This document shows positions 1 through 64,000 of a stretch of DNA of 64,000 nucleotides, piece by piece (the first letter of the stretch is position 1; each line of letters starts with the position of its first letter). Origin of the DNA: Erysipelothrix sp. HDW6C. Lineage in GTDB: Bacteria; Bacillota_I; Bacilli_A; Erysipelotrichales; Erysipelotrichaceae. The notes under the pieces were generated by a model. The model saw only the letters and a list, made by a program, of their open reading frames with translations. It was not told the DNA's origin and searched no databases. The position numbers and the translations under genes were made by a program. The stretch spans positions 434,001-498,000 of the forward strand of contig NZ_CP049861.1 in NCBI RefSeq assembly GCF_011299615.1, in the 5' to 3' direction.

Positions 1-2454
1 GAATACACTCAAAATGAAATATCACAAACACTACCGATCTATGTATATGATAGTCTTGATAAGCTAAAAAATATTGGATTGAACGCTGTTTCTTTTGATG
101 CAACGATCAGTGATTTTCAAGATAAAAAGACAATTCTAAACCGTGGTCATGTCGTTATTTATGATATTGCCACCCGACAAAATATTACCAACCATACAGA
201 GGTAACTCTGAAACGCGATACGTACACAAGCGGGCTTAACCGTTCTGTTATTTTTGAAGTGCCTCAAACTACGATCTCTGCTAATATCAGTGTTGATATT
301 TATGACACAATGGTTGGTGATTTGGGAATCATGTCAAAGGCATTTAAAACGCAACAAAAAGATATCAAGTCAGTGGATGATTTGATTACACATGCCAGTG
401 TTTCCGTTTATAGAAATGGAGAGAATATTACAGATAGATTGACCTACTCAGCAAAAATCCCTCTTGAAACAGGACTCAATCAAACCATACCAATGACAAT
501 AAATGAACAGAATGAAGTGTTTAATTTGTACGCAGATGTTTTTGATGTCGCCGATTCGCAAAAGGGGATTTCTGCACATGATTTTAATGCAATCATTGGT
601 GAAGTAAAAACCGCTGATGATATTCTCCGTTTATCAGATGCGAAATCATTTCAATTGAGTGAGAACAGTCAGGCCTGTAAAGTAACGGTTGATAATAGCG
701 CATCACTCAATCCTGGTATAAATACAATTCGGTTGAGATCGTGTGATCTTACACTGGATATTCAGGCAGGGCTCTTTAATACGATTGATCCACAACAGAA
801 TAGGGGGATTACTTATGAAAGTGCATATTTAAGCGATTCTGACCTTAAGAACAAAACATTAGTATCGGGTTCCTTCGCAGTCAAAACGTATGCATTAAAT
901 ACTGGTATTGAAACTTCAAATACATATGATTTCATACTTCCACAAGGGGTCGGAATTAATCAAGAGACGCAACTAGTTATTAATGGGAAATTGCAGAATA
1001 TCTTTATGATGACACATATTTACACAGCACTTGACCGTGAAAATAGTATCGGAGTAATCGGAAACGATATTGTAGCAAAAGTTGAGGATGTTACAAGCAA
1101 AGCTGGTATAGTTGATCGTATGAATCTGAGTGCGTACATCTTACCAAGCAATGAAACCATATTGACACGAAAAATCCGCATCGATACGGACAAATTGGAT
1201 GTTGGATTAAACCAAAAAATAAATATAACTATTGCAGGATACGATACAATGTTGGCAATAAATGCAGATGTTTACAATGATATTAATGCCAATCAGGGAT
1301 TGTTAGCGCATGGGTTCAATGCAAGTGTAGATGAAGTAGACAATGTCGCTAAGATACAGGCAAAAGCACGAGCAGATGTGTATGATTTGGCGACAAAAAA
1401 ACCCATGAAATTGAATCTCTCGGTAACAGAGCTCAAGACTAAGGGAAACAATCAGCAAGTTACAATATCAAACGGACTACTTCATACAACCGTCACAGCG
1501 AATCTCTTTGATGTATACGATGAAGCAAATCAAGAAGGCATGAATGCGCAGCCGATTTCGCTTATTCTTGGCCATGTTAACAGCTACACGTTAAAATATT
1601 TAAGTGAGGTTGAAGCGTGGGATACACAAACGATGACACAAATTGCGTCACGAAAGATAACAATGGTATCAAATATACCTCAAGCAGTTGGATCGATGCA
1701 AACACGTTTTGCAACAGAACGAGGAACACAAATTAATGTCCCAACAACAATTTACGACAATCGAATTTCAATTGCGGCCAACAATATTGCGATTACATTT
1801 GATGAGGCTTATTCACTTGATGCTGAGAACGTTCTAAAACTTATGAACGCAACCGCTGTTGACAACTATTCGGGCGCTGATGCGACATCCGTAACGCTGG
1901 TTGGGTGGGAGCTAATCAATCAAAGCAAGATACCCAAGGCTCAACCCATACGATTAAGTATCGAAGCCCGATACGAACGCTATACATCACAAATTAATGT
2001 TTACGTTTACGTATTTGATGCACTTAATGAGGAGCGAACCATTGCACTGAATTCGAATGATGGTGTAACGACACTTGATGTTTCATCGCTAAGTGATGAA
2101 GAAATTCTTGAACTTGTGCGAGCCGAAGCATGGGACTTGAGTGATATCAACAATCAAACTATTACAACAGTCGAAGATATTGATGTCATCAAAACAGATG
2201 CAACCCTCGGTATGATTCGATTGCAAGCACGGGGTGCAATACGTAATAATGTTATCGTATATGATACAAACCATAGTAATCCTGAATTGAAATCGAGTGA
2301 TGTCTATTTTACATTGGATGAGTTTAGATCCGCTGTTGAAGACGGAAGTTTAAATTCAAAGTTTGTGTCAAAAGCGACATTGCGTTTGGTTGGTGAACAA
2401 ATGATTCATGATATCATTATTGACCCATGGGTACGCGGGTATGTTGAAAAATAG
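1..2454 (+). CDS. Giant repetitive surface protein, 3' part (5' end outside window)
   Basis: The frame is open from base 1, so this is the C-terminal 817 residues of a longer protein and the TTG at 79 is not a real start. It consists of about ten tandem repeats of roughly 80 residues. Each has a core such as DVFD, DVYN, NLFDVYD or YVFD, followed by a loop and an (A)-H-x-F-x-x-x-(I/V)-x-E-V strand, as in AHDFNAIIGEV and AHGFNASVDEV. The composition is beta-rich, without Cys clusters. The C-terminus (WVRGYVEK) has no LPxTG motif, membrane helix or charged tail, so attachment must come from the unseen N-terminus or be non-covalent. The same repeat occurs as a single copy in the neighbouring membrane protein at 2482-3099. 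Likely an extracellular stalk or adhesin; its ligand is unknown. The stop codon lies inside a bidirectional terminator shared with the convergent gene. Confidence 0.85.
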   Translation, partial: EYTQNEISQTLPIYVYDSLDKLKNIGLNAVSFDATISDFQDKKTILNRGHVVIYDIATRQNITNHTEVTLKRDTYTSGLNRSVIFEVPQTTISANISVDIYDTMVGDLGIMSKAFKTQQKDIKSVDDLITHASVSVYRNGENITDRLTYSAKIPLETGLNQTIPMTINEQNEVFNLYADVFDVADSQKGISAHDFNAIIGEVKTADDILRLSDAKSFQLSENSQACKVTVDNSASLNPGINTIRLRSCDLTLDIQAGLFNTIDPQQNRGITYESAYLSDSDLKNKTLVSGSFAVKTYALNTGIETSNTYDFILPQGVGINQETQLVINGKLQNIFMMTHIYTALDRENSIGVIGNDIVAKVEDVTSKAGIVDRMNLSAYILPSNETILTRKIRIDTDKLDVGLNQKINITIAGYDTMLAINADVYNDINANQGLLAHGFNASVDEVDNVAKIQAKARADVYDLATKKPMKLNLSVTELKTKGNNQQVTISNGLLHTTVTANLFDVYDEANQEGMNAQPISLILGHVNSYTLKYLSEVEAWDTQTMTQIASRKITMVSNIPQAVGSMQTRFATERGTQINVPTTIYDNRISIAANNIAITFDEAYSLDAENVLKLMNATAVDNYSGADATSVTLVGWELINQSKIPKAQPIRLSIEARYERYTSQINVYVYVFDALNEERTIALNSNDGVTTLDVSSLSDEEILELVRAEAWDLSDINNQTITTVEDIDVIKTDATLGMIRLQARGAIRNNVIVYDTNHSNPELKSSDVYFTLDEFRSAVEDGSLNSKFVSKATLRLVGEQMIHDIIIDPWVRGYVEK

Positions 2455-2492
2455 CGATTGAAATCTACATGACTTCAATCGCTATTTTCTTT
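2447..2492. terminator. Bidirectional terminator between convergent genes
   Basis: An inverted repeat of about 15 bp (AAAATAGCGATTGAA / TTCAATCGCTATTTT) with an 11-nt loop and T-rich flanks on both strands. It contains the stop codon of the giant gene (2454) and that of the minus-strand gene (2482). Confidence 0.9.
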
Positions 2493-3099
2493 TAAACAAT
2501 ACTTCATTTGCTTGTCGTACTTTTCGTGAAAAGCCAGTATGTGCAATCATCAAGAGAACGAGTGGAAACAAGAAAACAAGGAGGATGGAGAGCTGAACAT
2601 ACCTGTTGGAAATGTTCTTAAACTCTTGAGGACGAAAATCGAGGGTATCCCATGTAATAGGGGTATCTTCTTTTTCAATGGCACGAATCGTGATGGACAG
2701 TTGTGAATCGGTTGCCAGTGTAATCGCATAGCTTGATGTAGACTCGCGATTGATTGTCATTTGACTGATGGGAATGCGTGCTCCAGTCTCTACATTCCAT
2801 GCCTTTGCTTTCGACTTACGGATGATTGCATCAATTCCCATTGAACTGACTTCGCCGATACCTACTTGAAAATCATGGGCATCAATGGCTTCGTTTGCAA
2901 TGATAATAGTATTATCCGAAGTGATAACTGTTTTTACCAAAGTTGAGACGAGTTCACCATCGCTGTTGGTTGTAGAGACTTTTACATAATAGGTTCCGGG
3001 TTCTTGAATATCCGTGATATTGCCTTCCCAAACTTCGATATCAGCATGAATGGGTAAGAAAGAAGCGAGGAGAAGTAAAATAACCATCAAACGTTTCAT
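2482..3099 (-). CDS. Two-component-associated membrane protein with one surface-repeat domain
   Basis: 205 residues. A signal peptide (about 1-19, ending near HAD) is followed by a short beta region with EPGTYYVKV, then a domain at about 70-150 with AHDFQVGIGEV and AKAWNVETG, a membrane helix at about 168-190 and a short basic cytoplasmic tail (RKVRQANEVLFKRK). The middle domain is the same repeat seen many times in the giant protein ending at 2454. Paralogues with the same plan and a related tail lie at 57526-58179 and 59680-60396, each also directly after a histidine kinase. The start overlaps the kinase stop by 4 nt (ATGA), so translation is coupled. No catalytic residues are visible. I infer an accessory subunit that links extracellular stalk material to the kinase. 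The exact family name is unknown to me. Confidence 0.8.
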   Translation of the reverse strand: MKRLMVILLLLASFLPIHADIEVWEGNITDIQEPGTYYVKVSTTNSDGELVSTLVKTVITSDNTIIIANEAIDAHDFQVGIGEVSSMGIDAIIRKSKAKAWNVETGARIPISQMTINRESTSSYAITLATDSQLSITIRAIEKEDTPITWDTLDFRPQEFKNISNRYVQLSILLVFLFPLVLLMIAHTGFSRKVRQANEVLFKRK

Positions 3100-4457
3100 A
3101 TTGAAATTCCTTGAGGGAATGAAATAATTGTAGAGACTTTCGCTTCGTGAACATCAAGACTGTAAGTTCCATCTAACATGCGTGTCAAATCTTTAATCAG
3201 GAACAAGCCATTTCCACTGCTATAGCGGTTATCGTTATTTCCAATGACATTAAAAATCTGTTCAGATTGCTGCATTCGCAATATATTTTCCGGACTGCTC
3301 TCATTTCTGTAACACATGGTAACATAGCCGTCTTCTTCGTAGAGTGTTATGGAAACCGTTGAATCGGTAATTGCATATTGGAGAAGATTAGAGATTAAGT
3401 TATGGATGAGTAGTTGAAATGTCACAACACTTGCGTTAATTAGAACTTCTGAATCATAGTCCAATTCCATATTAATTCGCTTTAGGCGAAACTCCTTTGA
3501 GAAATATTGCAGTATTGAATCTGTAACTGCCGAGAGATTAAAGACCTCACGATTTTCCACAATAGCATCATAATCAGTGGCGAGTAACTTTAGCACATCG
3601 TTAATGCGATTCATAAGGGACTGATCGTGGAGTATGTTTTTTGTAAGTACATGGATTGCTTCAGGATTATCAGAAATATCATCCAATGCGATTTCGTTTT
3701 TCATAATCGCATAATGAATGGGAGTTTTCAAATCATGAATGAAGGTTCGCGCGACAGTCATACTATTTTGAAGACGTTGCTCGCTAACCTTAAGTTCAAC
3801 TTCTAATTCAGTATATTTTTGTGATACTGCATCGAAGTTGTCAGTTAATTGAGATCCAATTTGATGGAGATCCTCAAGAATTACGTCACCTTCCGAGGGT
3901 AGCGCATCGAATTGATAATGTTTCAAACGGTTTACGGATTCGCGAATTCGTTGAAGCGATGGAACAAACGTATTGAACATAATAAAGATTCCAACCATCA
4001 ATAAAGCAACGGCACCAACCAACAAGTATAACTGATTGAGAAGGAACGGTTTAAAGTATGCATCATCTGGAATTTGGTGAACCTTCAAAAGAATCTGATA
4101 GTCAATACCAGATGAAGTAAGTGTTCCTGATGATGACATCAGAACAGATTTTGGGTTGGTTGAGCGATTAAAGTCGGCAATGGTTGTAAAGGGTACAGAA
4201 GTAAATACCGGTGTATCACCATTGAGAATCACTAAATCAATATTGTTATTTGCTACAAGGTCCTTGTAAGCAGCAATATCATTTGGATCGGCGAGTACAA
4301 TAGAAGATATCTCATTTTCGATATTTTCAACACTGCTAAGTTCATGATTACGGTAGTCTGAGGGGAAACTGGATATTCGAATGATGAAGACTGCCGCAAT
4401 CATGAGATATGAAACATAAATCCCAAAGCGAAGAAAGGTAAGTCTATTCTTGTTCAT
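3096..4457 (-). CDS. Sensor histidine kinase, surface-protein cassette 1
   Basis: 453 residues from the ATG at 4457, which lies inside the last codons of the regulator gene (14-nt overlap); a longer start at 4472 is possible. Two membrane helices (about 10-28 and 142-163) flank an extracellular sensor of about 110 residues that ends with the juxtamembrane motif QIPDDAY. A linker follows, then the phospho-acceptor FIHDLKTPI (His about 241), an N-box (HNLISNLLQYA) and a G2 box (SGNGLFLIKDL). Where most kinases have a DxGxG G1 box this protein has RNESS, a feature shared by its three paralogues in the window. It should phosphorylate the adjacent regulator in response to a surface cue. The ligand is unknown. 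The order regulator, kinase, repeat-bearing membrane protein is conserved in two other cassettes here. Confidence 0.9.
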   Translation of the reverse strand: MNKNRLTFLRFGIYVSYLMIAAVFIIRISSFPSDYRNHELSSVENIENEISSIVLADPNDIAAYKDLVANNNIDLVILNGDTPVFTSVPFTTIADFNRSTNPKSVLMSSSGTLTSSGIDYQILLKVHQIPDDAYFKPFLLNQLYLLVGAVALLMVGIFIMFNTFVPSLQRIRESVNRLKHYQFDALPSEGDVILEDLHQIGSQLTDNFDAVSQKYTELEVELKVSEQRLQNSMTVARTFIHDLKTPIHYAIMKNEIALDDISDNPEAIHVLTKNILHDQSLMNRINDVLKLLATDYDAIVENREVFNLSAVTDSILQYFSKEFRLKRINMELDYDSEVLINASVVTFQLLIHNLISNLLQYAITDSTVSITLYEEDGYVTMCYRNESSPENILRMQQSEQIFNVIGNNDNRYSSGNGLFLIKDLTRMLDGTYSLDVHEAKVSTIISFPQGISI

Positions 4458-5118
4458 TCCACTTGTATCCAATACCGCGGACTGTAAAGATTGAGAAGAT
4501 ATCTAACTTCGCTCTTAAATTACGGATATGGACATCTACCTTCCGTTCATCTTCCAAAGAATCATTTCCCCATACATTTTGAATGATTTCATCGCGTGAC
4601 ATCACAATATTTTTGTTCTCTAAGAAAAACTGTACAATTGCAAATTCAATTGGCGTAAGGTCTTGAGGTGTATCATCTTTCAGTACAGTACGTGCGCGTA
4701 CATTCATTTCTAAATTTTCGACAGAAGATGTAAGGATTATGTCGCGTTGCGAATCGTTTTGTGACTCAAGAAGTTGTGCAATATAGATAAGAATTAATTT
4801 GATACTCTTATTTTTCTCAAGATACATGTCGACATTTAAAGTAACTGATTCAAGTTCCGAATCGTCACTTGGTTTTGCCGTAAGAATCACCGTTTTGATA
4901 CGAGGGTTCATTTTTTTTGCGGTTGCTGCCAAGCGAATGCCGTTTAAGACGTCCAAGTGTAAATCAGAGATAAGGAGGTCGTATTTATTTTGCGCCAAAT
5001 ACTCGAGCCCTTGAGCCGCGCTGTGAGCTGCATCAACTGAATAGCCTTCTAAGAGCAGTCTTTCCTTTAAAAAATTTGCATAGTCGCGATCGTCTTCAAT
5101 CATCATAATTTTGAACAT
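4444..5118 (-). CDS. OmpR-family response regulator, cassette 1
   Basis: 224 residues. The receiver domain has acidic residues at 9-10 and the phospho-acceptor Asp52 (LISDLHLD); the C-terminal winged helix starts around residue 130 and ends in the typical VRGIGYKWNEQE. The usual Lys-Pro motif of the receiver is changed to LEKNKS, as in the other three cassette regulators (LEKSKS). The start is set by GGAGG about 10 nt upstream. It is the first gene of a minus-strand operon with kinase and membrane protein. It probably binds direct repeats upstream of surface-protein genes; repeats matching this idea lie in its own upstream region (5195-5300). Confidence 0.92.
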   Translation of the reverse strand: MFKIMMIEDDRDYANFLKERLLLEGYSVDAAHSAAQGLEYLAQNKYDLLISDLHLDVLNGIRLAATAKKMNPRIKTVILTAKPSDDSELESVTLNVDMYLEKNKSIKLILIYIAQLLESQNDSQRDIILTSSVENLEMNVRARTVLKDDTPQDLTPIEFAIVQFFLENKNIVMSRDEIIQNVWGNDSLEDERKVDVHIRNLRAKLDIFSIFTVRGIGYKWNEQE

Positions 5119-5471
5119 TCTGATACCTCCGTTAATTATCTTAATAATACTCTAATTTTGAGCACATAAGTCCGAGAAGTACTGTATTGATTGATTTATG
5201 TCATAAAACGCGAAAAGCACACATAACGTTTGCATAAGTATGAAGATTTATGCATAAAACACGATAAGATTTAAAGGTGAGTGTATGCATAAAACCGCAT
5301 AAACAGATAACATTTGTGTTAACGTTGCGTATGTTTTATTGAATTAATAAGTGTAAAAATAGAGAATAAATCGTTGGAATCAATGTTCAAAACAAAAATT
5401 AATGGATTGATAACAAGACAACATGTTTGTAGTGTTATGTCGGTAGAATAAATAAGAGGAGATATGCGCAA
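5119..5471. other. Divergent intergenic region with repeated TATG(N)CATAAAAC elements
   Basis: 353 bp between the minus-strand regulator operon and the plus-strand TPR gene, with no credible ORF. It holds the repeat cluster at 5195-5300 and AT-rich sequence. A TATTAT hexamer on the minus strand (5149-5144) could be the -10 of the regulator operon, but no convincing -35 accompanies it. Confidence 0.6.
5195..5300 (+). repeat. Cluster of TATG(T)CATAAAAC direct repeats, candidate regulator sites
   Basis: Three related copies: TTTATGTCATAAAACGCG (from 5195), TTTATGCATAAAACACG (from 5247) and TGTATGCATAAAACCGC (from 5283). A partial copy, TTTGCATAAG, lies near 5229. The core TTATGCATAA is palindromic. 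The 10-mer TTTATGTCAT of the first copy recurs exactly at 37185, upstream of a giant surface-protein gene. Confidence 0.55.
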
Positions 5472-6161
5472 ATGGCAAACCATCAAAAGCTCATTGAACA
5501 ACTTGATTCTTACCATGCTCAAAATGAACATAAAAAGATATTAAGTGTTATTGCTGATATTCCATATGAATCGCGAGACTATGCGATTCATTTACGGCGT
5601 GCGCGGGCATTCCATCAACTTAAAGACTATGATAAAGCGTTGGAAATTTTGAAGTCACAGCGAAGTTGTGGTGAAACAGATCCAGAGTGGCATTATAGTA
5701 TTGGGAGACTTCACTTTAAATTAAGACAATATAAGGAATCGTTTGTCTACTTCATTCAAGCAATTGAAATGGGGCTTGTTAATCCAACAACCCTGTTTTA
5801 CATCGACGAAGCTCGCACAAAAATGGAAGAACAATACATTGCACAAACAATCAATGCCATGCCTAAAGTTGCACGAAGCTTGGAAGTACAATACAAACTC
5901 ATTCAAATAAACATTAACTTTGAAAATTACCACCGTGCTGCCGATCAACTTGAACTTATCGCAGCAGAAGATCGCGATGAGGAATGGTACCTTCTCAGTG
6001 GGGTGGTTTCTTTTCAGCTTGAAAATTATGAAATTGCAACGGAACACTTCGAAACAATCGTCATGGACAACCCCGATTATTATGATGAGATACAAGCATT
6101 TATACGTATCAGTAAGGAAATGATGCGTGGACATCATGGGGCGGATATAAAGCTACACTAA
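5472..6161 (+). CDS. TPR-repeat protein
   Basis: 229 residues with no signal peptide or membrane helix, so probably cytoplasmic. Tetratricopeptide-like helical pairs run through most of it, for example ALEILKSQ, WHYSIGRLHFKLRQYKESFVYF, and WYLLSGVVSFQLENYEIATEHF near the C-terminus. Tetratricopeptide repeats are protein-protein interaction scaffolds and no enzymatic motif is visible. The start is chosen at 5472 because AGGAG lies 10 nt upstream. It is a single-gene unit closed by the terminator at 6161-6203. Its partner cannot be named from sequence. It could be a regulator or chaperone for neighbouring surface machinery, but that is only a guess from position. Confidence 0.8.
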   Translation: MANHQKLIEQLDSYHAQNEHKKILSVIADIPYESRDYAIHLRRARAFHQLKDYDKALEILKSQRSCGETDPEWHYSIGRLHFKLRQYKESFVYFIQAIEMGLVNPTTLFYIDEARTKMEEQYIAQTINAMPKVARSLEVQYKLIQININFENYHRAADQLELIAAEDRDEEWYLLSGVVSFQLENYEIATEHFETIVMDNPDYYDEIQAFIRISKEMMRGHHGADIKLH

Positions 6162-6203
6162 AAACGCACAAACTCAAATAACTGAGGATGTGCGTTTGTT
6201 TTT
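6161..6203. terminator. Bidirectional terminator
   Basis: Stem AAACGCACA / TGTGCGTTT with an inner CTCA / TGAG pairing, followed by GTTTTTATT. It sits between the convergent TPR gene and the lipoprotein gene. Confidence 0.85.
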
Positions 6204-6636
6204 ATTCTGTAGGATCACATGTGTAGCCAAGAACTTTTAGGTTGTCTATTGTTTCTTTGCGTGACAGTGTTTCTTCTCCTTCGAGAAGGACACCACTTGA
6301 TACAAGATCTTCAAGAGATGCTTGTTTTAAATCAAGGGATTGCGTGGAGATGACCGTAAGCTCCCCATCACGTTTAATGGATTGTGAGAAGCCTGGGATA
6401 TCGAGTGTGGCACCGCCTTTAAGGTGTTCTTCATAACTATCAGCAGCTTCTTTGGTTGCCATCTTGATAGAAAGGGTGTTGACTTGCTTGGTGATTGCAT
6501 CACCATCCGCATTGATAGAGATTGACATATCAACATCCATGTCGTCGGTTGTATCTGTGTAGCCACATACCGTTGCTTTTGAACCGCAACCCGTGGCGAA
6601 GAGTAATAATGCAAGAATTGGTAGTAATTTTTTCAT
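6202..6636 (-). CDS. YehR-like (DUF1307-type) lipoprotein
   Basis: 144 residues. A lipoprotein signal (MKKLLPILALLLFATGC) puts the lipidated Cys at 17. The mature part is small, mixed alpha/beta, and ends in a conserved-looking LGYTC. A paralogue with the same plan (lipobox at the N-terminus, LGYNC at the C-terminus) is at 54996-55466, next to another two-component cassette. The layout resembles the YehR/DUF1307 lipoproteins of Firmicutes and enterics, whose function is not established. It should be anchored on the outer face of the membrane. Start supported by TTGGAGGA just upstream. Confidence 0.75.
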   Translation of the reverse strand: MKKLLPILALLLFATGCGSKATVCGYTDTTDDMDVDMSISINADGDAITKQVNTLSIKMATKEAADSYEEHLKGGATLDIPGFSQSIKRDGELTVISTQSLDLKQASLEDLVSSGVLLEGEETLSRKETIDNLKVLGYTCDPTE

Positions 6637-6672
6637 AGTTCCTCCAAGGTATTAAACAAATTGTAACAAGAT

Positions 6673-7752
6673 TTAAAGAGTTACGCAATTTTCCTTTGCA
6701 AAGGAATCCATGAAATCAATTAAAGCCGTGACACCTTCCATAGGCATCGCGTTATAAAGGCTAACCCGCATTCCTTTTGCACTACGATGTCCAGCAAGGT
6801 TGATGAGTCCTTTATCCCATGCTTGATCAATGAATGCTTGGTCCAAGTGGTCATCATCTGTAGTAAACACAACATTCATTGTGGAACGATCTTCGACGAC
6901 GACATAATTGTGGTAGAACGTCGATGCATCGATGTAATCATATAGGGTAGATGATTTCAATTCATTGCGCTTCGCAATACCTTCAACGCCACCAGCCTGT
7001 TTAATCCAATCCAACACCAGTGAGGTAACATAAATCCCAAAAGTTGGAGATGTGTTGTACACAGAGTTAGCTTGGATGTGTTGTTTATAATCTAAAATGT
7101 GTGGAAGTCCTTCAACATCATGTAGCATGTCGTTTCGAATAATGGCGACTGTAACACCAGCGACGCCTGCATTTTTCTGCGCTCCAGCATAAATCATTGC
7201 GAAGTCTTCAACATTGTATTCAAAACCTAGAATGTTTGAGCAGGCATCACCGATTAAGGGAACACCGCCGGTATCAGGGAGTTCTTTGAACATTGTACCT
7301 TCTGATGTGGAGTTTGTCGTAATATGCAAATAGGCACAGTCGCTAGGAACCTCAAATCCTTTGGGCGTAAAACGATAATTGTCATCTTTGCTCGATGCGA
7401 CGACGAGTGTGTCGTTTAATATCTTCGCTTCTTCAATAGCTTTTGCAGACCAAAAACCTGTATCCACATACGCAACACGTTTCCCTTTCGCAAAGTTCAT
7501 GGGAATCATAGCAAACTGCAAACTGGAACCGCCTTGTAGAAAGACAATAGAGTAGTTATCAGGAATGTGCATGAGTTCCTTGAGAGTCGCTTTGGCATGA
7601 TCAATGATCGCAAAGAATTCGGGAGCACGATGGTTCATTTCAAGCATCGAGTATCCCAAACCTTGATAATTTAGTAATTCTTCTTGCAACTGTAGTAATA
7701 TACTCTCGGGTAGCGTTGCCGGACCGGCCGAGAAGTTATAAACGTCTCTCAT
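6673..7752 (-). CDS. serC: Phosphoserine aminotransferase
   Basis: 359 residues, the usual length for SerC. It converts 3-phosphohydroxypyruvate and glutamate to phosphoserine and 2-oxoglutarate using pyridoxal phosphate, in the cytoplasm. Family features: the N-terminal YNFSAGPATLP, HRAPEF, FLQGGSSLQF, and the PLP-binding lysine in AGAQKNAG (Lys193). GHRSAKGMRVSLYN near the C-terminus matches the substrate-binding region. The start at 7752 has TTTGGAGGA upstream; an in-frame extension to 7998 exists but its first 82 residues are not SerC-like. serA and serB are not adjacent, so the pathway partners lie elsewhere or are missing. Confidence 0.95.
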   Translation of the reverse strand: MRDVYNFSAGPATLPESILLQLQEELLNYQGLGYSMLEMNHRAPEFFAIIDHAKATLKELMHIPDNYSIVFLQGGSSLQFAMIPMNFAKGKRVAYVDTGFWSAKAIEEAKILNDTLVVASSKDDNYRFTPKGFEVPSDCAYLHITTNSTSEGTMFKELPDTGGVPLIGDACSNILGFEYNVEDFAMIYAGAQKNAGVAGVTVAIIRNDMLHDVEGLPHILDYKQHIQANSVYNTSPTFGIYVTSLVLDWIKQAGGVEGIAKRNELKSSTLYDYIDASTFYHNYVVVEDRSTMNVVFTTDDDHLDQAFIDQAWDKGLINLAGHRSAKGMRVSLYNAMPMEGVTALIDFMDSFAKENCVTL

Positions 7753-7877
7753 AAGATGTCCTCCAAATATAATTGTACTTATTATATGATTTTCTCCACC
7801 AAAAAAGTATGATAACTCTTCGAAAACACAAAAATTAAGCAATATTTCACATTGAATATAGAAAAGAGCAGGAAGAC

Positions 7878-8348
7878 CTACTCTAATGTTTGTAATAATT
7901 CGTAACGTTCCTGATTGTCTAGTGCCTCTGTAACTCCGAATTCTCTTAAAGGATCGACCTGATTGAATACAAACAATGTTTTGCGGTCGGGTACCCAATC
8001 CAATGGTGGATAGGTTACCAGAAAACCATCATTAAGCGGAATTGCAGTCGGATAGGCATCGGTTGCTGCCAAGTATCCGTCAAGAAAGAAATTGAAATCA
8101 ACAACCCAGGGGTCATAGGCGTTATCAAGCAAAGAATGAATGATTTCAGTTTTAAAATTCAAAGCATCTTCATACGTGATTGCCATATTTTTCTTTTGAG
8201 TAATATGTGAGGCATCAAAAGCATCAACAGGAACACTCAATCGGTCTTTGAGCTTTGAAAAACCCTTAAGTATGTAAATATAGTGGTTGGTGTGTTCGCA
8301 AGTCATTTGGTGATTGTTTACAACACGATTCAAACGTTCTTGTAACAT
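7878..8348 (-). CDS. Conserved hypothetical protein, 156 residues
   Basis: A small soluble protein with no signal peptide, membrane helix or recognisable motif. It is rich in aromatic residues in its second half (WVVDFNFFLDGY, YPPLDWVP). The start has AAAGGAGAA directly upstream. It follows the UPF0173 hydrolase gene by 11 nt on the same strand, so the two are probably co-transcribed. I do not recognise the family. No function is proposed. Confidence 0.7.
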   Translation of the reverse strand: MLQERLNRVVNNHQMTCEHTNHYIYILKGFSKLKDRLSVPVDAFDASHITQKKNMAITYEDALNFKTEIIHSLLDNAYDPWVVDFNFFLDGYLAATDAYPTAIPLNDGFLVTYPPLDWVPDRKTLFVFNQVDPLREFGVTEALDNQERYELLQTLE

Positions 8349-8359
8349 GTTATTCTCCT

Positions 8360-9019
8360 TTAAATTTCAATGAGATCCCCAATTTCAGGAACAAGCCCAT
8401 TTTCACCATCGAGGCGATTTACAAATTCATAAGGGTTTTGTTCAATAACTGGGAATGTATTGTAGTGAATGGGAACATAGAGTTCGCTAGGCACGCGTTG
8501 CGCTGCCTTTAATGCATCATCAATTCCCATCGTGTAGTTATCGCCGATAGGTAAGAATGCAACATCAACAGAGCCGATGAGACTCATATCGGAGTAGAGC
8601 GCTGTGTCGCCGGCATGATAAATTGTTGCATAACCATCGTCGACGACGATACCTGCAGGTTCGCCCATATAGAACCCATCGTAAGATGAGCTGTGTTGTG
8701 CATGAACAAATTTTACACTGCCAAAGTCAAACTCAAAACGACCACCGATATTCATACCATGTGCTTTCGCGCCACGTTTCTCCATAAACTCAGCAAGTTC
8801 TGCAACGGCAATGACCGTAGCACCAGTTCGTTTCGCAATTTCTAAGGTGTCTCCAACATGGTCTGCATGACCGTGCGTAAGTATGATATAATCAACATCC
8901 AATGATTCCGGATCAAGATCAGAAAGTTCATTTCCAATGATAAAGGGATCAATGATAATACGGCATCCATTCATTGCCTCAAGGTAGATACAGGAATGGC
9001 CGTGCCAAGAAAATTTCAT
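8360..9019 (-). CDS. UPF0173-type metal-dependent hydrolase (metallo-beta-lactamase fold)
   Basis: 219 residues. The metal-binding motif THGHADH lies at 48-54, preceded by HGHSC near the N-terminus and IIDPF at 22-26. Further ligands are expected in HAGDTALY and in VPIHYNTFP near the C-terminus. This is the pattern of the UPF0173/YtkL group of metallo-beta-lactamase-fold hydrolases, which bind divalent metal; the natural substrate is unknown. Cytoplasmic, no signal peptide. It is divergent from the DtxR-type regulator at 9140, which has a metal-response operator in between; whether that operator also controls this gene is open. Confidence 0.88.
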   Translation of the reverse strand: MKFSWHGHSCIYLEAMNGCRIIIDPFIIGNELSDLDPESLDVDYIILTHGHADHVGDTLEIAKRTGATVIAVAELAEFMEKRGAKAHGMNIGGRFEFDFGSVKFVHAQHSSSYDGFYMGEPAGIVVDDGYATIYHAGDTALYSDMSLIGSVDVAFLPIGDNYTMGIDDALKAAQRVPSELYVPIHYNTFPVIEQNPYEFVNRLDGENGLVPEIGDLIEI

Positions 9020-9074
9020 AAAACGTCCTCCTTTTTATATATTATAACATGTTAGAATGCATTGCGTTTCTTAC

Positions 9075-9103
9075 TTGAGTATTTATGATTTCAGGAGTAT
9101 AAT
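9075..9103 (+). promoter_or_regulatory. Sigma-A-type promoter of the DtxR/MntR gene
   Basis: -35 TTGAGT (9075-9080), 17-nt spacer, -10 TATAAT (9098-9103). The operator at 9112-9125 covers the expected start of transcription. Confidence 0.8.
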
Positions 9104-9111
9104 GAAATAAA

Positions 9112-9125
9112 TTAGGTATGCCTAA
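9112..9125. promoter_or_regulatory. DtxR/MntR-type operator
   Basis: TTAGGTATGCCTAA: inverted arms TTAGG/CCTAA round a 4-nt centre, lying just after the -10 and before the start codon of a DtxR-family gene. This is the expected form and position for metal-dependent autorepression. Confidence 0.75.
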
Positions 9126-9139
9126 TGCGGAGGGTTTCA

Positions 9140-9784
9140 ATGACACCGAATAGAGAAGACTACATTAAAATCATATTTTCAACAAATGAGCGTGGCGTAA
9201 AACTGTCAAACAAAGAATTGGCTGAGCGACTGGGTGTTTCTGCGGCTTCTACCAGTGAAATGATTCGTAAGTTAATGGATTCTAAGCATGTCGTCAAAGA
9301 CAAAGAACTGGGTCTTGCACTAACCGAAAAAGGGACCAAGGAAGCACAAGCGTTGGTTCGTAAACATCGTTTATGGGAAGTGTTTCTTGTTGAGCATCTG
9401 AATTATTCATGGACAGAAGTTCATGATGATGCAGAGATACTTGAGCACGGGACATCCGACCTACTTGCAGATAGGCTTTCTACCTTCTTGGGCAATCCTA
9501 AGTATTGCCCTCATGGAAGTATTATTTACGGAAATGCTGTGAAGGATGATACCAAAACATCAGCGCTCGCAAATTTGGCAGTAGGAGAATCAGGAACAAT
9601 CATGAGTGTACGTGATAGTGTTGAACTGCTCCGCTATCTTGAAACAATCAAGTTATCGCTTGGAGATTCTTTTGAATTAATCCGCGTTGATCCCTACGAA
9701 GGACCTTTTCATGTCAGAATTGGTTCAGACGAAGTTGTCATTAGTTACAAGGCGGCACATGACATAGAGGTTGTGAAACAATAG
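9140..9784 (+). CDS. DtxR/MntR-family metal-dependent transcriptional regulator
   Basis: 214 residues from the ATG at 9140 (GGAGGG 5 nt upstream); an in-frame ATG at 9125 has no ribosome site. Domain order: N-terminal winged helix (NREDYIKII, VSAASTSEMIRKLMDSKHV), dimerisation and metal-binding helices (VRKHRLWEVFLVEHL, then AEILEHGTSD, whose E-H pair fits metal ligands), and a C-terminal FeoA/SH3-like domain. It is the long form of the family. It represses metal-uptake genes when Mn or Fe is sufficient and probably represses itself through the site at 9112-9125. The PAP2 gene follows after a few bases. Which metal it senses cannot be decided by eye. Confidence 0.9.
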   Translation: MTPNREDYIKIIFSTNERGVKLSNKELAERLGVSAASTSEMIRKLMDSKHVVKDKELGLALTEKGTKEAQALVRKHRLWEVFLVEHLNYSWTEVHDDAEILEHGTSDLLADRLSTFLGNPKYCPHGSIIYGNAVKDDTKTSALANLAVGESGTIMSVRDSVELLRYLETIKLSLGDSFELIRVDPYEGPFHVRIGSDEVVISYKAAHDIEVVKQ

Positions 9785-9792
9785 GAGTGTAT

Positions 9793-10338
9793 ATGGACTT
9801 AAGTATATTACAATGGATTCAAACGTGGGCGCATCCACTATTGGATGGATTCTTTAGTGTCTTTACGACACTTGGAAACCATGGTGAGTTATGGCTGATT
9901 ATCATTGCAGTTTTATTGTATCGCAAGAAAACTCGGTTGGTTGGTGTTCTGGCGCTCATTGCACTGTTGCTTGAATTGTTGATTGTAAGTGGTATATTGA
10001 AACCAATCATTATGAGACCGCGACCGTTTACGGTATATCCGATCGACTTGATTGTTGGTATCCCTTCTGGTTCTTCATTTCCTTCAGGACATGCAGCAAG
10101 CTCATTTGCTGTTGCCGGAGTTCTCTTCTTTGCTAAGATGCGTCATCGCTGGATATACATCGCAATGGCGACCATAATGGCGTTTTCGAGACTGTATGTA
10201 TTTGTTCACTATCCAAGTGATGTTTTGGTAGGCTCTTTGATAGGAGTTGCAATAGCTTGGTGTGTTTGGCACTATCGAAAATCAATCGAAAGGGTGCTAT
10301 TACGTTTTACAAAAACAGGTGTAAATTCACAAATTTGA
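9793..10338 (+). CDS. PAP2-family membrane phosphatase
   Basis: 181 residues with about five membrane helices. All three PAP2 catalytic motifs are present: KPIIMRPRP (70-78), PSGH (97-100) and SRLYVFVHYPSD (132-143, catalytic His139). Members remove phosphate from phosphatidate, undecaprenyl pyrophosphate or phosphatidylglycerophosphate on the outer leaflet; the substrate here cannot be told. The start at 9793 has AGGAG 5 nt upstream. It is co-transcribed with the DtxR-type regulator (8-nt gap). Confidence 0.9.
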   Translation: MDLSILQWIQTWAHPLLDGFFSVFTTLGNHGELWLIIIAVLLYRKKTRLVGVLALIALLLELLIVSGILKPIIMRPRPFTVYPIDLIVGIPSGSSFPSGHAASSFAVAGVLFFAKMRHRWIYIAMATIMAFSRLYVFVHYPSDVLVGSLIGVAIAWCVWHYRKSIERVLLRFTKTGVNSQI

Positions 10339-10396
10339 CGGATTATCAAAATACATGTAAAATTAGCAAGTTAAAGAGAAACCATGTGGAGTCACT

Positions 10397-10669
10397 ATGA
10401 AAAAAATAATATCAACACTCGTTTGTTTTCTAATGATTAGTTTTGTAACAATTGGTACACTAGAAGTCTTTGCAGAAGAAGACGGACAAGAAAAAGTTGC
10501 TATAGTAAATGAAGACAAACCCATAATTAAAGGTGTATCCAAGGATCCAAAAACTGAAGGAACCATTCCATCAACACGTCGCCGACATCACGGGGGTATC
10601 GTTGGAGGATTGATTGTTATATCAGGACTTGGCATGGTGTACTTAAATAAAAAAAATACAGACGCTTAG
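10397..10669 (+). CDS. Small secreted/membrane protein, two hydrophobic segments
   Basis: 90 residues. The N-terminal signal sequence (about 1-26, ending VFA-EE) leads to a short acidic, Lys-rich extracellular segment, an Arg/His-rich stretch (RRRHHGG), a second hydrophobic helix (about 66-83) and the tail NKKNTDA. The layout resembles a cell-wall sorting signal, but no LPxTG is present; the nearest string is IPSTR. A protein of similar size and plan is at 59435-59671. The start has GGAG upstream, and the gene ends inside a bidirectional terminator. The function is unknown. Confidence 0.75.
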   Translation: MKKIISTLVCFLMISFVTIGTLEVFAEEDGQEKVAIVNEDKPIIKGVSKDPKTEGTIPSTRRRHHGGIVGGLIVISGLGMVYLNKKNTDA

Positions 10670-10697
10670 TCCTGAGATGGATTAGCGTCTGTTTTAT
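10656..10697. terminator. Bidirectional terminator
   Basis: Stem ACAGACGCT / AGCGTCTGT with T-rich tail; it overlaps the stop codons of both convergent genes. Confidence 0.88.
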
Positions 10698-11653
10698 TTT
10701 GCTAGAAATGCATCAAAAAGTTCCAAACGTCGTTGTATATACCCCGTATCATCACGAGTTGGGTGAATACGATTTGTTAGAATAATCAAAGCGCGGTGCA
10801 TTTCAAAGTCGAGAAGGATTGAAGGTCCTGTAAAACCAGTGTGAAAGAGGTAATCTCTTCCATCATATGTGTGGATGTTCCATCCATATGATCGACTGGC
10901 AATATTGGTAGTTCGCAAAATTGCGATTGTCTCTGGCTTGAGGATTGTCTGCTGCAGATAACCATTGGCAAATTTCAACATATCGTCGATTGTGGAAAAA
11001 AGTCCAGCGTTCCCAGCAATGCCACCAAAACCGAGAGCAGTTTCATCGTGGACTTGTCCGCGAATCAAGCCGCGATGATCTGTTAACTCTGTTGGAACAC
11101 AACGATGAGGGTTGCTGGGGTTGAATCCTGTATCGTTCATTAAAAGCGGATCAAGAATGTGTTCCCGTATTGAGAACTCCAAGGGCTTATCAAGAGCTTC
11201 GATAATAAGTCCTAAAATAAGATAGTTAATACAAGAATATGCCATGATTGTGTCTACTGGATGTAGCCAATCATCACAATTCATAATTGACTGAATCATT
11301 TGTTCTCGTGTCATTGTGTATCGACCGGAAAGGCTTGGAGCCATTCCGCTACGGTGAAGTAGTAAATGATCAATATTGATGGAATGTTCGCGGAAATTTG
11401 GTAATACAGTATATACAGGTGTATCAAAATCCAAGTGTTCATCCTCGATTAATTGAAGGATACGTGTAGTTGTAAACATCTTGGTTATGGAAGCAATATC
11501 GTAAACCATATCCGCATCAAGGGGTTCATCAGGATAGGATGCCACACCATAACAATCAATCAAGGTATCGTCTTGATCTATGATACCAACTGTCATTCCG
11601 GGAACGAGCTTTTCATCAACAGTTTGATGTGCGAATTCTAGAAACGATTTCAT
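10694..11653 (-). CDS. Beta-lactamase-fold serine hydrolase (class C / penicillin-binding-protein-like)
   Basis: 319 residues without a clear signal peptide, so probably cytoplasmic. Catalytic motifs of the family: SITK (Ser55, Lys58), YSC at 139-141 in the place of YxN, and HTG in YLFHTGFTG in the place of KTG. The region GFGGIAGNAGLFSTIDDMLKF is typical of these esterase/peptidase-like proteins. The substrate is unknown; most members are not antibiotic-resistance enzymes. Its start overlaps the stop of the HAD gene by 4 nt, so the two form an operon with coupled translation. Confidence 0.88.
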   Translation of the reverse strand: MKSFLEFAHQTVDEKLVPGMTVGIIDQDDTLIDCYGVASYPDEPLDADMVYDIASITKMFTTTRILQLIEDEHLDFDTPVYTVLPNFREHSINIDHLLLHRSGMAPSLSGRYTMTREQMIQSIMNCDDWLHPVDTIMAYSCINYLILGLIIEALDKPLEFSIREHILDPLLMNDTGFNPSNPHRCVPTELTDHRGLIRGQVHDETALGFGGIAGNAGLFSTIDDMLKFANGYLQQTILKPETIAILRTTNIASRSYGWNIHTYDGRDYLFHTGFTGPSILLDFEMHRALIILTNRIHPTRDDTGYIQRRLELFDAFLAK

Positions 11654-12273
11654 AAGAGTTCTGAAACGATATCTTGGGGTTGATTGAAAACATAAGTTGG
11701 CTCGTCAATCCCCTCAAGTTCAATGTTTCCCCATCCTGCTAGGCCGAAGTCACACCCTGCCGCATTGGCTGCTTCATAATCAAAAATAGAATCTCCGATA
11801 TAGATACAGCGATCCGGTGTAACGCCGAGTTTTTCCATGCAAAGTAGCAATGGATCAGGGTCAGGCTTGTGTTTTGTTGTATCATCTGACAATACCTCTG
11901 CATCAATGTGATTGTGTAAATCTTTGGACACAAAATCAATATGGTATTGATCGCGCATTTTTGCGGAGACAATACCTTGTTTGTAGGTATGGTGCAATAA
12001 GGCGAGCACTTCATCAAAGTTTTCATAGATTGTTGCGCCACCTTCGTATTCATTGACATACTTAACCCAGCGCTTGTACACGACTTCGTGATCTTCAACG
12101 CCATAATCTTTTAGAATTTTTAACCCAGGAGTAGACATTAGTAAAACAAGTTCATCAAAAGCATAATCAATTCCTAATTCCTCTTTGAGGATACGCATCA
12201 AGGGATAGACATTCATATCAAATGTATTGAGAATTGTTCCGTCAATGTCATAAATAATTGCATCGTATTTCAT
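11650..12273 (-). CDS. HAD-superfamily hydrolase (phosphoglycolate-phosphatase-like)
   Basis: 207 residues from the ATG at 12273; a TTG two codons upstream is possible. Motif I DIDGT gives the nucleophile Asp9 and acid Asp11; motif II is in GIVSAK, motif III Lys in KHKPDPDP, and motif IV is GDSIFDYEAA. This is the pattern of small phosphatases of the Gph/PgmB group. The substrate is not deducible. It is the first gene of a two-gene operon with the beta-lactamase-fold hydrolase. Confidence 0.9.
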   Translation of the reverse strand: MKYDAIIYDIDGTILNTFDMNVYPLMRILKEELGIDYAFDELVLLMSTPGLKILKDYGVEDHEVVYKRWVKYVNEYEGGATIYENFDEVLALLHHTYKQGIVSAKMRDQYHIDFVSKDLHNHIDAEVLSDDTTKHKPDPDPLLLCMEKLGVTPDRCIYIGDSIFDYEAANAAGCDFGLAGWGNIELEGIDEPTYVFNQPQDIVSELL

Positions 12274-12328
12274 AAACAACCTGCTTTCTCTCTGTACTTA
12301 CCATTATAGCAAATAAAAAGAAAGGATA

Positions 12329-13279
12329 TTATCCTTTCTTCACCCAGGTGAGTCCCTCTTGCATCACTGCATCAAATTGCTCCGCTTTTACCTCATAATA
12401 TACTGTGCGATTATCAAAGTATCGGAAGACTTCAAGGATATATATGTCATTTACCTTATAGTATGTTAAGGATTTATGCCCATCATATTCACTGAGGAGT
12501 CCTGAGTAGGTATTTAAGAATACAGGTTCGTGTGTATTGACGTGTAATTTTAATACGGGTTTGTCCAATGAATCTTCAGAAACAAAGGGAAGGAGTGGGT
12601 AATCTTCTGCACGAAGGTAATCGTGTACAGAAGGGAATGCAATTGGCTTTTTGAATTTTCGTACTGTTTTTGTGTCAAAGATTTCAATTGAATCCACAAA
12701 AGAGGGCATGCTATACAAGACATTTGCGCGTTTAATTTCCTGACCGTTTTCATCATAACCGATAATGCGTCCGGCTACTTTATCTGTTGTAAGTGTGAAA
12801 ATGTTGTCTTTAAATCCAAATTGTCCAATCGGGTTGTTTTTATCATCGACAAGAACAACATTATCCAGATCTTCATCGATTGTAAGAAATACAGAGCGTC
12901 CATCATTGAGAGACAAGTTTAGGAAGTTCAAACGTGTCGGGCTGAGTGACTCAAAGTTATAAGCAACGCCCCCAATTTTTGTAGGAATCATTCCCATTAC
13001 AGTGATGTCTTCATAATAGTAATCAATATTCTTCCAAAGAAAGAAGGACTTCTTAAGAACAACTGGAGCGTAGTGACAGTCATCATACTGAAATACAATA
13101 ACTTCGGTATCGTTGTTAACACGCATATCAAAAACAATGTCCTGGTATTTATTATCTTCTCTGCGTATCTCACGAATCAGCATCTCTTTGGATGTGCGAA
13201 AACCTTGGGTAAACAGAAAAAGTGTAATAAGCATTGCTAATATTATAGTAACCAGTCCCCACCGGTATTTGCGTGCCAC
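12329..13279 (-). CDS. Single-pass membrane protein of unknown function
   Basis: 316 residues if started at the GTG at 13279, which has an AAGGGGGT site at good distance; an ATG at 13315 gives 12 more residues but lacks a ribosome site. An N-terminal membrane helix (about WGLVTIILAMLITLFLF) is followed by a long extracytoplasmic part rich in beta strands, with no motif I recognise. It is separated by 138 bp from the next upstream gene on the same strand and may have its own promoter. No function is proposed. Confidence 0.7.
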   Translation of the reverse strand: MARKYRWGLVTIILAMLITLFLFTQGFRTSKEMLIREIRREDNKYQDIVFDMRVNNDTEVIVFQYDDCHYAPVVLKKSFFLWKNIDYYYEDITVMGMIPTKIGGVAYNFESLSPTRLNFLNLSLNDGRSVFLTIDEDLDNVVLVDDKNNPIGQFGFKDNIFTLTTDKVAGRIIGYDENGQEIKRANVLYSMPSFVDSIEIFDTKTVRKFKKPIAFPSVHDYLRAEDYPLLPFVSEDSLDKPVLKLHVNTHEPVFLNTYSGLLSEYDGHKSLTYYKVNDIYILEVFRYFDNRTVYYEVKAEQFDAVMQEGLTWVKKG

Positions 13280-13341
13280 GTGCCACACCCCCTTATTCAA
13301 CGAATCCACTAACATCTTATAATACTATTTAACCATAAAAT

Positions 13342-13410
13342 ATACCCTAAGGAGTGACAATATTATCATAATTTGAAAAAAAGCATGCTAAACCGTCAAA
13401 ATTAGGGTAT
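13342..13410. repeat. Separated inverted repeat ATACCCTAA / TTAGGGTAT
   Basis: Perfect 9-bp arms (13342-13350 and 13402-13410) 51 bp apart, in the gap between two minus-strand genes. It could be paired operator half-sites, but no regulator can be assigned. Confidence 0.4.
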
Positions 13411-13417
13411 GAAACTG

Positions 13418-14467
13418 TTATTGTGTCAACAAACTGAATAAATCGCATTCGATAATCGATAGATTGAAACTGTCTAAAGTCATCGTTGTGAGTGATTCGC
13501 TAAGAATCTCTTTAGAATCTTTGTGAACAATTCGTTCATTAATATCGATATTAATGGTATCGGATGCATCCGTGTATATCTGCGTCGTACTGATTGTTAT
13601 ATAGTCAGCTTCAAAAGCGGTTTGTCCAAATTGCTGTTCAATTGTAAACAAGAGATGTTCTGGATTACTAGCCTCAATTTTGAGGGGAGGTGTTGTATAG
13701 AAAATGGATGTGGTTGGAAGCATTCCATAATCAGTGCTGGGGTTGAATTGCTGTTTTGAATTTGTCCGGTGATCGGTAATTGACACGATGTTCTGAATTG
13801 TTTGGAAGTAGGCAAGCGGTCCCCAGTGTGATTCCTCATCAGAAACCTGAATTTTCGCGGCATAGGATAACCTAAAATCGGTGGGATAATGAGCCCAGTA
13901 GAAATCATCTCCCAAGGCTTCATAATTACCCAGGTAATTCTCGACATATTTGTCGTTTGCTAATTCAAAGGAATACAGAGAAATCGCTGATATATTATGA
14001 ATTTGAACAATTTCGTGTGTTGTACTCCCCACGATGAAACGGTAAGTTGGTACATTATAAGGTTCATCTTTATGATATGCTGGGCGACTCCAATTTGTAT
14101 AAAACGAAGGAACAAATGAATCACCAAGATCATCTTTGGAGTATACATTAATGAATGCGACAACTTCGGGATTCGCTAAATCCATGCTTATATCAACATT
14201 TTCTTCTTTTGTGAGCGGTCGATAAAATGGGCCAAACTGCTTAATGGGAATCAGTGTGAAGTTGTAATCTTTGGAAACAGATACGATTTTAATATCGGAT
14301 GTGATGTTAAATGTCTTGTCGATACTATAACTGGATAAATCATAAGCATGGACATAGTCCTTAATAATTCCCTTATAACCGATTTGCCATCCTGTTAAAA
14401 GAGAGTAAAGACCTAATAGTAAGACTGTAGTTACAGTGAAGAGTATTATTTTTAGTTTTCGCGTCAT
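13418..14467 (-). CDS. Membrane-anchored protein, third gene of the PadR/HAAS operon
   Basis: 349 residues. An N-terminal membrane helix (LKIILFTVTTVLLLGLYSLL) is followed by a large extracytoplasmic domain with no known motif. Its start overlaps the stop of the HAAS-domain gene by 4 nt, placing it in the PadR operon. PadR operons with HAAS proteins often carry membrane proteins of unknown role involved in envelope stress. That is context, not proof. I do not recognise the family. Confidence 0.75.
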   Translation of the reverse strand: MTRKLKIILFTVTTVLLLGLYSLLTGWQIGYKGIIKDYVHAYDLSSYSIDKTFNITSDIKIVSVSKDYNFTLIPIKQFGPFYRPLTKEENVDISMDLANPEVVAFINVYSKDDLGDSFVPSFYTNWSRPAYHKDEPYNVPTYRFIVGSTTHEIVQIHNISAISLYSFELANDKYVENYLGNYEALGDDFYWAHYPTDFRLSYAAKIQVSDEESHWGPLAYFQTIQNIVSITDHRTNSKQQFNPSTDYGMLPTTSIFYTTPPLKIEASNPEHLLFTIEQQFGQTAFEADYITISTTQIYTDASDTINIDINERIVHKDSKEILSESLTTMTLDSFNLSIIECDLFSLLTQ

Positions 14468-15216
14468 TTTGATTCCTCCAAATAAAACTTGTACTTGTGA
14501 GCTGATAAGTCTCCACGAAGAATGTCCAATTCGAGAGTTGATGGAAATTTTGAGATATCCTCAAAATTTATGAAAAATTGATTTTTAAATGTAAATGTAT
14601 CCGTATAGGAACTTGATGGAAGGTAGTTTTGAAATAGCCCGGAGGAAATATCCTTTCTGCCATCAAGGTGAGCATGCGATGACAGTGAATTAAGACTGAG
14701 AAACCAAGAATTTAAAGGAGAATGTTGTGTTTCAAATCCATAGATTCGTAAACTTTTATCTTTAAGCCACACAACATCTGTAAGTGTAAACGATGTATTG
14801 CCGAAGGTAGCCTCCTCGTAGAGTGTAAGGTGTTTTTGGATATCAGAATCTTGAATTGAATCAATCATTTGAGGTTTTGGTTCGGGATGAAGGACGGCAC
14901 TCAATGCATGTATCGTTGGTTGAACCAATCCGATTGCAACCAAAATGAGTGCAAAAAGACACGTCCATTTTGATATTAAATATCCCCATCCCCATAGAGG
15001 ATGATGCTCTTTGTGCAAAAGTAGACCCAGTTCATAAGGATCACCAAGTTGAGAAAGTGCATCTGATTCAGCAGTTGCAATGTCCATTCCTTTAATGATG
15101 CGATCTTCAACCATATCTTCATAATGGTCGCGAAGTTCTTTTGCTATGGATTTACGATCAGGGAAAAAAACAATTTTACTGAGAACAGTGTTTAAAAATC
15201 GGTTAAAGTTTTCCAT
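14464..15216 (-). CDS. HAAS-domain (DUF1700-like) membrane protein
   Basis: 250 residues. The N-terminal about 75 residues match the HAAS/DUF1700 pattern: IAKELRDHYEDMVEDRI followed by GMDIATAESDALSQLGDP. A membrane helix (about 85-105) precedes an extracytoplasmic C-terminal domain with no known motif. HAAS proteins are regularly encoded directly after PadR regulators, as here (6-nt gap), and are thought to act with them. Start at 15216; overlap of 4 nt with the next gene. Confidence 0.82.
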   Translation of the reverse strand: MENFNRFLNTVLSKIVFFPDRKSIAKELRDHYEDMVEDRIIKGMDIATAESDALSQLGDPYELGLLLHKEHHPLWGWGYLISKWTCLFALILVAIGLVQPTIHALSAVLHPEPKPQMIDSIQDSDIQKHLTLYEEATFGNTSFTLTDVVWLKDKSLRIYGFETQHSPLNSWFLSLNSLSSHAHLDGRKDISSGLFQNYLPSSSYTDTFTFKNQFFINFEDISKFPSTLELDILRGDLSAHKYKFYLEESK

Positions 15217-15222
15217 TATTTT

Positions 15223-15570
15223 TTATTGTGTGGTATGTGGGTCAGGTGAACTGACAACTTTCATGACAGACTGTGAAAATTGTTCCCAGGTAGCTTTTTC
15301 CTCAACAAGTTGCTTTTTTCCCTTGGTGGTAATGCGGTAGTATTTTCGTTCCTTGCCTGAATCCCCTTTTTGGGAATATGACTTAAGATAACCACTATTT
15401 TCCATTCTGTGAAGAATTGGATAGAGAGTACCTTCTTTCATTTCAAAGACATTGTTGGAGCGTGATTGAAGTTCTTGGATAATCTCATAACCGTAACGAT
15501 CATGCTCACTTATGAGTGATAGAACCATCAATTGCGATCCAGTGCGTAACCATTCGCGATTGTTTCTCAT
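15223..15570 (-). CDS. PadR-family transcriptional regulator
   Basis: 115 residues from the ATG at 15570 (AAAGGAGG upstream). A typical short PadR protein: LMVLSLISEHDRYGYEIIQEL, then EMKEGTLYPILHRMENSGYL (recognition helix and wing), then RKYYRITTKGKKQL and a short C-terminal dimerisation helix. It likely represses its own operon, since a perfect inverted repeat covers its -10 region. It is the first gene of a three-gene operon with the HAAS protein and a membrane protein. Confidence 0.93.
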   Translation of the reverse strand: MRNNREWLRTGSQLMVLSLISEHDRYGYEIIQELQSRSNNVFEMKEGTLYPILHRMENSGYLKSYSQKGDSGKERKYYRITTKGKKQLVEEKATWEQFSQSVMKVVSSPDPHTTQ

Positions 15571-15598
15571 TGGAAACCTCCTTTTACTATGTGTATCT

Positions 15599-15633
15599 AG
15601 GTATAATATACCTTGTCTATCTATGTAAGTCAA
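15599..15633 (-). promoter_or_regulatory. Promoter and putative PadR operator
   Basis: On the minus strand, -35 TTGACT (15633-15628), a 17-nt spacer and -10 TATATT (15610-15605). The perfect inverted repeat AGGTATA-A-TATACCT (15599-15613) covers the -10, a natural position for autorepression by PadR. Confidence 0.78.
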
Positions 15634-15650
15634 TAAAAAGAAAAGCGCAA

Positions 15651-15815
15651 TTAGCGCTTGAGGTATTCTTTGACGAGGGCATGGAATGTTTTCTTATTGG
15701 TTTCCCAATTAATTTCATGAGCAAGTTTTTTAGCGTGAGATGTAGCTTCGCTGGGACTCATTCGTCCTTGTTTCATAAGCGCTTCAGCAAGTTTCGTAAT
15801 ATTATAATCTCTCAT
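15651..15815 (-). CDS. Small protein of 54 residues, partner of PTS IIB
   Basis: The protein begins MRDYNITKLAEALMKQGRM and ends VKEYLKR. It is basic and helical, with no signal or membrane segment. It starts inside the last codons of the PTS IIB gene (14-nt overlap) and has AAGGAGA upstream, so translation is coupled. I do not recognise the family. The coupling to IIB suggests a role in the same sugar system or its control. Confidence 0.65.
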   Translation of the reverse strand: MRDYNITKLAEALMKQGRMSPSEATSHAKKLAHEINWETNKKTFHALVKEYLKR

Positions 15816-16119
15816 TATATGTCTCCTTTATAAGTGCCAGTGCTTGGTTGAGGACGTTGACAGCATTTGCTGTACCGTAGTCGCGCATGTCAATCATTGC
15901 TACAGGAATCGGTGAAACCTTTTGCGTAATGATTGGAAGCATATAGCGAATTTGCGGACCCACAAGCACAACGTCAGCTCCAACAGCATGCTTTTCAACA
16001 CTGGAGACACCGTGGGCACTGACTGATGCATCCAAACCTTTATCAATAATGGCTTGTGTCATGCGACTTGACAGAATGCTTGATGACATTCCACCTGCAC
16101 ATATTAGAACAATCTTCAT
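15802..16119 (-). CDS. PTS EIIB component, lactose/cellobiose type
   Basis: 105 residues, normal for a free-standing IIB. The phosphocysteine is Cys7 in VLICAGGMSSS, with the P-loop directly after. LVGPQIRYMLP is typical of the family. It carries phosphate from EIIA to the sugar bound by EIIC. No EIIA, EIIC or glycosidase gene is nearby, so it is an orphan and serves an EIIC elsewhere or has a regulatory role. The start has GGGG-rich sequence upstream (AGAAGGGGTG). Confidence 0.9.
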   Translation of the reverse strand: MKIVLICAGGMSSSILSSRMTQAIIDKGLDASVSAHGVSSVEKHAVGADVVLVGPQIRYMLPIITQKVSPIPVAMIDMRDYGTANAVNVLNQALALIKETYNERL

Positions 16120-16175
16120 ATGAATTCACCCCTTCTATTGTCTCTATTGTAGCCTAAATTGCACTAAAAATGTAA

Positions 16176-16231
16176 TTTAAGAATCATTTAAGAAACACTT
16201 AATAGGAGACTTAAGAGATGCTTGCTATACT
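16176..16231 (+). promoter_or_regulatory. Four phased direct repeats upstream of the ABC transporter
   Basis: TTTAAG (16176), TTTAAG (16187), CTTAAT (16198) and CTTAAG (16210) are spaced 11, 11 and 12 bp, one helical turn each, and end 10 bp before a -10-like TATACT (16226-16231). There is no good -35. This is the classic geometry of a promoter activated by an OmpR-family regulator; the candidate is the regulator at 18847-19533. Confidence 0.75.
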
Positions 16232-16257
16232 CTAGGAGTCAAAGGAGGCATACAGCC

Positions 16258-17169
16258 ATGAGTGAAAAAATACTATCATTAAACAACATTACAAAACGTT
16301 ACGGAAAACAACTTGCATTAGACAACGTCAACATCACGATAAATAAAGGGGATATTTATGGGTTGATAGGACGCAATGGTGCGGGTAAGACAACAATCAT
16401 GAAGATTGCGACAGGACTAGCACAACAAACATCGGGTGATATTGTTCTTCTGAATTCGAAACCTTCAAACTCAAAAGTATTAGAAAGAATTGGCGCAGTT
16501 ATTGAAGCCCCAGTAGCCTATAAAGACTTGGATGCTTATCAAAATATGAAGGTTGCCTGTGAACTGAAAGGGATTAGTGATAAAACACTGATCGAAGAAG
16601 CGCTGACAATCGTAAATCTTGGGGATACGGGCAAGAAAAAATTCCGTCAATTTTCCTTGGGAATGAAACAAAGGTTGGGAATTGCAATGGCACTTGTTAG
16701 CAAACCGGACTTCTTAATACTGGATGAGCCAATCAATGGACTTGATCCAATCGCAATCGTAGAGTTCCGCGGAATTCTTGAGCGAATTAACAAAGAATAT
16801 AACACGACAATTCTTATTTCCAGTCACATTCTAACCGAACTTTACCATGTATCAACACGTTTTGGTTTCATCCATAACGGTCGCATGATTGAAGAGGTTG
16901 AGAAAAGTGTGCTTGATCAAAAATTCAACGCAACACTCATCTTGAAAACTGTTAATCCAGGGCTAGCTGCAACGGTTCTGATGGATTTGGGGATTACGAC
17001 CTATACGGTTGTAAGTGGCAATGAGATTCACATTCATACAACGCTAACAAGCGCTGAACTGAATAAATGCTTTGTCCAGAATGACGTTCCAGTGGATATG
17101 TTGGCGGTACGTGAAAATAACTTGGAAAACTACTATACAGATTTAATTAAGAACATTGAGGAGAATTAA
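16258..17169 (+). CDS. ABC transporter ATP-binding protein
   Basis: 303 residues from the ATG at 16258 (AAAGGAGG, 9-nt spacing). Walker A GRNGAGKT (38-45), signature FSLGMKQR, Walker B LILDEPINGLDP and the H-loop ISSHILTEL are intact. A C-terminal extension of about 90 residues is typical of ATPases paired with ABC-2 permeases, such as bacitracin or lantibiotic immunity exporters. The permease gene follows after 2 nt. The divergent two-component system and the phased repeats upstream suggest induction by a cell-envelope-active compound. Confidence 0.93.
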   Translation: MSEKILSLNNITKRYGKQLALDNVNITINKGDIYGLIGRNGAGKTTIMKIATGLAQQTSGDIVLLNSKPSNSKVLERIGAVIEAPVAYKDLDAYQNMKVACELKGISDKTLIEEALTIVNLGDTGKKKFRQFSLGMKQRLGIAMALVSKPDFLILDEPINGLDPIAIVEFRGILERINKEYNTTILISSHILTELYHVSTRFGFIHNGRMIEEVEKSVLDQKFNATLILKTVNPGLAATVLMDLGITTYTVVSGNEIHIHTTLTSAELNKCFVQNDVPVDMLAVRENNLENYYTDLIKNIEEN

Positions 17170-17171
17170 TT

Positions 17172-17945
17172 ATGATGAAATTGATGAGAGCGGATATGTA
17201 CCGCATTTTAAGAACAAAATCGTTTTATGCAACTGTGATTGGTATGGTTGTACTTGTAGGTGTCATTGTTTCAACGCAAACCATGGTTGTTTCAGGAATG
17301 TTTGATGCAGACATGCAACAAATTATTGAGTCAACTAAAGTCTGGGGAGTGCGTGAAGCAATCATGACGTGTACGATGGGGTTATCCGTATTTTCATGGT
17401 TTAGTATTCCGATTTATTCAATCGTAGTTGGACAAGAATTCAGCCAAGGAACTTACAAGAATGTGTTCTTCAGTGGTATCAGTAGAAAAAGCTTTGTAAT
17501 TAGTAAGTTAATTCTCATTGCATCACTGGTTCTCTTTATGTTATTGGTTCTGTTTGGCAGCGCATCACTTTTTGGATACTTAAATGGTGGTATGGGGAGC
17601 TTGCCGTTGAGTTCAGATATTGTTAAGAATCTTATGGTAGCAGGACTCTTCTATGTTGTTATCATTACGGTGTATTATGCGATTGCAATGAGCTTACAAG
17701 TGAGTGTTAACTCAGTTGTTATCGCAATTGTATTCGTGGTTGTCGCACCATTCTTAATCCAAATGCTCCAAATGAGTACCGATTGGGCAGTGCTTAATGC
17801 AGTGAGTTTCGCTGCAACAACGTTTGAAGCGGTATCGGGAATCCTGTCAAATGCTGACATTGTAAAAACGGTTGCAATGAACATTGGGGTACTCGCAGTA
17901 AGTGCCATTACAACAACATTGGTTATACGTTACAAAGAATTCTAA
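17172..17945 (+). CDS. ABC-2-type transporter permease
   Basis: 257 residues with six predicted membrane helices, the first at about 18-38 and the last at the C-terminus. QEFSQGTYKNVFFSGISRKSFV after helix 2 is the usual coupling loop of ABC-2 permeases (E-x-x-x-G-T). It works with the ATPase at 16258 as an exporter. The start follows GAGGAGAATT. It ends directly before the hairpin shared with the convergent kinase gene. Confidence 0.9.
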   Translation: MMKLMRADMYRILRTKSFYATVIGMVVLVGVIVSTQTMVVSGMFDADMQQIIESTKVWGVREAIMTCTMGLSVFSWFSIPIYSIVVGQEFSQGTYKNVFFSGISRKSFVISKLILIASLVLFMLLVLFGSASLFGYLNGGMGSLPLSSDIVKNLMVAGLFYVVIITVYYAIAMSLQVSVNSVVIAIVFVVVAPFLIQMLQMSTDWAVLNAVSFAATTFEAVSGILSNADIVKTVAMNIGVLAVSAITTTLVIRYKEF

Positions 17946-17987
17946 AAAAAATATCGCTTGACCACTTAGGGTTGAGCGATATTTTTT
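17945..17987. terminator. Bidirectional terminator overlapping a coding end
   Basis: Stem AAAAAATATCGCT / AGCGATATTTTTT with T-runs on both sides. The right arm encodes the last residues of the minus-strand kinase (stop at 17966). Confidence 0.88.
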
Positions 17988-18850
17988 AATGTAATTGATG
18001 CGGTGAATATTTGGTCGCTATAATCTAAATCCATTGTACCATTTAGAATTTGACAGCATTTATCAACAATGCTGAGTCCCAATCCGACACTCTTATTTTG
18101 TCGTGATGAATCATGGGTTACAAACCGTTGTGTAATAGTATCAAGATCAACACTGTCCGCTAAGGTGGTATTCGATACCGTCAGGCTAATGCTATAGGGG
18201 TCAGTTTGTACCAGTGCGAAATGACAAGATTTTCTCCCGTACTTCAAAACATTCCCAATAAGATTTGTGATGATTCGTTTTAAAACTATGGGGTCGGTAA
18301 TGAAGGTTACATTGGGTTGAAGGTCAAGTGTGACATCAATCTGCGCTTGAGTGAGGCTATCGTAGTATTGTAAGACGCGTTGTGTGATAAACTCTGTGAC
18401 ATCAATCACCTCTAAGTTGAGGCTCATTTCTTTTTCACTAAGGCTTGTATAGTCCACGATATAGTCGAGATATTCAGTTGTTTCATTAAGGCTTGTGAGT
18501 ATCTTATCCGTTAACGTATTATCGGGATGTTGATTTCTGCATAGACTTGCATAACCATAAGCCGTTGTTAGCGGTGTTCTGAGGTCATGGGAAAGACTGG
18601 ATATCGTTTGATAAAGTTCGCGCTCTTGCTGAACTCGGTTTCGCTGCTGATCTTTAACATCACGGAGTATTCGATTAGTTTTAGCAACAAATGATTTAAA
18701 AATGCGCAGTTTACTGACATGCGTAATTTCAGCATTCGTATCATTGTCATGAATATAGTCCAGTTGTGAATTGATATTGCGAATCTCCATGATTAGAAAA
18801 ATAATGTAAGCAAGAAGTGCAAGGATAACTGTTATGAGTAGCATTATCAT
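17966..18850 (-). CDS. Sensor histidine kinase, short N-terminal sensor
   Basis: 294 residues. A single membrane helix at the N-terminus (about 2-21) and no extracellular domain, as in kinases that sense through the membrane or through a transporter. The phospho-acceptor is SLSHDLRTPLT (His88). The ATPase domain has an N-box (NLIGNVLKYG), a G1 region with VSNTT instead of DxGxG, and a G2 box (SVGLGLSIVDK). Start and regulator stop overlap by 4 nt. With the regulator it probably controls the divergent ABC exporter. Confidence 0.9.
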   Translation of the reverse strand: MIMLLITVILALLAYIIFLIMEIRNINSQLDYIHDNDTNAEITHVSKLRIFKSFVAKTNRILRDVKDQQRNRVQQERELYQTISSLSHDLRTPLTTAYGYASLCRNQHPDNTLTDKILTSLNETTEYLDYIVDYTSLSEKEMSLNLEVIDVTEFITQRVLQYYDSLTQAQIDVTLDLQPNVTFITDPIVLKRIITNLIGNVLKYGRKSCHFALVQTDPYSISLTVSNTTLADSVDLDTITQRFVTHDSSRQNKSVGLGLSIVDKCCQILNGTMDLDYSDQIFTASITLKNIAQP

Positions 18851-19533
18851 AGCTCAGGCACCTTACCCATTCGTATTCCAATACCCCAAAGTGTCTCAAT
18901 GGGATCATAGCCATCACAGGCGTTTTTGACTTTGCGTCGTAAACTACTGATATGTACATTCATCGTATTCTCGTCATAAAGATATTCATCCTGCCAGACT
19001 TTTTCATACAATTCAGCTTTTGAATAGACTTTTTGAGGATTACTCATAAGGGTATGCAATAGATGAAGTTCCTTATTCGACAGCACAAAAGGAACATGGT
19101 TATGGCAGACCTCAAAGCGTTCAATATTGAGTGTGAGGGTACCGTACGAGACATTATCATGTGAAACTGTATTGGGTTGAACCAAACGTAATTGCGTTTG
19201 AATACGCGCTTTCAGAACATTAACATCAAATGGCTTGGTAATATAGTCGTTGGCACCTTTCTCAAGAAGTTCAATAATCTTTTCGCTTGCCGATAACGCG
19301 GACATGATAATAATTGGTGTCGATGTTATCATTTTTATTTCGATAATGGCCTCGTCACCACTCAAACCAGGAAGCATTAAATCAAGGAGGATCAAGTCAA
19401 AATTTTGGGCTCCAATTTGAAACAACGCTTCACGCCCAGAGTAGGCGACTTCAAGTTCAAAATCATCACTTAAAGATGCAACGAGCATTGCACTAATGTC
19501 TTGGTCATCTTCGACAATTAATATCTTTTTCAT
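18847..19533 (-). CDS. OmpR-family response regulator
   Basis: 228 residues from the ATG at 19533 (GGAAG upstream). Canonical receiver: VEDDQD at the N-terminus, phospho-acceptor Asp51 (LILLDLMLPG), and the Lys-Pro motif ITKPFD, which the surface-cassette regulators lack. The C-terminal winged helix includes NMNVHISSLRRKV. It likely binds the four phased repeats at 16176-16215 and activates the ABC exporter. Confidence 0.93.
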   Translation of the reverse strand: MKKILIVEDDQDISAMLVASLSDDFELEVAYSGREALFQIGAQNFDLILLDLMLPGLSGDEAIIEIKMITSTPIIIMSALSASEKIIELLEKGANDYITKPFDVNVLKARIQTQLRLVQPNTVSHDNVSYGTLTLNIERFEVCHNHVPFVLSNKELHLLHTLMSNPQKVYSKAELYEKVWQDEYLYDENTMNVHISSLRRKVKNACDGYDPIETLWGIGIRMGKVPEL

Positions 19534-30695
<11,162 letters not shown>

Positions 30696-30719
30696 GCAAC
30701 CTTATTGAATAGAAAGTAG

Positions 30720-31769
<1,050 letters not shown>

Positions 31770-31771
31770 TT

Positions 31772-33267
31772 ATGAAGGAAACGATAAATTTCAACATCAG
31801 TAAGTTTGATGAAACATTGGACTTAGATTATATTAAGTATCACGGTCGTGTAGAACGAATCAGTGATGGAATTGTATTCTGCTCAGGTTTAGAATCGGCA
31901 AAACTCCATGAACTTATTTTAATCGATAATAAATATACGGGAATTGTCTTAGACTTAAGTGAAAGCTACCTGGGAATTGGTCTATTCGAGGATTCACCAG
32001 AAATCAAAGAAGGCATGGAAGCAGTCGCAACAAAGCAACTCTTCAAACTGAATGCAAGTCACGAACAATTGGGGACAATCATTGATACATTGGGAAACCG
32101 TATTGATGGCGGCGCACCAATCAGCAAGGCTGTGGGTGTTCCCGCATTCAACCTTGCCCAACCGATTATGAGTATTGAAGATGTCAGCAAACCCTTGATG
32201 ACAGGTCAATTAATCATTGACGCTCTTACCCCGATTGGACATGGACAACGTCAACTCGTTTTGGGTAACCGTCAAACAGGGAAAACCCAAATTGCACTTG
32301 AAACAATTCTAAATCAAAAGGGAAAGAATGTTCGTTGTATCTATGTAGCGATTGGACAAAAGATGGCTTATATTGCCGATATTGCTGAAACACTCGAGAA
32401 GAGTGGTGCAATGCAATATACAACAATTCTTTCTGCAAGTGCGTCAACAAGTATAACGATGCAATATCTTGCTCCTTATGCCGGAATGGCGATTGCAGAG
32501 TACTGGGCATCAGAGGGAGAACGTGTCGTAATTGTCTTTGATGATTTATCCAAACATGCGGATACATACCGAACAATTTCACTCTTGTTTAAAAGACCAC
32601 CGGGACGTGAAGCATATCCAGGAGATATCTTCTATATTCATTCAAGTCTCTTAGAACGCGCCTCACAATTGAACGTAGACAATGGATCGGGTTCAATTTC
32701 AGCGCTGCCTATCATTGAACTCTTGTCCGATGACCTTACAGCCTACATTCCAACCAATATTATTTCAATCACAGATGGACAATTATACTTGAAATCAGAA
32801 TTGTTCAATGGTGGACAAAAACCCGCAATTGCAACCGGTGAATCGGTTTCACGTGTTGGTGCGAATGCACAATATCCATTAATGCAGGAATACAGTTCAC
32901 GCTTGATGTTAATCATCTCGCAATACTCTGAGCTCAAAGAGTTCTTAACCTTTGATAATAATATCAGTAAAGAGAATCTAATTATCATTAAGAAAGGCCA
33001 AATCCTACTGGAACTCTTTAAACAAGGTGTTCAACGCGGTTACTCAGAAGCACAAGAACTCATTTTACTCTATGCTTTCAAACACGATCACATGCTAGAT
33101 ATGTCAATTCCAGAAATTGCCAAGTTTAAAGTTATTCTTACCGAAAAACTTGCCGCTGAGTTGGAATTCTCTGAGTATAATCGTGTTGTTGTGGAAGAAA
33201 CTGTCTTACCTGAGCCAATGGTTGCAGTATTCGATACCTTAATCGCTTCAAGTAGGGAGGCGTTAAC

Positions 33268-33283
<16 letters not shown>
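31772..33283 (+). CDS. F1-type ATPase alpha subunit
   Basis: 503 residues, full length. The N-terminal beta-barrel (to about 95) is followed by the nucleotide domain with P-loop GNRQTGKT (165-172), VFDDLSKHADTYRTISLL, and RPPGREAYPGDIFYIHS (275-291), then ESVSRVGANAQ with the arginine finger Arg361, and the C-terminal helical bundle. All features needed to support catalysis at the beta sites are present. The extreme N-terminus differs from the usual delta-binding helix, consistent with a different stalk. The end overlaps the gamma gene by 16 nt. Confidence 0.95.
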
Positions 33284-37028
<3,745 letters not shown>

Positions 37029-37039
37029 GTAATATTCAG

Positions 37040-37072
37040 AAACTCTGAGCACGTTAAATGCCAGAGTTTTTT
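37040..37072 (+). terminator. Terminator of the F1-ATPase operon
   Basis: Stem AAACTCTG / CAGAGTTT extended by GCA / TGC, 7-nt loop, followed by a T-run; directly after the last gene. Confidence 0.88.
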
Positions 37073-37184
37073 ATTGGGCTAATTCAATTATTAACTTTTC
37101 TACATAAAGTAAATACGCTTAAGATTATAGAAAATTAATGACAGATATAATCATTCGATTTAAAACGAAGGCTATTTTTTCAGG

Positions 37185-37231
37185 TTTATGTCATCAGAAA
37201 ATAGGTTTATGACATTCGAACAGAATATCAA
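37185..37231 (+). promoter_or_regulatory. Paired direct repeats and -10 of the first 2506-residue gene
   Basis: TTTATGTCAT (37185-37194) and TTTATGACAT (37206-37215), 21 bp start to start, then 10 bp to a -10-like TATCAA (37226-37231), with no -35. The same layout stands at 47133-47179. This geometry fits activation by an OmpR-type regulator. Confidence 0.7.
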
Positions 37232-37261
37232 TAAAGAGGTGATATTATTTGGATTGTTAAA

Positions 37262-37283
37262 TATGTGTGCATCGTCACACATA
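37262..37283 (+). promoter_or_regulatory. Leader hairpin of the first 2506-residue gene
   Basis: TATGTGTG-CATCGT-CACACATA, a perfect 8-bp stem, 15 bp before the GGAGG site; no T-run, so probably a 5' mRNA stabiliser or control element. Confidence 0.5.
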
Positions 37284-37307
37284 GAATTTCTGTAACAGGA
37301 GGAAATT

Positions 37308-40300
37308 ATGAAAAAACTATTTACAAGTTTACTCGCTATGATTATAGCGGTAGCCTCATTCGCAACATCAGGAGTCGGAGTGACCTCTGTTTTTGCTGAT
37401 GGAAACTCTTCGAGTGATAATAATTTGTCAATATCCATTCCAAATTACGACGAAAATGTAGGTTGGACAGCTGGTGAAATTTATGAACTATTTATTAGTG
37501 CGAAATTTACTGATAATCTCAATGTTAAAAAGCAAATTGAAATTACACTACCCGAGGGGATTCGTTTTGAAAAGATTCCTATGGCCAAAACTGAAGATTT
37601 TGTTGACCCAAAGGTTAACACTATTGCCACATGGTCACAATATATTAAAGATGTACAACATCCGACAAGAAATCCAGAGTATCAATCTTATAATAACAAG
37701 TTAGTTTATACGATTGATTCTTCAATGAAGTCGTTAAAATTTGATACAATTTCTGTATCTGTTGATATGACGCTATATTATGGACCAAAGCTATTTAAAG
37801 AGTCTGAGGGGAATGGAATCTCCGTCAAATTGATTGAAAATGATATTCTAGATTCCAAAACATCTATAGATGTTAAGGCAGTTGGAAATTCAATAATGAA
37901 CTTTTCAAGAGAAACAACTGTCGTGATGGAAGCTTTTCCTGAAGACGGGAGAAAATACAACTCTGATTTATATAGTGTTTACCGTGCTGGTCATGGGTAT
38001 GGACAACCATTTTATCTAAAAGGTGCAGAAATTGAAACGCATTATCCAGATCAAATGAAAGTATTCTCACGATATGGAGATCCTGCATATATTGGTGATT
38101 CAATCATTGATGAAGAAAATAAGATTGTGAAAACGACATACAATATTCCATATCACTTTGGTATCCCTGGAAAAAACATGTACCCATATCGGGGTGGGAT
38201 GTTAACGTATGAAATTCCTTCGAGTGCAACACCATCACAAAAAGTTGATGGCAAGTATGTTCCATATGTCGCTCCAGTTACTACTGGTAGAGTTATCGCG
38301 TATGATGGAACAGTAATCGAGGTCGGAAATAGATACCAAATGAAACATGTTGTTTTGGATGTCAATGACCCAGAAGCAAACAATGAACGAATAGAAATTA
38401 GAGCGGATAATCGATACTATAGTAGCGGCAAGGAAGCCGCTGATGGGAATGATTATAAAATTCTTGCATCAACATTTTCATTAATAAATGGTGCGAGTCA
38501 AACTAAGAAAAAGCAATGGATTGAATATATTGTAGGTGATGGTTTTCTAGCTGACGAAGTATCCCTTCCGGTAATGCCGACTCAACCAAAACCATCAATT
38601 GTATACTACAGAACCAATTTTGATGACGTAAATGCACCGCTCCGCGAAGCTACCGGGTCACAGATAATGAAAAGTTTGAATGCATTTGGTACTTATGGCT
38701 ATGGTGTTAACCGAAAATCGGTAGGATTACAAAACAATGAATATATTACATATGTAAAGGCATATGTTGGAGATATCGGAACGGTAAGTGATCCAACTTT
38801 TTATACAGGTAGAACGACCCTTTACGCTTTTGGAAAAATGGTTGATGATGAAAATGTAAAGACTGCAACAATGACATTACGCACATGGTCAGATAACGGC
38901 TCTGGGGGTGCGGCTGCGAACTCTGAAAATATAAAAACTGCTCAAGTAATCAGAGAGAACATTGGTGCAGAAAATTTGCAGGCCCGCTCGTCAGTCAATG
39001 CGAATGGAACGATTATTGCTGGTGGGAAAAATGGCTCTGAGACTATTGAGCCGATGTGGGTTACTACTCACCTCGCAAACAATGGTTACAATTATAGTAA
39101 TCGTGCAAACATTGTTCAAAATCCAACTATTTATGTTCGAATTCCAAAGTATACAAATGCTGCGAAAACGGATATTAGCGGACTTCAATTGGTAAATAAT
39201 ATGATTACTGTATCTCAAAAGATGAATGACAAATTAGAGTATACTGTAAGTGCACCATATTATAGTAGTGTAGACGAATCTACAATCTATAAAATTACTA
39301 CAAAAAATGCCAACTATGGCTATTACTTTGGCGAAATGTCAACATTTGGACTTGCAACTGAAAAATACGCACAGCCAATTGCAATTAATTTCCAATTGGA
39401 AGCATCTATTGTTGGTTCAGGAAACTATGACTTAGCGCAAATGATTTTCTTCGAGATGCCAAACGGAAATGCTTATTATCCAGTGAATGGACAAATAGGC
39501 AATATGATGGATACTCTAGGAATCAGAGAAAGCGGTTCGGTTCGATCCATATCAAGAGTCAATTCTGTTCCTATTAGTGTAATATCGCAAAAAGCATTGC
39601 TTGTTGATACATACTTCAAGAAACAAGGTAGCGAAATTAGAGAGCCTGCATATAACCCTACGCTCGGGAATGCCGTTGATTTCACTGCGGGTTCTGAATC
39701 GGGATATTATGTAGATATCATGAATAACTCCGGTGAAGCGATGACAGAGCTTACAACCTATGTTCCGTCTCCAAAAACAGGGATTGATTTTGGGGATCTC
39801 ATTCATGGTGAGGGTGGCGAAACCTTCAACTGGGATATGACCATCATTCCTGTCTACGAAACCGAAGTGTATGTTCGTAATGATGCAGGCGTTATCGTGA
39901 AACTGGAAGATGGCCCAGAAAAACAAGCCATCGAGAATAAATATAAAGTATCGTATTCCAACACGGCACGTGATGAGAACTTCGCCGATGCAACCTTCAA
40001 TCAATCCTCACCAAACGGTGAAACAACCATGATTCGTATCAAGAATGTGGGTGGTATGGATGATGGGGAGCGTATTGTCTATAAGTTTACGTATCTTATT
40101 GCGGAAACGAGTCAAACCATTAAAGATCATCCCGAAAAACTTACCACTGTGAATGCATTCCGTCCTTACTATGAATTTGCTTCCTCAACCGCATCGGGAT
40201 CCCAAGTGGGAACCCTCGCAGCGGGTCGTCTTGAAATGGCAGAGATTAGTGGAAAACTCTTCTTAGATAAAAACCAAAACGGTATCTTTGATGCTGGCGA

Positions 40301-43300
40301 TGAAGTCTTAGACCAAGTAAACATCAAAGCCCAAGCGAAGAATAAAGATACAGGCATCTTTGATGGTGATATCTCTGAGGGCATGACTGATGAGAATGGT
40401 CATTATAAACTCGATGTTGCCGTGGGTGAGTATCGTGTTGATTTCAATGAATTACTCTCCATGGATGACTATGAAGACTATCAATACTTTACAATTCCAA
40501 AACAAGGCAGTGATGATGCTGTCGACTCGGATGTTGCGTACATCACCAAAGATGACTTGATTGCCGGTACGGTTGTGGTGGACTCACTCGATGATGTGCA
40601 TGCAAGTGCCATCTCTGCCGGTGTCCTCGACTATCAAGGACAAGTCAAAGCAGATAGCCTTGAGGATGTGGAACTCCTTGCACCACTCAGTGGTCCGCAA
40701 TCCTTACCGCAAACACAAAGTGTTGAGTTTACCCTCACAAACATCCTTAATATGGATCTGATTGATCAAGATTCCTTAGTATGGACAAGCTCTGATAATA
40801 CCGTTGCCACAGTCGCTCAAAACAGTGAGAAACTGTTTGGTGGTGATATCACGGCGAAGAAAGTCGGTGTCACGACTATCACTGTCACATTCAAGGATGT
40901 CTTTGGAAATGACCAAACACTCAGTGTCAATGTCAATGTGAATCCAAATACAGCACCTGAATTTACCTTCCCAACAGCCGGTAAAACGGTAACTTTCGAA
41001 GCGAAAGCCAATACAGAAGCAAACAAAATTCAAGCATGGACGGATGTCTTTGCAGGACTTGAAGCACATGACGCCGAAGATGGAGAAATGATCGATAAGA
41101 TTGCTTACTCTGTCTTACCTGAAAACTTTGATGTCAGTGTCGCTGGAACTACAGAAATCATCATCAGTGTTACCGATAGTGATGGAAACAAAACTCAAGA
41201 TACCTTAACGGTTATCGTAACGGATACGACAGCCCCAGACCTTGCAATCACAAACAACCATTTATACATCCTTCAAACCGATGTAAATGAAGTTGTGGAA
41301 ACATCGTGGGTCAAAGAACACGGAGTCATTAGCTACAGTGATATTGTCACTGCCGAAGAGGACCTAACAGTAACCTATACCGGATTATCCAGTGTGAATA
41401 CAACGACACCGGGTGATACACAATTCAGTGTCCGTGTTGTGGATGAAGCAGGGAATGATGTTGAGAAAACTGTCACGGTCACGATTGTACCGAAGATGAG
41501 TGCCAACGCAAGCATTACCCTTATTCCAAGTGAAGTCGCAGGTGCAGATTGGAAGACGTTATCTGGAGTGGTTGCTTACAAAGTATCCCCAACCAGCAGT
41601 GTTCCTTATACCGTGTTTGATATCGATGCCACAAGCGTCTTGACAACACCCGGAACCTACACCTTAACCATCACAACCGAAGATGGCCAAACAACGACAG
41701 TATCTGTAGTCGTCGTGGGTGCCAGTGTTGAAAACTATGATCTTTATGTCAACTTAGATGATGTGAAAGATGAAGCATGGTTCATTACGGAAGCAGGCAT
41801 TGTCGCATCTCCAGTCAGTGGTTCTGTAACGAACCTTGATTTAAGTGGTGTTGATTTCACAACAGCCGGTGATTATGACATCACCATCTCAGTAAGCTAT
41901 GATGGCAAAACAGGAACCCTTGATCAAACACTCAAGGTCCATGTCCTCCCTTACTTAAGCGCGAAAGCCGTTGTGATGGATGCCCAAGGACTTACAGCAG
42001 AAAATCTTGCTCAGAAAATCTTAACCGCATCCCAAGCAGTCGCGTATGATACCAGCGATGCAACACAGAAAGTGGCCTACCCACTGACGCTTGAAGCAGG
42101 GTATACAGTGGACACCAGTGGCGTTACCATTGCGAATGGTGAGTACACAGCCGTGATTACAGCTCCCAATGGAGAAACAGTCAGTGTCAGTGTGAAGATT
42201 ACGGAAGATGCCACCATCAGTGTGGATTCCCCACTGTACTCACGTACCGGAACGGTTCGTGATATGGACTGGATTAAGCATGAATCAAACATGAGTTGGA
42301 CCCCTTCAAACCGTGTACCAACGATTAATGGAACGGTTGATTATACAACCGCAGGAACCTACAACCTCTCTGCAGCTATTACCAATGGTACAGATACAGA
42401 CAGTGCAGCGTTCTCTGTGATTATCATGGATAACATGAAACCAACACTCGAAAACTTAGTCATCAATGCGACTGAAGTATCAACACTCAACTTGGTTGAG
42501 CGTGTCGGTATTAAAGCGTACGATCTAAGCAATCCACTTCAAGCGGTTGAAACAGCGGTGAGTGTGGGTGGTGAAACCATTCAACCTGTTGAAGGAACCT
42601 ACAATGTAATCTTCACAGCTGCTGACAATACACCGGTCAATTATACCGTTACGGTAGTTGAAACGGTTACCATCACAGCCGACCATAGCGACCTTTATGT
42701 TCGTATGGGAAATGTGAAAGACACTGCATGGATCGCAAGTGAAGCAGGACTTACAATCACACCGTCAACCTTAACCCCAACCTTCACAGGAAGTGTGGAC
42801 TATGGTGTTGCCGGAGATTATGAAGTAGTGTTACGTGTTGCGAAGTCGGATACTGACTTTGCGGAAACAACCATTACCGTTCATGTCGTTGCACCAATCA
42901 GTGGTCATGATATTGTGGTGAATGCCACAGATGTAGCGGGACTTGATCTCTCTGCACTGGTACAACGTACTGAAACCACATCATGGATTGTGGATGATGC
43001 CCATACAGCCCATGTCGCCTTGGCGAATGAGTATACCTTGGGAGGCGAAACCATTCTGAATACAGAAGGGGATTATGCTATTACCTTAAGTACATCACAA
43101 GAAACAAAGAACATCAATGTAACTGTAATTGAAGATTTAGAACTGAATGTGACTCATGAGAAACTGTATGTGAAACAAGGTGATGCGAAAGATGCATCAT
43201 GGATTGAAACAACAGCGGGAATTACGTCTGGTCCATTAAGTACCGTCTTGTCGATTGATGAGAGTGCTGTGGATTATGCAACTGCAGGAATCTATGATGT

Positions 43301-44828
43301 CGTGATTACGGCAGCACGTCCTGACAACAGTGCACAACTCACAGAAACGATCAAACTTGAAGTTGTCCCAGCAATGAGTGGAACACAAACCCTCAGTGTG
43401 GATATTGAAGACTTGAAGACGATGGATAAGGATGCAATCCTCGCAATGGTGAGTCCATCGGCATGGAATGTAGCGGATGGTATCTCAAAGACAGTCGTGA
43501 CATCCTTTACAATTACCGAAACGATTAACGAAGTGGTTGGAACCCAAACACTCACCGTCGTCGCTGACAATGGGGAAACACTCAGTGTAACCCTTACGGT
43601 TACAGAGATTGTCCCAGACCTTGAACTCAGTGTGACCAATACAACCCTTTATGTAAAAGAAGGCGATGTGATTGATAACACATGGATTCAAGACAAGGCT
43701 GTGGTATCATACAGTCCAAGCAACGCTGTGATCAGTGTCGTTGGCTCTGTTGATACAGATACACCCGGTAACCAAAGTGTTACAATCAAAGCAACATTCC
43801 GTGATCAAACACAAACAAGACCCGTTCAAGTGAGTGTGATGCCGAAGATGGGCGCGATGAATACAAATGTCAGTTTGTCATTGAGTGAGCTTAGTGATGT
43901 TAGGGTTTTAGAACTTGTGGCACCTATAGCATGGAATACAAACAACCCATTGAATGCTACTGAAGTCACAGGATTCACCGTTGAGAACATGCCATCGACA
44001 TCGGGAACATTCAATAACGTTGTGATTAAGGCTGCCAATGGCGAGTCTGTCACAGTGAGTGTTACCGTAGTCAATGACGTAGTGGCAACAACGGACTATT
44101 CAATTATTGCCGATAGTGTGCGTATCAATATTCATGACTTAAAGAATGCGGACTTCATTGCATTATCCAATGCAACCGGTCTAAAGACAGTCAAGAATAC
44201 CGATGGCGATGTTCTTTATACCGAAGCAGCACCAGTCTCTGTGAAGAGTGCATTACCTGAAACAGTCGGTACATACACGATGACACTTCAAGCAGGAACG
44301 ATAACGAAAGATATTCAAGTGGTTGTCTACGATACAGGATTCTTAGAAATCCAAGCGAAAGATGTCAGCATGAAGTGGTCTGAATTTAGTTCCATGAGCG
44401 AAGCAGAACTGGAAGCAGAACTCTTGAAACGCAGTGGAGCGAAAGTTGTGAATACGACCACAGGTGAAGAGTACGGAAGCGATGCGATTGAAGTGAAACA
44501 TAACTTGAAGAGCGTGGTAACAGGACCTGGAACCTATGAAGTATCTTTGAACTATTCGTTGAACCAAAACAATTTGGGTGTGCGAACAAAATACACACGA
44601 AGCAATGAAAGTGTTGTGGAGTTTTCATCAAAAATCACCTTAACGGTTGATAATGATACTGAAAACCCAGCAGTCCCTGTGAATCCAGGAAAGAATGATG
44701 GAACAAACAATCCATTACTTCCAGGAACAGGAATGGCACCCGTTGCACCAATTTATGCATCAACGATTGCGTTACTCGGAGTCTTGATTCTTGCAGTCAA
44801 GAAACTACGCGAGGAACTACGTAAGTAA
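37308..44828 (+). CDS. LPGTG-anchored giant surface protein A
   Basis: 2506 residues. A signal peptide (about 1-31) is followed by a large beta-rich N-terminal region (about 32-755), a conserved linker region, an SdrD-B/Cna-B-like domain near 975-1080 (ISGKLFLDKNQNGIFDAGDE), an Ig-like domain near 1130-1220 (SSDNTVATV), an HYR-like domain near 1225-1305, and then alternating repeats of two types. One carries the pattern LYV-x-x-x-D(V/A)-x-D-x-x-WI; the other resembles the repeat of the two-component membrane proteins (ILAMVSPSAWNVADG). The C-terminus has LPGTG (2471-2475), a hydrophobic helix and KKLREELRK, a sortase signal. No sortase gene is in the window. From about residue 756 on it is almost identical to protein B at 47251. 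Likely a cell-wall adhesin or fibre with a variable head. Start by AGGAGGAAATT. Confidence 0.93.
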   Translation: MKKLFTSLLAMIIAVASFATSGVGVTSVFADGNSSSDNNLSISIPNYDENVGWTAGEIYELFISAKFTDNLNVKKQIEITLPEGIRFEKIPMAKTEDFVDPKVNTIATWSQYIKDVQHPTRNPEYQSYNNKLVYTIDSSMKSLKFDTISVSVDMTLYYGPKLFKESEGNGISVKLIENDILDSKTSIDVKAVGNSIMNFSRETTVVMEAFPEDGRKYNSDLYSVYRAGHGYGQPFYLKGAEIETHYPDQMKVFSRYGDPAYIGDSIIDEENKIVKTTYNIPYHFGIPGKNMYPYRGGMLTYEIPSSATPSQKVDGKYVPYVAPVTTGRVIAYDGTVIEVGNRYQMKHVVLDVNDPEANNERIEIRADNRYYSSGKEAADGNDYKILASTFSLINGASQTKKKQWIEYIVGDGFLADEVSLPVMPTQPKPSIVYYRTNFDDVNAPLREATGSQIMKSLNAFGTYGYGVNRKSVGLQNNEYITYVKAYVGDIGTVSDPTFYTGRTTLYAFGKMVDDENVKTATMTLRTWSDNGSGGAAANSENIKTAQVIRENIGAENLQARSSVNANGTIIAGGKNGSETIEPMWVTTHLANNGYNYSNRANIVQNPTIYVRIPKYTNAAKTDISGLQLVNNMITVSQKMNDKLEYTVSAPYYSSVDESTIYKITTKNANYGYYFGEMSTFGLATEKYAQPIAINFQLEASIVGSGNYDLAQMIFFEMPNGNAYYPVNGQIGNMMDTLGIRESGSVRSISRVNSVPISVISQKALLVDTYFKKQGSEIREPAYNPTLGNAVDFTAGSESGYYVDIMNNSGEAMTELTTYVPSPKTGIDFGDLIHGEGGETFNWDMTIIPVYETEVYVRNDAGVIVKLEDGPEKQAIENKYKVSYSNTARDENFADATFNQSSPNGETTMIRIKNVGGMDDGERIVYKFTYLIAETSQTIKDHPEKLTTVNAFRPYYEFASSTASGSQVGTLAAGRLEMAEISGKLFLDKNQNGIFDAGDEVLDQVNIKAQAKNKDTGIFDGDISEGMTDENGHYKLDVAVGEYRVDFNELLSMDDYEDYQYFTIPKQGSDDAVDSDVAYITKDDLIAGTVVVDSLDDVHASAISAGVLDYQGQVKADSLEDVELLAPLSGPQSLPQTQSVEFTLTNILNMDLIDQDSLVWTSSDNTVATVAQNSEKLFGGDITAKKVGVTTITVTFKDVFGNDQTLSVNVNVNPNTAPEFTFPTAGKTVTFEAKANTEANKIQAWTDVFAGLEAHDAEDGEMIDKIAYSVLPENFDVSVAGTTEIIISVTDSDGNKTQDTLTVIVTDTTAPDLAITNNHLYILQTDVNEVVETSWVKEHGVISYSDIVTAEEDLTVTYTGLSSVNTTTPGDTQFSVRVVDEAGNDVEKTVTVTIVPKMSANASITLIPSEVAGADWKTLSGVVAYKVSPTSSVPYTVFDIDATSVLTTPGTYTLTITTEDGQTTTVSVVVVGASVENYDLYVNLDDVKDEAWFITEAGIVASPVSGSVTNLDLSGVDFTTAGDYDITISVSYDGKTGTLDQTLKVHVLPYLSAKAVVMDAQGLTAENLAQKILTASQAVAYDTSDATQKVAYPLTLEAGYTVDTSGVTIANGEYTAVITAPNGETVSVSVKITEDATISVDSPLYSRTGTVRDMDWIKHESNMSWTPSNRVPTINGTVDYTTAGTYNLSAAITNGTDTDSAAFSVIIMDNMKPTLENLVINATEVSTLNLVERVGIKAYDLSNPLQAVETAVSVGGETIQPVEGTYNVIFTAADNTPVNYTVTVVETVTITADHSDLYVRMGNVKDTAWIASEAGLTITPSTLTPTFTGSVDYGVAGDYEVVLRVAKSDTDFAETTITVHVVAPISGHDIVVNATDVAGLDLSALVQRTETTSWIVDDAHTAHVALANEYTLGGETILNTEGDYAITLSTSQETKNINVTVIEDLELNVTHEKLYVKQGDAKDASWIETTAGITSGPLSTVLSIDESAVDYATAGIYDVVITAARPDNSAQLTETIKLEVVPAMSGTQTLSVDIEDLKTMDKDAILAMVSPSAWNVADGISKTVVTSFTITETINEVVGTQTLTVVADNGETLSVTLTVTEIVPDLELSVTNTTLYVKEGDVIDNTWIQDKAVVSYSPSNAVISVVGSVDTDTPGNQSVTIKATFRDQTQTRPVQVSVMPKMGAMNTNVSLSLSELSDVRVLELVAPIAWNTNNPLNATEVTGFTVENMPSTSGTFNNVVIKAANGESVTVSVTVVNDVVATTDYSIIADSVRINIHDLKNADFIALSNATGLKTVKNTDGDVLYTEAAPVSVKSALPETVGTYTMTLQAGTITKDIQVVVYDTGFLEIQAKDVSMKWSEFSSMSEAELEAELLKRSGAKVVNTTTGEEYGSDAIEVKHNLKSVVTGPGTYEVSLNYSLNQNNLGVRTKYTRSNESVVEFSSKITLTVDNDTENPAVPVNPGKNDGTNNPLLPGTGMAPVAPIYASTIALLGVLILAVKKLREELRK

Positions 44829-44834
44829 TCAACT

Positions 44835-44895
44835 CGCATTGCGACTTCGTAAGAACACTCTATGTGTTCACCATGCGAAGTCGCTTTGCATTTTA
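44835..44895 (+). terminator. Terminator after surface protein A
   Basis: Stem GCGACTTCG / CGAAGTCGC enclosing a second hairpin GAACAC / GTGTTC, followed by a T-rich stretch. Confidence 0.82.
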
Positions 44896-44981
44896 TTAAA
44901 CTGAAAATAGGGTATAATAGAGGAAGATAATGTAGCGCGTGTTACATACAAAGACGAATTGAAAGACTGAAGAGGAAACCT

Positions 44982-45656
44982 ATGAACAAAATATTACTCG
45001 TAGAAGATAACCCCGAATACCTAAATCTACTTGAACGTATTCTCAAAAGAAATGGTTATGATGTAGACATTGCGGATAACCCCATAAAAGGTCTCGAGTT
45101 ATTGGCAAAGCATAAATATGATTTATTAATATCTGATTTATACCTCGAAGCCATTGATGGCATTCAATTAATTACCGCTGCAAAAAACATCGACGGTGAT
45201 ATCAAAACAATCATTCTTACTGGAAATCCAGCAGAAGCAACAGAAATGGCAGCTGTAGAAAGTAATGTCGATCTTTACTTAGAAAAAAGCAAAAGTATGA
45301 ATCTTGTACTAAAATACATTGAGCAAGTTCTTAAGAACAAAGTTGGATCAGCTGCAAGAGAAATGATTCTGGAATCAAAGCAACAAAAACTAATCGTAAA
45401 TCTCAAAACACATGAGGTGCATCGCGATGGAATGCTAATTGATTTAACACCGATTGAATTCCACATACTGCAATTGTTTCTTGAGCGAAAAAATGAAAAA
45501 CTTACACGAGAAGAAATTATCGAAGCAGTTTGGGGAAACGAAGATGCTGTGCCTCGAATCATTGATGTTCATATTAAGAACCTTCGTGACAAACTGAATG
45601 TATTTTCTATTGTAACGGTACGTGGCTATGGCTACAAATGGAATGAAAAAGAATAA
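44982..45656 (+). CDS. OmpR-family response regulator, cassette 2
   Basis: 224 residues. Receiver with EDN at 8-10 and phospho-acceptor Asp52 (ISDLYLE); the receiver motif that is usually Lys-Pro reads LEKSKSM. The C-terminal winged helix ends VRGYGYKWNEKE. It is very close to the cassette 3 regulator. A TATAAT hexamer at 44913-44918 could be the -10, but no -35 is at proper distance. It lies between the two near-identical giant genes, which carry matching direct repeats in their promoters. Confidence 0.93.
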   Translation: MNKILLVEDNPEYLNLLERILKRNGYDVDIADNPIKGLELLAKHKYDLLISDLYLEAIDGIQLITAAKNIDGDIKTIILTGNPAEATEMAAVESNVDLYLEKSKSMNLVLKYIEQVLKNKVGSAAREMILESKQQKLIVNLKTHEVHRDGMLIDLTPIEFHILQLFLERKNEKLTREEIIEAVWGNEDAVPRIIDVHIKNLRDKLNVFSIVTVRGYGYKWNEKE

Positions 45657-47025
45657 TAAACTTAAAATTTTAAGTGTACTTATAGCAACTGCATATTGCA
45701 TCATCGCGGTTGTCTTTTTCATGAATATGATTAATATTGATGAAGACTTTGCGAAACGAGAGCAGTCTTATATTAGAGATGTCGAAGCAAAGATTGAAAA
45801 TGCACTGTCGCAAGATGTAGATACTATCCCGGATGAACTCAAGGATTTAACACGAGCGATTCCTCTGGAAATAACGGTTGATGATGGGAAAAAAGTTATC
45901 TTTACAACCGTTCCGTTTGAAATTGGTGATGAACTGTATGGTCAAACTAACAAACTCATTACGCTGATCGAATCTAAGGGTGAGTTTTTAGGCGATGAGA
46001 TTGACTTCAATGTGCGCTATGTAATTTATAAAATGCCAGAGGGACCATTCTATCGTGACTTCTTCTACAAACAAATCGCTTTAATTTCAATTGCATTTGG
46101 AATCTTGAGTGTAACAACCATTGGTCTTTCACAGATATTTGTGAAACCATTACGGAAGATCCGTGAATCAATTGAAAAAGTCAGTGATTATAAATTTGAT
46201 GAATTACCGAAAAGTGATGATGCCATCAACAAAGAATTTGGCGATCTTGCTCAGAAACTAGAAAGTGGAATTCATGCTGTTTCCCTACAACATACTGAAC
46301 TGGAAACAGAATTACAAATTCAAAGAGAACGCCTCAATAACTCACTGAGTGTCTCGCGCTCATTTATACATGATTTCAAAACACCCCTTCATCAATTGAT
46401 CTTAGAGAATGATTTCTTTATTTCAAAACTTGATGAAGAAAACGATGAAGTCCGTGAGCTTGTACAAATCAATAACGACGTCATTAACCGACTCATGACA
46501 AATCTCAACGATGTGCTTGCAATCATGAAGGACGACATTCATACACGAATTCAAGATAAAGAGTTGGTGTCACTAGAGGAGGTTATCTTCGAAACTGTTA
46601 ATATCTTTACACCTACTGTTCGACTCAACAATTTGATTATGGATGTGTCCGTGGATGAAGTTGATGATATTGAGATTAATAAACCAACCCTTCGCTTGTT
46701 GATACATAACCTTGTATCAAATATGGTTCAGTATGCGCAAGAAGGGACAGAACTCTTAATCACAGTCGAAAATTCGGGTGAGAATGTAATGTTAATTTTT
46801 GAGAACGAAAGTAGTGAAGAGAACTCGAAAGCAATGAAAGCGAGTGAGCAAATCTTTAATGCCGTAAGTGATGACTACAAAAAATCACACAAGTATAGCA
46901 GTGGTAATGGCTTATTCTTAATTAAAGACCTAACATCAATTCTTTCAGGCACTTATAATTTTGCAATAAATAACGAGGTGGTGAAGATTACGATAGTCGT
47001 TCCCAAACACCCTGCAGAGTTATAA
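45643..47025 (+). CDS. Sensor histidine kinase, cassette 2
   Basis: 460 residues from the ATG at 45643, which lies in the last codons of the regulator (14-nt overlap); an in-frame ATG at 45622 is also possible. Two membrane helices (about 10-29 and 145-166) flank a sensor of about 110 residues ending in YKMPEGPFY. Phospho-acceptor FIHDFKTPL (His243), N-box HNLVSNMVQYA, ENESS in place of the G1 box, and G2 SGNGLFLIKDL. Unlike cassettes 1, 3 and 4 it is not followed by the small repeat-bearing membrane protein; the next gene is giant surface protein B. Confidence 0.92.
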   Translation: MKKNNKLKILSVLIATAYCIIAVVFFMNMINIDEDFAKREQSYIRDVEAKIENALSQDVDTIPDELKDLTRAIPLEITVDDGKKVIFTTVPFEIGDELYGQTNKLITLIESKGEFLGDEIDFNVRYVIYKMPEGPFYRDFFYKQIALISIAFGILSVTTIGLSQIFVKPLRKIRESIEKVSDYKFDELPKSDDAINKEFGDLAQKLESGIHAVSLQHTELETELQIQRERLNNSLSVSRSFIHDFKTPLHQLILENDFFISKLDEENDEVRELVQINNDVINRLMTNLNDVLAIMKDDIHTRIQDKELVSLEEVIFETVNIFTPTVRLNNLIMDVSVDEVDDIEINKPTLRLLIHNLVSNMVQYAQEGTELLITVENSGENVMLIFENESSEENSKAMKASEQIFNAVSDDYKKSHKYSSGNGLFLIKDLTSILSGTYNFAINNEVVKITIVVPKHPAEL

Positions 47026-47060
47026 ATAAACAATAGTTAAGTAAATATTAATATATAAAG

Positions 47061-47093
47061 ACAAAAGCCGTTAAAACAAGAAACGGCTTTTCT
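47061..47093 (+). terminator. Terminator after cassette 2
   Basis: Stem AAAAGCCGTT / AACGGCTTTT with an AT-rich loop and a T-rich end. Confidence 0.87.
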
Positions 47094-47132
47094 TATGAAA
47101 TTGGAGTTTGAAACAGATGCTATGAAAAGCAG

Positions 47133-47179
47133 TTAATGTCGGCAAATCGTTTTTTCATGACATGGAACAATATTATTAA
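47133..47179 (+). promoter_or_regulatory. Paired direct repeats and -10 of the second 2506-residue gene
   Basis: TTAATGTCGG (47133-47142) and TTCATGACAT (47154-47163), 21 bp start to start, then 10 bp to TATTAA (47174-47179). Spacing is identical to that at 37185-37231, and the alignment runs without gaps into GGTGATA. Confidence 0.68.
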
Positions 47180-47250
47180 CTAATGGGTGATACCATTGGG
47201 ATTATATGAATTGTGTGGTTTGTTGAGTCTGCAATTCTTAGGAGGAAGTT

Positions 47251-50200
47251 ATGAAAAAACTAATAACAAGCTTATTATCCTTAATGCTCGTTGTGACATC
47301 GTTCGCAATGCCATTTAGTGCAACCTATGCAAACGAAAATAATAAGCAAGATGGAAATCTCAGTGTTGCGATTCCATCATATAATCCAACAACGGGATGG
47401 GCACCCGGTGTAGTAAATGAAATGAAAATCAGTGCTGCTTTTACCGATTCTTCAAATATCGGTAAAAAGGTTAGAATTACGTTACCCGAAGGGCTGCGTT
47501 TTGAAAAGATACCTGTAGCAACTCCTAATGATATTGTAGACAAAGAAGTCGATACTTTAGCGACATGGTCTGGTTATATTGACAGTATGACCCACCCAGT
47601 AAGACACCCAGAGTACAATTCGTACAATGGTGTTTTAGAGTACACAATTGAATCATCGATTTCATCGTTAAAGATGGACAGCATTTCAATTTCAGTTGAT
47701 ATGACTGTCTATTATGGTGCTAAAGAATTCAAAGCATCGGAAGGCAATGGAATCAAAGTTGAGCTACTTGAAGATGAGACGGTCACATCAAAAATTGATA
47801 TGGATGTAAGCAGTAAAACAAGTACTGTTCTAAGATTATACACAGATGGAAAGCAATTAAAAGGGCTTCCAGAAGATGGCGTAAAATACACAAGTTATGC
47901 TCCATACGTCTATCGTGATGGTGCGGGATATGGTCAAGCTTTTTACTTAAAAAAAGGATATTTTGAAACGCCTTATCCAGAACAAATGAAGATAACTGGT
48001 GTACATGGAAGCCCATTACAAGCAACAGTTGAAAATGATGAAACAAATCGTATTTTGAAATATACATATAATAAACCAATGGTAAATGGCATCCCAGGTC
48101 ATACATATTTTGCGTATACTGGAGCATCATTTGTCATGGAAATTCCATCAAGTGCAACACCTTCAATTAAAGGAACTGATGGAAAATATATTCCATATAA
48201 AGCTGCAGCACCAATTACTGCACAGGTTGAGGCGTACGACGGAAAGTTAATCGATATCACAACAAATAAATATGTTGTTGAGCATACAGTTCTTGATCCA
48301 AGCGATCCGGAAGTTAACAATGAACGTCTTGAATTGTCCACAGTTGTTCGTAATTTCAGCGTTGGAAAACTTCCAGCAAACGGCGAAGAGTACAAAATAA
48401 CCGCAGATACATTCCGTTTTGTTAATGGTGCGAAGCCGAAAGTTAACCAATGGATGGAGTATACCATTAATGAGAACTTCCAAGTTGATGAAATTTCATT
48501 CCCAGTAAGTTTTGGTCAGCCAAAACCAAAAGAATTCTACTACAAGACGAATTTTGATGCCGAAGGCGCTCCATTGAGAAAAGCAACTTCTACGCAAATC
48601 GTTACAACAAGAGCAAATGGCTCAATCCAAGGATATGGTATTACGCGTGACACTGTTGCCTTACAAAACAATGAATACATTGTTTATGCGAAAGTGTTTG
48701 TTGGTAATATTGGCGTTCATAGCGGTGGAGAAGCGAATTTTGTTACAGCTTCAACGCTATATGCATTTGGGAAATTAGTGGATGATCCCACAATCACTTC
48801 AGCACCTGTATCATTAAGAACATGGTCAGATGACGGGAATGGTGGGGTACTCGCTAATTCAGAAAACTATAAAGAATCGTATATCCGACGTGACGAGAAC
48901 GGACTTGAAAACCTTAACTCAGATATTACTAAAGGAAATAACGGTTCAGTAATTGCAGGGGGAATGGTTGGTTCTGAAAAAGTTGATCCTCTTGATGTAA
49001 CTGTGAACTTAAACTCGCGTAATTACTACAACTACAGTGGTGGAGCCTTAATTATTCAAAATCCGACCATGTATATTCGTGTGCCGAAGTATACAGATGC
49101 AGGCATGACAGATGTGAGTGGTTTGAGTTTGATTGAAAACAGTATTAAAGTTACCCAAGCAAACAACAATGATCTTGAATATGAAGTAAGTGGTCCAACT
49201 TACAGTAGTGTAGATGGTTCCGCAATCTATAAAGTAACTACTAAGAATGCAAACTATGGATTCTATTTTGGGAAACGTGCAGCAGGAACTTCAAAAGCGC
49301 CTTATGCACTCAACAGCATTCAACTACATTACAAACTTGAAGCATCTATTATTGGTTCTGGAACGTATGACTATCGTGATATGGTGTTTTTTGAAATGAC
49401 AGATGGTCGTGCATTTACACCAGGGAGTGCCCAAGCGGGTAATGTTCCGGATCCTTTCGATGTTCGTGGCGATGGTAAAGCAGGTTCTATATCACGCGTT
49501 AATACTGCTTCTCTAAGTGTAATATCGCAAAAAGCCTTGCTGATTGATACATACTTTAAGAAACAAGGCAGTGATTATCGTGAACCTGCATACAACCCGA
49601 CACTCGGAAATGCCGTTGATTTCACTGCGGGTTCCGAAGCCGGTTACTTCGTGGATATCATGAATAACTCTGGGGAGGCGATGACCGAGCTTACGACCTA
49701 TGTCCCTTCTCCAAAAACAGGCATTGATTTTGGGGATCTCATTCATGGTGAGGGTGGCGAAACCTTCAACTGGGATATGACCATCATTCCTGTCTACGAA
49801 ACCGAAGTGTATGTTCGTAATGATGCAGGCGTTATCGTGAAACTGGAAGATGGCCCAGAAAAACAAGCCATTGAGAATAAATATAAAGTTTCCTATTCCA
49901 ACACGGCACGTGATGAGAACTTCGCCGAGGCAACCTTTGATCAATCCTCGCCCAATGGTGAAACAACCATGATTCGCATTAAGAATGTGGGTGGTATGGA
50001 TGATGGGGAACGTATTGTCTACAAGTTTACGTATCTTATTGCGGAAACAAGTCAAACAATTAAAGATCATCCCGAAAAACTCACGACTGTGAATGCCTTC
50101 CGTCCGTACTATAAGTTCAAGTCTGCAGCGGCTTCGGGTTCTAAAGCAGGAACCCTTGCAGCAGGTCGTCTTGAAATGGCAGAGATTAGTGGAAAACTCT

Positions 50201-53200
50201 TCTTAGATAAAAACCAAAACGGTATCTTTGATGCCGGTGATGAAGTCTTAGATCAAGTAAACATCAAAGCCCAAGCGAAGAATAAAGATACAGGCATCTT
50301 TGATGGTGATATCTCTGAGGGCATGACTGATGAGAATGGTCATTATAAACTCGATGTTGCCGTGGGTGAGTATCGTGTTGATTTCAATGAATTACTCTCC
50401 ATGGATGACTATGAAGACTATCAATACTTCACAATTCCAAAACAAGGAAGTGATGATATTGTGGACTCGGATGTTGCGTACATCACCAAAGATGACTTGA
50501 TTGCCGGTACGGTTGTGGTGGACTCACTCGATGATGTGCATGCAAGTGCCATCTCTGCCGGTGTGCTTGACTATCAAGGACAAGTCAAAGCCGACAGCCT
50601 TGAGGATGTGGAACTCCTGGCACCACTCAGTGGACCGCAATCCTTACCGCAAACACAAAGTGTCGAGTTTACCCTCACAAACATCCTTAATATGGATCTG
50701 ATTGATCAAGATTCCTTAGTATGGACAAGCTCTGATAACACCGTTGCCACAGTCGCTCAAAACAGTGAGAAACTGTTTGGTGGTGATATCACGGCGAAGA
50801 AAGTCGGTGTGACGACTATCACTGTCACATTCAAGGATGTCTTTGGAAATGACCAAACACTCAGTGTCAATGTCAAAGTGAATCCAAATACAGCCCCTGA
50901 ATTTACCTTCCCAACAGCCGGTAAAACGGTAACTTTCGAAGCGAAAGCCAATACAGAAGCAAACAAGATTCAAGCATGGACGGATGTCTTTGCAGGCCTT
51001 GAAGCACATGACGGTGAAGATGGAGAAATGACCGATAAGATTGCTTACTCTGTCTTACCAGAGAACTTTGATGTCAGTGTCGCTGGAACTACAGAAATCA
51101 TCATCAGTGTTACCGATAGTGATGGAAACAAAACTCAAGATACCTTAACGGTTATCGTAACGGATACGACAGCCCCAGAACTTACAATCACAAACAACCA
51201 TTTATACATCCTTCAAACCGATGTAAATGAAGGTGTGGAAGCATCGTGGGTCAAAGAACACGGAGTCATTAGCTACAGTGATATTGTCACTGCCGAAGAG
51301 GACCTAACAGTAACCTATGCAGGCTTATCCAGTGTGAATACAACGACACCGGGTGATACACAATTCAGTGTCCGTGTTGTGGATGAAGCAGGGAATGATG
51401 TTGAGAAATCTGTCACGGTCACGATTGTACCGAAGATGAGTGCCAACGCAAGCATTACCCTTATTCCAAGTGAAGTCGCAGGTGCAGATTGGAAGACGTT
51501 ATCTGGAGTGGTTGCTTACAAAGTATCCCCAACCAGCAGTGTTCCTTATACAGTGTTTGATATCGATGCCACAAGCGTCTTGACAACACCCGGAACCTAC
51601 ACCTTAACCATCACAACCGAAGATGGCCAAACAACGACAGTATCTGTAGTCGTCGTGGGTGCCAGTGTTGAAAACTATGATCTTTATGTCAACTTAGATG
51701 ATGTGAAAGATGAAGCATGGTTCATTACGGAAGCAGGCATTGTCGCATCTCCAGTCAGTGGTTCTGTAACGAACCTTGATTTAAGTGGTGTTGATTTCAC
51801 AACAGCCGGTGATTATGACATCACCATCTCAGTAAGCTATGATGGCAAAACAGGAACCCTTGATCAAACACTCAAGGTCCATGTCCTCCCTTACTTAAGC
51901 GCGAAAGCCGTTGTGATGGATGCCCAAGGACTTACAGCAGAAAATCTTGCTCAGAAAATCTTAACCGCATCCCAAGCAGTCGCGTATGATACCAGCGATG
52001 CAACACAGAAAGTGGCCTACCCACTGACGCTTGAAGCAGGGTATACAGTGGACACCAGTGGTGTTACCATTGCGAATGGTGAGTACACAGCCGTGATTAC
52101 AGCTCCCAATGGAGAAACAGTCAGTGTCAGTGTGAAGATTACGGAAGATGCCACCATCAGTGTGGATTCCCCACTGTACTCACGTACCGGAACGGTTCGT
52201 GATATGGACTGGATTAAGCATGAATCAAACATGAGTTGGACCCCTTCAAACCGTGTACCAACGATTAATGGAACGGTTGATTATACAACCGCAGGAACCT
52301 ACAACCTCTCTGCAGCTATTACCAATGGTACAGATACAGACAGTGCAGCGTTCTCTGTGATTATCATGGATAACATGAAACCAACACTCGAAAACTTAGT
52401 CATCAATGCGACTGAAGTATCAACACTCAACTTGGTTGAGCGTGTCGGTATTAAAGCGTACGATCTAAGCAATCCACTTCAAGCGGTTGAAACAGCGGTG
52501 AGTGTGGGTGGTGAAACCATTCAACCTGTTGAAGGAACCTACAATGTAATCTTCACAGCTGCTGACAATACACCGGTCAATTATACCGTTACGGTAGTTG
52601 AAACGGTTACTATCAAAGCAGACCATAGCGACCTTTATGTTCGTATGGGAAATGTGAAAGACACTGCATGGATCGCAAGTGAAGCAGGACTTACAATCAC
52701 ACCGTCAACCTTAACCCCAACCTTCACAGGAAGTGTGGACTATGGTGTTGCCGGAGATTATGAAGTAGTGTTACGTGTTGCGAAGTCGGATACTGACTTT
52801 GCGGAAACAACCATTACCGTTCATGTCGTTGCACCAATCAGTGGTCATGATATTGTGGTGAATGCCACAGATGTAGCGGGACTTGATCTCTCTGCACTGG
52901 TACAACGTACTGAAACCACATCATGGATTGTGGATGATGCCCATACAGCCCATGTCGCCTTGGCGAATGAGTATACCTTGGGAGGCGAAACCATTCTGAA
53001 TACAGAAGGGGATTATGCTATTACCTTAAGTACATCACAAGAAACAAAGAACATCAATGTAACTGTAATTGAAGATTTAGAACTGAATGTGACTCATGAG
53101 AAACTGTATGTGAAACAAGGTGATGCGAAAGATGCATCATGGATTGAAACAACAGCGGGAATTACGTCTGGTCCATTAAGTACCGTCTTGTCGATTGATG

Positions 53201-54771
53201 AGAGTGCTGTGGATTATGCAACTGCAGGAATCTATGATGTCGTGATTACGGCAGCACGTCCTGACAACAGTGCACAACTCACAGAAACGATCAAACTTGA
53301 AGTTGTCCCAGCAATGAGTGGAACACAAACCCTCAGTGTGGATATTGAAGACTTGAAGACGATGGATAAGGATGCAATCCTCGCAATGGTGAGTCCATCG
53401 GCATGGAATGTAGCGGATGGTATCTCAAAGACAGTCGTGACATCCTTTACAATTACCGAAACGATTAACGAAGTGGTTGGAACCCAAACACTCACCGTCG
53501 TCGCTAACAATGGGGAAACACTCAGTGTGACCCTCACGGTTACAGAGATTGTCCCAGACCTTGAACTCAGTGTGACCAACACCACCCTTTATGTAAAAGA
53601 AGGCGATGTGATTGATAACACATGGATTCAAGACAAGGCTGTGGTAAGCTTCAGTCCAAGCAACGCAGTAATTAGCGTTGATGGAACAGTCAACACAAGT
53701 GTTGTCTCAGCACAAACAGTCACAATTCGTGCGAACTTCCGTGATCAAGAGAAAACACGTGTTGTTACTGTGCATGTATTACCGAAAATGAGTGTAGATA
53801 CAACAAGTATCTCCCTTCCATTAAGTGAACTATCTGAAACAAAAATCCTTGCAATGGTAAATGCGAGCGCATGGAATACAAACAATCCACTGAGTGCGGA
53901 AATTGTCACAGGATTTACCGTTGAGAACATGCCATCGACATCGGGAACATTCAATAACGTTGTGATTAAGGCAGCCAATGGCGAGTCCGTCACAGTGAGT
54001 GTTACCGTAGTTAATGACATTGTGGCAACAACGGAGTATTCAATTATTGCCGACAGTGTGCGTATCAATATTCATGACTTAAAGAATGCGGACTTCATTG
54101 CATTATCCAATGCAACCGGACTAAAGACAGTCAAGAATACCGATGGCGATGTCCTTTATACAGAAGCAGCACCAGTCTCTGTGAAGAGTGCATTACCTGA
54201 AACAGTCGGTACATACACGATGACACTTCAAGCAGGAACTACAACAAAAGATATTCAAGTGGTTGTCTACGATACAGGATTCTTAGAAATCCAAGCGAAA
54301 GATGTCAGCATGAAGTGGTCTGAATTTAGTTCCATGAGTGAAGCAGAACTGGAAGCAGAACTCTTGAAACGCAGTGGAGCCAAAGTTGTGAATACGACAA
54401 CAGGTGAAGAGTACGGAAGCGACGCGATTGAAGTGAAACATAACTTGAAGAGCGTGGTAACAGGACCTGGAACCTATGAAGTATCCTTGAACTATTCGTT
54501 GAACCAAAACAATTTGGGTGTGCGATCGAAATATGCACGAAGCAATGAAAGTGTTGTGGAGTTTTCATCAAAAATTACCTTAACGGTTGATAATGATACT
54601 GAAAACCCAGCAGTCCCTGTGAACCCAGGAAAGAATGATGGCACAAACAATCCATTACTTCCAGGAACAGGAATGGCACCCGTTGCACCAATTTATGCAT
54701 CAACGATTGCGTTACTCGGAGTCTTGATTCTTGCAGTCAAGAAACTACGCGAGGAATTCAATAGGAAATAA
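47251..54771 (+). CDS. LPGTG-anchored giant surface protein B
   Basis: 2506 residues, the same length and domain order as protein A. Signal peptide (about 1-27), a beta-rich N-terminal region to about 755 that is clearly homologous to protein A but much diverged, then the near-identical SdrD-B-like domain, Ig-like and HYR-like domains and alternating repeats, and LPGTG (2470-2474) with the tail KKLREEFNRK. One patch of about 90 residues (nucleotides about 53650-53915) differs strongly from protein A although both flanks match almost perfectly. This mosaic suggests gene conversion between the two copies. Start by AGGAGGAAGTT. Likely a cell-wall adhesin whose head has a different specificity from protein A. 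Confidence 0.93.
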   Translation: MKKLITSLLSLMLVVTSFAMPFSATYANENNKQDGNLSVAIPSYNPTTGWAPGVVNEMKISAAFTDSSNIGKKVRITLPEGLRFEKIPVATPNDIVDKEVDTLATWSGYIDSMTHPVRHPEYNSYNGVLEYTIESSISSLKMDSISISVDMTVYYGAKEFKASEGNGIKVELLEDETVTSKIDMDVSSKTSTVLRLYTDGKQLKGLPEDGVKYTSYAPYVYRDGAGYGQAFYLKKGYFETPYPEQMKITGVHGSPLQATVENDETNRILKYTYNKPMVNGIPGHTYFAYTGASFVMEIPSSATPSIKGTDGKYIPYKAAAPITAQVEAYDGKLIDITTNKYVVEHTVLDPSDPEVNNERLELSTVVRNFSVGKLPANGEEYKITADTFRFVNGAKPKVNQWMEYTINENFQVDEISFPVSFGQPKPKEFYYKTNFDAEGAPLRKATSTQIVTTRANGSIQGYGITRDTVALQNNEYIVYAKVFVGNIGVHSGGEANFVTASTLYAFGKLVDDPTITSAPVSLRTWSDDGNGGVLANSENYKESYIRRDENGLENLNSDITKGNNGSVIAGGMVGSEKVDPLDVTVNLNSRNYYNYSGGALIIQNPTMYIRVPKYTDAGMTDVSGLSLIENSIKVTQANNNDLEYEVSGPTYSSVDGSAIYKVTTKNANYGFYFGKRAAGTSKAPYALNSIQLHYKLEASIIGSGTYDYRDMVFFEMTDGRAFTPGSAQAGNVPDPFDVRGDGKAGSISRVNTASLSVISQKALLIDTYFKKQGSDYREPAYNPTLGNAVDFTAGSEAGYFVDIMNNSGEAMTELTTYVPSPKTGIDFGDLIHGEGGETFNWDMTIIPVYETEVYVRNDAGVIVKLEDGPEKQAIENKYKVSYSNTARDENFAEATFDQSSPNGETTMIRIKNVGGMDDGERIVYKFTYLIAETSQTIKDHPEKLTTVNAFRPYYKFKSAAASGSKAGTLAAGRLEMAEISGKLFLDKNQNGIFDAGDEVLDQVNIKAQAKNKDTGIFDGDISEGMTDENGHYKLDVAVGEYRVDFNELLSMDDYEDYQYFTIPKQGSDDIVDSDVAYITKDDLIAGTVVVDSLDDVHASAISAGVLDYQGQVKADSLEDVELLAPLSGPQSLPQTQSVEFTLTNILNMDLIDQDSLVWTSSDNTVATVAQNSEKLFGGDITAKKVGVTTITVTFKDVFGNDQTLSVNVKVNPNTAPEFTFPTAGKTVTFEAKANTEANKIQAWTDVFAGLEAHDGEDGEMTDKIAYSVLPENFDVSVAGTTEIIISVTDSDGNKTQDTLTVIVTDTTAPELTITNNHLYILQTDVNEGVEASWVKEHGVISYSDIVTAEEDLTVTYAGLSSVNTTTPGDTQFSVRVVDEAGNDVEKSVTVTIVPKMSANASITLIPSEVAGADWKTLSGVVAYKVSPTSSVPYTVFDIDATSVLTTPGTYTLTITTEDGQTTTVSVVVVGASVENYDLYVNLDDVKDEAWFITEAGIVASPVSGSVTNLDLSGVDFTTAGDYDITISVSYDGKTGTLDQTLKVHVLPYLSAKAVVMDAQGLTAENLAQKILTASQAVAYDTSDATQKVAYPLTLEAGYTVDTSGVTIANGEYTAVITAPNGETVSVSVKITEDATISVDSPLYSRTGTVRDMDWIKHESNMSWTPSNRVPTINGTVDYTTAGTYNLSAAITNGTDTDSAAFSVIIMDNMKPTLENLVINATEVSTLNLVERVGIKAYDLSNPLQAVETAVSVGGETIQPVEGTYNVIFTAADNTPVNYTVTVVETVTIKADHSDLYVRMGNVKDTAWIASEAGLTITPSTLTPTFTGSVDYGVAGDYEVVLRVAKSDTDFAETTITVHVVAPISGHDIVVNATDVAGLDLSALVQRTETTSWIVDDAHTAHVALANEYTLGGETILNTEGDYAITLSTSQETKNINVTVIEDLELNVTHEKLYVKQGDAKDASWIETTAGITSGPLSTVLSIDESAVDYATAGIYDVVITAARPDNSAQLTETIKLEVVPAMSGTQTLSVDIEDLKTMDKDAILAMVSPSAWNVADGISKTVVTSFTITETINEVVGTQTLTVVANNGETLSVTLTVTEIVPDLELSVTNTTLYVKEGDVIDNTWIQDKAVVSFSPSNAVISVDGTVNTSVVSAQTVTIRANFRDQEKTRVVTVHVLPKMSVDTTSISLPLSELSETKILAMVNASAWNTNNPLSAEIVTGFTVENMPSTSGTFNNVVIKAANGESVTVSVTVVNDIVATTEYSIIADSVRINIHDLKNADFIALSNATGLKTVKNTDGDVLYTEAAPVSVKSALPETVGTYTMTLQAGTTTKDIQVVVYDTGFLEIQAKDVSMKWSEFSSMSEAELEAELLKRSGAKVVNTTTGEEYGSDAIEVKHNLKSVVTGPGTYEVSLNYSLNQNNLGVRSKYARSNESVVEFSSKITLTVDNDTENPAVPVNPGKNDGTNNPLLPGTGMAPVAPIYASTIALLGVLILAVKKLREEFNRK

Positions 54772-54781
54772 TGAATTGATT

Positions 54782-54824
54782 GAGCCCCGCCCGACACAAC
54801 TGTGATATTGGGTGGGGCTCTTTG
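54782..54824 (+). terminator. Terminator after surface protein B
   Basis: GC-rich stem GAGCCCCGCCC / GGGTGGGGCTC followed by a short T-run. Confidence 0.87.
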
Positions 54825-54995
54825 AATTCAATATATAGTTGGAAAAAAAAGTAGGTTCATGCCCTCAACAACTGTGTTTGTTACAAATTGCATTATATGT
54901 TAAATGTGCGTGTTAAAATTAGAAATGTGAGAATTATGATTCTTGCACATTTAGAATTAACAAATAACGATAAACACATTAAATTTGGAGGGACT

Positions 54996-55466
54996 ATGAA
55001 AAAAATATTTACGATTGCCGCAACATTATTGATTCTTGTTGGATGTGGAAGTAGTAAAACTGAGACTGTAACAACAGCTTCCTGTGAGATGGATAATGAT
55101 GGCGCACTTTACCGCAATGAATTTCAATCAAAAGATGGAGCACTAACTGGAATGATTCAACAAGTCACATTGACCAAGGAATTCTTTGGCGATCGTGATG
55201 TTGAAGCAGTCAATAAAAATAACGAAACATTACAAGAACTTTACAATATCGATGGCGTTACGTATAGCGCAAATTTTTCCGAAGACAATGCAGACGCATA
55301 CTACCGCGAAAAAGTTGAAATCAAAATCAATGATGAGAATGTAAAAATTCTTACAGATATCGGTTTGATTGACGCATCGTTGTTAAGTGATGATGGTGTT
55401 AAATTGAAAGACACAAAAGCAATCATAGAATTTTATGAGACACTCGGATATAACTGTTTATATTAA
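54996..55466 (+). CDS. YehR-like (DUF1307-type) lipoprotein, cassette 3
   Basis: 156 residues from the ATG at 54996 (GGAGGG 3 nt upstream). Lipoprotein signal ending LILVGC; mature part with a second Cys near position 30 and ending ETLGYNCLY. It is a paralogue of the protein at 6202-6636. It lies 23 nt before the cassette 3 regulator, so it is probably part of that operon and could take part in sensing at the outer membrane face (inference). Confidence 0.78.
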   Translation: MKKIFTIAATLLILVGCGSSKTETVTTASCEMDNDGALYRNEFQSKDGALTGMIQQVTLTKEFFGDRDVEAVNKNNETLQELYNIDGVTYSANFSEDNADAYYREKVEIKINDENVKILTDIGLIDASLLSDDGVKLKDTKAIIEFYETLGYNCLY

Positions 55467-55489
55467 TCTGAGCATTGAGAGGAAAGACA

Positions 55490-56164
55490 ATGAGCAAAAT
55501 ACTTTTAGTAGAAGACAATCCCGAATACTTGAAGTTATTAGAGCGTATCTTGACACGACACGACTATGATGTTGATACCGCAGATAACTCAATAACTGGA
55601 ATGGAAATGTTAGCAAAAAATAAATATGATTTATTGGTTTCTGATTTGTATTTGGATACAGTGGATGGAATTAAGTTAACCGCATCCGCAAAGAATATTG
55701 ATCCAGATATTAAAACAATTATTCTGACAGGGAATCCTGCAGAATCAACTGAGATGGAAGCCTTGATGCATGATGTCGATTTATATCTTGAAAAAAGCAA
55801 GAGCATGAACCTTGTGCTTAAATATATTGAAGTAGTCTTGAATTCACGAACAATTACAAGTAATAAAGATGTGGTCTTGGAATCCAAGTCACAAAATCTT
55901 ACAGTGAATCTAAAGACACATGAAGTCACGAAGGACGATGAGGTTATTGATTTAACACCCATTGAATTTCATATTATACAAATGTTCTTAGAGAGAAAAA
56001 ATGAAAAATTAACCCGAGAGGATATCATTGAAACTGTCTGGGGTGGAATGGAAGTTGTTCCGCGTATTATTGATGTACATATCAAGAATATCCGTGACAA
56101 GTTGAACATTTTTGCCATTGTGACAGTTCGTGGTTATGGTTACAAATGGAATGAAAAAGAATAA
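55490..56164 (+). CDS. OmpR-family response regulator, cassette 3
   Basis: 224 residues from the ATG at 55490 (AGAGGAAAG upstream); a TTG at 55475 is less likely. Receiver with phospho-acceptor Asp52 (VSDLYLD) and LEKSKSM in place of the Lys-Pro motif; C-terminal winged helix ending RGYGYKWNEKE. The closest relative in the window is the cassette 2 regulator. It overlaps the kinase gene by 14 nt. Confidence 0.93.
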   Translation: MSKILLVEDNPEYLKLLERILTRHDYDVDTADNSITGMEMLAKNKYDLLVSDLYLDTVDGIKLTASAKNIDPDIKTIILTGNPAESTEMEALMHDVDLYLEKSKSMNLVLKYIEVVLNSRTITSNKDVVLESKSQNLTVNLKTHEVTKDDEVIDLTPIEFHIIQMFLERKNEKLTREDIIETVWGGMEVVPRIIDVHIKNIRDKLNIFAIVTVRGYGYKWNEKE

Positions 56165-57524
56165 GAGACTCAAACAATTAGCGACTTTAATAGCGACTGC
56201 CTATGTAATTATTGCAGCGCTCTTTTTGGCGAATATGTTGAGTCTTGATGGACGTTTTGCACAGAAGGAGCAAGCGTATATCAAAGATATTGAAGGTAAA
56301 ATCAAAGAAGTTCTTGCAATCAACCTCAGTGAAATGAATGGTCAACTCGATGATTTGACTAACACATATGCTGTGGAAATCACAATTGATGATGGTGTAG
56401 ATGTCCTATATAATACGGTTAATTATCAAATTGGCGATGAATTGTTTGGTTCTGCGAATAAATTTATGACTTTAATTGAGTCAAAAGGACAATTTGACAA
56501 TGAGGGTAAGGTACTTAATGTCTGGTATGTTATTTATAAGATGCCCGAAGGTGCGTTTTACCAATCATTCTTTAACCAACAGATTTTCCTAATTATTATT
56601 GCCTTTGCCTTGTTAAGTACTGCAACAATTTTCTTATCGAGAATCTTTATTAAACCATTCCGTAAGATACGCAAGGCAATCGAGCAGGCACAGGACTTTA
56701 ATTTCGAACAAATTGAAGGTTCTGATGATGCGATTAATAAAGAATTTGGTGATTTTACAGATAAACTCCAAGATGGAATCCATGCTGTATCACGACAACA
56801 TACAGAGCTAGAGACCCAACTTCAAGTTGAGCGAGAACGTCTCAATAACACATTAAGTGTATCGCGTTCGTTCATCCATGACTTTAAAACACCACTCCAT
56901 CAACTCATTTTGGAAAATGATTTCTTCATTTTCCAACTCGACGAAACAAATGCTGAAGTCAAACAACTTGTTGAAATAAACAATGATGTTATCGGCAAAC
57001 TGATTCATAACCTTAACGATGTATTACGATTGATGAAAGACGATGTCTATACTGAAATTCAGGCTAAAGAAGCAGTCTCAATTGAATCCATGATTATTGA
57101 AACTGTAGGTTTATTCAAGCCAACAATTCGCCTGAATAAACTGAAGGTAAACATTAGCGTTGACGACATGGAGGATATTTTTGTAAACAAACCGACTTTG
57201 CAGTTGTTAATCCATAACTTAATTTCAAATATGGTGCAGTATGCAAAACCCGAGAGCAAAATCATTATAGAAGTCTTCGCTGAGAATGAAGAAGTTCAAT
57301 TTAACTTCCACAACGAGAGCAGTTTGGAAAACACAGAATACTTGTTGGCAAGTGAGCAAATATTCAATGTCGTAATGGATCAGTCTGATGGACGTCACGA
57401 GTTCAGTGGTGGAAACGGTCTGTTCTTAATTAAAGACTTAGCAACGATACTATCTGGAAGCTATGTATTGAAAATTGATGGTGAATCTGTAGATATTATT
57501 ATTACGATTCAAAAGGAGGTCTAA
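56151..57524 (+). CDS. Sensor histidine kinase, cassette 3
   Basis: 457 residues from the ATG at 56151 inside the regulator end. Two membrane helices flank a sensor that ends YKMPEGAFY. Phospho-acceptor FIHDFKTPL, N-box HNLISNMVQYA, HNESS instead of G1, and G2 SGGNGLFLIKDL. Very similar to the cassette 2 kinase over the cytoplasmic part; the sensor differs more. The membrane accessory gene follows after 1 nt. Confidence 0.92.
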   Translation: MKKNKRLKQLATLIATAYVIIAALFLANMLSLDGRFAQKEQAYIKDIEGKIKEVLAINLSEMNGQLDDLTNTYAVEITIDDGVDVLYNTVNYQIGDELFGSANKFMTLIESKGQFDNEGKVLNVWYVIYKMPEGAFYQSFFNQQIFLIIIAFALLSTATIFLSRIFIKPFRKIRKAIEQAQDFNFEQIEGSDDAINKEFGDFTDKLQDGIHAVSRQHTELETQLQVERERLNNTLSVSRSFIHDFKTPLHQLILENDFFIFQLDETNAEVKQLVEINNDVIGKLIHNLNDVLRLMKDDVYTEIQAKEAVSIESMIIETVGLFKPTIRLNKLKVNISVDDMEDIFVNKPTLQLLIHNLISNMVQYAKPESKIIIEVFAENEEVQFNFHNESSLENTEYLLASEQIFNVVMDQSDGRHEFSGGNGLFLIKDLATILSGSYVLKIDGESVDIIITIQKEV

Positions 57525-57525
57525 C

Positions 57526-58179
57526 ATGAAACTTAAATTACTACTCACATTAATGTTTGGGATACTCCTTTTCGTGCCTGCAACCTATGCTGAAGAGACG
57601 CCACCTCCAGTCGATGAGGAAATTACTGAAAAGTCTTCTTCAACTGGAAAAAGAGCGGGATCGTATTATGTTGAATTCTATAGCACGGATTTTAATGGAA
57701 AGAAAATAATTAAGTCTGTGCGTTTGATGATTGAACTTCCCAATACAATTGTGAACAAGTCGTATGGTGAAGGTATTGATGCTGCCGACTTGCGCTTAAG
57801 TATTGGCGCAACAGAGCAATTAACACACCAACAACTCGTTGAGTTCTCTGGCGCGCATGCTTGGGATATTGAGTCGGGTCAAGAGATTCCGATTGATCGC
57901 GTTGTTGTAACCAAACAAACGGACAACCATTATAAAGTTGATTACTTTACAAAAAAAGGAACATCAACACGAACGACAATTCTAGAGTCTGCTAAGGTAG
58001 ATTTTGCGTGGGATGATATGGTCGTAAACCCCAATACATATTACCTTATCAACAATGGTTTGATTTCATTGACTGTATTTGCAGTTGTCTTGGTACCTTT
58101 GGTGATTGCCTTAATTGTCTTTATCCAATTGGGAAGGCGAATTAAAGAGGCAGAAGAGGTCTTGTATCAAATAAAATAA
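57526..58179 (+). CDS. Two-component-associated membrane protein with one surface-repeat domain, cassette 3
   Basis: 217 residues. Signal peptide (about 1-22, ending TYA-EE), a short beta region with GSYYVEF, a repeat domain (AADLRLSIGATEQL, then AHAWDIESGQEIPI), a membrane helix near the C-terminus and the tail RRIKEAEEVLYQIK. The domain resembles the type B repeats of the giant LPGTG proteins. The tail keeps the pattern K/R-x-A-E/N-x-x-L-Y/F of the paralogues at 2482 and 59680. Start supported by AAGGAGGT. Probably the accessory sensor subunit for the kinase just upstream. Confidence 0.82.
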   Translation: MKLKLLLTLMFGILLFVPATYAEETPPPVDEEITEKSSSTGKRAGSYYVEFYSTDFNGKKIIKSVRLMIELPNTIVNKSYGEGIDAADLRLSIGATEQLTHQQLVEFSGAHAWDIESGQEIPIDRVVVTKQTDNHYKVDYFTKKGTSTRTTILESAKVDFAWDDMVVNPNTYYLINNGLISLTVFAVVLVPLVIALIVFIQLGRRIKEAEEVLYQIK

Positions 58180-58208
58180 CCCGTAGGTTTGACCTGCGGG
58201 TTATTTCT
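58174..58208. terminator. Bidirectional terminator
   Basis: AACCCGTAGG / CCTGCGGGTT stem with a 5-nt loop and a T-rich end; between convergent genes. Confidence 0.87.
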
Positions 58209-59297
58209 TTATTTTCCAAAGACTTCGTTTAAGTCGAAGTGGTAAATGGATGTGTAATCGTGATAGACAGCGATATCAACGGTTTTTTGCGTGTTATTAT
58301 AAACGGCAGACCAAAGCGTATCATAGACGATGTCTGAGCCTTCATCTTTCTCACCAACCATCATTACACTTTCAAGAAGTTTCATTCCTTCTTGGGGTGT
58401 CAAGATACCTTTAGTAGCGGTTAGGCGATCAACCATACGTTGGTGGCGATCATGACCGTCACCGATGTTGAATTTTTCTCCAGGAGCCTTATAAAAGTTT
58501 GTTACAGTTTGATAACTATCCTCAGGATAGATAAGGTTCATTTGGTTATCAACATATTCAACAATAACACTGTTACCATTTGCATCAGCAATTTGATAAT
58601 GAAAATTAGCATTTGCCGAATCATGCATATCATAGGTATTGAAGATTTCGATTGCTTCATCTACAGTTGCTGCTTTATCTAAGACTGTCCGAATTGCTGT
58701 GCTTGTTGTAAACGGGATTTTACCCGTCTCTTGTTTTGTAGGGGCATCATCCAGAAGTAATACGCCAATCGAGAGTCCCTTCTCATTGATACCGTCCATT
58801 GGGATAAACGGTGCGGCAAGACTCAGTACTTTATTCATCATATCATTCATATCATTGGGTTGTGTAAAGCCTAAGAAGCTTAGGCTTACCAGGGACATGC
58901 TTTTGTAACCATTGTCCGGTGTTGTCTTTACGAGCATAAAAGGTGCGCGGTCCAAATCAAAGTTGCGCCCAAATATTCGATCGCCATCAGGTGTGTCAGC
59001 AGTAAATATTGAGCAACCAAGATCGGGAACTTCAATTGTAACAGGAAGACCCTTTAAGAGCTGTTTTGACACAAATTCAATGAGTTCTTCGTCAGTTTTT
59101 GCACCACTGGCAAGAAATTTATCGAGCCCATAGTCTCCTTTATACTCCATTGTATAGAAGCCGAAGTCATCGATTTTTTTAATTGTCATCACGGATTGAA
59201 TATCTTTTCTGAAGATAAATCCAATGCTTGCAATCACAAGAATAAAGACACTCAGAATACCAATGAGTATCTTTGTAGATAATTTTAACTTTCTCAT
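58209..59297 (-). CDS. Membrane-anchored Ntn-type amide hydrolase (choloylglycine-hydrolase-like)
   Basis: 362 residues from the ATG at 59297 (GAGGAG upstream). An N-terminal membrane helix (about 9-29) is followed by about 60 residues and then the catalytic core, with the likely nucleophile Cys95 in LGCSIF and GRNFDLD (110-116) holding the partner Arg, Asn and Asp. MDGINEKGLSIG is typical of linear-amide C-N hydrolases of the bile-salt-hydrolase/penicillin-V-acylase group. In this family the Cys must become N-terminal, so release by autocleavage before Cys95 is expected. The substrate is unknown; a bile-salt role should not be assumed. A monocistronic gene. Confidence 0.83.
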   Translation of the reverse strand: MRKLKLSTKILIGILSVFILVIASIGFIFRKDIQSVMTIKKIDDFGFYTMEYKGDYGLDKFLASGAKTDEELIEFVSKQLLKGLPVTIEVPDLGCSIFTADTPDGDRIFGRNFDLDRAPFMLVKTTPDNGYKSMSLVSLSFLGFTQPNDMNDMMNKVLSLAAPFIPMDGINEKGLSIGVLLLDDAPTKQETGKIPFTTSTAIRTVLDKAATVDEAIEIFNTYDMHDSANANFHYQIADANGNSVIVEYVDNQMNLIYPEDSYQTVTNFYKAPGEKFNIGDGHDRHQRMVDRLTATKGILTPQEGMKLLESVMMVGEKDEGSDIVYDTLWSAVYNNTQKTVDIAVYHDYTSIYHFDLNEVFGK

Positions 59298-59434
59298 TAT
59301 AATACACTCCTCAATCAATGAATGTACTATAACACGAATAGTTTGGTGTTCAAAGTAAAATAACACGTCTATACGAGTCAAAGATGAAGTTCACGGTAAA
59401 ATTCGCAATAATATAATAACAAAAAGGAGATACA

Positions 59435-59671
59435 ATGAAAAAATTAAGAACCATAGTAGCGTTAATATCGCTTACTCTTCTTTTGTATATCTTTCCTGTT
59501 GCTGTACAAACACATGGTACACCAGAGACTAATGCAGGAGCGACACCACCATTGGGTGTAGTACGCGATGGCGAGAAACGCTGGGTATGGAATTTAGATT
59601 ATCTTGGTACTGTTATTATCATCGAAGGTATCGTTATGTTGGTGTTGTTCCAAAAGAAAACTGCATTGTAG
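59435..59671 (+). CDS. Two-helix membrane miniprotein
   Basis: 78 residues. N-terminal hydrophobic segment (about 6-24), a short extracellular loop with NAGATPPLGVVRDGEKRWVW, a second helix (about 56-73) and a basic end (QKKTAL). The plan is like that of the 90-residue protein at 10397. Start by AAAAAGGAGATACA. The function is unknown; it lies between two cassettes and may be a regulator peptide of the membrane complexes (guess). Confidence 0.7.
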   Translation: MKKLRTIVALISLTLLLYIFPVAVQTHGTPETNAGATPPLGVVRDGEKRWVWNLDYLGTVIIIEGIVMLVLFQKKTAL

Positions 59672-59682
59672 CAATGCAGTTA
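59656..59682 (-). terminator. Terminator of minus-strand cassette 4
   Basis: Perfect stem ACTGCATTG-TAG-CAATGCAGT (59660-59680). Only the minus strand has the T-run after it (TTTTCTTTT). It contains the stop codons of both convergent genes. Confidence 0.8.
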
Positions 59683-60396
59683 ATGATCTATTGCTTGGGA
59701 TGAGTAGAGTGTTTGCTCTGCTTTCTTTGTTTTTCTTTGGATATAGAAATAGGTAATCGTGACAATCCCAAGTGGAACAAGAAGTAAGAAAATAACAGAC
59801 ATAGTAATAATCATGTAAGTGAATGATTCAAAAGAGCGATACTCCATTGCTTCATCGTCCCATTGAATTGGATCATCAGAAATCTTAGTTTCAGTCGAGT
59901 GGATGGTGATAGTAGCGCCGTTCCTTGTAGAAAATGTAATCGAGTAGGTTAAATCAGAGGTCTTCTTTACAACAACATCTTCAATTGGAATTGCTGCTAA
60001 AGTGTCACTACGCCATGCTTTGGCCTGAGCAATTTGAATAAGTTCATTGTCTGTTAGTGTTTTTGTAATACCAACCCGAAGTTGAATGTTGTTCGCAGAT
60101 AGTAGTTCGGTATACCCAGTTGCAGGCAGTGTTTCAACAGGTGGCTTTTCAATTGTCGGAGAAGGTTCGGTATCAATCTGGATTCCCTTATCAATATCAT
60201 CCTGACTAATACGAAGTGTCACAATTTGCTCATAGTAACGCCCCAAGTTATCAACATAAGGAATCGATATGTGATAGACACCAGGTTCGTTTATTTCATC
60301 GACTTTGTCTAAAGGTATGACAGTCTCTTCTTCCGAATATATAGGAACCAAGAAAAAAACGAACGATATAAGGATAATAAAGAGTCTACGCTTCAT
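59680..60396 (-). CDS. Two-component-associated membrane protein with one surface-repeat domain, cassette 4
   Basis: 238 residues from the ATG at 60396; a GTG at 60408 is possible. Signal peptide (about 1-20), beta region with EPGVYHISI, a linker containing an LPATG string (90-94), a repeat domain (NNIQLRVGITKTLTDNEL, AKAWRSDTLAAIPI), a membrane helix (about 198-222) and a tail RKTKKAEQTLYSSQ. Same plan as the proteins at 2482 and 57526. It overlaps the end of the kinase gene. Probably an accessory subunit of that kinase. The LPATG is not followed by a membrane helix, so sorting there is doubtful. Confidence 0.82.
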   Translation of the reverse strand: MKRRLFIILISFVFFLVPIYSEEETVIPLDKVDEINEPGVYHISIPYVDNLGRYYEQIVTLRISQDDIDKGIQIDTEPSPTIEKPPVETLPATGYTELLSANNIQLRVGITKTLTDNELIQIAQAKAWRSDTLAAIPIEDVVVKKTSDLTYSITFSTRNGATITIHSTETKISDDPIQWDDEAMEYRSFESFTYMIITMSVIFLLLVPLGIVTITYFYIQRKTKKAEQTLYSSQAIDH

Positions 60397-61771
60397 CTTG
60401 GTTACCACTTAAAGCAGGAATTGTAATACGGATAGTGACAGCGTTTTGGCTGGTTGACATTGTATAAGTTCCATCTAACAATTTAGCCAAATCCTTTACC
60501 AAGAACAATCCGTTACCGCTACTGTATTTATTTTCACTAGCAGGAGCATCTTGGAGTGCATTCAAAAGAACCTGACTCTGTTTCATGCGTTTCAAATTTT
60601 GATTCGTTGTTTGGTTCGTAAACTCCAGTGAGATGTTCTCACCTGCAATAATTGCGATATTGACACTTGTGTTCTTTTTGGCATAATGTGCAATATTTGA
60701 TAGTAGGTTGTGGATTAAGAGCTGTACCAAAACAGGGTTTGAGTTCACAATGACAGATTCGTCCGCATTGAGAATAATTTCTAAGTCTTTAGCCGCAAAG
60801 CTTTGCCCAAAAGAACTCAAAGTTCGATAGGTTAGCGCAACAATATCGAATGGTTCTGGGTCAGATAAGTTATTACGGTTATCTTCATTGAGAATCTTAA
60901 GAATCTCGTTAATACGAAGAATAACTTTTTGGCTCAGATCTTTATTCTCAAATGCTAAGGCTAAGAGACTGTCTTCAATGTCGTCTTGATCAAGGATTGC
61001 ATTATTAATCATAAGTAATTGATGAATCGGAGTTTTTAAATCATGAATGAATGATTTTGATACAACAAGGGTATTATTCAGATGCTGTTTTGCTGACTCA
61101 ATTTCAAGTTCTGATTCAGTGTACTGACGTGAAGCCGTACTGATATCAGTTTTAAGCTGTGTTGTTAGATCAGCTAGCTGCTGGTTAACGACATCTTTAC
61201 CTTCTGCAACCATTTCAAAATCATAGTTTTTTAGATACCCAAGCGACTTCTTAATTTTCTCTAAAGGACTTAGAAGAGAGTTAAATAGGAAAATAAATCC
61301 AATCACCAAGACAACAAATGAAACGGTCATGATAATAACTTGTTGTGATATAAAAGGCAGAATATAGATATCATCGGGAAGTTGATACAAGCGCATCAAG
61401 ACTGTAAAACGATTATTGTTTACAACTACATCTCCCGTTGACTCAAACAGGATTGCTTTGGGATCCACAGCGTTATAAAACGCCCCAGGCGATAAATTCT
61501 CTGAAGACTGGTATACCACATCATTACCATGAAGCACCATAAAATCAGACGGATACTGATCCGAAATCATACTTAATTGTTCTTGTGTCTTTATTGGATA
61601 AGTACTTAGTGTGTCCTCAATAGTATGGTTGATTTCTGTAATCGTCGCATCTTCAATAGCGCGGTAACGATTGGGTAAACTGACCAGATTAAAAAAGTAA
61701 AAAACTGTAATCATTAAATAGACAATTGCTAAGGTAACGCCAATATAGAAGAGTCTATTATTACGCTTCAT
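60386..61771 (-). CDS. Sensor histidine kinase, cassette 4
   Basis: 461 residues from the ATG at 61771, inside the regulator end (11-nt overlap). Two membrane helices flank a sensor ending YQLPDDIYILPF. Phospho-acceptor FIHDLKTPI, N-box HNLLSNIAHYA, TNQTT in the place of G1, and G2 SGNGLFLVKDL. Closest to the cassette 1 kinase (both have PDD and HDLKTPI). It is on the minus strand, away from the surface gene that starts at 62898. Confidence 0.91.
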   Translation of the reverse strand: MKRNNRLFYIGVTLAIVYLMITVFYFFNLVSLPNRYRAIEDATITEINHTIEDTLSTYPIKTQEQLSMISDQYPSDFMVLHGNDVVYQSSENLSPGAFYNAVDPKAILFESTGDVVVNNNRFTVLMRLYQLPDDIYILPFISQQVIIMTVSFVVLVIGFIFLFNSLLSPLEKIKKSLGYLKNYDFEMVAEGKDVVNQQLADLTTQLKTDISTASRQYTESELEIESAKQHLNNTLVVSKSFIHDLKTPIHQLLMINNAILDQDDIEDSLLALAFENKDLSQKVILRINEILKILNEDNRNNLSDPEPFDIVALTYRTLSSFGQSFAAKDLEIILNADESVIVNSNPVLVQLLIHNLLSNIAHYAKKNTSVNIAIIAGENISLEFTNQTTNQNLKRMKQSQVLLNALQDAPASENKYSSGNGLFLVKDLAKLLDGTYTMSTSQNAVTIRITIPALSGNQDEA

Positions 61772-62438
61772 TCCATTTATAACCCGAACCACGGATAGTG
61801 ATAATTGAGAAGATATTCATCTTAGCGCGCAAATTTTTGATATGAACATCAATCTTACGCATGTTATCTTCTGGGGATTCGTTCGCCCAGACAATCTCTA
61901 CAATCTCCTCACGATCCAACAATTCGTTTTTCCTTTCCAAGAAAAGTTGTAATAGAGAGAATTCGATGGGTGTTAATGCATAGTCATCGTTGTTCTTCTT
62001 AACTGTACGATTTTTTGTATCTAAAACAATGGATTCTACATCAGAGTGCAAAACCTGCGTGTGATTTACAAATGCAGATGCAGAACTGAGAACCGTTCGA
62101 ATGTATTTAAACATAACTTTCAAACTCTTAGATTTCTCTAAATAATAGTCAACATTAAAGTGTAACGACTCCAACTCAGTGTCTTCACTTGGCTTGGCTG
62201 TAAGAATAATCGTCTTAATTTGTGGATGAATTTTCTTTGCTGTTTCCACAAGGCGTATCCCGCTAATTGAATTAAGATGCAAATCCGTTAACAATAAATC
62301 ATATTGATTTGTTGCGAGCGACTCCAATCCCGTGATTGAATTTTGTGCCAAAGTGACATTATATCCTTCAATTTCTAATTTGCCTTTGAGGTATAAGGCG
62401 TAATCGTAATCATCCTCAACATAAAGTATTCTTTGCAT
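61761..62438 (-). CDS. OmpR-family response regulator, cassette 4
   Basis: 225 residues. Receiver with VEDDYDY at the N-terminus, phospho-acceptor Asp52 (LTDLHLN), LEKSKSL instead of Lys-Pro, and a winged helix ending IRGSGYKWNEA. The start has ACGGAGG upstream. It is divergent from the surface gene at 62898, so the 459-bp gap between them is the likely control region for both. Confidence 0.93.
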   Translation of the reverse strand: MQRILYVEDDYDYALYLKGKLEIEGYNVTLAQNSITGLESLATNQYDLLLTDLHLNSISGIRLVETAKKIHPQIKTIILTAKPSEDTELESLHFNVDYYLEKSKSLKVMFKYIRTVLSSASAFVNHTQVLHSDVESIVLDTKNRTVKKNNDDYALTPIEFSLLQLFLERKNELLDREEIVEIVWANESPEDNMRKIDVHIKNLRAKMNIFSIITIRGSGYKWNEA

Positions 62439-62467
62439 GTATTGACCTCCGTTTTCATAATAAATCG

Positions 62468-62476
62468 ATTATATCA
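62468..62476 (-). promoter_or_regulatory. Extended -10 promoter of cassette 4
   Basis: Minus-strand TGATATAAT (TGnTATAAT), 30 bp before the regulator start; no -35 is needed for this class. Confidence 0.55.
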
Positions 62477-62587
62477 CTCATAATAGTAGCAGTTATGAAA
62501 ATGTCTTGTATGTGTTTAAAAATGTAACTAAAGGGTTTTATTAAGAAGACTTATGTAAAATGAAGAGTCAAAATATGCACTTGTACC

Positions 62588-62697
62588 GTTAGAAATTACG
62601 CCAAAACCACTGCAATATCCTTTGTAGAGTGGCTACAAGTTTATTCTGTAGACAGTGTTAAGACGTGTGTTAGGTTTGTTAGGAATTACACAAAAAC
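62588..62697 (+). repeat. Imperfect 20-bp direct repeat pair
   Basis: GTTAGAAATTACGCCAAAAC (62588) and GTTAGGAATTACACAAAAAC (62678), 90 bp apart; candidate regulator sites in the divergent region. Confidence 0.45.
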
Positions 62698-62795
62698 GAG
62701 TCATACAGGACATATACACCTGTTTTGGTAACAAAACTCGAATACAATACAAACGATGTGAATATAATGCCAGTGTATAACTATCGATATACGTA

Positions 62796-62810
62796 TGTTT
62801 AGAATAAACA
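62796..62810. promoter_or_regulatory. Perfect inverted repeat upstream of the surface gene
   Basis: TGTTTA-GAA-TAAACA, about 88 bp before the start codon at 62898; possible operator. Confidence 0.4.
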
Positions 62811-62831
62811 CAAGTTCTAAAACAAACTCAT

Positions 62832-62869
62832 GACACCCGATGAGGATTTTCGAGCCTCATGGGATTGTC
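62832..62869 (+). promoter_or_regulatory. Leader hairpin of the surface gene
   Basis: GACA-CCC-(g)-ATGAGG, loop of 9, CCTCAT-GGG-(at)-TGTC: 13 pairs with two small bulges, and no T-run. An mRNA leader structure; no known riboswitch class recognised. Confidence 0.55.
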
Positions 62870-62897
62870 GAGTGTTTAAAGAAAAAGGAGGAATTGC

Positions 62898-64000
62898 ATG
62901 TTTAAGAAATTTAGTAGTCGATGTACAAAACTATCAATGGCATTGTTACTCATATTTTCTTCGTTTACAGCCTATAGCGTAAGTGCTGAAGAAAAAGATG
63001 AGTACAGTAACGATGATATTAATATTGTTGTCGATAAATACTATAATCAGGAGACCAACGATGTCGAGATCATTGTCTCTCTAAAAGAAAAAGAAGAGAA
63101 TATAGAAATAAATGATATTCTTTTCCCAGGACAGGATACAGTGGAAGACCTAACTGAAGGATCCAAAGTAAATCCTGACAACGACGATCATAAATACACA
63201 TATACCGTAAATGAAAATGGTTATTATGAATTTAAGATAGATTATACAATCAAGATCGAAGTTCCTGTGGAAAAAGAAGAAGAGATAGTACCAGAACCCG
63301 TAAATTCGGATGAGGTTACTGTTGAGAATGATGAAGCATTAGAAGAACCCCAACTTGCGGAAGAAACTGATGCAGAAACTAAGATTGTAGAGCGTGATGA
63401 AACTTATAAGTTTACGGTTAAAGTTGACGCGATTACGGATGTGGAATCGATTGATGAGCCTGAATTTAAAGAGCCGTCAGAACCTGAAACTCCTATTGAA
63501 GAACCAATAGAGGAAGAAAAACCAGTTATTGGAAATTTCGCTGGTCAGTCAGGGTTGACGATTTCAACCAGTTTAACATCGCCAGCAAACTTGGATATCC
63601 AGAATCGAACGGTTCTCGATGTAAGTTTTACCGTTGGACTAAATACAGCAACAGTTATTTACAATCCAAAATTGATAATTGATCTTACAGGAGTTAACCT
63701 GCTAATTGATACTCAAAGTTTCAGTAAACCAAATGGATCAAAAAGTGCTGTCTATGATAGTAAAAATAACAGAATTATTGTGGAGTATAACGAGCCATTC
63801 TCTGGTACATCAACGTTTAACTTTAAAGCAAAACCATATATGGATGCAGTTAATGGAGAGCAATTTAAAATTAATGCAAGTTGGACAGGTTTTTCTGATT
63901 TAGCAAATACGAAACCATATGAAGATGCGAAAGTTGCAACAGCGAATATTACAACAGTGGGTACAGAGCATGGAACAATTAATGCGGATCCAACTAATAT
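62898..64000 (+). CDS. Secreted surface protein, 5' part (runs off the window)
   Basis: Open from the ATG at 62898 (AAAAAGGAGGAATTGC upstream) to the window end, so only about 367 residues are seen. Signal peptide (about 1-30, ending YSVSA-EE); a charged beta region; a very acidic, Pro- and Glu-rich spacer (about 120-210, repeats like EPETPIEEPIEEEKP); then a beta-rich region starting near GQSGLTISTSLTSP, resembling adhesin head domains. No stop, sorting signal or repeats are visible yet. By position next to a two-component cassette and by its leader, I infer another large cell-wall or fibre protein of the same group as those at 37308 and 47251. Confidence 0.85.
   Translation, partial: MFKKFSSRCTKLSMALLLIFSSFTAYSVSAEEKDEYSNDDINIVVDKYYNQETNDVEIIVSLKEKEENIEINDILFPGQDTVEDLTEGSKVNPDNDDHKYTYTVNENGYYEFKIDYTIKIEVPVEKEEEIVPEPVNSDEVTVENDEALEEPQLAEETDAETKIVERDETYKFTVKVDAITDVESIDEPEFKEPSEPETPIEEPIEEEKPVIGNFAGQSGLTISTSLTSPANLDIQNRTVLDVSFTVGLNTATVIYNPKLIIDLTGVNLLIDTQSFSKPNGSKSAVYDSKNNRIIVEYNEPFSGTSTFNFKAKPYMDAVNGEQFKINASWTGFSDLANTKPYEDAKVATANITTVGTEHGTINADPTN

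Follow-up and report, generated by a model that had tools for sequence, protein, structure and literature searches.

The 64,000-nucleotide stretch of the Erysipelothrix sp. HDW6C genome analysed here (the window; the genome is a single contig of 2.36 Mb) encodes giant surface proteins and, directly downstream of histidine kinase genes, small membrane proteins (MPs) that carry the same kind of module as the surface proteins. The genus includes the agent of swine erysipelas. Little is known of how Gram-positive bacteria keep the supply of giant surface proteins in step with their secretion and with anchoring in the wall. With a kinase partner that is built from an adhesin-type module and tied to adhesins by location and by a candidate operator, this question becomes testable in one genus. 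We consider it somewhat more probable than its opposite that an expanded family of two-component systems in Erysipelothrix serves the cell surface and that the MP is its third component.

The window contains three MP open frames: MP1 (205 aa; 2482..3099, minus strand), MP2 (217 aa; 57526..58179, plus strand) and MP3 (242 aa; 59680..60408, minus strand). The open frame of a fourth, MP4 (L010:8499-9170), lies outside the window at 1.853 Mb of the same genome, and seven more come from related genomes, which gives an alignment of 11 MPs from seven genomes. Inspection by eye divides each of them into signal peptide, ectodomain, a single transmembrane segment and a tail of some 20 residues. For MP1, the AlphaFold model (mean pLDDT 79.4; six MPs in the input alignment) predicts helices at residues 2-13 and, as one long helix, 157-204, a beta-hairpin with strands 35-44 and 50-59, and an Ig-like unit at 64-143 with short helices at 83-96. 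MP1 is divided, on the minus strand, into a signal peptide, the N-terminal hairpin (residues 35-59; 2923..2997), an Ig-like module common to the giants' repeats and delimited by profile and structure (residues 68-146; 2662..2898), a transmembrane helix and a cytosolic tail, in which the MP alignment marks the conserved RQANEVLF (residues 195-202; 2494..2517). The hairpin resembles the last two PKD/Ig strands, and the region matches PKD domains of solved collagenases at E values of 4e-4 to 0.002; in view of this alignment with the last PKD strands, the ectodomain resembles one Ig unit preceded by half of another. The N-terminal hairpins of 10 of the 11 MPs align weakly to the C-terminal half of the module profile, and only one of the 11 outscores all 550 shuffles against that profile, so that descent of the hairpin from half a module is suggestive only.

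A preliminary description had presented the three window proteins as signal peptide, one stalk-type repeat, membrane helix and a tail with K/R-x-A-E/N-x-x-L-Y/F. The open frames are real and the signal peptide and transmembrane segment are visible by eye, but the ectodomain exceeds one repeat by the preceding hairpin. The tail motif is present in all three, but its literal form is absent from the other eight of the 11 MPs; a looser pattern taken from the alignment, [KRE]-x-[AV]-x-x-x-[LI]-[YFL], describes nine of the 11. The ectodomain sequence is poorly conserved between paralogs, with MP1 sharing 23-30 % identity with the other MPs. No Pfam or NCBIfam family scores above its cut-off on the MPs, no relatives of MP1 were found in a scan of named genomes, and MP families were not found in 27 genomes examined outside the genus, where the matches are PotA-type or short.

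All 11 MP genes lie directly downstream of a kinase gene, and all these kinases belong to one family. On the minus strand of the window, OmpR-type response regulator 1 (4444..5118) and histidine kinase 1 (3096..4472), which overlaps the start of MP1 by 4 bases, precede MP1, and response regulator 3 (61761..62438) and histidine kinase 3 (60386..61792), which overlaps the start of MP3, precede MP3. On the plus strand, response regulator 2 (55475..56164) and histidine kinase 2 (56130..57524) precede MP2, and a further regulator (44982..45656) and kinase (45622..47025) of the same families stand without an MP of their own. The kinase family has 13 members in seven of 13 Erysipelothrix genomes, and 11 of these have an MP; the exceptions are the kinase at 45622 and a more distant one at genome position 236284. 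Kinase and MP are both present in seven of the genomes and both absent from six, and the 14 genes of the regulator family (E <= 1e-75) are confined to the same seven. Since these same members went into the alignments, their high scores arise partly by construction, and it is the absences that provide the test. The scan with the kinase alignment matches E. tonsillarum DSM 14972, Erysipelothrix sp. HDW6A and E. inopinata DSM 15511. An MP-family regulator also follows a window-like giant elsewhere in the HDW6C genome (L011:15943-16620; genome position 560943), with no family kinase alongside.

Receiver and winged-helix DNA-binding domains score above the Pfam cut-off in regulators 1 and 3, and D52, T80 and K102 are invariant in the eight rows of the regulator alignment. 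The kinases have the H-box F[IV]HD[LF]K[TS]P in nine of 10 rows, together with an N-box and S[SG]G[NVQ]G motifs; Pfam HATPase_c falls just below its cut-off, and NCBIfam kinase models match partially and below cut-off. Judged by these motifs and domains, the system qualifies as a two-component one of histidine kinase and OmpR/PhoB regulator. The MP gene is always beside the kinase gene and is inherited with it, as expected of a three-component system with an accessory membrane protein. The proteins were thus rightly called kinase-linked, and the genetic link between MP, kinase and surface proteins is tight.

The surface proteins of the window include a secreted protein (about 910 aa, some five modules; 1..2454, plus strand; its gene starts before the window), in which no LPXTG was seen, and, also on the plus strand, two LPGTG-ended giants of 2506 aa (37308..44828, with module repeats in its C-terminal half, and 47251..54771). 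The N-terminus of another giant, with many modules and an LPATG end in a frame of 4293 codons, occupies 62898..64000 (plus strand). The giants have, by eye, a signal peptide and a C-terminal sorting signal; Gram_pos_anchor exceeds its cut-off on the giant of L043 and LPXTG_anchor on that of L051. They share the signal peptide, the long tandem-domain stalk and the sorting signal with LPXTG fibrillar adhesins and Periscope Proteins as outlined in PMC8201768 and PMC8286594, and differ in that several are linked to dedicated kinase-MP systems. For the giant of G002 and G009, comparison with the CwpA named in PMC7083082 yields only rough agreement in length.

Ten of the 11 MP operons adjoin a surface-protein gene, and the eleventh, in E. 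inopinata, lies about 5 kb from a giant of 4231 codons with about 20 module matches. The MP1 operon converges with the gene of the 910-aa protein, the MP2 operon lies downstream of the giant at 47251 with one small gene between, and the MP3 operon is divergent from the 4293-codon giant. The operons of MP4 and G010b converge with giants of 2.1-2.2 kaa, the regulator being on the giant's strand; in G002, G004, G006 and G009 operon and giant diverge (the giant is broken in G006, and small frames intervene in G009), and the operon of G010a is downstream of its giant. In nine of the 11 cases the neighbouring surface protein clearly carries the module. The link to the module is weaker for the giants next to MP4 and G010b: most of their repeats are Ig-like ones of another sort (InlK_D3 type in the giant that was scanned), and these giants did not enter the module profile before its third round. 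The broken giant of G006 consists of many short frames beside the MP operon (L046:1-6330), and a second, unbroken one is found elsewhere in that genome (L050); both have the direct-repeat box described below.

To compare the MPs with the surface proteins, we used a hidden Markov model of 83 modules from 15 surface proteins, grown from the repeats of one giant outward through further surface proteins, with the MPs excluded. This profile matches all 11 MPs at 10.4-40.7 bits, above all 561 controls (550 shuffled and 11 reversed MPs; best 4.0 bits); the best other natural frame reaches 5.7 bits, except for six pieces of the broken giant in G006. MP1 scores 33.2 bits (E 3.8e-9), MP2 17.1 bits (4e-4), MP3 21.7 bits (1.5e-5) and MP4 40.7 bits (1.7e-11). 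In a search of whole genomes with a separate 15-row alignment of surface modules, MP4 (E 3.7e-10) and MP1 (1.9e-9) are also found. The first, narrow seed, made from the repeats of one giant of another species, was not significant for the window proteins (best-domain E 0.044 for MP1, 0.56 for MP2 and 0.15 for MP3), and a single-sequence search of the giants with MP1 gives an E of only about 0.002, which is why profiles were used. The prediction that a profile of the surface repeats would score the three window MPs is therefore confirmed above controls, and the MP repeat is the module of the surface proteins. As for the strings quoted earlier in support of this identity, SAWNVADG does occur in the two 2506-aa giants, but AHDFNAIIGEV comes from the secreted protein of about 910 aa and not from a giant.

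The 15-row alignment detects strong module-bearing surface proteins in all seven MP genomes. Four of the six MP-less genomes have none and two have weak ones (G005, E 1.4e-5; G007, 9e-7); the broader profile takes in the giants of G005, a genome with neither kinase nor MP.

The predicted folds agree with the profile. A repeat of the giant at 47251 (53797-54027; AlphaFold pLDDT 88.9) was modelled separately from MP1, and Rib domains are the first Foldseek match of both models, at middling E values of 0.040 (MP1) and 0.045 (giant repeat). VIA-align ranks internalin K first for both, again with middling scores (MP1, Z 7.7, rmsd 2.6, 71 residues aligned; giant repeat, Z 6.7, rmsd 2.8, 66 aligned). 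The two models retrieve the same Ig-like structures, and the difference in fold that would have spoken against a common module is not seen. Scores of this size indicate an Ig-like stalk type and nothing further. Although the Ig-like stalk domains of Rib and internalin K are the nearest solved folds, no Pfam or NCBIfam stalk model reaches its curated cut-off on the MPs or on proteins with the module as main repeat, Rib and InlK_D3 included (rib_alpha on one giant, 17.8 bits against a cut-off of 35.25).

The module is not confined to the cell surface. A search of 60 related genomes with MP1 led to other genera, in which the matching open frames, some 530-560 aa long, are PotA, the ATPase of a spermidine/putrescine ABC transporter (one was scanned). 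PotA is cytosolic. In all 22 loci examined (including L018, L022, L029 and L041), it holds two module copies in its C-terminal TOBE region, and a pair of adhesin-type Ig-like modules thus sits inside PotA ATPases of many genera of the order. The PotA of the window genome (769084-770055; 370 codons) has no such insert, and its alignment to the 544-aa query stops at residue 331. For ten of the 11 MP modules (all but that of MP4), a PotA module from another genus outscores every giant module, and in tree distance all 11 lie nearer to PotA modules than to those of giants, although the tree is weak with modules of 74 aa. After rerooting, the smallest clade with all 11 MPs also includes, at a support of 0.34, 14 giant modules, among them the AHDFNAII module of the 910-aa protein and the wall-proximal modules of two giants. 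The best giant match of an MP is never its neighbour (none of the nine MPs whose neighbour's modules were compared; G006, with its neighbour in pieces, and G012, whose neighbour's repeats are absent from the set, were left out). Recent copying of MPs from neighbouring giants was rejected on these nearest-match and tree comparisons, the tree being weak, and the view of the MPs as miniature copies of the stalk repeat gives way to the higher PotA scores in 10 of 11. Judged from sequence, the module has long been in wide use as a building block in this order. Since it is also present in a cytosolic ABC ATPase, it is no dedicated part for recognizing stalks.

A module so generic that a cytosolic protein contains it may be only a structural spacer or folding platform in the MP; the kinase would then sense with its own extracellular region, and the MP would contribute nothing but its membrane helix or would chaperone or stabilize the kinase. 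This would suit an ectodomain that diverges while the tail pattern persists in nine of 11 MPs, and the close kinase that has no MP of its own. However, the ectodomain is kept in all 11 MPs and would be superfluous in a mere helix partner, and we regard this explanation as unlikely, though less so than a common ligand or like-with-like contact.

Rib/InlK-type modules act as spacers in stalks. RsgI-type sensors carry an extracellular module that is also found in the exported proteins they control. Those of Clostridium thermocellum (PMC12203970, PMC4711584) resemble the MPs in being membrane sensors with a module of exported proteins, but they are anti-sigma factors whereas the MPs are partners of kinases; no anti-sigma domain of Pfam or NCBIfam matches MP1-MP4, and the cytosolic part of an MP has about 20 aa. 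By analogy with these sensors, whose modules also occur in the enzymes under their control, the MP module and the modules of the giants might bind one ligand, external or in the wall, which the MP would report. A module common to sensor and target, and several paralogous kinase-MP pairs beside different surface proteins, would fit. The role of such modules as stalk spacers, the short ectodomain, which should lie within the wall, and its low conservation between paralogs argue against a common ligand, and we hold this to be quite improbable.

Comparison of the promoters before several giants revealed a direct repeat, TTYATGACAT twice at 21-bp spacing, which we describe as a new candidate operator. 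It lies on the plus strand before the giants at 37308 (37185..37215; <=3 mismatches) and 47251 (47133..47163; 4 mismatches), and on the minus strand before response regulator 1 (5177..5207; score 16 of 20, 4 mismatches) and, weakly, response regulator 3 (62501..62531; 15 of 20). We scanned 229 upstream regions of 350 bp each, which include orthologs and are not independent. At a spacing of 21, 18 of them score at least 16; other spacings from 15 to 29 give 0-4 each. The 18 include six giants and other LPXTG or exported proteins, and also the regulator promoters of four MP operons (regulator 1, G002, G004 and G009), with the regulator of G006 at 15. Boxless promoters are those of regulator 2 and the regulator at 44982 (12 each), the 910-aa protein (11) and the 4293-codon giant (14). 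The consensus was drawn from five giants (37308, 47251, L011, G010a and G006), and the remaining box promoters played no part in it. A gene of 516-519 aa that converges with the MP operon in four genomes (L044, L045, L046 and L053) also has a box, about 98 bp upstream, with scores of 15-16.

At <=3 mismatches, the window genome has 24 sites against one for the reversed pattern, and the 13 genomes together have 121 against 37. Single half-sites exceed expectation only marginally across the window (37 vs 24.7). By eye and as a raw count, 11 of the 22 own-genome sites other than those of two giants precede genes with a signal peptide or lipobox, three precede other membrane proteins, three are inside genes of the opposite strand and five have no clear exported gene. 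Specificity of the box for the MP system was considered and rejected, since the box also occurs in genomes without the system (12 vs 4 for the control in G005; 10 vs 3 in G003) and before many other exported-protein genes; for the same reason another regulator may read it. The box appears to mark a regulon of exported proteins, which it would predict by itself.

The preliminary description had proposed like-with-like contact. In this reading, the MP module, perhaps with its unpaired hairpin, would touch the modules of a giant in transit or waiting at the membrane before anchoring by sortase, and would report the supply of stalks to the kinase. The common module and fold, the neighbouring genes, the position of the modules toward the wall-anchored end of the giants and the truncated Ig-type hairpin at the MP N-terminus are all consistent with such contact. 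We nevertheless find it highly doubtful, because PotA modules of other genera resemble the MP modules more than those of the giants do, because in none of the nine comparable cases did the neighbour give the best giant match, and because the module also occurs in a cytosolic ATPase. In its most specific form, the Ig module and unpaired hairpin would dock on the repeats of a giant still at the membrane and not yet wall-anchored; homotypic contact would thus let the cell count the stalks that it has yet to anchor, with the kinase adjusting supply via the box. This is the least probable of the explanations.

The three-component reading, that the MP serves its kinase as a membrane-proximal co-sensor, accounts best for these observations. 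YycH and YycI are membrane accessory proteins that tune WalRK, an OmpR-type two-component system, and are encoded with it. The MP would be anchored in the membrane, exposing some one and a half Ig units immediately outside it, and would modulate the kinase via the transmembrane helix and the conserved short tail, much as YycH/YycI act on WalK. The regulator would in turn control how strongly its own operon and the surface protein are expressed, with the 21-bp direct-repeat box as its probable site of action. What is sensed would most likely be the condition of exported surface proteins or of the inner zone of the wall. The common module would reflect re-use of the lineage's Ig-like building block rather than self-recognition. 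Counting against the three-component reading are the two family kinases without an MP, the promoters without a box, the presence of the box in genomes that lack the system, the module-bearing surface proteins of G005 in a genome without kinase or MP, and the mostly InlK_D3-type or similar repeats of the giants beside MP4 and G010b. The likeness to YycH/YycI (PMC7355866) lies in being membrane accessory proteins of an OmpR-type two-component system; the MPs differ in that there is one per kinase, with an adhesin-type Ig-like ectodomain, and in their expansion beside surface-protein genes. No YycH/YycI Pfam model matches MP1-MP3 at E <= 1 or MP4 at E <= 0.1. Literature on Erysipelothrix two-component systems and surface proteins and on kinase accessory proteins, mostly at the level of abstracts, contains no description of the MPs or the box, and the Erysipelothrix genome paper (PMC9637936) gives, in the part consulted, two-component systems with predicted functions only.

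Several minor features accompany the giants. Those at 37308-44828, 47251-54771 and L011:8256-15830 are, by eye, near-identical over much of the C-terminal half while their N-termini differ, which would fit a recent exchange or duplication. In L012, in the giant at 47251-54771 and in L051, the repeat that directly precedes the sorting signal is a longer module of a distinct kind, and two of these last repeats fall near the MP modules in the weak tree. A small lipoprotein-like gene without a Pfam match (54888-55466) lies between the giant at 47251 and regulator 2 and is similar in look to 6202-6636. Within the surface-protein locus and next to the giants, at 30723-35867, Pfam identifies a set of F1-ATPase-like genes (OSCP/delta, alpha/beta twice, gamma and epsilon).
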